A stretch of DNA of 32,332 bases. Source: Pseudomonadota bacterium (GTDB lineage: Bacteria; Pseudomonadota; Gammaproteobacteria; Steroidobacterales; Steroidobacteraceae). The stretch is taken from contig JAKAZL010000018.1 in assembly GCA_021815925.1 (NCBI GenBank), positions 2,705-35,036 on the forward strand, in the 5' to 3' direction. The notes under the pieces were generated by a model that was not told the origin of the DNA, did not search any database, and saw only the letters and a program-made list of their open reading frames with translations. Positions 1 through 32,332 of the stretch are shown here, in pieces (positions within the stretch are counted from its first letter, which is position 1; each line of letters starts with the position of its first letter). The translations under genes were made by a program, and so were the position numbers.

Positions 1-2
1 CC

Positions 3-92
3 TGGTGGTTCCTCGCGGAGCGTCCGACCCGCCGGCGCGTGCTCGCGCTGTCGATCATTGCCCTCGGGGCGATGATCCTGGATATCGCTTAG
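3..92 (+). CDS. C-terminal end of an integral membrane protein (partial)
   Basis: An open frame enters from the left edge and ends at TAG 90-92, giving 29 residues. They begin with two tryptophans, pass a basic stretch (RPTRRR) and end with one hydrophobic helix (LALSIIALGAMILDIA). About 25 of 29 third codon positions are G or C, as expected for real coding in this genome. A basic turn followed by a last helix and an abrupt stop is typical of polytopic inner-membrane transporters, but the fragment is too short to assign a family. It converges on the TolC-like gene with a 40-base gap. Confidence 0.5.
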   Translation, partial: WWFLAERPTRRRVLALSIIALGAMILDIA

Positions 93-96
93 ACGA

Positions 97-111
97 CACG
101 CTCAGCGCGTG
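97..111. terminator. Possible short hairpin in a convergent gap
   Basis: CACGC (97-101) and GCGTG (107-111) can form a five-pair stem with a five-base loop, between the membrane-protein stop and the TolC-like stop. No T-run follows on either strand, so terminator function is a guess from position. Confidence 0.2.
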
Positions 112-132
112 CCGGGTGTCACGCCAGGGCGC

Positions 133-1479
133 TCAAGCCCCGCCGATGCTGCCGACGGCACGGGCCAGCGCGTACTGCGCCTTGGCATAGCGGACCAGCG
201 CGGTGGCATAGCTGCTGCGCGCGCGGGTGAAGTCCTGCTGCGCCTGGATCACCTCGGTCACCGCATAGACGCCGAACTCCCGGCGCTGCAGCGTCAGCTG
301 CAGGCTGCGACGGGCGAGTTCGACGCCGTGTCCCGCGAGCCGCATCTGCTCCTGGGCGGCCTGCGCGCTCGTGAAGGCGGAGACGACCTGCTCGCGAATG
401 CTCTCACGCAGCTTCTCATCGACGAACCGCTGGCGCGAGAGGCGCGCATCGGCGGCCTCGGTGCGGCTGAAATCGAACAGTCCGCCGGGCCCCAGCCGCC
501 AGCTGAGCCCGACCGCGTAATCGTGCGTCGCACGATAGGTGTCGAGCAGCCCGCTCGGCCCGCCGCGGGCCTGGCCGTAGAGCGCGACCGCCCCGAGCGA
601 GGGAATCAGCGGTCCGTACTTCGCGCCGGTGCGCTGCTTCTCGGCCGCATCCACCGCCGCGGCGCTCGCCTTGAGCTCCGGTCGCTGGCGCAGCGCGGTC
701 TCGAGCAACCGGGTGAGCGGCGTATCGAGCGTCACCAGAGTCGGCGGCACCACCAGGCGCTCGGCCGGCGCGAGCACGATCGCCGGGTCGAGGCGCAGCA
801 CCGTGTCGAGCCGCGCCCCGCTGGTGCGCACCTGAGCCTCGGCGCCGCGCAGCGTGACCTCGGCCTGCTGCGTCTGCACCGCCACCCGCAGCGCCTCGCT
901 GCGGTTGGTCAGCCCGATGCCGACCGCCCGCTCGAGCTCGGACTGGTACTGCTTGGAGATCTGCACCGCCTCGGCGGCGATGTCCCGCTCGGCCACCGCG
1001 TTGACCAGGTCGAAGTAGGCGCCCGCGGCGGCGAGCAGCGTATCGTTGTGCTGCGATTCGACGTCCTGCGCGGCAGCCGCCTGCAGCTGACGCGCCGCGA
1101 GCTTGCTGAAGATCGCATCGCCGAGCTCGAGCGACAGGCCGACGGTCGCGCCGCGCCGATACAGACTCTTGTCCACCTCGAGCATCGCGCCGCTGGTCTG
1201 CTGATCGGCCCCCGAGCGGTGCGCGAAGGTCTCCCCGACTGTGACACTCGGCACGAAGCGCAGCGTCGCGGCGTCGTTGGCGGCGGCCGCCTGCTGCTCG
1301 GCCGTGCGCACCAGCGCCAGATCGAGGTTGTTCAGTCCCGCCAGGCGCAGCGCGGTGGCAAGATCGATCTGCTGCACGGTGCCGCTCGGCGGCGCCGGCG
1401 GCTCCTCGGCCTGGCTGAGCGCGCTACCGAGCAGCAGCGCGGCGGCCGCGGCCGCACTTAACCATCGGAACCGCCGCAT
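133..1479 (-). CDS. TolC-family outer-membrane efflux protein
   Basis: This 448-residue protein is a likely outer-membrane channel for the RND pump encoded just upstream. It starts with a signal peptide (MRRFRWLS, then an alanine/leucine core, probable cleavage after SQA near residue 24) and has no lipobox cysteine, so it should not be lipidated. The rest has the long alanine-, glutamine- and arginine-rich helices of the OEP fold, in two similar halves; the final helical stretch includes EFGVYAVTEVIQAQQDF. The ATG at 1479 shares one base with the adaptor stop (TGATG), so translation is probably coupled. The reading frame stays open further upstream, but that part overlaps the adaptor and has no signal peptide. 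Third gene of the permease-adaptor-channel set. Confidence 0.88.
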   Translation of the reverse strand: MRRFRWLSAAAAAALLLGSALSQAEEPPAPPSGTVQQIDLATALRLAGLNNLDLALVRTAEQQAAAANDAATLRFVPSVTVGETFAHRSGADQQTSGAMLEVDKSLYRRGATVGLSLELGDAIFSKLAARQLQAAAAQDVESQHNDTLLAAAGAYFDLVNAVAERDIAAEAVQISKQYQSELERAVGIGLTNRSEALRVAVQTQQAEVTLRGAEAQVRTSGARLDTVLRLDPAIVLAPAERLVVPPTLVTLDTPLTRLLETALRQRPELKASAAAVDAAEKQRTGAKYGPLIPSLGAVALYGQARGGPSGLLDTYRATHDYAVGLSWRLGPGGLFDFSRTEAADARLSRQRFVDEKLRESIREQVVSAFTSAQAAQEQMRLAGHGVELARRSLQLTLQRREFGVYAVTEVIQAQQDFTRARSSYATALVRYAKAQYALARAVGSIGGA

Positions 1480-2354
1480 CACGGGGCAGCCTTGCGCGTC
1501 GCGGCGGCAATGGCGCCGGGCGAGGTGGCGCTGAGCTGCACCGACACGTACATCCCCGGCAGCAGACGGTGCCCCGGGTTGGCCATGTCGATCTCGGCCA
1601 GCATGGTCTGGCTCTCGCGCGAGAGCGCGTAGCTGACGCGGGTGATCTTCACCGGAATACGCACGCCCGGCAGGTCCACCGAGGAGACCACCGCCGGGCA
1701 TCCGGGCCGCACCGAAGGCGCGGTGCGCTCCGGCACGGGGATCTGCACGCGCACGCGGCTGAGGCTCATCAGCGTCACGATGGCCGCGCCCTTGGGGTCG
1801 CCCGCGGTCGGCACCGCGACGAATGCGCCCGGATCGACGTAGCGGGCGGTGATCGTCCCGGAGAACGGCGCGGTGACCCGCGCGTAGCGCAGCAACGCCT
1901 CGACGCGGTCGAGCTCGGCCTGGGCCACCTCCACCCGTCCGCGATACCGGTCCACCTGCTCCGGCGTCACCAGATCGGGCGCCGCCTTGGCCGCCTGCTG
2001 GATGCGCGCATAGTTGCGCGCGGCCACATCGAGCTGGGCGCGGTACTTGACCCGGTCGGCCGCGAGCTCGGGCACCTCGAGCTCGGCGATGAGCTGCCCG
2101 GCCTTGACCCGGTCGCCCTTGTCCACCGGGATCGCCTTGACGAAGCCGGCGACCTTGGCGGTGATCACCGCCGCCTGGTAGGCGACCACGTGCGCCGGCA
2201 ACACCAGCGCCTCAGTCCTCGGCCCGGCCGGCTCACCGGCCTGCGCACGGGCAAGACCCGCGAGCAGCACCGCCGCGCCGAGCGCCGCGGCCAGTCCCCG
2301 CCACCACCCTGCGGCGGACCCCCGGCTCGGCCGGCTCGTTGCACTGCGTGTCAT
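1479..2354 (-). CDS. RND efflux periplasmic adaptor subunit (short)
   Basis: A 291-residue membrane fusion protein that should link the inner-membrane permease to the outer-membrane channel. It has an N-terminal signal or anchor (hydrophobic about 18-38). The first half of the lipoyl domain lies around 63-92 (AAVITAKVAGFVKAIPVDKG), a helical hairpin about 93-157, the second lipoyl half at 158-180 (RVTAPFSGTITARYVDPG), and beta-barrel segments follow to the end. It is short for the family (commonly 350-400), with little or no membrane-proximal domain. The ATG at 2354 is preceded by a strong GGAGGA site seven bases away, which itself overlaps the permease stop. The stop overlaps the TolC-like start by one base. 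Substrate not readable from sequence. Confidence 0.9.
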   Translation of the reverse strand: MTRSATSRPSRGSAAGWWRGLAAALGAAVLLAGLARAQAGEPAGPRTEALVLPAHVVAYQAAVITAKVAGFVKAIPVDKGDRVKAGQLIAELEVPELAADRVKYRAQLDVAARNYARIQQAAKAAPDLVTPEQVDRYRGRVEVAQAELDRVEALLRYARVTAPFSGTITARYVDPGAFVAVPTAGDPKGAAIVTLMSLSRVRVQIPVPERTAPSVRPGCPAVVSSVDLPGVRIPVKITRVSYALSRESQTMLAEIDMANPGHRLLPGMYVSVQLSATSPGAIAAATRKAAP

Positions 2355-2366
2355 CGTCGTTCCTCC

Positions 2367-5300
2367 TCAGCCTGCAATTCGGGTCGGATCATCCGGGTCG
2401 AGCGAAGGCGAGCGGCGCGGCGCCTTCGCCCGGATCAAGGCAAACACCGCGGGCAACACCCACAGCGTCGCGAGCGTCGCGAGCGCCAGTCCGCCGATCA
2501 CCGCCCGTCCGAGCGGTGCGGACTGCTGCCCGCCCTCGCCCCAGCCGGCGGCCATCGGCAACATGCCGGCCATCATCGCAAGCGTCGTCATGACAATCGG
2601 CCGCAGGCGGCTCACCGCGCCGGACACGCCCGCCTCGGCCGCGCTCTGACCCTCCAGGCGGGCGCGCTCGGCGAACGTCACGAACAGGATCGCGTTCGCG
2701 ATCGCCACGCCGACCGCCATGATCGCGCCGATGAACGATTCCAGATTGAGCGTCGTGCCGGTCGTGAGCAGCATCAGCACCACCCCGACCAGCACCGCCG
2801 GCACGCTCGCCATGGCCACGAGCGCGAGCTCCCAGGACTGGAAGTTCGCCACCAGCAGCAGCGCGATCACGAACACCGCGAGCAGCAGCCCGCCGCTGAG
2901 CGCACCCATCAGCTCGGTCATGGTCTGAACCTCACCGCGCACCGCCACCGTCACGCCGGCCGGTGGCTCCCCGGCGGCCGCGAGCGCCCGCTGCACCTGC
3001 CCTGCGGCCGCCCCGAGGCTGGTGCCCTCGATGTTGGCGGTCACCGCAACGTAATGCTGGTTGTTGTAATCGTCGTACTCCCCGACCACGGTGCCCGGAT
3101 CGATGGCCCCGAGATTGCGCAGCAGGTGCGTCGCACCGCCCGATCCGGTCACCGGTACGTTGCGCAGATCCTCGATCGAGGCAAGGTGATGCTGCGGGAT
3201 CTGCACCTGTACGGCGTAGGAGATCCCATTCGGGGCGGCCCAGAACACCCGCTGGGTGTAGCGGCTGGAGGCGGTCGAAGGCGTCAAGGACTGGATCACG
3301 TCCTTCTGGGTCACCCCGAGAACCCCGGCGCGCTCGCGGTCCACCTCGACCCGCACCGAGGGATAATCCAGCGGCTCACCGAACTGCACGTCGCGCAGCG
3401 TGCCGATCGTCGCGAGCCGCTCGCGGATGCGCTCGGCGTAGCGCCGGTCCTGCTCGAGGTCCGGGCCCACCGCATCAACCTCGATAGGCGTGGAGGCACC
3501 GAAGCTCATCACCCGGCTGATGATGTCGGCAGGCTCGAACGAGAGTTGCACGTTCGGCAGCTCCCGGGTGATGTCGCGGCGCAGCCGGTCGCGAAAGGCG
3601 GCCAGATCCAGCTGCACGTCGCGCTTGAACTGCACCTGCAGCACCGCCTCCTGCGGGCCGCTGTTCCAGAGGTAGATGAAGTTGCTCGGATAGGACGCGC
3701 CGTGCACCCCGGCGAAGGCGAGCGAGACCTGCACCGAGTGCTCGCCGGCCTCGCGCTTGATCAGCCCGAGCGCGCGCTGGGCGGCCTGGACGGTCAGATC
3801 GAGGCGCGTGCCGGCCGGCATGCGCAGGCGCATCTGCACCTGCGCCTGTCCCGACTCGGCGCGCGGGAAGATGTCCGCCCCGAGGCGCGGGGCAAGCAGC
3901 GCCAGGAGCGCCGCGCACACGGTGAGGTAGCCGACCAGCACCGGCACGCGCCGGCGCACCAGCGGCTCGAGGTGCCGGCGGTAGGCGGCCTGCAGGTGCA
4001 CGAAGGAGTTCGACTCGCTGTCCGAGGCCTCCCCGGCGTGGTGCCAGGCGCGGAACGCCCACACCGACAGCACCGGCACCAGCGTGTTGGCGAGCAGGTA
4101 GGAGGCGATCATCGAGAAGCCGACGGCGAGGGACAGCGGCACGAACAGCGCGCGCGCCGCGCCCACCATGGCGAACGACGGCAGGAACACCGCCACGACG
4201 CACAGCATCGCGATCAGCAGCGGGATCACCACCTCGTGCGAGGCATCGAGCACCGCGTGCTCGACGGTCTCCTTGTGCACCAGGTGGGTGTGGATGTTCT
4301 CGATCACCACCGTCGACTGATCGACCAGGATGCCTACCGCGAGCACCAGTCCGCCGAGGGTCATGATGTTGATGCTCTGCCCGGTGAGCCACAGCGCGAA
4401 CACCGCGGCGAGCAGCGAGATCGGAATGTTCAGCACCACGATGAAGGCGCTGCGCCAGTCGCGCAGAAACAGCAGCACCATCGCCCCGGCGAGCAGCGCC
4501 CCGAGCGCCCCCTCCATGGTGAGACTGCCGATCGCCCGGGTGACGAACGGCGACTGGTCCATCACGTAGCTCACGCTCACATCAGCCGGCAGCGCGGAGC
4601 GGAAGCGCGCGAGGTTGGCCTTGACCTCGTTGACCACGTTGAGCGTCGAGGCGTCCGCGCGCTTGATGACCGGCATGTACACGGTCGGCGAGCCGTTCAC
4701 GAGCGCGACGCTGGTGGTGATGTCGGCGGCGTCCGCAACCGAGCCGACATCGCGCACGAACACCGCCGGGAACGTCCCGGTGCGGATCGGGACCGCCGCG
4801 AGGTCCTGCAGGTTCCTGGCGATGGAGTTGAGCTCGACGACCGGGTAGCGCGAGCCCAAGTCGATGTTGCCCGAGGGGCTGATGGTCTCAGCCTTGGCGA
4901 TGGCGCTGACGACCTGGTCCGAGGACACCCCGTAGGCCTGCAGCCGGGCCGGATCGAGCGAGACGACCACGGTGCGCGCGCTGCCGCCGAAGGGGGCCTC
5001 GGCGGACACGCCGGGCAGCGTCGCGAACATTGGCCGCACCGTGTTCAGGGCGAGGTCCTGCATCTGCTCGACGGTGCGGTGCGGGCTGGAGAATGCGAGG
5101 TAGCCGACCGGGACGCTGCCGGCATCGAAACGCACCACGAACGGCGGCACCGCCCCGGGCGGCATGTAGGCGTGCGCCCGGTTGACGTACTGCACGGTCT
5201 GCGCCATGGCCTGGGACATGTTGGTGCCGGGCTGGAAAGTGAGCTTCAGCAGCGCCGCGCCCTCGATCGAGCGCGCCTCGACCGAGCGGATGCCATCGAT

Positions 5301-5519
5301 GTACAGGAAGTTGTATTCGTAGTAATAGGTGAGGAAGCCCTCCATCTGGGCCGCCGTCATGCCCGGGTAGGGCTGGGCCACGTAGATCGTCGGGACCCCG
5401 AGCGGCGGAAACACGTCCGCGGGCATCTTCGAGATCGCCAGCAGCGCGCCGGCGATCGCGCCGACGACCAGGACGAACACGGTGTAGGGGCGCCGCAGCG
5501 CGAGCCGCACGAGACTCAT
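2367..5519 (-). CDS. RND efflux transporter permease subunit
   Basis: A full-length 1050-residue proton-driven inner-membrane pump of the AcrB/CzcA superfamily. The N terminus (VRLALRRPYTVFVLVV) is the usual first helix, followed by the porter-domain motif VFPPLGVPTIYVAQPYPGM. Helix 4 reads LVLAVGILVDQSTVVIENIH: one aspartate is kept, the neighbouring position that is Asp in HAE1 pumps is Gln, and the downstream Glu of IEN is present. The second half repeats the layout and contains GAIMAVGVAIANAILFVTFAERAR. The start at 5519 has an AGAAGG-like ribosome site. Twelve bases separate its stop from the adaptor. The gene lies downstream of a two-component system on the same strand, so metal or envelope stress may be the signal; drug or metal substrate cannot be decided. 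Confidence 0.93.
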   Translation of the reverse strand: MSLVRLALRRPYTVFVLVVGAIAGALLAISKMPADVFPPLGVPTIYVAQPYPGMTAAQMEGFLTYYYEYNFLYIDGIRSVEARSIEGAALLKLTFQPGTNMSQAMAQTVQYVNRAHAYMPPGAVPPFVVRFDAGSVPVGYLAFSSPHRTVEQMQDLALNTVRPMFATLPGVSAEAPFGGSARTVVVSLDPARLQAYGVSSDQVVSAIAKAETISPSGNIDLGSRYPVVELNSIARNLQDLAAVPIRTGTFPAVFVRDVGSVADAADITTSVALVNGSPTVYMPVIKRADASTLNVVNEVKANLARFRSALPADVSVSYVMDQSPFVTRAIGSLTMEGALGALLAGAMVLLFLRDWRSAFIVVLNIPISLLAAVFALWLTGQSINIMTLGGLVLAVGILVDQSTVVIENIHTHLVHKETVEHAVLDASHEVVIPLLIAMLCVVAVFLPSFAMVGAARALFVPLSLAVGFSMIASYLLANTLVPVLSVWAFRAWHHAGEASDSESNSFVHLQAAYRRHLEPLVRRRVPVLVGYLTVCAALLALLAPRLGADIFPRAESGQAQVQMRLRMPAGTRLDLTVQAAQRALGLIKREAGEHSVQVSLAFAGVHGASYPSNFIYLWNSGPQEAVLQVQFKRDVQLDLAAFRDRLRRDITRELPNVQLSFEPADIISRVMSFGASTPIEVDAVGPDLEQDRRYAERIRERLATIGTLRDVQFGEPLDYPSVRVEVDRERAGVLGVTQKDVIQSLTPSTASSRYTQRVFWAAPNGISYAVQVQIPQHHLASIEDLRNVPVTGSGGATHLLRNLGAIDPGTVVGEYDDYNNQHYVAVTANIEGTSLGAAAGQVQRALAAAGEPPAGVTVAVRGEVQTMTELMGALSGGLLLAVFVIALLLVANFQSWELALVAMASVPAVLVGVVLMLLTTGTTLNLESFIGAIMAVGVAIANAILFVTFAERARLEGQSAAEAGVSGAVSRLRPIVMTTLAMMAGMLPMAAGWGEGGQQSAPLGRAVIGGLALATLATLWVLPAVFALIRAKAPRRSPSLDPDDPTRIAG

Positions 5520-5607
5520 CAGCCCTTCTGCCTTTCGATCGCAGGCGGCCGTGTGGCCGCGTTGCTCGAGACAGTAGCCGGGTCATCCTGACGGCAGCAT
5601 GACCTGA

Positions 5608-5636
5608 AGATGACCGATCGGTCATCTGGCGGACAA
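5608..5636 (-). promoter_or_regulatory. Candidate RND promoter with a 20-bp palindromic operator
   Basis: Bases 5608-5627 form a perfect 20-bp palindrome, AGATGACCGATCGGTCATCT. On the minus strand TTGTCC (5631-5636) could be a -35 box and TCATCT (5608-5613) a weak -10 box, 17 bases apart, which puts the palindrome in the spacer and over the -10. A second inverted pair, GGTCAT (5581-5586) and ATGACC (5599-5604), lies nearer the gene. The ACCG/CGGT core resembles TetR-family operators. No TetR gene is present in the window; the neighbouring response regulator is another candidate binder. Confidence 0.5.
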
Positions 5637-5682
5637 TGGGCAGCAGTTGTGAGCCGTTGCGCGTGCGGCGCGCGATTTGTCC

Positions 5683-7122
5683 CTACGAGGCTTGTGGAAA
5701 GTACAGCTGGACGGTGGTGCCCCGGCCGACCGTGCTCTCGATGCGCAGCGTGCCACCGTGCAGGTCCATGATGGACTTGACGATCGCAAGACCGAGCCCC
5801 GAGCCGCCCGGTCCGCCGGCCCGCGCCGGATCGACGCGGTAGAAGCGATCGGTGAGCTTCGGCAGATGCTCCGGCGCGATGCCGATGCCCGTGTCGCTGA
5901 CCCGCAGGTTGAAGCCGCCGTCGGCGCTGTTCTCGCCCTCGATGCGCACGCGCCCGCCGCGCGGGGTGTGCTTCAGGGCGTTGGAGACCAGGTTGCTCAG
6001 CGCCCGACGCAGCAGGGACGGATCGGCGAACACCTGTCCGGCGCCCGCGCAGCTGAACTCCACGCCCGACTCCTCGGCGAGCATCTGGTAGAACTCCTCG
6101 ACCGCCTGCATCTCGTGCGCCGCATCGAGCGGTGCGCGCTCCGGAGCGCGGCGCGTGTGCTCGGCGTAGGCGAGAAACAGCATCCGGTCGATCATGCGCG
6201 CCAGGCGACCGTACTCCTCGAGCGCCGAGTGCAGCACCTCGCGGTACTCCGGCGCGCTGCGCTCATGAGCCAGCGCGACCTGCGCCTCGCCCATCAGGTT
6301 GTTGATCGGGGTGCGCAGCTCGTGGGCGAGATCGGCCGAGAACTGCGTGATCCGCTCGAAGGACTGCTGCAGCCGCTCGAGCATCCCGTCGAACGCCGCG
6401 GCGAGCGCGGTGAGCTCGGCCGGCCAGGCGGTCGCACCGATCCGCTCGTGCAGCTGCTCGGCGCCGATGCGCTCGGTGGCGCGCGTGATGGCGGCGATGG
6501 GCCTGAGTCCGCGCCGGGCGATCCACACGCCGATCGCCGCGGCGAGCAGCACGCCGCCGGCGAGCACGAGGATCATCCGCTGCAGGTAGCCCTCGAGCAG
6601 CCGCTGCACCGAGCCCATGTCGAGCGCGGCCTGCAGTCGCCACGGCGAGGTCGGCTCGAGCGCTCCGGGGATCGCCGCGGAGACGAGCAGGAAGCGGCGG
6701 TGATCGCGCTCGAGCTCCCCTCTGGCCTCACTCGCCCCCGGTGCCACCCAGGGAAACACCTCATCGGGCAGCAACGTGCTCATGCCGCGCGTCTCGACGA
6801 GCACGCGGCGGTGCGCGTCGAGCACCCGCAGCAGGAAGCGCGAGCGGAAGTTGCGTGAGATCTCCGCCTCCTCGGCCACCTTCGGGGCGATGCCCGTGGT
6901 TCCCCCGGGCACGCGCTCGAGCAGCCGGGTGACCACGCTCACCTTCTCATCGAGGGAGGCCCAGCTGGAATCATCGAGACTGTGCTGCAGTCCGAAGTAA
7001 AAGACCGCCGAGGCCACCCCGAGCAGCGCGAGCGCCGCGATCGTGTAATAGACCGACAGCCACGTCGCCATCGCCGCGCGGCGCGGCCGTTCGGGAGCGT
7101 TACGGGCGCGCTTCCAGAACAT
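5683..7122 (-). CDS. Sensor histidine kinase, CusS/CopS-like (heavy-metal sensor type)
   Basis: A 479-residue inner-membrane kinase. Helix 1 spans about 20-44, a periplasmic sensor region follows to about 181, and helix 2 is about 182-202. A HAMP linker spans about 203-255. The phospho-acceptor histidine is His267 in the H-box [16 protein letters not shown]. The ATPase part carries the N box ([10 protein letters not shown]), D box ([12 protein letters not shown]), F box (DRFYRVDP) and G box ([10 protein letters not shown]). The layout matches the Cu/Ag/Zn sensor kinases that pair with CusR-like regulators, but the ligand is not readable. Its start overlaps the end of the regulator by 23 bases; the Met at residue 18 is an alternative start that would remove the overlap. 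The RND operon follows after 163 bases. Confidence 0.9.
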
Positions 7123-7774
7123 AGCCCATGCCGCGGACCGTGTGGATGAGCTTGACCGGGAACGGATCGTCCACCTTGCGCCGCAGACGCCGCACGGCCA
7201 CGTCCACCACGTTGCTGTCGCTGTCGAAGTTCATGTCCCAGACCTGCTCGGCGATCACCCAGCGCGAGAGCACCTCGCCCTGGCGGCGCGCGAGCAGCGA
7301 CAGCAGCGCGAACTCCTTCGGCGCCAGATCGAGCTTCAGCGCGCCGCGCTGCGCCCGGCGGGCGAGCAGGTCGAGCCGCAGGTCGGCGATCTGCAGCACC
7401 TCCGGCTGGCGCTCGGCGCGCCGGCGCAGCAGCGCACGCACCCGCGCCAGCAGCTCGGTGAAGGCATACGGCTTGACCAGGTAATCATCCGCCCCGAGCT
7501 CCAGGCCCCTCACCCGGTCCTGCACTTCCCCGCGCGCGGTCAGAAAGAGCACCGGTGTGGACTTGCCGCTGCGGCGCACATCCGCGACGATCGACCAGCC
7601 ATCGAGGCGCGGCAGCATCGCATCGAGGATGATCAGGTCGTAGTCCATGTTGAGGGCCCGGAACCGGCCCTCCTCGCCGTCCTCGGCGACATCGGCGATG
7701 AATCCCGCCTCGGTCAGTCCTTCGCGCAGGAATGCCGCGGTTTTCTTCTCGTCCTCTATGATCAGGATGCGCAT
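7100..7774 (-). CDS. OmpR/PhoB-family response regulator (CusR/CopR-like)
   Basis: A 224-residue DNA-binding regulator. The receiver domain (1-115) has the acidic pair in IIEDE, the phospho-acceptor Asp51 in LIILDAMLP, the Thr of LFLTARG and the Lys of LVKPYAF. The C-terminal winged helix (about 125-222) contains [21 protein letters not shown] and ends with [24 protein letters not shown], a signature of the heavy-metal response-regulator group. It is paired with the adjacent kinase and probably controls the RND genes downstream. It is divergent from dapE. A small palindrome, GTGTACAC (7790-7797), sits 16 bases before the ATG and could serve autoregulation, but this is unproven. Confidence 0.92.
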
Positions 7775-7833
7775 GGCGGGCTCGCATCAGTGTACACAGT
7801 CCCCGCTCCGGGCGCGCGGGGTGCAAAAACGGC

Positions 7834-7862
7834 TTGCCCGCCGGGCGCGCTCGCCTTATAAA
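7834..7862 (+). promoter_or_regulatory. Sigma70-type promoter for dapE
   Basis: TTGCCC (7834-7839) and TATAAA (7857-7862) are separated by exactly 17 bases. The start point should fall near 7870, giving a leader of about 50 bases before the dapE ATG at 7920. Confidence 0.55.
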
Positions 7863-7919
7863 GCCGCCCTGCCCGTGTTCGGATCGTCCCCCCCAGACAC
7901 CTCGCGCCGCATCGGAGCC

Positions 7920-9050
7920 ATGTCCCCCACCCTCGAGCTCACCCAGGCCCTGATGTCCCGCCGCTCGGTCACGCCGGCCGACGAAGGCTGTCAGGAGCTG
8001 ATGATCGAGCGGCTGCGCGCGGCCGGCTTTCGGATCGAGCCGCTGCCGTTTGGCAACGTGGCGAACTTCTGGGCCTCGCGCGGCGGCGAGCCCGGCCCGG
8101 TGCTGTGCTTCGCCGGGCACACCGACGTCGTGCCCACCGGACCGCTCGAGGAGTGGCTGAGCGACCCGTTCACCCCGACGCTGCGCGAGGGCATGCTCTA
8201 CGGCCGGGGGGCCGCCGACATGAAAAGCGGCCTCGCCGCGATGGTGACGGCCGCCGAGGCGTTCGTGGCGGCCCACCCGCGCCATCGCGGGCGGATCGCC
8301 TTTCTCATCACCAGCGACGAGGAAGGCCCGTCCGTCGACGGCACCAAGCGGGTTGCAGCCCTGCTCGGGGAGCGCGGCGAGCGCATCGACTGGTGCGTGG
8401 TGGGCGAGCCCTCGAGCGAACGGACCATCGGGGACACCATCAAGATCGGCCGGCGCGGCTCATTCAGCGGCCGGCTGACCGTGCACGGCGTGCAGGGACA
8501 CGTGGCCTACCCGCAGCTCGCCGAGAACCCCGTGCACACCCTCGCCCCGGCGCTCGCCGAACTCACCCAGCGCGTGTGGGACCAGGGCACCGAGCACTTC
8601 GAGCCGACCAGTTTCCAGATCTCCAACCTCAACGCCGGCACCGGCGCCCCGAACGTCATTCCCGGAGAGCTCAAGGCGCGCTTCAATCTGCGCTACTCGC
8701 CGGTGCAGACGCTCGCGGGGCTGAAGCAGACCGTCGAGGGCATCCTCAACAAGCACGGCGTGCGCTTCACGATCGAGTGGTACCTGTCCGGGGAGCCGTT
8801 CTACACGCCCCCCGGGCCGCTCTGCGAGGCGGTCTGCACGGCCATCCGCTCGGTCACCGGTGCCGCGCCGCGGCTGTCCACCGGCGGGGGCACCTCGGAC
8901 GGGCGGTTCATCGCCCCGCTCGGGGCACAAGTGGTCGAGCTCGGTGTGGTGAATGCGAGCATTCACAAGGTCAACGAGTGCGTGCGCGTCGCGGACATCG
9001 ACGCGCTGCACCAGATGTACTTCAACGTGCTCGTGAACCTGCTGGCCTGA
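7920..9050 (+). CDS. dapE: Succinyl-diaminopimelate desuccinylase
   Basis: This 376-residue dinuclear-zinc amidohydrolase (M20 family) hydrolyses N-succinyl-LL-2,6-diaminopimelate in the lysine and peptidoglycan precursor pathway. Visible ligands and catalytic residues are His67 and Asp69 in FAGHTDVVP, Asp100 in GAADMKSG, Glu134/Glu135 in TSDEEGP, Glu163 in VGEPSS and the late His in NASIHKVNE. Length matches characterised DapE (about 375). The frame stays open upstream to 7647, but the ATG at 7920 begins the conserved N terminus and lies just downstream of a good promoter. The last 29 bases overlap the convergent dsbB gene. Confidence 0.97.
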
Positions 9051-9570
9051 GCGCGCGCAGGTTGACCGTGATCCCGGCGGTGGCCAGGCCGATCGTGCAC
9101 AGCGCCACCCACTCGGGCATCGAGAGCCCGACGAACGTCCAGTTCACCACGCCGCACTCACCGCTGCCGTTGAGCACCTTGCGGATCACCGCGGTCACCG
9201 GCATGAACTTCAGCATCACCGAGAGCGGCGCCCCGCAGGAGGGGACCTCCCAGGGCGGCAGGTGCTGCAGGTAGATCTGCCGCCCCGCCACCGCGAGGGT
9301 CGCCAGTGCCGCGACCGCGAGCAGCAGCGCATAGACGCCGGCGCCCACGCGGCGCGGATGCTGCAGGCCAGCGAGCAGAAACACCACCCCCAGGCTCACG
9401 ATGCCGATGCGCTGGAAGATGCAAAGCGGACACGGATCGAGGTGCAGATCGAACTGCGCATAGAGCGCGTAGCCGATCAGGGCGGCGCAGAGCGCGAAGC
9501 CGATGAGGTTCACCGGGCGGCGCAGCGCATCGCGCGCGAATGCCGTGCGCAACGGGCCGATCGCGCTCAT
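9022..9570 (-). CDS. dsbB: Disulfide bond formation protein B
   Basis: A 182-residue inner-membrane quinone reductase that reoxidises DsbA. There are four predicted helices (about 21-38, 54-70, 76-95, 150-172). The first redox pair is Cys47 and Cys50 in [10 protein letters not shown], the second Cys112 (VPSCGAP) and Cys139 (SGECG) in the second periplasmic loop. The ATG overlaps the phoU stop by four bases (ATGA), so it is probably cotranscribed with the Pho genes, an uncommon partnership with no obvious functional link. The 3' end runs 29 bases into the convergent dapE gene. Further upstream in-frame sequence belongs to the shadow of phoU. Confidence 0.95.
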
Positions 9571-10319
9571 GGCGTCTCGCCCCCGCGCGCATCGGCCGCG
9601 GCGTTGCGCTGACTGAGTGCGCGCTCGACGTCCTCCAGGGACGTGTGGCGCACGTCCTTGCCGTAGACCATGTAAATGACGTACTCGGCGATGTTCTTGG
9701 CGTGATCGCCGATCCGCTCCAGCGAGCGCACCACCCACATCACATCGAGCGCCCGGCGGATGGTGCGCGGGTCTTCCATCATGAAGGTGATGCTCTGGCG
9801 CTGGATGGCCTCGTACTCCTCGTCGACCAGCCGGTCCTGGCGCGCCACCTGCAGCGCCGCCTCGGCGTCCATGCGCGCGAACGCATCGAGCGCCGCGTGC
9901 ACCATCTCGGTGACGATGCGCCCGAGGTGCTTGATCTCGCGGTACTTGTCGGCGGGCCGCTCGAGCGCCGCGAGTCGCGAGGCGATGTAACCGATCTTCT
10001 CGCCCTCATCGCCCATGCGCTCAAGGTCGGTGATGGTCTTGATGATGGCGACGATGACGCGCAGGTCGCCCGCCGCCGGGGCGCGCGTGGCGAGGATGCG
10101 GCTGCACTCCTCGTCGATCGACACCTCCATGTTGTTCACCTGGTGGTCGGCGAGCGCCACGGACTCCCCGAGGGCGCTGTCGGCCTCGAGCAGCGCGTTG
10201 ATCGCCTTGTCGATCTGCTGCTCGACGAACCCGCCCATCGAGAGCACCTTGGTGCGCACGCGCTCGAGGTCCTCGTTGAAGCGGCGGGAGATGTGATGAG
10301 TCAGGTCGGCGGTTTCCAT
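9567..10319 (-). CDS. phoU: Phosphate signalling protein PhoU
   Basis: A 250-residue all-helical cytoplasmic protein that, in characterised systems, restrains PhoR when phosphate is plentiful. Two three-helix bundles repeat the metal-binding pattern: ITDLERMGDEGEKIG around 96-110 and VRSLERIGDHAKNIAEYV in the second half. The N terminus (THHISRRFNEDLERVRTKVLSMGG) is typical of the family, and the length is close to E. coli PhoU (241). It follows phoR after 49 bases and shares four bases with dsbB. No pst transporter genes are in the window, although PhoU normally works with PstSCAB. Confidence 0.96.
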   Translation of the reverse strand: METADLTHHISRRFNEDLERVRTKVLSMGGFVEQQIDKAINALLEADSALGESVALADHQVNNMEVSIDEECSRILATRAPAAGDLRVIVAIIKTITDLERMGDEGEKIGYIASRLAALERPADKYREIKHLGRIVTEMVHAALDAFARMDAEAALQVARQDRLVDEEYEAIQRQSITFMMEDPRTIRRALDVMWVVRSLERIGDHAKNIAEYVIYMVYGKDVRHTSLEDVERALSQRNAAADARGGETP

Positions 10320-10368
10320 CAGGCGGCACCTCTCGGATTGCCTGCGATCATAACCGAAGCGCCCGGCA

Positions 10369-11688
10369 CTAGCCGCTCAGGCGCTCACCCTGCCCGGCGA
10401 GCACGCGCTCGGGCGGGAAGTGGCAGGTGAAGGTGCTGCCCTTGCCCGCGGTGCTCACGATCTCGAGCTCAGCCCCGTGGCGCTGCAGCACGTGCTTGAC
10501 GATGGCCAGGCCGAGACCCGACCCGCCGGTGGCCCGCGAGCGGCCCGGATCGACCCGGTAAAACCGCTCGGTGAGCCGCGGCAGGTGCTCGGCCGGGATG
10601 CCGATGCCGGTGTCGGTGACGGCGAAGTGTCCGCCCTCGAAATCGCTCCACCAGCGCATCTCGATCGAGCCCTCGGACGGGGTGTACTTGGCGGCGTTGT
10701 CGACCAGGTTGGCAAATGCCGAGTGGATCTCCGACTCCTTGCCGATCAGGGCCGCGTCCGAGTCGATCCGCAGGCGGACCTCGCGCGGGTGCGCCGGCCG
10801 GGCGAGCACGTCGCGGCGCAGCAGCGCCATCAGTCCGGCGACATCGAGCGGCTCGCCGCCGGCGCGCTCGTCGGTCTCCTCCAGGCGCGACAGCTCGAGC
10901 AGATCGCGCACGATGGCCGTCATGCGCTCGGCCTGGCGGCGCATCTCGGCGATGGGCGTGGTGAATTCCGGATCGAGCCCCGGGTCCTGAGCGAGCGTCT
11001 CGAGGTAACCGGAGATCACGGTGAGCGGCGAGCGCAGCTCGTGCGAGGCGTTGGCCACGAAATCCCGCCGCACCGCCTCGAGGCGCATCTGCCGGGACAC
11101 GTCCGCCGCGAGCAGCAGCTGCTGGCCGTCGCCGTAGGCAACCAGCTGCACCGAGAGGTAGCTGTCCGGCGGGCTCGAGCGGCGCACCACCACGGGGTTG
11201 GCGTAATCGCCCTTCTCGAGGTAACGGGCGAACTGCGGCTCGCGCAGCAGATTCTCGATGCGCACCCCGACATCGACCGCGTGGCGCAGCCCGAGCAGGC
11301 GCGCGGCCATGCGGTTGAACCAGACGATCTCGCGCTGCGCGTTGAGGATGACCACCCCGTTCGGCAGCGCCGCGGTCGACAGCTGCAGCTGGCGCATCAG
11401 CTGCACGAAGCGCTCCTTGTGGAAGCGCTTGCGCCGGTGCAGCCGCGCAATGAGCGAGATGACCGTGCCCCACACGCCGCGCGCCTCGGGCGGCTCGGCA
11501 ACGCTCCGGTGCTGCAGCCACCACTCGACGCGGTAGAGCAGCGCGAGGTGCCAGAGCAGATACGCCCCGAGGGCGAGCGCCACCCCGCCCCAGGGCCGCC
11601 CGGCCAGCGCCCCGAGCAGCAGCCCGGCGAGTGCCGCGCCGGCGACCCGGGCCGCGGCGTAGCCGAGCGCCTGGGTTGCCGGTCGCAT
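10369..11688 (-). CDS. phoR: Phosphate regulon sensor histidine kinase
   Basis: A 439-residue kinase that phosphorylates PhoB under phosphate limitation. Two N-terminal hydrophobic helices lie within about 12-52 with almost no periplasmic loop, as in E. coli PhoR. A PAS domain spans about 100-200 (PNGVVILNAQREIVWFNRMAARLLG). The acceptor is His216 in FVANASHELRSPLTVISGYL. The ATPase domain has an N box (FANLVDNAAKYTP), VTDTGIGIPAEHLPRLTERF and [14 protein letters not shown]. The ATG at 11688 overlaps the phoB stop by one base (TGATG). A GTG directly before it at 11691 is the alternative start and would give a four-base overlap. Confidence 0.96.
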   Translation of the reverse strand: MRPATQALGYAAARVAGAALAGLLLGALAGRPWGGVALALGAYLLWHLALLYRVEWWLQHRSVAEPPEARGVWGTVISLIARLHRRKRFHKERFVQLMRQLQLSTAALPNGVVILNAQREIVWFNRMAARLLGLRHAVDVGVRIENLLREPQFARYLEKGDYANPVVVRRSSPPDSYLSVQLVAYGDGQQLLLAADVSRQMRLEAVRRDFVANASHELRSPLTVISGYLETLAQDPGLDPEFTTPIAEMRRQAERMTAIVRDLLELSRLEETDERAGGEPLDVAGLMALLRRDVLARPAHPREVRLRIDSDAALIGKESEIHSAFANLVDNAAKYTPSEGSIEMRWWSDFEGGHFAVTDTGIGIPAEHLPRLTERFYRVDPGRSRATGGSGLGLAIVKHVLQRHGAELEIVSTAGKGSTFTCHFPPERVLAGQGERLSG

Positions 11689-12383
11689 CACTCCGCCTTG
11701 GCGGAGAATCGGTAGCCGGAGCCGCGCACGGTCTGCACGAAGCGCTCCAGGCCGAACTTCTCGAGTGACTTGCGCAGGCGGCGCACGTGCACGTCGATGG
11801 TGCGCTCCTCGACGTAGACGTTCCCGCCCCAGAGGCGGTCGAGCAGCTGCTCGCGGCTGAACACCCGCTCCGGGTGGGTCATGAAGAACTCGAGCATGCG
11901 GTACTCGGTCGGACCGAGCGGGACGGTCTGCTCCCCGACGGTGATGCGCTGGCCCTGCTGGTCGAGCTTCAGCGCCTCGAACTCCACCACGTGATCGAGA
12001 CTCACCGCCCCGGATCGGCGCAGCACCGCGTTGATGCGGGCCACGAGCTCGCGCGGCGAGAACGGCTTGGTGATGTAGTCGTCGGCACCGGTCTCGAGGC
12101 CGGCGACCTTGTCGCCCTCCTCGGCGCGCGCGGTCAGCATGATGACCGGCAGCTCGCGGGTGTCGCGGTCGCGCTTGAGGGTACGGGTCAGCTCCAGGCC
12201 GCTCATGTCCGGCAGCATCCAGTCGATCAGAACGAGGTCGGGGCGCTGATCGGCGAGCGCCTCACGCGCCTCACGATAATCGACCGCCTCGCGGACCTCA
12301 AATCCGGCGCGGCGCAGGCCGAAGGCGATCATCTGGCGGATCGCCGGTTCATCTTCCACGATGAGGATTCGTTTTGCCGTCAT
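11688..12383 (-). CDS. phoB: Phosphate regulon response regulator
   Basis: A 231-residue OmpR-type transcription factor that activates the Pho regulon. The receiver domain contains Asp11/Glu12 (IVEDE), the acceptor Asp54 (LVLIDWMLPDMSG), the Thr in VIMLTARAEEGDKV and the Lys in ITKPFSPREL. The winged helix carries GPTEYRMLEFFMTHPERVFSR and the recognition-helix region VEERTIDVHVRRLRKSLE, very close to E. coli PhoB (229 residues). The ATG at 12383 begins the conserved MTAKRILIVEDEP; the frame is open back to 12458, but that part covers the Pho box. Autoregulation is likely. Confidence 0.97.
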   Translation of the reverse strand: MTAKRILIVEDEPAIRQMIAFGLRRAGFEVREAVDYREAREALADQRPDLVLIDWMLPDMSGLELTRTLKRDRDTRELPVIMLTARAEEGDKVAGLETGADDYITKPFSPRELVARINAVLRRSGAVSLDHVVEFEALKLDQQGQRITVGEQTVPLGPTEYRMLEFFMTHPERVFSREQLLDRLWGGNVYVEERTIDVHVRRLRKSLEKFGLERFVQTVRGSGYRFSAKAE

Positions 12384-12412
12384 GATGCGCGCCCGGGAAG
12401 CGCGGCTATTTG

Positions 12413-12441
12413 AAGACAGCTGTGTTGCAGAATCATGACAG
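12413..12441 (-). promoter_or_regulatory. Pho box with three direct repeats before phoB
   Basis: On the minus strand three seven-base repeats occur with an exact 11-base period: CTGTCAT (12441-12435), CTGCAAC (12430-12424) and CTGTCTT (12419-12413), separated by four-base AT-rich or mixed spacers. The first two make a standard Pho box and the third extends it by half a site. The box ends 29 bases before the phoB ATG. This is the expected arrangement for PhoB binding to its own promoter. Confidence 0.75.
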
Positions 12442-12454
12442 TGCAGCATATCTG

Positions 12455-13132
12455 TCACGGTGCCGGAGGTTGCGCGACCGTGTCACGGACATACACCGGG
12501 ACCGCCTCCTCCGGCGCGAGCAGCCGACCGGCCTGCACCTCCGGCAGCGCCAGCTGCACAACCTCCCGTGCGCTCGGCAGCAGCCGCTCCCAGCCGGCCG
12601 GTACGGTGACGCCGGTGTGCGCGGCAAGCTCAGGGTAGGCGGCAAAGCCCCGCCCCGCCCCGCGCGCCCCGCGCCACGGGCTGCCCAGCGTCCCCGGCGC
12701 CCCCACCCGCTCCGCGCTCTGGGGCTCGGCCAGCGCGCCGTGGCGCGCATACAGCGCCCAGTACACCTCGCCCATGCGCGCATCGTTGCAGACCAGCACG
12801 CGCTCGCTGCTCTCATCCAGCCCGAGCGCACGCTGCGCGACGGCGCGCAGATCCGACACCGCCACCACGCCGAGCCCGGCCCCGAAGGCGAGCCCCTGGG
12901 CGACGCTCGCGGCCAGGCGTACACCGGTGAAGGAGCCCGGGCCGCGCCCGAATGCGAGCGCATCGAGCGCTCCGAGCGAGATACCGGCCTCGGCGAGCAG
13001 CGCATCGATCATCGGCAGCAGATGCTCGGCATGGCCGCGCGGGGTCTCGAGCTGCCGCTCGAGCACCTGCTCCCCGATGCGCAGCGCCGCCGAGCAGTTC
13101 TCGGTGGCCGTATCGAGCGCGAGCAGCCTCAC
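12455..13132 (-). CDS. tsaB: tRNA threonylcarbamoyladenosine biosynthesis protein TsaB
   Basis: A 225-residue protein of the ASKHA fold that supports TsaD in making t6A37 on ANN-decoding tRNAs. The N terminus RLLALDTATENCSAAL, the segment HAEHLLPMIDALLAEAGISL and the motif AFGRGPGSFTGVRLAASVAQGLA are diagnostic. Length fits E. coli TsaB (231). The start is GTG at 13132, which overlaps the helicase stop by four bases (GTGA); the longer frame upstream is only the shadow of the helicase. It sits downstream of a YoaA-like helicase gene, a pairing also found in other gammaproteobacteria. Confidence 0.93.
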   Translation of the reverse strand: MRLLALDTATENCSAALRIGEQVLERQLETPRGHAEHLLPMIDALLAEAGISLGALDALAFGRGPGSFTGVRLAASVAQGLAFGAGLGVVAVSDLRAVAQRALGLDESSERVLVCNDARMGEVYWALYARHGALAEPQSAERVGAPGTLGSPWRGARGAGRGFAAYPELAAHTGVTVPAGWERLLPSAREVVQLALPEVQAGRLLAPEEAVPVYVRDTVAQPPAP

Positions 13133-15087
13133 GGCAGCGCCTCCCGGGGCAGCGGTGCGCCCACGCGCCGGCTGAGAAACTCGATGGCGTCGGCCTGGCG
13201 GTGGGTGCGGGTCATCGGCGGCAGCGCCGCGAGCAGCACCTTGCCGTAGCCGCGCGTGCCGAGCCGCGGGTCGCAGATGGCCACGACCCCGACGTCCTGC
13301 TCGCTGCGGATCAACCGACCGACGCCCTGCTTCAAGGCGAGCGCCGCCTCGGGCAGTTGGTAGTCGCGGAACGCGTTGGCGCCGGTGGCCTCCAAGTGCG
13401 CGATGCGGGCGCGCACCAGCGGATCGTCCGGTGAGGCGAACGGCAGTTTCTCGATGACCACCAGCCGCAGTGCATCCCCTTTGACGTCCACGCCCTCCCA
13501 GAAGCTCGCCGTGCCGAACAACACCGCGTTGCCGTCGGCGCGGAACGTCTGCAGCAGCCGCTCGCGCGGCGCCTCGCCCTGCACCAGCAGCCGCCAGCGC
13601 GCAAGCGGCGCCCCGGCGGTGCGCCACAGCGCGGCGGCCCGCTCGAGCGAGCGATGGCTGGTGAACAGCACGAACGCGCCACCGCCGGCGGCCTCGACGA
13701 GCGTGCGCGCCACACGCAGCACCGCCGCCAGGTGCTCCGGACTGTGCGGCGCGGGCAGCGACTCGGGCAGGTACAGCAGGCTCTGGCGGGCGAAGTCGAA
13801 GGGACTGTCGATGCGCAGCGTGTCCGCCTCGGTGAGACCGAGGCGGCTGGTGAAATGGCTGAAATCCTCCCCGAGCGAGAGCGTCGCGGAGGTGAAGATC
13901 CACGCGCAGGGGCGCGCGCGCACCAGCCCCTGGAAGCGCGGCGCGATGTCGAAGGGCATCAGGCTGAGCGTGAACCCGCGGCGCAGCGGCTGGACGCAGC
14001 GGGCGCCCTCGAGCGAGTCGAGCGAGGCGATGCGCTCGAGGTTCGCCGCGAGTTCCGCGCACCGCTCGGCGAACGAGGCGAGCGGCGCATCGGGCTCCCC
14101 GCCGCGCAGCCGCTCGGTGAGCTCCCCGAGGCGTGCGCGCAGACGCGCGAGGTCCGCACCGAGCAGCGGCTCGGCCTCCTCCCACTCGAGCCGACCGCCG
14201 CGTCCCTCCAGCGCCTGCCCCATGTGCGCCAGGCAGGCACGCACCGCCGCGGTGATCTCAAGCAGCGCCCGTGCCGGGGCACCACCCTGGCGCATCCGAC
14301 CCTCGAGGTCCGCCAGCAGCGTCTCGATCCGCCGGCTGCCCACTTCGGCCCCGAAGAACTGCGTGGCGAGGTCCGCGATCTGATGCGCCTCATCGAGGAT
14401 GACGGCATCGGCCGCGCCGAGCAGATCGCCGAAGCCGTCCTCCTTCAGTGCCAGGTCCGCCAGCAGCAGGTGATGGTTGACGATGACCACGTCGGCCTCG
14501 ATCGCGGCGCGGCGGGCGAGCGCGACGTGGCAGCGTGAGAGCTCGGGGCAGCGCACGCCGAGGCAGTTGTCGCGGGTCGAAGTCACCTCGCCCCACACCG
14601 GATCGGAGTCGGCGAGCCCGCCGACCTCCGCCAGGTCGCCGCTGCGGGTGGTGAGCGCCCAGCGCCGGATGCGCTCCAGGGGCGAGTCGGCCGTGGCGTC
14701 CTCGCCGCCGAGCGGCAGGGGCAGCGCGCTCTCACCCGGTCCGAGGCGGTAACGGCAGAGGTAGTTGGAGCGCCCTTTCAGCAGCGCCACCGTGGCCGGC
14801 CGGCCGAGCGCGCGGGCCACCAGCGGCAGATCCTTGGCGTAAAGCTGGTCCTGCAGGGTGCGCGTGCCGGTGGAGATCAGCACCCGGGCGCCGGAGAGCA
14901 GCGCCGGCACCAGGTACGCGAAGGTCTTGCCCGTGCCGGTGCCGGCCTCGACGACCAGCGACTCGCGCCGGGCGATCGCCGCGGCAACGCGCTCGGCCAT
15001 CCGCCACTGCGGCTCGCGCACGGTGAAGTCCGGCAGCGCAGCCTCGAGCGGACCGGCGGGCCCGAAGATGTCCTGAAGATCCAGCAT
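13129..15087 (-). CDS. yoaA: ATP-dependent DNA helicase, YoaA/DinG (XPD-like) family
   Basis: A 652-residue superfamily 2 iron-sulfur helicase. Walker A is at about 48-55 (AGTGTGKT) and the DEAH box is in AVILDEAHQIADL. The four Fe-S cysteines lie between them: NYLCRYR, RDNCLG, VRCPE and SRCHV. The C-terminal motor has EGVDVKGDALRLVVIEKLPF and motif VI QGVGRLIRSEQDVGVVAICD. The size and the lack of a nuclease domain fit YoaA better than long DinG; YoaA acts in repair of replication blocks. The start at 15087 (MLDLQDIFGP) matches the usual family N terminus; an in-frame ATG at 15111 would add eight residues. Neither has a clear ribosome site. Confidence 0.9.
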   Translation of the reverse strand: MLDLQDIFGPAGPLEAALPDFTVREPQWRMAERVAAAIARRESLVVEAGTGTGKTFAYLVPALLSGARVLISTGTRTLQDQLYAKDLPLVARALGRPATVALLKGRSNYLCRYRLGPGESALPLPLGGEDATADSPLERIRRWALTTRSGDLAEVGGLADSDPVWGEVTSTRDNCLGVRCPELSRCHVALARRAAIEADVVIVNHHLLLADLALKEDGFGDLLGAADAVILDEAHQIADLATQFFGAEVGSRRIETLLADLEGRMRQGGAPARALLEITAAVRACLAHMGQALEGRGGRLEWEEAEPLLGADLARLRARLGELTERLRGGEPDAPLASFAERCAELAANLERIASLDSLEGARCVQPLRRGFTLSLMPFDIAPRFQGLVRARPCAWIFTSATLSLGEDFSHFTSRLGLTEADTLRIDSPFDFARQSLLYLPESLPAPHSPEHLAAVLRVARTLVEAAGGGAFVLFTSHRSLERAAALWRTAGAPLARWRLLVQGEAPRERLLQTFRADGNAVLFGTASFWEGVDVKGDALRLVVIEKLPFASPDDPLVRARIAHLEATGANAFRDYQLPEAALALKQGVGRLIRSEQDVGVVAICDPRLGTRGYGKVLLAALPPMTRTHRQADAIEFLSRRVGAPLPREALP

Positions 15088-15204
15088 CCGCGCATTGTAC
15101 GGTGCCCGCACGCCCGCTCGCCGCGCCGGTTCGGCCCGGCCAGGGTGCGTCGCCCGCCGGGCGGTGTGCGATTATGGAACAAATCGGCTCCTATTATCGT
15201 ACTT

Positions 15205-15235
15205 TATAAGGAGGGCTCCGGTCCGCGGCTATACT
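15205..15235 (+). promoter_or_regulatory. Possible promoter elements for pckG
   Basis: An AT-rich patch in the 200 bases before pckG holds TATAAG (15205-15210) and TATACT (15230-15235), each one mismatch from a -10 box. Neither has a good -35 box at 16-18 bases, so the true start cannot be fixed; an activator-dependent promoter would fit a gluconeogenic gene. Confidence 0.3.
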
Positions 15236-15321
15236 GATTCCAAGAGCCGGCGGGTTCCCCCGCCCCCTTGGCGCCGCCCGGGACTGCCCCGCGACGCCAC
15301 CCCAGATGAGGTACCGCGAGC

Positions 15322-17097
15322 ATGGCCACTGCCTCTCCTCTGCCGATTCCGATGTCGCAGCTGAGCCGTGCCGTCACGGACTGGGTCGATGCGGTCGCGC
15401 AGCTGACGCAACCGGAGAGCGTGCACTGGTGCGAGGGCACCCGGGCCGAGCGCGAGGCGCTCACCAGCGCCCTGGTGCGCGAAGGACAGCTGCTCAAGCT
15501 CGATCCGAAGACCTATCCGGACTGCCACCTGTACCGCTCCGATCCGGCCGACGTGGCGCGGGTCGAGCACCTGACCTACATCTGCACCCGCTCGAAGGAC
15601 GACGCCGGCCCGAACAACAACTGGATGGAACCTCAGGCCGCGCATGCCAAGATGCGTGAGCTGTTCCGCGGGTGCATGCGCGGGCGCACGCTGTACGTGA
15701 TTCCCTACTGCATGGGCCCGGTCGACTCGCCGCTCGCGCGCTGCGGCGTCGAGATCACCGACAGCGCCTACGTCGCCATCAACATGCTGATCATGACCCG
15801 CGCCGGACGCGAGGCACTCGAGCGCATCGCGCGCGAGGACACGTTTGTGCGCGGGCTGCACTCGACCGGGGAGCTCGACCCGAACCGGCGCTTCATCATG
15901 CACTTTCCGGAGGAGCTCTCGATCGAGAGCTACGGCTCCGGCTACGGCGGCAACGCGCTGCTCGGCAAGAAGTGCCACGCGCTGCGCGTGGCGAGCTGGC
16001 AGGCACGCGCGGAAGGCTGGCTCGCCGAGCACATGCTCATCGTCGGCCTGCGCGATCCGCGCGGAGCAACCCACTACGTGGCGGCGGCCTTTCCCTCCGC
16101 CTGCGGCAAGACCAACCTCGCGATGCTGATTCCGCCGGACACCCTGCCCGGCTGGGAAGTGTTCACGGTGGGCGATGACATCGCATGGCTCCATCCCGGC
16201 GCGGACGGGCGGCTGTGGGCCATCAATCCCGAGGCGGGCTACTTCGGGGTGGTCCCGGGCACCAACCCGCAGACCAACCGCAATGCCTACGAGATGATCC
16301 GGCGCGACACGCTGTTCACCAACGTCGCGCTCACCGCCGATCACCATCCGTGGTGGGAGGGTCTGCCCGACGGCAGGCCGGTGACTGACTGGCAGGGCCG
16401 CCCGTTCGACCCGGCGCGCGGCCCGGCCGCGCACCCCAACTCACGCTTCACCGTCGCCGCCACGCGCAATCCGGCGTGCTCGCCGCTGATCGACGATCCA
16501 CGCGGGGTGCCGATCTCGGCGATCATCTTCGGCGGCCGGCGCCGCGAGGTGGCCCCGCTCGTCTACGAGGCGCGCGACTGGGCCCATGGGGTGCTGGTCG
16601 GGGCGTCCGTCGCCTCCGAGACCACCGCCGCGGCGGTGGGCCAGGTCGGGGTGGTGCGGCGCGATCCGATGGCGATGCAGCCGTTCTGCGGCTACAACTT
16701 CGGTGACTACTGGCGCCACTGGCTCGCGGTCGGGGCGCGGCTGTCGCGTCCGCCGCGGATCTTCCACGTCAACTGGTTCCGGCGCGATGCCGAGGGGAAA
16801 TTCCTCTGGCCGGGCTTCGGGGAGAACCTGCGGGTGCTCGCCTGGATGCTCGAGCGCTGCGCGGGCACCGCCGGGGCGATCGATGCGGGCATCGGCCTGC
16901 TGCCGCGCGCCGAGGACCTCGATACCCGCGGCCTGAAGGTCGAGCCGCAGGCACTGGCGACGCTGCTGTCGGTCGATGCGCCGCTGTGGCGCAAGGAAGT
17001 CAGCGAGGTGCGCGCCTACCTCGAGCAGTACGGGGCGCGGCTGCCGCAGCAGATGCTGGCGGAGCTGAGCCGCACCGCCGCCGCACTCGGCGACTGA
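15322..17097 (+). CDS. pckG: Phosphoenolpyruvate carboxykinase (GTP)
   Basis: A 591-residue cytosolic enzyme that converts oxaloacetate and GTP to PEP, CO2 and GDP, the first committed step of gluconeogenesis. Key segments are the N-terminal YPDCHLYRSDPADVARVEH, the substrate-binding GSGYGGNALLGKKC (about 206-218), the P-loop AFPSACGKTN (about 256-265) with its reactive cysteine, the metal-binding TVGDDIAWL and the GTP-type GYNFGDYW motif. This is the GTP form, not the ATP form (pckA) of E. coli. The start at 15322 follows a GAGG; the Met at residue 11 is an alternative. It is convergent with the cyclase gene 15 bases further on. Confidence 0.96.
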   Translation: MATASPLPIPMSQLSRAVTDWVDAVAQLTQPESVHWCEGTRAEREALTSALVREGQLLKLDPKTYPDCHLYRSDPADVARVEHLTYICTRSKDDAGPNNNWMEPQAAHAKMRELFRGCMRGRTLYVIPYCMGPVDSPLARCGVEITDSAYVAINMLIMTRAGREALERIAREDTFVRGLHSTGELDPNRRFIMHFPEELSIESYGSGYGGNALLGKKCHALRVASWQARAEGWLAEHMLIVGLRDPRGATHYVAAAFPSACGKTNLAMLIPPDTLPGWEVFTVGDDIAWLHPGADGRLWAINPEAGYFGVVPGTNPQTNRNAYEMIRRDTLFTNVALTADHHPWWEGLPDGRPVTDWQGRPFDPARGPAAHPNSRFTVAATRNPACSPLIDDPRGVPISAIIFGGRRREVAPLVYEARDWAHGVLVGASVASETTAAAVGQVGVVRRDPMAMQPFCGYNFGDYWRHWLAVGARLSRPPRIFHVNWFRRDAEGKFLWPGFGENLRVLAWMLERCAGTAGAIDAGIGLLPRAEDLDTRGLKVEPQALATLLSVDAPLWRKEVSEVRAYLEQYGARLPQQMLAELSRTAAALGD

Positions 17098-17114
17098 GGC
17101 GGCGGGCGCCGCCT
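17097..17114. terminator. GC-rich hairpin between convergent genes
   Basis: AGGCGGC (17097-17103) pairs with GCCGCCT (17108-17114) around a GGGC loop, exactly filling the gap between the pckG stop and the cyclase stop. There is no T-run on either side, so it may be a weak bidirectional terminator or simply a barrier hairpin. Confidence 0.4.
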
Positions 17115-18030
17115 ACTCGCGCTCGCAGACGAAGCGGATGGTGTGAGGCGAGTCCGACTCGGGGATGCGCCCCAGGCTGATCAGGCCGCCGCCCTTCAAC
17201 TGCAGCGAATCGCGCCGCACAAAGGACTCCTCGCCGTTGGCATCGCGCACGAACGTGCCGTTGGTGCTGTGGTCGATCAGGTTGAACTTGTGGCGCGCGA
17301 ACTCGATGCGCGCATGCAGCCGTGAGACCAGGCTCCCCTTGACGACCAGATCGTTCTCATCGGCCCGTCCGATGGTGAGGATCGGACGTCCCTCATCGAC
17401 CAGCAGCTCCTGATCGAGCCACCACAGGCGCAGCCGGGTGTAAGCGGAGCGGTCCGTCTCGTGGCCCACGGCGCGCACCATGCTGGTGACGTCATCGGCC
17501 TGCCAGAGCACCTCGTACAGCGGCACCTCGTTGCGCTGGCCCTTGATCGGCGCGGTGTCGATCAGGCGGCAGGCCGCACGCCACTGGCTGGAAAGCTGCG
17601 CGACCGTCGCCTCGGTAATGATGATCTGACCGGCCTTCGCCTGGCTGGTCATGCGGTTGGCCGTGTGCACGGTCGAGCCGAACACGTCCTCGGCCTCGAG
17701 GACCACCGGTCCGAAATGGCACCCGACACGGATCGCCACCGGCTGTCCGTCGACACGCAGCTGGCTGCTCGCACCGATCTGTTTCTGCATCTGGGCGGCG
17801 GCATTCAGCGCCTCGTCGGCGCTCGGGAAAGTCGCCATGACCTCATCGCCCATGGTCTTGATGACCGTGCCGTGGCACTGCTCGGTCGCGCCGCGCATGA
17901 CCTCGATGCACATCGAGACCATGTCGCGCGCGCGCTGGTCTCCCATGCGCTCGTAGAGCCGGGTCGACCCGACCACGTCCGCGAACAAGACAGCCAGCTC
18001 GGCATCCTGACCCGTCGATTGGGCGGTCAA
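17113..18030 (-). CDS. Class III adenylate/guanylate cyclase with C-terminal FHA domain
   Basis: A 305-residue soluble protein. The cyclase domain (about 11-170) has the metal aspartates Asp18 (LFADVVGSTRLYER) and Asp62 (KTMGDEVMATF), the purine-selecting Lys58 and Asp115, and Arg126. The usual transition-state Asn of the VNxAxR motif is His122 here (VHTANR). Lys/Asp at the purine sites suggests ATP as substrate. An FHA phosphothreonine-binding domain follows at about 205-300, with GR (221-222), SRLH (236-239) and STNGTF (255-260) in place. The start is TTG at 18030, supported by GGGGGAGG five bases upstream. A phosphoprotein-gated cyclase is a reasonable inference; no kinase gene is nearby. 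Confidence 0.9.
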   Translation of the reverse strand: MTAQSTGQDAELAVLFADVVGSTRLYERMGDQRARDMVSMCIEVMRGATEQCHGTVIKTMGDEVMATFPSADEALNAAAQMQKQIGASSQLRVDGQPVAIRVGCHFGPVVLEAEDVFGSTVHTANRMTSQAKAGQIIITEATVAQLSSQWRAACRLIDTAPIKGQRNEVPLYEVLWQADDVTSMVRAVGHETDRSAYTRLRLWWLDQELLVDEGRPILTIGRADENDLVVKGSLVSRLHARIEFARHKFNLIDHSTNGTFVRDANGEESFVRRDSLQLKGGGLISLGRIPESDSPHTIRFVCERE

Positions 18031-18082
18031 CCGTCCTCCCCCTGGTGTTGAATGTCCTGATTAGACATAAGTCCGCGGAACG

Positions 18083-18088
18083 ATTATA
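18083..18088 (-). promoter_or_regulatory. Consensus -10 box before the cyclase gene
   Basis: The minus strand reads TATAAT here, 52 bases before the TTG start of the cyclase. No convincing -35 box lies at 16-18 bases. It falls in the 100-base gap between dusA and the cyclase, suggesting the cyclase can be transcribed separately from dusA. Confidence 0.4.
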
Positions 18089-18130
18089 CGCGAGGCGGGC
18101 TGGCGCGCTATGACGGGAGCCACAAACCGG

Positions 18131-19168
18131 CTACGCCGCCGAGGCCCCCGCCTCCCCGGGCGAGCGCAGGACGGCCGCCGCGCGGCGGATCAGGCCGGCA
18201 TCGGCCCCCGCCTTGCGCGCCCCCTCGCTCATCATCCGCCGGTACTCCCGTGCCCCCGGCTCCCCGGCATACAACCCCAGCATGTGCCGGGTGATGCTGC
18301 CGAGCGAATGCCCCTCGGCCAAGCGGCGCTCGGCATATTGGGCCATGCGCTCAAGCAGCGCCTCGCGGGACGGCACGCTCGAGCTCGGATCGAGGGCCCG
18401 CTGCAGCTCCGCGAGCAGCGCCGGGCGGTGGTAGGCCTCCCGGCCGAGCATCACCCCGTCACACCAGGCAAGCGCCGCCATCGCCGCATCGGCGGTGCGC
18501 ACACCGCCGTTCAGAACCACCGGCAGACCGGCAAAGGTCGCCTTCAGGCGCCGCACCACCTCATAACGCAGGGGCGGGATCTCACGGTTGTCCTTCGGCG
18601 AGAGGCCGCCCAGCACGGCCTTGCGCGCATGCACGATCGCCACCCGGGAGCCGGCCTCGCTCGAGAGCGCGACGAACTCCCGCAGTGCCGCGAAATCCGC
18701 CTCGTCATACCGCTGCAGCGCACCGGCCACGGCGCTGCGAGCGCCACTGACGACCCCGATGCGCATCTTGACGGTCACCGGCACGCTCACCGCCCGGACC
18801 ATCGCCGCCACGCACTCGGCCACCCGCTGCGGCTCACGCATCAGGCAGGCGCCGAACGCGCCGCTCGCCACCCGATCGCTCGGGCAGCCGCAATTGAGGT
18901 TGATCTCATCGTAGCCGGCCGCCTCGCCGCGCCTTGCCGCCTCGGCCAGCTCGCGCGGCTCACTGCCACCGAGCTGCAACGCCACCGGATGCTCCTCGGG
19001 ATCGAACGCGAGCAGGCGCTCGGCATCGCCGCGCAGGATCGCCGCGGCGGTGATCATTTCGGTGTAGAGGAGCGTATGCGGCGAGAAGCCGCGCAGGAAG
19101 TACCGGCAATGCCGGTCCGTCCAGTCCATCATGGGAGCCACGGCGACGCGGCGGTCTAAGTTATTCAT
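18131..19168 (-). CDS. dusA: tRNA-dihydrouridine(20/20a) synthase
   Basis: A 345-residue FMN-dependent enzyme that reduces uridines 20/20a in the tRNA D-loop. The N-terminal VAVAPMMDWTDRHCR, the catalytic Cys93 in EINLNCGCPSDRV, the VKMRIG segment, HARKAVLGGLSPKDNREIPPL and VVLNGGVRT identify the DusA subfamily; length is typical. The ATG at 19168 starts the conserved region; the frame extends to 19240, but that part is not DusA-like and contains a hairpin. The 5' end of dusA is a known attachment site for integrative elements, and here the composition changes immediately upstream of it. Confidence 0.95.
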   Translation of the reverse strand: MNNLDRRVAVAPMMDWTDRHCRYFLRGFSPHTLLYTEMITAAAILRGDAERLLAFDPEEHPVALQLGGSEPRELAEAARRGEAAGYDEINLNCGCPSDRVASGAFGACLMREPQRVAECVAAMVRAVSVPVTVKMRIGVVSGARSAVAGALQRYDEADFAALREFVALSSEAGSRVAIVHARKAVLGGLSPKDNREIPPLRYEVVRRLKATFAGLPVVLNGGVRTADAAMAALAWCDGVMLGREAYHRPALLAELQRALDPSSSVPSREALLERMAQYAERRLAEGHSLGSITRHMLGLYAGEPGAREYRRMMSEGARKAGADAGLIRRAAAVLRSPGEAGASAA

Positions 19169-19201
19169 ATCAAACGACTTTTCCTCACCGGTCGGTCCAG
19201 T
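19112..19201. repeat. Near-identical 14-bp direct repeat in dusA and its leader
   Basis: CCGGTCCGTCCAGT (19112-19125, inside dusA codons for DWTDR) recurs as CCGGTCGGTCCAGT (19188-19201) in the leader, with one mismatch, 76 bases apart. The coding copy lies in the part of dusA that dusA-specific integrases are known to target. The second copy could be a scar of integration or excision, or chance. Confidence 0.45.
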
Positions 19202-19216
19202 GGATGACTGGACCGA
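19192..19216. repeat. Strong hairpin in the dusA leader
   Basis: TCGGTCCAGT (19192-19201) and ACTGGACCGA (19207-19216) form a perfect ten-pair stem with a five-base loop. In the dusA transcript it ends just before the presumed ribosome site (GAGGAAAAG), so it could affect translation. It could equally be an operator or recombinase site. On the plus strand it is followed by TTTCCC, too short a T-run for a convincing terminator. Confidence 0.6.
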
Positions 19217-19248
19217 TTTCCCTGACCGGGATATCTCCAAACGCTACC

Positions 19249-19266
19249 GGCTCGAATCGTCGAGCC
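19249..19266. repeat. Second inverted repeat upstream of dusA
   Basis: GGCTCGA (19249-19255) and TCGAGCC (19260-19266) are perfect seven-base arms around a four-base loop, about 80 bases before the dusA ATG. Role unknown; it shares the intergenic region with the first hairpin and with the start of the island. The remainder of 19217-19462 shows no gene. Confidence 0.45.
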
Positions 19267-19462
19267 ATTGTGCATCCCAGTGTAAACGAGCTTCAGAGGA
19301 TCGCGACCCCGCCGATCCCCAGCGGATGCTACGTAAAGGCCACGAGCGATGCCCGCAGCCTTCCGGTAATCCTAGCAAACGGCCCCTTCCTCACTATCAA
19401 TGGGCCGTCCACATGATATCAATTAGCCGCCCTTCCAATTACAATCAGCCGCTCCATTTTCC

Positions 19463-20701
19463 GTGATCGGACGACCCTTCGTGTATCCCCGGTTCATCGA
19501 GCAGCGTGTGCGAGACGCCCTGTCGGACACGCGCGTAGTGCTGATCACAGGGCCGCGGCAAGCGGGCAAGACGACGCTGGCGGAAAAGCTCGCCCACAGT
19601 GAGATGCCCTTTTTGACTCTGGACGATCAGACGACCCTCGACACGGCGCGGGCCGATCCGGTGGGCTTCGTTCGGGGTCTCGACCGGGCCGTCATCGATG
19701 AGATTCAACGCGCACCGGAAGTGCTGCTGGCGATCAAGCGCAGCGTAGACACCGACAAGCGCCCAGGCCGCTTTCTTTTGACCGGTTCCGCAAATCTCAT
19801 GATGCTGCCGCAGGTCGCGGATTCGCTCGCCGGTCGTATGGAGATTGCAGAACTCCTTCCGCTCTCCCAAAGCGAGCTTCGCCGCCGACCTTGCGAATTT
19901 CTCGCACGAGTTCTGCAAGGAAAGCCTCCTATTGCGGGTCAACCCGTCGTCGGACAGGAGCTCCTTCATCGTGTGACATCCGGCGGCTACCCCGAGGCCC
20001 TCCAACGGACTTCCTGGCCGCGCCGGCAGAAATGGTTCCTGGATTACACCAAAGCCGTCATCGAGCGCGATGTACGTGACATTGCGCAAATCGAGCATGC
20101 CAGACAGATGCCTCGGCTGTTGCGGATCCTCGCTCAGCATTCCGGAAGACTGGTCAACTATTCGAGCGTCGGCGCGCCGCTCGGCATAGGACATGTGACG
20201 ACACAGAAATACACCGGCGTTCTCGAGCAGCTCTTTCTGATCCGAACACTGCAGCCCTGGTACACCAACGAGCTCAAGAGACTCGTCAAGACACCCAAAC
20301 TGCACTTTCTCGACTCAGGCCTCCTGACCGTGCTGCGCGCTCTGTCTCCGGCCCGGCTTGCATCGGACCGCATGTCCTTCGGGTCCGTTCTCGAGACATT
20401 CATACTAGCCGAGCTTCTCAAGCTCGCCACGTGGCACCACGAACCGCTTGAATTCTTCCACTTTCGTGACCGCTACGACTACGAAGTCGACATCGTCATC
20501 GAGGACTCACGTGGTCACGTCGTTGGGATTGAAGTGAAAGCGGCCGCAACCGTAACCGGCGCCGACTTCTCCGGCATGCGCAAGCTTGCGGAGGCTTGCG
20601 GTAAGCGCTTCATCATGGGTTTGGTGCTATACGACCACAATATCGTGGTGCCATTTGGCGAGAAATTCTTTGCCGTCCCGGTTTCCACCCTGTGGCAATG
20701 A
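19463..20701 (+). CDS. AAA ATPase with C-terminal DUF4143 domain
   Basis: A 412-residue protein of the common but poorly understood AAA_14/DUF4143 family found in mobile and defence-rich regions. The ATPase part has Walker A GPRQAGKTT (30-38), Walker B AVIDEIQRAP (76-85) and sensor LLTGSANL (105-112). The DUF4143 part shows DYTKAVIERDVRDIAQIE and, near the end, a PD-(D/E)XK-like set Asp343 (YEVDIVIED) and Glu357-x-Lys359 (GIEVKAA), suggesting a nuclease-like fold; activity is unproven in this family. The start is GTG at 19463; no strong ribosome site is seen. GC is clearly lower than in the core genes to the left. Its last 271 bases recur downstream at 23970-24240. Confidence 0.88.
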   Translation: MIGRPFVYPRFIEQRVRDALSDTRVVLITGPRQAGKTTLAEKLAHSEMPFLTLDDQTTLDTARADPVGFVRGLDRAVIDEIQRAPEVLLAIKRSVDTDKRPGRFLLTGSANLMMLPQVADSLAGRMEIAELLPLSQSELRRRPCEFLARVLQGKPPIAGQPVVGQELLHRVTSGGYPEALQRTSWPRRQKWFLDYTKAVIERDVRDIAQIEHARQMPRLLRILAQHSGRLVNYSSVGAPLGIGHVTTQKYTGVLEQLFLIRTLQPWYTNELKRLVKTPKLHFLDSGLLTVLRALSPARLASDRMSFGSVLETFILAELLKLATWHHEPLEFFHFRDRYDYEVDIVIEDSRGHVVGIEVKAAATVTGADFSGMRKLAEACGKRFIMGLVLYDHNIVVPFGEKFFAVPVSTLWQ

Positions 20702-20702
20702 C
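20432..20702 (+). repeat. DUF4143 3' segment, copy A
   Basis: By direct alignment this 271-base segment matches 23970-24240 without gaps and with about 25 differences (about 91% identity). Identity begins at TGGCA and ends just after the stop codon (TGGCAATGAC). The differences include about a dozen amino-acid changes, so the copies are related paralogues and not a fresh duplication. Confidence 0.9.
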
Positions 20703-21130
20703 ATATTTGGCTCCCTCACCTCCCCTTCTCGGCCCGGAGGCGACGCAAAGACCATCAGCACCGTGCGATCCGCCCGTGGCTCGCAAACGGAGAGCCACCC
20801 GGCTCCCAAGCCCCTCCCTCCGCCCCGTGGGAGTCATAGAACGGCAGGTAACGACCCGAAGCGGTCCGATAGAAATTCCACATTTCCGCCGCTCGGAACC
20901 CGGCGCGGCTCATGCCGATGACCGCTTTCAAGAAGCTAAAACCGTTCCGGTCGCCCCGCTGAAGGAAATGAGGTAGCGGTGTTACAGGACGGCTAATGGC
21001 CTGCAAACTTGTACCGTCACGCAATTGGTAATGTAAACGCCCAAATTTTCAAGGCTCTGCGATTCAGGGTTACTCGCTAGGTTCTCGTTTGTTCATCACG
21101 ATCCGCGTCTCCAAAGCAAATTGAACAATA
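20703..21130. other. Gene-poor stretch between the ATPase and rraB
   Basis: No recognisable gene was found. A minus-strand open frame at 20755-21024 (89 codons, containing FYRTASGRYLPFYDSHG) has an ordinary amino-acid mix but no family I recognise and no ribosome site, so I do not call it a gene. The last 150 bases are AT-richer and probably contain the rraB promoter, though no clear -35/-10 pair is visible. Confidence 0.4.
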
Positions 21131-21472
21131 ATGGATTACGCCGTGCCATATCCTCAAGACGCTGACGGTGATGCACTTCGCAAGGTCGCAGCCCATGGAG
21201 CGGATATGTCCCGCCCCATGATTATAGATTTCTCAGTCGATGCTTCTAATGAAGAAGTCGCGACGTCTGTTGCATCGCTTGTGACGTCCCGCGGCTACGA
21301 CCCGAAGATCTACCACGATGACGAAAGCGGAAACTGGAGCGTCTACTGTTCGCGGTCAATGTTGGCTACGTACGAAGGCGTGGTTGCCGCGCAGGATGAG
21401 CTCAATGCTTTGCTACAGTCACTCGGCGCTGTCTGCGATGGCTGGGGAACATTTGGAAACAAATCGGGTTGA
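21131..21472 (+). CDS. rraB: Ribonuclease E inhibitor RraB-like protein
   Basis: A 113-residue small acidic protein of the RraB (regulator of ribonuclease activity B) family. The typical N-terminal layout is visible: YPQDADGDALRKVAAHGADMS, then PMIIDFSVDASNEEVATSVASLVTSRGYD, then a WSVYCSRSML strand and a C-terminal helix. E. coli RraB binds the RNase E scaffold and changes which mRNAs are cut. Here the gene stands alone in a lower-GC accessory island beside toxin-antitoxin genes, not in a core context, so it may be a horizontally moved homologue with a different target. No clear ribosome site precedes the ATG. Confidence 0.8.
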   Translation: MDYAVPYPQDADGDALRKVAAHGADMSRPMIIDFSVDASNEEVATSVASLVTSRGYDPKIYHDDESGNWSVYCSRSMLATYEGVVAAQDELNALLQSLGAVCDGWGTFGNKSG

Positions 21473-21584
21473 CGCGCGACCTGTCGCACTCACACCGCCT
21501 CCTGCGTCTCCGCTTAGTGCAGCGATCGCTCGCGGGAAATTTGGAGTTGGATCGCCAGCGTCAGGTCCTGGCCGCAAGCAGTTA

Positions 21585-21902
21585 TCAGATCCCAATGATC
21601 AATAGGTCGAGCGCGGCGATGATGGTGGCGCGTTCGTCAACTACGTTCCCGATCGGCTGGCCCAACTCGCGCGTGGAAATGCCAGCCAACTGCGGAGTGA
21701 GCATGACGTACTGCTTGCCATCGATCGCAAGAATTGGAGCGAGCTGCTTCATGACGACATCCCGTGCTGCGGCAACAGGGCTCAGCGGCACGACGACGCG
21801 CGTCGACAGTGGCTCAAGCAGGTCCGACTGGACATCGAGCAGCAGCGGGAAGCGCCCCCTAGTCGCAGCATTTCGGTTCTTGTAGACAGCGAACTGCGGC
21901 AT
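21585..21902 (-). CDS. ccdB: CcdB-family toxin (gyrase poison)
   Basis: A 105-residue toxin. In characterised systems it traps DNA gyrase on cleaved DNA. The N-terminal MPQFAVYKNRNAATRGRFPLLLDVQSDLL, the strand STRVVVPLSP, GKQYVMLTPQLAGI and the final ALDLLIIGI match the family; the C-terminal Gly-Ile corresponds to the gyrase-binding end of F-plasmid CcdB (Trp-Gly-Ile), with Ile in place of Trp. The ATG at 21902 shares one base with the ccdA stop (TGATG); a TTG one codon upstream is an alternative. It converges on rraB across 112 bases that show no gene. Confidence 0.93.
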   Translation of the reverse strand: MPQFAVYKNRNAATRGRFPLLLDVQSDLLEPLSTRVVVPLSPVAAARDVVMKQLAPILAIDGKQYVMLTPQLAGISTRELGQPIGNVVDERATIIAALDLLIIGI

Positions 21903-22126
21903 CAAAAGCTGCGCACTGGGTCACCGAATGCGCCGTGCTCGTCAATCTCGCGGTTGTAGGCCGCGATAGCTCCAGAGTTTTCCGCAAGCCACCTGTCGCG
22001 TCTGCGAATCCGGAGCTGCTCAGCCAACGCACCTTCCAGCGCCGCCGAGAGGTTAATGTCCTCGGCCCGCGCTGCATCGAGCAGCTCGGCAGGAACCGAT
22101 ACATTGACCGCCTTTTTGGCTGGCAT
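21902..22126 (-). CDS. ccdA: CcdA-family antitoxin
   Basis: A 74-residue antitoxin. The N-terminal ribbon-helix-helix (KKAVNVSVPAELLDAAR, then EDINLSAALEGAL) binds the operator, and the C-terminal tail (RWLAENSGAIAAYNREIDEH, ending AFGDPVRSF) is the toxin-wrapping segment typical of CcdA. The ATG at 22126 is preceded by GGGGAG at proper spacing; the in-frame extension to 22165 would overlap the operator. It is directly followed by ccdB. Confidence 0.94.
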   Translation of the reverse strand: MPAKKAVNVSVPAELLDAARAEDINLSAALEGALAEQLRIRRRDRWLAENSGAIAAYNREIDEHGAFGDPVRSF

Positions 22127-22145
22127 CCTAGCTCCCCAGTGTGGA

Positions 22146-22181
22146 TGCGCATAGTGTATGCGCACATATCATGGGGCGCAA
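22146..22181 (-). promoter_or_regulatory. ccdAB promoter and operator
   Basis: On the minus strand TTGCGC (22181-22176) and TACACT (22158-22153) are 17 bases apart. The -10 box lies inside a perfect inverted repeat, TGCGCATA (22146-22153) and TATGCGCA (22157-22164) around a three-base centre. A repressor bound here would block the promoter, as expected for CcdA-CcdB autoregulation. Confidence 0.65.
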
Positions 22182-22310
22182 CTCTCGTCATGCCGCAGAG
22201 CGGCGGGCGGCGGCGACCCGTGTACGTTCGAATGTCTGCAATCCGGAAGAAGCGAAGGAATGACCGGAGATGGCCGATCGCGCTCATCACTAGCCCGATG
22301 TCATGATGCG

Positions 22311-22721
22311 CTAGCTTGCGGGTTCCCAAACCTTTAACTTGCAATGTCTGGCGGCAAGCACGAAGTCGTTGTCGGCCGTGAGGATCGTCAACCCGTGTCT
22401 GATGCACAACTGTGCGAGCAGTGCGTCTACAGTCCCGAGTTGGACCCCGGAGCGGCGGCACCGATTGCGGAGGGCCGCGGCGTCGATGTGGTCTTGTCGA
22501 TTTGGTATCAGCAGCGGTAACGCCGAGAAGCGCTCGATGATATCGCTCCCGGCTCGAGGTCCGACGAATCCTTGGAGAAGCTCCTGGAGAATCAGTCCTG
22601 TCGTGACGATCGACTCGCCACCCCTCAATCCAGCCTGCAGCGCTCCCACATGAGGCTCGTCTGCTGGGCGATCGCGGCGAAAAGCCAGCGACCATACACT
22701 GGTGTCAACCAGCAAGGTCAC
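22311..22721 (-). CDS. vapC: VapC-family PIN-domain ribonuclease toxin
   Basis: A 136-residue PIN-domain protein. The acidic metal-binding residues are in place: Asp6 (LLVDTSVW), Glu47 (LILQELLQG), Asp99 (GTVDALLAQL) and Asp117/Asp119 (LTADNDFVL). Family members cut tRNA or rRNA when released from VapB; the target here cannot be predicted. The start is GTG at 22721, overlapping the vapB stop by four bases (GTGA). The 184 bases between its stop and ccdA hold only the ccd promoter region. Confidence 0.92.
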   Translation of the reverse strand: MTLLVDTSVWSLAFRRDRPADEPHVGALQAGLRGGESIVTTGLILQELLQGFVGPRAGSDIIERFSALPLLIPNRQDHIDAAALRNRCRRSGVQLGTVDALLAQLCIRHGLTILTADNDFVLAARHCKLKVWEPAS

Positions 22722-22918
22722 CGCCGCGAACGCTCAGCTTTGTAGTCAAACGAGTCGTCCCACTCAAGCTTGCCCATCAAATCCAGCAGTCGTCTCTGCT
22801 GGCGCCTGGCGATGAATTCCTCCAGAGCCCTGGTAACTGCAGCTTTCTTGGTGGATTCGCCGCTCACTTCAAGAGCGCGCTCGAGAAGCGCGGGATCGAT
22901 TGACAGATTAGTGGCCAT
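22718..22918 (-). CDS. vapB: VapB-family antitoxin
   Basis: A 66-residue antitoxin. The N-terminal half (MATNLSIDPALLERALEVSG, then STKKAAVTRALEEFIAR) is the DUF2191/ribbon-helix-helix type DNA-binding part, and the C-terminal LLDLMGKLEWDDSFDYKAER is the toxin-binding tail. The ATG at 22918 has GGGAG seven bases upstream. The frame continues to 22999, but that part covers the promoter. It is translationally coupled to vapC. Confidence 0.92.
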   Translation of the reverse strand: MATNLSIDPALLERALEVSGESTKKAAVTRALEEFIARRQQRRLLDLMGKLEWDDSFDYKAERSRR

Positions 22919-22937
22919 GTGTGATCTCCCACACACG

Positions 22938-22966
22938 AGTGTACACATGGAACCGGGTCGTGGCAA
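22938..22966 (-). promoter_or_regulatory. vapBC promoter with small palindrome
   Basis: TTGCCA (22966-22961) and TACACT (22943-22938) on the minus strand are 17 bases apart, and the octamer palindrome GTGTACAC (22939-22946) overlaps the -10 box, a likely VapB binding point. The -10 hexamer is the same as in the ccdAB promoter. Confidence 0.55.
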
Positions 22967-23237
22967 ATGGCAGCAAATCGGCGGCCGCTGCGTGGGCACG
23001 GCTTAGGAGCCCTCGAACTGGCCGCTGTGCGCAATTCCGGGTATAGGCGCTCGTTGCTCGCGCTTAGACAAGCTGACGTCCCCTGGAGTGGTGAACGAGG
23101 GATCTTCGGATCCGGGCTTTTAGCTCTGCCCCCGTAGGGCGGTCGCGGCCGACCGGCCGCGGAGTCGAGGAGGCGGTCATCGTGATTTCTGGATAAGGTT
23201 GGGTTGCGACACCTTCAACTTTGCCAGGAGCACCACG
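22967..23237. other. Region before the transposase gene, probably with the left IS end
   Basis: No gene is seen. Somewhere in about 23090-23237 the IS256-type element should begin. The near-palindrome GGATCTTCGGATCC (23100-23113) and a GC-rich hairpin around 23140-23160 lie here, but a terminal repeat cannot be fixed because the right end of the element is missing. No remnant of the N-terminal half of a second DUF4143 ATPase was found. Confidence 0.35.
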
Positions 23238-23970
23238 ATGACCGCGAAGGCCAATATCTCATTGAGCGAGCTCGCCGAAAAGGGCGCCGACGCCGATTTG
23301 CTGCGCGAGATGATCCAGTACGTCGCCCAGCGCATGATGGACATGGACGTTGAGAGTCTGTGCGCTGCCGGGTATGCCGAGCGCAGCCCCGAGCGGCTCA
23401 ACAGCCGCAATGGCTACCGGGAGCGGCTCTGGGAGACGCGCGCCGGGTCGGTGGATCTGAAGATCCCGAAGCTGCGCAAAGGCAGCTATTTCCCCGGTTT
23501 CCTCGAGCCGCGACGCACCGCCGAGAAGGCCCTCGCTGCGGTGATCCAGGAGGCCTACGTGCAGGGCGTCTCGACCCGCTCGGTCGACGAGCCGGTCAAG
23601 GCGATGGGGATGCAGGGGATCAGCAAAAGCCAGGTCTCACGGCTGTGCGCGGAGATCGACGAGCGGGTCGGTGCGTTCCTGGAGCGCCCCAGCGAGGGGG
23701 ACTGGCCGTATCTGTGGATCGATGCGACGTACATCAAGTGCCGCGAGGCCGGCAGGATCGTCTCCAAGGCCGCAATAATCGCCGTTGCCGTGAACACCGA
23801 GGGCGTGCGTGGGGTACTGGGCATGGCCACCGGGCCGTCGGAGGCCGAGCCGTTCTGGAGCGCCTTCCTGCGCTCGCTCACGCGCCGCGGGCTGCGCGGG
23901 GTGAAGCTGGTGATCTCGGACGCTCACGAGGGGCTGAAGGCCGCCGCGGCCAAGGTCCTCTCGGCCCCCT
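23238..23970 (+). mobile_element. IS256-family insertion sequence remnant (5' part of transposase)
   Basis: Codons 1-244 of the chimera encode the N-terminal part of a mutator-type (IS256 family) transposase, cut off after the second catalytic Asp. The DDE glutamate, the C-terminal third and the right terminal repeat are absent, so the element cannot move by itself. Confidence 0.85.
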
Positions 23971-24239
23971 GGCACGACGAACCGATCGAATTTTTCCACT
24001 TCCGCGACCGCTACGACTACGAAGTCGACATCGTCATAGAGGATTCACGTGGTCACGTCGTTGGGATTGAAGCGAAAGCGGCCGCAACCGTAACCGGCAC
24101 CGACTTCTTCGGCATGCGCAAGCTCACCGATGCGTGCGGTAAGCGCTTCATCATGGGTTTGGTGCCATACGACCACGATACCGTGGTCCCGTTTGGCGAG
24201 AAACTCCTTGCCGTCCCGGTTTCTACCCTCTGGCAATGA
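23238..24239 (+). CDS. In-frame chimera: IS256-type transposase N-terminus fused to DUF4143 C-terminus
   Basis: A 333-residue open frame of two unrelated parts. Residues 1-243 are an IS256-family transposase (LNSRNGYRERLWETRAGSVD; catalytic Asp162 in WIDATYIK; Asp228 in VISDAHEGLKAAAAKV). In intact relatives the sequence continues with a WQRCRVHF-like segment and a later catalytic Glu; here it changes at residue 244-245 into WHDEPIEFFHFRDRYDYEVD, the end of a DUF4143 ATPase, and runs to that protein's natural stop. The nuclease-like residues Asp264, Glu278 and Lys280 are kept. The join lies in TGGCA, a sequence probably shared by both parents. The ATG at 23238 has CAGGAG seven bases upstream, so the fusion can be translated. 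It may be a pseudogene or a new protein. The last 17 bases overlap the convergent MarR-type gene. Confidence 0.88.
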   Translation: MTAKANISLSELAEKGADADLLREMIQYVAQRMMDMDVESLCAAGYAERSPERLNSRNGYRERLWETRAGSVDLKIPKLRKGSYFPGFLEPRRTAEKALAAVIQEAYVQGVSTRSVDEPVKAMGMQGISKSQVSRLCAEIDERVGAFLERPSEGDWPYLWIDATYIKCREAGRIVSKAAIIAVAVNTEGVRGVLGMATGPSEAEPFWSAFLRSLTRRGLRGVKLVISDAHEGLKAAAAKVLSAPWHDEPIEFFHFRDRYDYEVDIVIEDSRGHVVGIEAKAAATVTGTDFFGMRKLTDACGKRFIMGLVPYDHDTVVPFGEKLLAVPVSTLWQ

Positions 24240-24240
24240 C
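23970..24240 (+). repeat. DUF4143 3' segment, copy B (in the chimera)
   Basis: This is the gap-free partner of 20432-20702 at about 91% identity, and both copies end at the same stop codon plus one base. The left limit coincides with the transposase junction and the right limit with the end of the coding frame; sequence beyond differs completely. Confidence 0.9.
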
Positions 24241-24771
24241 CTTTTTCCTGCGGACCCGCGAACCCGCGCGACTTCGCGAAATTCTTGCGATTCCACCGCT
24301 CGAGGGCGCATCACCGATCTGCGTCGCGGCATCCAGACTCAGGGCCCGCTCTTTGATGCGCTGCAATACCGCTATACAGCAGCGAATGTCGCCCGCGGAA
24401 ACGCCCTCGAGCAGATCGGCATTCAGTTGCATCGCGACCGCAGTAATCCGCTCGAGTAGCCCGCAGGCCTTGGGACGCAGGTGCACCGTCTTACTGCGCC
24501 GGTCCGCGTCCGACTCGTGCCGCTCGATCCAGCCGTCGGCCGCCATCCGATCCAGCAGCCGCGCGAGCGTGGGACCTTCCACACCGAGGCGCTCAGCCAG
24601 TTCCGTCTGTGTCATCCCGTCACCGGCACACGAGAGCTTCAGCAGCGTAATCCACTTTGCCTGGCTCAATCCGAGCGGCTTCAGGCGCTGATCGAGCCGA
24701 TAGCGCCAGGCACGGCCGGTTTCGCCCAACAGAGCCCCAATTCCCGGGTCCGTGGAAGACTTAGGCACCAC
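24223..24771 (-). CDS. MarR/SlyA-family transcriptional regulator
   Basis: A 182-residue winged-helix regulator. Dimerisation helix IGALLGETGRAWRYRLDQRL is followed by LGLSQAKWITLLKL, the recognition region MTQTELAERLGVEGPTLARLL, and the wing WIERHESDADRRSKTVHLRP; this is the SlyA/HosA-like subgroup. The start is GTG at 24771, six bases after GGGGAG; the frame is open up to 24924 but without MarR-like sequence. It is on the same strand as, and 197 bases downstream of, the RND permease, so it may be the last gene of that operon or have its own promoter. It probably represses the pump in response to a small ligand. Confidence 0.87.
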   Translation of the reverse strand: MVPKSSTDPGIGALLGETGRAWRYRLDQRLKPLGLSQAKWITLLKLSCAGDGMTQTELAERLGVEGPTLARLLDRMAADGWIERHESDADRRSKTVHLRPKACGLLERITAVAMQLNADLLEGVSAGDIRCCIAVLQRIKERALSLDAATQIGDAPSSGGIARISRSRAGSRVRRKKVIARG

Positions 24772-24968
24772 GCGCAGCTCCCCGTTTGAAAGTCGCGCTA
24801 CCCTGCCCTGCGCCGTCCTCGATGTCCTCGCAAAGGAGCCGATGAGCCGCTTCACACCCCTCATGGCCCTGTAAGCCGCGCGCGAGCACAACCCGAGGCA
24901 GCGTCCGCCAGCCCCACGCCTCAAAGCACCTAAATGCCCTCATTGCCATGCTCACGTCGTGATGACCC

Positions 24969-27900
24969 TCACGCACTCGCGTCCGCAGCAACACTCACGC
25001 GCCGGTCCCGCGCCAGATAGGTGTACACCACAGGCACCACATACAGCGAGAATAGCGCACCGATGGCGAGGCCTGCGGCAATCACCAGCCCCATATCGAA
25101 GCGGCTCACCGCGCCGGGGCCGGTGGCAAAGACAAGGGGCAGCGCGCCAAACACCATTGCGCCGGTCGTCATCAGAATCGGACGAAGACGGATGCTCGAT
25201 GCCTTCTCTACCGCAGCACGACGATCCAGTCCCTCGGTTTCCTGAATGACGTTGGCGAATTGCACGATCAGGATGCCCTGCTTCGTGATCAACCCAATCA
25301 GAGTAATGAGTCCGACCTCCGTGTAGATATTGATCGTCGCGGCGCCGAGGTACAGAAACACCAAGGCCCCCGTGATCGCCATGGGCAGTGTCACCAGAAC
25401 GATCAAGGGATCGCGGAAGCTCTCGAACTGCATGGCGAGCAGTAGATACACCAGCACCACGGAAAGCGCAAAGCTGATGATGATCGCGTGGCCCTGCTGA
25501 ATGTACTGGCGCGACTCGCTGGCATAATTGATGCCGAACCCGGGCGGGAGGATCTTATTCGCCTCAGTCTTCAGGTACGTCAGCGCCTGCCCGAGCGTGA
25601 CACCCGGCGCCATGACGCCTTCGATCGTCGCGGAGTTCAGCTGCTGAAACTGCGGCAGAAACTCCGGCTGCACATCAGTGTGCACGCTCATCAGCGTCGA
25701 GAGCGGAATCAGCGCGCCCGTACCGCTGCGGATGTAGTAATCCCGCAGCATCGATGGATGAGCACGGAAGCGGTCCGACACCTGCGGAATGACCTTGTAG
25801 CTGTGGCCGGACATGTCAAATCGATTGACGTAGTTACCGCCGAGCAAAGGCTCGAGATTGTCGGCGATGGTGGCCATGTTGATGCCAAGGTCACCGGCAA
25901 GACTGCGGTTGACATGCAGGACCACTCCGGGAGAGTCGTAGCGCAGATCCTTGGTCAGAAATGCGAATCGGCCGCTCTGCATCGCCTTGCCGATGAGCTC
26001 GTTCGCCACCTGATCGATGTTGCCGAAGCGGCTGCTCGAGGTGATGACGAACTGGACCGGAAAGCCTCCGGCCGAGCCCGGCAGCGTCGGCTTCGCGAAG
26101 GCGGCCGCCTGCACGCCGGTCAGCTGATTCAGCTGCTGCTGCACCGCCGGCATCAGCTCCATCTGCGTCTTGGACCGCTGGCTCCAGGGCTTGAGCTTCA
26201 TCCCGCTGATCAGCGCATTATTTGTTGCACCGCTGAGAGACACACCGTCGATCTGGAAGATCTGCTTGGTTTCGGGAAATCCCCTGAACATCTGCGCGAT
26301 CTGACGCGAATAATGGGTCAAATAATGCAAAGTCGCCGTTGCCGGTCCGGTGGCCGAGACGAGGATGAGGCCCTGATCCTCCGTGGGCGCAAGCTCACTC
26401 GGCGTGCCAAAAAACAGAACGGGAATCGACACGAGGACCGCCGCAGAGACCACCAGGGCCGCCGAGCGGTACTTGAGCACCGCCGCGAGCGATCGATCGT
26501 AGGCGCGACGCAGATGCTCGTATCCGACATCTAACGCATGCGCAAAGCCGTGCGGGGGAGACGGACGCAGCACCCTGGAGGAGAGCATCGGCGAGAGCGT
26601 GAGCGCGATCACTGCGGAAACCGCAACGGTGAACACCAGCGTAAATGCGAACTCCGAGAACAAACTGCCCGTCAGTCCGCCAGTCAACGCGATGGGCGCA
26701 AACACAGCCGCCAGCGTGGTCGACATCACGATGATCGGGCTGCCGAGCTCGCGGGCCCCGAGAATGGCCGCATCGAATCCGCTCATCCCCTCTTCCATAT
26801 GCCGATGAATGTTCTCGACGATGATGATGGCGTCGTCCACGACCAATCCAATTGCGAGCACGATCGCCAACAGCGTGATGAGATTGATCGTGTAACCGAA
26901 TGCGATCATGAAAATCCCGCCGCCCACGATCGCCAGAGGGATGGCGACGGCCGGAACGAGCAGGGAGCGCAGTGAGCCGAGAAACAGAAAGATCACGATG
27001 ACGACAACGGCCAGCGTAATCGCAATGGTCGTCATGACCTCATGGATCGACTTCTGGATGAAGACGCTGCCGTCGTATGGGATTGCCGCCTCGATTCCCG
27101 GAGGCAGCGAGCGCCTCAATTGCGCAAACGCGTGATGGACGCCGGTGGCCACCGACAGGCTGTTGGCATTCGGTGTGGCGAAGACCCCGATGAATACCGC
27201 GGGCTTTCCGTTGTAGTAGACCGCCTGATTGTAGCTCTGACCGCCGAGCTCGACCTTGGCCACATCACTCAGGCGCACCAGCGTATTGCCGGAGTGTGCC
27301 ACGATGAGATTGCGGAATTCGCTGGCGTTGTGCAGGATCGTGTCGGCGCGGATGGGCCGTGCAATATTGGTCGAACGGGTACGGCCTACGGCGCTGATGT
27401 AATTGTTGGCGGCAAGCGCAGCGGATACTTCCGCCGGCGTCACCCCCAGGGCCGCCATGCGGTTCGGGTTCAGCCACACGCGCAACGCAAAGCTGTCGCC
27501 GCTCGGCCCGGTGCCGGCCGGCACGATCTGCGCTTGACCGACGCCTTTGACCCCCTGGATCGCCGGTTGCACGACGCGCAACACGTAGTCATTCACCTGC
27601 TGCTGGCTGAGCGTCTTGCTGTAGAACGCCAGATACATCAGGGCAGTCTGATTGCCGACGGTCTCATTGATCACCGGCGCCTGGGTCCCGGTGGGCAACT
27701 GGTTCTGGACCTGTTGCACCTTGGACATGATCTGCGCAATGGCAGCATTCGGATCGTAATTAAGCCGCATGTACACCGTGATCGTCGAGGTGCCCTGCGA
27801 GCTTGTGGCCGTCATGTAGTCGATGCCGGGTGCCGAGGCGATCGCCTGTTCGAGCCGTGCCGTCACGAAACCGAGCACGGTCGAGGAGCTCGCGCCGGGG

Positions 27901-28052
27901 TACGCGGTGGTCACTGTCACCAGGGTGCTCGTGACCTTCGGATACTGACGCACCGCCATTTCGCTCCACGCGCGCAACCCGAGCAGCAGGATGACGAGGC
28001 TCAAGGCGGTGGCGAGCACCGGCCGACGTACGAAGATGTCCGTAAAACGCAT
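24969..28052 (-). CDS. HAE1-type RND efflux permease
   Basis: A 1027-residue proton-driven pump, complete. N-terminal helix 1 (MRFTDIFVRRPVLATALSLVI), porter motif AVRQYPKVTSTLVTVTTAYPGA, and helix 4 with the usual double aspartate (LAIGLVVDDAIIIVENIHRH) are present. The second half has AMQFESFRDPLIVLVTLPMAI and LIGLITKQGILIVQFAN. It resembles the MexF/TriC/MdtB-C type multidrug pumps. It follows the adaptor gene after 17 bases. Codon choice and base composition are less GC-biased than for the first RND gene, consistent with a separate origin. Confidence 0.94.
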   Translation of the reverse strand: MRFTDIFVRRPVLATALSLVILLLGLRAWSEMAVRQYPKVTSTLVTVTTAYPGASSSTVLGFVTARLEQAIASAPGIDYMTATSSQGTSTITVYMRLNYDPNAAIAQIMSKVQQVQNQLPTGTQAPVINETVGNQTALMYLAFYSKTLSQQQVNDYVLRVVQPAIQGVKGVGQAQIVPAGTGPSGDSFALRVWLNPNRMAALGVTPAEVSAALAANNYISAVGRTRSTNIARPIRADTILHNASEFRNLIVAHSGNTLVRLSDVAKVELGGQSYNQAVYYNGKPAVFIGVFATPNANSLSVATGVHHAFAQLRRSLPPGIEAAIPYDGSVFIQKSIHEVMTTIAITLAVVVIVIFLFLGSLRSLLVPAVAIPLAIVGGGIFMIAFGYTINLITLLAIVLAIGLVVDDAIIIVENIHRHMEEGMSGFDAAILGARELGSPIIVMSTTLAAVFAPIALTGGLTGSLFSEFAFTLVFTVAVSAVIALTLSPMLSSRVLRPSPPHGFAHALDVGYEHLRRAYDRSLAAVLKYRSAALVVSAAVLVSIPVLFFGTPSELAPTEDQGLILVSATGPATATLHYLTHYSRQIAQMFRGFPETKQIFQIDGVSLSGATNNALISGMKLKPWSQRSKTQMELMPAVQQQLNQLTGVQAAAFAKPTLPGSAGGFPVQFVITSSSRFGNIDQVANELIGKAMQSGRFAFLTKDLRYDSPGVVLHVNRSLAGDLGINMATIADNLEPLLGGNYVNRFDMSGHSYKVIPQVSDRFRAHPSMLRDYYIRSGTGALIPLSTLMSVHTDVQPEFLPQFQQLNSATIEGVMAPGVTLGQALTYLKTEANKILPPGFGINYASESRQYIQQGHAIIISFALSVVLVYLLLAMQFESFRDPLIVLVTLPMAITGALVFLYLGAATINIYTEVGLITLIGLITKQGILIVQFANVIQETEGLDRRAAVEKASSIRLRPILMTTGAMVFGALPLVFATGPGAVSRFDMGLVIAAGLAIGALFSLYVVPVVYTYLARDRRVSVAADASA

Positions 28053-28069
28053 CGCGCTGTCCTTGGCTC

Positions 28070-29173
28070 TCAGCGCGCGCTGCGGCGATGAATCACGACG
28101 GGCGTTCCATTGCGCAGCTTGATCTGGCCGGCCGTTACCACGCGCTCTCCGGCATTCAGACCCGAGAGAACTTCGGTGAGCGGACCGCGCGCCTGCCCTG
28201 CCCTGATTGGCGTCGAAACGGCCAGCTGCTGCTCATGGTCGGCTGCCGAGCGCGTCTTGATGACGTAGACGTAGTCGCCGAAAGTACTGTAGGTGACCGC
28301 CACCGTCGGCACGGCCAGCCGCTGGTGCGCCGAGCCGACGAGAATCGTCGCCTCACCGAACATGCCCGGTCGGAGCTGCATTTTTGGATTCTGGACGATG
28401 GCCTCGACGGTAACGTTGCGCGTATTGGGGTTGATCTCAGAATTGATCGCAGCGATCTGACCCTCGAACCGTTGCCCGGGAAAGGCATCGACCGTCAGGG
28501 CGACCGTCTGGCCCGGGTGAATCAGGCCGCTCTGGCTCTGCGGCACGGTGAACTCAGCTCGTAGTGGATTCCACACATTGAGCGCCGCAATTTCAGTACC
28601 CGGCGAGAGATACTGACCGAGGCTGACCTTGCGCACCCCCATCCAGCCCGAGAACGGCGCACTCACGGCCAATTTGGCGAGCGTCGCACGCACGTTGTCG
28701 ACGGCCGCCTTGGCGCTCTGCTCATCCGCCTTCGCGGTATCCAGTGCCGCCAGGCTCGTCGCCCGTGCGGCATACAGGTGCTGCGCCCGCTGGAAATTGA
28801 TGCGGGCGAGCGCCTCGTTGGCGCGATCCTGAGCCAGCGTCGCCAACTGGTTCGAGTCGTCAAGCTGCACGAGCCGCTGGCCCTTGCGCACGTGCTCGCC
28901 GGAATGGAAATAGATACCGGTGACCTGCCCGGACAGCTGTGGCGTCAGATTGACGCCGGACGTGGCCACCAGGCTCGCAACCGTCTGGATTTCCGAGCGC
29001 CAGGACACTTTAACCACTGGGGCCGCGGAGACACTCACCTCGTATGGCCCCCGGTGTGCCTGGGCCGCCCGCGCGGAGTGCTCCCGCCAGAGCTTGATGC
29101 CGCCGATCACCGCAATCACCACCGCGACGATGAGCACTGTGCGCAATACGATGCGCCGCTCGGAGTCCGCCAT
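28070..29173 (-). CDS. RND efflux periplasmic adaptor subunit
   Basis: A 367-residue membrane fusion protein with an N-terminal membrane anchor (about 9-28), a split lipoyl domain (SGQVTGIYFHSGEHVRKGQRL and APFSGWMGVRKVSLGQYLSPG) around a helical hairpin (about 105-160), a beta-barrel (PLRAEFTVPQSQSGLIHPGQ), and a membrane-proximal domain with RLAVPTVAVTYSTFGDYVYV. Full family length, unlike the short adaptor at 1479-2354. The ATG at 29173 is three bases after the stop of the outer-membrane gene and has GAGGAGAAG inside that gene's end, indicating coupled translation. Confidence 0.94.
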   Translation of the reverse strand: MADSERRIVLRTVLIVAVVIAVIGGIKLWREHSARAAQAHRGPYEVSVSAAPVVKVSWRSEIQTVASLVATSGVNLTPQLSGQVTGIYFHSGEHVRKGQRLVQLDDSNQLATLAQDRANEALARINFQRAQHLYAARATSLAALDTAKADEQSAKAAVDNVRATLAKLAVSAPFSGWMGVRKVSLGQYLSPGTEIAALNVWNPLRAEFTVPQSQSGLIHPGQTVALTVDAFPGQRFEGQIAAINSEINPNTRNVTVEAIVQNPKMQLRPGMFGEATILVGSAHQRLAVPTVAVTYSTFGDYVYVIKTRSAADHEQQLAVSTPIRAGQARGPLTEVLSGLNAGERVVTAGQIKLRNGTPVVIHRRSAR

Positions 29174-29176
29174 CGG

Positions 29177-30697
29177 TTACTTCTCCTCAGCCATACTGGA
29201 TGTTCCTCTGGACTGCATCGCCGGATGTGGCTGAGCGGCCGGCCACGGTGCCGTCCAGCTTCCACCGAGTGCGACGAACAGGCTCACGGTGTCGAGATAT
29301 CGATGCGACTCTGCCTGGATGTAGCTCAACCGCGCATTGCTGTACTGGACCTCGGCGGTCAACAGCGAGAGGTAATCGACCGCGCCGTCCCGGTAACTCG
29401 TCTCGGCCACCTGCAAGGCCGCGCGGTTCGCCGCGAGCGCATTCTCTTCGTCCCGCAGGGTTTGCGCGTCGTGCTCGAGGGCCCGCAGAGCGTTGGCCAC
29501 CTGTTGGAAGGCCCCCAATACAGTCTGCCGGTATGCTGCAAACGTCGCCTCATAGGACGCAATCGCTTCGCGCTTCTGCGCCTCGAGCGTGCCGCCAGCA
29601 AAGATCGGCATGGCAAGATCCCCGGCAATGCTCCAGATGTTGCTGGCAGCATGTAGCAAGGCCCCCGGGGCGCTACTCTCCTGGCCGAACTGGGCGGTCA
29701 GCGTAACAACCGGATACATTCGGGCCTTCGCGACGCCAATCTCGATGTCTGCGTAGCGCACCTGCTCTTCTGCCGAACGGATATCCGGGCGCTGCTTCAA
29801 CAGCGTGGACGGAAGACTCACCGGAATCCGCACGGGCAACCGCACATCTCTCATGCGCGGCGAGCCATCACGCCACTGCGCAGGCAGTTCGCCCACCAGA
29901 ATCGCCAGCTCGTGCCGATATACCGCCCACTGCTGCTCAAGCGACGGCAGGCTCGCCTCGCTCGAAGCCACTTGGCTGCGCTGCGTGAGCACACTCAAGT
30001 AGGGCACCGCGCCGAAGCGGTATTGGGTCTCGGTCAGCTTCAGCAGGCTCTTCTCGTGGGCGATGATCGAGCGAGTCGCCACAATCTGCGCTCGCACCGA
30101 CGCGGCACTGATTGCGGCAGCAGCGACGTTCCCGATCAGCGTCAGCCGGGCGGCATCAAGCTGGTAGCGCTGATAGTCGACCAGTGCCTTCTCACCCTTG
30201 AAAACCAAGCGGTTCACGCCGAAGAAATCCGGATAGTAGCTGACCGCGAGTCCGCCCGAATACAGCGAGTAGATGCGGCCTGGAAAAGATCCACCGGAAC
30301 CGGCTGAGGACGTGCGTTGTCGTGAAGCACCGAGATCGCCATTGACCTGAGGGTAAAAAATGCCTTCAGCTGCGGCCATTGCGGCCTGTGCCTCGCGCAA
30401 TTTCGCCTGCTCCTGCACCAGACCGGGATTGTTCGCCAGCGCTTGACGGATGAGCGCATCGATTTGGGGCGAATGGAACTGACGCCACCAATTGGCGACC
30501 GGGGAGGCCCCGTAGTCGAACTGCTGCGCCTGCCCGACCGGCCCGCTGGCACTCACCGTGGCGTGCGGCGATGGTGCGTACGTGTACGAGTTCGTGTGCA
30601 CCGCGGGGAGAGAATACCGGGGCGCGAAAGAACAGCCGGCGAGACTCAGCAGGCCCACGCAGCCGACTGCCCATAGCGCAGCGGCGTTTCGTTTCAT
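29177..30697 (-). CDS. NodT-family outer-membrane efflux lipoprotein
   Basis: A 506-residue TolC-fold channel. The N terminus MKRNAAALWAVGCVGLLSLAGC is a lipoprotein signal with lipobox LAGC, so the protein should be acylated. Family hallmarks include WWRQFHSPQIDALIRQALANNP, QRPDIRSAEEQVRYADIEIGVAKARMYPVV, AMPIFAGGTLEAQKREA and DGAVDYLSLLTAEVQY. The ATG at 30697 follows TGGAG; the open frame to 30814 lacks any family similarity. It is the first gene of the channel-adaptor-permease operon. Confidence 0.94.
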   Translation of the reverse strand: MKRNAAALWAVGCVGLLSLAGCSFAPRYSLPAVHTNSYTYAPSPHATVSASGPVGQAQQFDYGASPVANWWRQFHSPQIDALIRQALANNPGLVQEQAKLREAQAAMAAAEGIFYPQVNGDLGASRQRTSSAGSGGSFPGRIYSLYSGGLAVSYYPDFFGVNRLVFKGEKALVDYQRYQLDAARLTLIGNVAAAAISAASVRAQIVATRSIIAHEKSLLKLTETQYRFGAVPYLSVLTQRSQVASSEASLPSLEQQWAVYRHELAILVGELPAQWRDGSPRMRDVRLPVRIPVSLPSTLLKQRPDIRSAEEQVRYADIEIGVAKARMYPVVTLTAQFGQESSAPGALLHAASNIWSIAGDLAMPIFAGGTLEAQKREAIASYEATFAAYRQTVLGAFQQVANALRALEHDAQTLRDEENALAANRAALQVAETSYRDGAVDYLSLLTAEVQYSNARLSYIQAESHRYLDTVSLFVALGGSWTAPWPAAQPHPAMQSRGTSSMAEEK

Positions 30698-30868
30698 GCG
30701 AGCTCCATTGAATCGCTGCCGCACGCCGCGCGCGCGGGCCACTCTGGGGTAACGGCTATTTGGGTGCATCCTAAGCACATCGAACGAAGCTGCCGCGCAT
30801 GCGGGGCAAGTCAAATCGTGACGCTCCTTCTCACGGGTGCCAGTCGTCGTCTAGCCGGCGACTATTGC

Positions 30869-30880
30869 TTAGCATGCTAA
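30869..30880. promoter_or_regulatory. SlyA/MarR-like palindromic operator
   Basis: TTAGCATGCTAA is a perfect 12-bp palindrome about 170 bases before the outer-membrane lipoprotein gene. It differs at one central base from the published SlyA consensus (TTAGCAAGCTAA), and a SlyA-like gene ends the operon. A clear -35/-10 pair could not be placed around it. Confidence 0.5.
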
Positions 30881-31527
30881 CGTATTGGATTGCAGCGCGC
30901 AATACTCGATTCGCGTGCAGGGTTCACGCAGGCATGCGGTGTTTACTGAATCAAAGGGCTATCCACCGCCAAACCGTCTGTGCGAAGGACGGACGCGACC
31001 GGCGCCTCAACCCGTCGGCTGTCCGGACCCGATGGCATCGCATGATAGACCGCCTGTATTGATCCGCAGAGCTTGGCGGCAAGCCGCGTCCAGCCGGATG
31101 AGATGCCACTCGCTCATTGGTAAGTCGCGGCCGCAGAACACCCGATCCGAAGGTTCACGCCTCGTGGTCCTTTAGGGACCGGCGCGTCCGGCTCGTCACG
31201 ATCGCGATCCCGGCAACAGTGCCGCTTGTGCAGTCTTACCGCGACTGAGTCAGTGCGAGCGCAGAGTGAGCCGCGCCGATGCGCTCAACGCTTCGCTCGC
31301 GGCGCCTCCTGTTCCCGATCCCCAGAGGCATTTGCACTTCCGTCCATAACCGGACACTGCGGCACGTCCGTCACTTGCTTGCGCACGAAGATTCGAGCGC
31401 GTAATCTCATCTTCAATGCGTGTTGCAGGACGAACCGGAAGCCTCGCTCACGCTTATGCCACGGAGCAGTGTCCATCGTTCATCGCCGCACGGCTCAGTG
31501 CGAGGTGAAATACACAGGGCAACGGTG
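30881..31527. other. No confident gene between the efflux operon and the lipoprotein
   Basis: Several open frames of 60-100 codons occur on both strands, but none has a ribosome site, a recognised motif or a consistent codon pattern. I see no RNA gene or repeat. The left edge holds the operator and presumably the efflux promoter. Confidence 0.4.
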
Positions 31528-31896
31528 ATGCGCGTCAATGGATTCCGTCGTGCCATGATTGCTGCAACGGCGATGACCGCCCTACTCGGAGGATGCGCCA
31601 GCACCCCACGAGCGATCAGCGCGCAATCGAATCAGTCCGGCTTGAGGATGCCGGTGCGTGCGAGCGCATCGCCCCCCGCACAGCAGTCCTCCCGCGTTGG
31701 ATCCCTGCTGCGCCATATCGGTCATGCGCTCGTCAGTGGCGTGTCCTGGCTGTTTCACGTTCCGGCCGGTGTGTACGGATCACCGGAAACGGTTGCCTAC
31801 AGCAACGCGAAGACATGGAAGGAATCCACGGGAACGACGGGCTGTACGATGAAATGCGACCGGGTCCAGCGCCATAGCGCAAACCCGATCAACTAA
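31528..31896 (+). CDS. Possible small lipoprotein, unknown function
   Basis: A 122-residue frame beginning MRVNGFRRAMIAATAMTALL followed by GGC, a credible lipoprotein signal with lipobox LLGGC. The mature part is serine-, alanine- and proline-rich at first, then has a more hydrophobic stretch (GHALVSGVSWLFHVPAGVYG). There are two late cysteines (TTGCTMKCD). I recognise no family. AGGG nine bases before the ATG is a weak ribosome site. The open frame extends upstream to 31420 without signal-like sequence. Confidence 0.45.
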   Translation: MRVNGFRRAMIAATAMTALLGGCASTPRAISAQSNQSGLRMPVRASASPPAQQSSRVGSLLRHIGHALVSGVSWLFHVPAGVYGSPETVAYSNAKTWKESTGTTGCTMKCDRVQRHSANPIN

Positions 31897-32332
31897 ACGC
31901 CGCACCGGTTCCACTGCTGGCACGACGCGCCGCAAGATGCGCTCGTTTGTGCGCAAGCACCGGCGACACTCGTGCTGCTGAAAATCCTGACGCTCGGCAA
32001 CGCACAGGTCATCCACAGCAAAGCCAGCCGAGCCCGACCATTCGCCGTGTGTCGCGACACGTCCACGGGGTGACGCATCGTGCGCCTCTCACCCAGGATG
32101 GCGAAACTGACCTTCGCAAGCGATGCGATGAATTGCATACAGCGAGTCCATTCTCAACGCCGCACACACATTGACGCCGCTGCCGCAGACGACGCCCCCC
32201 TCTTAATCATCTCCGCCCGACTCCATGCCGAATGCACTGCGCGACTGGATTCCAAATGGCTATCGAGCGGCTCACTTCAACCATGCTGACTCGCATATCG
32301 GATTGCCGACCACGACAGCATGATCTGTCCGA
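31897..32332. other. No gene seen at the right edge
   Basis: Only short frames on both strands, with no family resemblance or ribosome site. No tRNA, repeat or hairpin with a T-run was found. Confidence 0.4.

Follow-up and report, generated by a model that had tools for sequence, protein, structure and literature searches.

A 333-codon reading frame joining a truncated IS256-family transposase to the end of a DUF4143 gene, very probably a chance chimera

The window, i.e. the whole stretch of 32,332 nucleotides analysed here, contains a 333-codon open frame at 23238-24239 (+), as read from the sequence. The frame is composed of residues 1-244 of an IS256-family transposase and the last 89 codons of a DUF4143 gene, joined at TGGCA. 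The original prediction of an in-frame fusion between these two families was thus confirmed by the open frame, by Pfam and NCBIfam matches and by the nucleotide identity of the tail. The features of the locus are as follows.

19463..20701, + strand: intact gene with AAA_14 and DUF4143 domains, 412 aa; its 3' end is 90% identical to the fused tail
23077..23099, + strand: left terminal inverted repeat of the IS; its outer boundary is approximate
23226..23240, + strand: ribosome-binding site AGGAG and ATG start, read in the sequence and also present in the IS copy of genome G036
23238..23969, + strand: N-terminal 244 transposase codons, with D162 and D228 kept and the Glu lost, from profiles, alignments and Foldseek
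23970..23974, + strand: the join, TGGCA common to both source sequences, from comparison of source copies
23970..24239, + strand: 3' end (89 codons and stop) of a second and diverged DUF4143 copy; first core helix absent
24240..24250, + strand: right edge of the DUF4143 piece and start of the conserved marR-RND locus

The AGGAG motif is spaced 7 nt from the ATG, so the good ribosome site that had been predicted is present. The site is native to the IS element, as the G036 copy also has AGGAG. Directly left of the IS lies a vapBC-like pair (PIN domain and VapB antitoxin; 22311-22999, -), and a ccdAB-like toxin-antitoxin pair is found at 21585-22165 (-), with 113.2 bits for CcdB and 84.8 bits for CcdA. 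A MarR regulator together with an RND pump, an adaptor and an outer-membrane factor occupies 24223-30814 (-), and 42 of the 58 genus genomes have partial matches to the DNA of 24240-25300.

The N-terminal part of the frame is clearly assigned. Pfam Transposase_mut matched fusion residues 12-242 with 248.6 bits, and the NCBIfam IS256-family model NF033543 matched residues 39-241 with 206.9 bits against a cut-off of 150. Alignment to the ISCth4 transposase (6xg8) and nine other family members identified D162 and D228 as the first two catalytic residues; the 6xg8 alignment spans both of them and ends at fusion residue 237. From W245 on, full-length family members continue with other sequence than the fusion. 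Passages of PMC7780238 give the ISCth4 triad as D175, D241 and E348 and the helical insertion domain as 261-325, and name Y111, G114, T117 and R118 of IS256 as required for DNA binding. By extension of the ISCth4 alignment, the join at W245 would fall a few residues before the insertion domain. Because the family sequence is left at W245, after D228 and before the region of ISCth4 E348, the catalytic Glu is gone and the DDE triad is incomplete, in agreement with the expected break between the second Asp and the Glu. The DNA-binding part had also been expected to be kept, and Y107, G110, T113 and R114 of the fusion, the aligned equivalents of the four IS256 residues, are all present. The fusion therefore resembles the ISCth4/IS256 family over residues 1-244, including D162, D228 and the N-terminal DNA-binding part, but a foreign tail replaces the insertion domain, the catalytic Glu and the C-terminus.

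At the DNA level, the 23-bp left repeat (23077-23099) showed 87% identity to the reverse complement of the sequence past the stop of the IS copy in genome G040. The G036 IS copy matched 420 bp at 98% from 23100, where the query started, and its similarity extends back to about 23071. Past 23974 the sequence is DUF4143 and then the conserved marR locus; the right end of the element is lost, and the left repeat is the only one of the two remaining. In the copy of the same IS in genome G041 (L010:1473-2282), which also carries a frameshift, family resemblance ends about 7 bp past the position of the fusion's break, after the WQRC codons; the nearness of the two breaks could be chance or a weak spot. 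In the fusion's own genome, the protein search found no other copy of this IS, its one match being the fusion itself, and DNA searches added just a 30-bp match. This match (G000:C16:2337-2366, L003) lies left of the window, is 97% identical to the IS DNA at 23872-23901, and is probably a chance match, no other IS similarity being reported around it.

The tail (W245-Q333, 89 codons and stop) is identical to the end of the intact gene at 19463-20701 in 245 of 270 nucleotides, which confirms its predicted origin as the last 89 codons of a second DUF4143 gene. Intact copies from congeners gave 246 (G052), 243 (G006) and 241 (G036) identical nucleotides out of 270. As the congener copies are as distant from the tail as the local copy, the tail represents a separate, diverged DUF4143 copy. 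A recent copy of the neighbouring gene was accordingly rejected as its source, with 25 of 270 sites differing from that gene and 24-29 from the congener copies. The two DUF4143 ends form a direct repeat of 281 bp with 90% identity (20423-20702 and 23960-24240), about 3.5 kb apart, which encloses the ccdAB genes, the vapBC genes and the IS remnant.

As a domain, the tail is incomplete. The intact gene carries AAA_14 at residues 23-139 and DUF4143 at 201-360, whereas AAA_14 had no match in the fusion and the DUF4143 C-terminal fragment (fusion residues 244-281) scored 24.6 bits, or 25.3 bits with the tail alone, both below the curated Pfam cut-off of 28.1. For the DUF4143 part we take the clan name to be PD-(D/E)XK-like nuclease fold. 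The D and E-x-K of the tail are retained, as had been proposed; it has to be added that the preceding core helix with an invariant Glu is lost. The tail begins at residue 324 of the intact protein, directly after helix 303-322 that holds E311, and E311 is invariant in the alignment of 13 homologues. Moreover, Leu389 of the intact gene, invariant in 13 aligned homologues (the intact gene included), is Pro in the tail. So, the fusion is like the AAA_14/DUF4143 family in its 3' end of 89 codons and stop, where 241-246 of 270 nucleotides are identical to four intact copies, but is without the ATPase part and without the first DUF4143 part, including the invariant-Glu helix. As a separate observation, genome G231 encodes a DUF4143 protein of 510 aa, extended by about 100 residues at the N-terminus, within a 700-codon open frame (L075:1492-3024), for which Pfam reported no extra domain above cut-off.

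Both edges of the remnant were then compared with their surroundings. Beyond the left terminal repeat lies the upstream DNA of vapB, and self-comparison of the window gave no DUF4143 similarity left of the IS. An IS landing inside the second DUF4143 gene, as originally proposed, is therefore unsupported and was not kept. On the right side, the DUF4143 3' flanks of G006 and G036 remain similar up to 24246, at most 10 bp past the stop, and G003 matches the window from 24241 on (85.8% over 1943 bp). The marR-RND flanks retrieved from G003, G045, G020, G026 and G048 contained neither a DUF4143 nor an IS256 match (tblastn, 17 loci, E<=1e-6). This null result lowered the possibility that a DUF4143 gene stood ancestrally beside the marR locus, which was not kept either; the state before the join is thus unseen among the congeners examined. 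Neither edge of the piece is normal, which would point to more than one rearrangement.

The sequence at the join was examined by using the source copies. The IS piece of G040 carries the family sequence through the break, while the DUF4143 genes of G006, G036 and G052 carry the other side. TGGCA was common to all six source pairs (IS copies of G040 and G041 with DUF4143 copies of G006, G036 and G052), and two of the pairs have an exact common run of 8 bp at the join, the other four one of 5 bp. The idea of a microhomology join at TGGCA is hence borne out in outline, with 5-8 bp common to the source sequences. When the G040 IS piece is compared with the G036 gene, 688 of 1416 shared 5-mer placements and 24 of 33 shared 8-mer placements are in frame. 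With roughly one in two shared 5-mers and three in four shared 8-mers in frame, frame keeping itself is not remarkable.

The junction was also sought in related genomes, as had been recommended. A degenerate-pattern search found it in one of 58 genus genomes, namely the window's own, and in one of the 28 genus genomes with at least 90% completeness and at most 5% contamination. At the protein level, 76 of 274 class genomes matched part of the fusion, both halves were covered in the window's own genome only, and among the matches listed those from other genomes reach at most 17 residues across the join. The viral_contigs set gave no junction-pattern match and the genome_contigs set gave one, L030, a Verrucomicrobia record (both sets may omit records of the window's own genome). 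L030 was rejected as the same fusion, its translated surroundings and its frames of at least 150 codons resembling neither source. Among phage records, 35 matched the fusion protein and none with 80% covered.

With the full fusion as query, at least 5000 plasmid records matched, among which at least five had at least 80% of the query at one place. Among the matches listed, 15 in number, each ends at query residue 253 or 254; the five, and the one record in the 80-90% identity band, lie outside these 15. A 133-aa junction query matched 681 plasmid records, three with at least 80% coverage; one of these, H39, has 43.8% identity and is annotated as an ATP-binding protein. A plasmid record with such a fusion may still exist among those with at least 80% coverage. 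Among the paper titles and abstracts listed, none dealt with a transposase-DUF4143 fusion, which is weak evidence.

Selection on the fusion was assessed in two ways. Pairwise dN/dS of the tail against the four intact copies was 0.08-0.23, a range that looks like purifying selection, and this low value would reflect divergence predating the join. Since pairwise dN/dS also takes in the period preceding the join, a count of private changes was used in its place, a private site being one at which one of the five copies differs from four identical ones (changes common to the two closest copies are thereby uncounted). The fused tail has 6 private replacement and 3 private silent changes, against 5 and 16 summed over the four intact copies (own intact copy 1 and 3, G052 0 and 0, G006 4 and 5, G036 0 and 8). 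With only nine tail changes, this contrast is borderline (Fisher p = 0.042). In the first 94 codons, comparison with the G036 IS gave 3 silent and no replacement changes, too few to decide. The private tail changes look unconstrained.

Structures were predicted with AlphaFold. The intact DUF4143 protein (13 sequences) reached a pLDDT of 81.0 and a pTM of 0.82, and its model runs from helix 303-322 through three strands and helix 366-382 to two further strands. The fusion (22 sequences) reached a mean pLDDT of 81.8 and a pTM of 0.54, with ten-residue means of 84-93 over residues 251-330. In its model, the IS-encoded helix 231-240 precedes the tail strands at the place of the missing helix, a correspondence in chain position. 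A folded fusion product is thus possible, both halves being predicted with fair confidence. It should be pointed out that predictions of this type respond poorly to single damaging changes. Foldseek found six matches at E<=0.001 for the fusion, five of which are ISCth4 chains. For the intact protein, five matches were found at the same threshold, two each to Card1 and Can2 (TM-scores 0.15-0.21) and one to the archaeal ATPase 2qen (0.40, query-normalised); the Pyrococcus repair endonuclease 2vld gave E 0.14 and TM 0.18.

Taken as a whole, the fusion is very probably a chance chimera, decaying genome debris and not a novel functional protein. The remnant is most likely confined to this genome or its close relatives. 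IS-associated deletions leave chimeric reading frames. The fusion is like these in combining a truncated, one-ended IS, a short common word and a fragment of another gene, and it differs in nothing essential, its frame happening to remain open. We infer that an IS256-family element came to sit near a second, already diverged DUF4143 copy, and that recombination at the common word of 5-8 bp (TGGCA) joined the two. Lost in this step would be the 3' part of the IS, with its right end and the catalytic Glu, and some 323 of the 412 DUF4143 codons, counted from the start. From the originally proposed history, the IS256 element, the separate DUF4143 copy and a short-word join that dropped the ATPase part and the remainder of the IS can thus be kept. 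Using the IS's own ribosome site, the remnant could still yield a 333-residue protein, which should be unable to transpose by itself, would have an incomplete DUF4143 domain and most likely drifts with little constraint, if any. The frame staying open over 333 codons speaks against debris, as do the lack of replacement changes against the G036 IS in the first 94 codons and the low pairwise dN/dS of the tail. As for the stable new protein once considered possible, the fair AlphaFold confidence is in its favour, but it is weakened by a junction found in none of the other genomes searched, an incomplete tail and changes that look unconstrained.

An expressed fusion might instead repress related IS copies, occupying IS ends without cutting them, with the N-terminal end-binding part kept and the Glu lost. 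The four kept residues aligned with the end-binding ones of IS256 and the native ribosome site would suit such a role. We nevertheless regard it as very unlikely, since the protein search found no other copy of this IS in the same genome to serve as target (the DNA searches adding the 30-bp match), and the junction is absent from the other genomes searched. In addition, the DUF4143 tail would be irrelevant to it, as any 3'-truncated IS could do likewise, and a scan of the + strand at 22900-24300, admittedly of a weak kind, found no sigma-70-like site.

An assembly or library chimera at 23970 is very unlikely. The assembly is in 143 contigs and no other genome searched has the junction, both of which would fit an artefact. 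However, the join lies inside a contig (G000:C16, at about 26,674 of 35,036). At 25 of 270 sites the tail departs from the same genome's intact copy, and the assembly holds no other close copy of the tail. The common sequence at the join is moreover just 5-8 bp, which is short for an assembler to confuse.

It is highly improbable that the 333-residue product is expressed and serves as a cleavage-dead regulator that binds the ends of IS256-family elements, with the DUF4143 tail as a stabilising or nuclease-like module. A new protein whose IS half directs a putative nuclease-like DUF4143 part to DNA, at IS ends or elsewhere, is the least credible reading: the kept D and E-x-K and the fair predicted folding of both halves would allow it, but the core helix with the invariant Glu is absent, an invariant Leu has become Pro, the fusion occurs in a single genome, and nuclease activity of even intact DUF4143 proteins is putative.

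If functional, the fusion would provide a bacterial example of a transposase part joined to an ATPase-family domain of the host. As it stands, it shows in detail how an open, probably meaningless chimeric frame can arise from a truncated IS. It also cautions against relying on 'in frame' and 'motif kept', which are weak evidence, given the share of common 5-mers and 8-mers that lie in frame. Elsewhere in the window, a second RND set with a two-component system is found at 133-7774, and two histidine kinase genes share a DNA repeat of 80% identity (5776-5901 and 10495-10620), as expected for paralogues.
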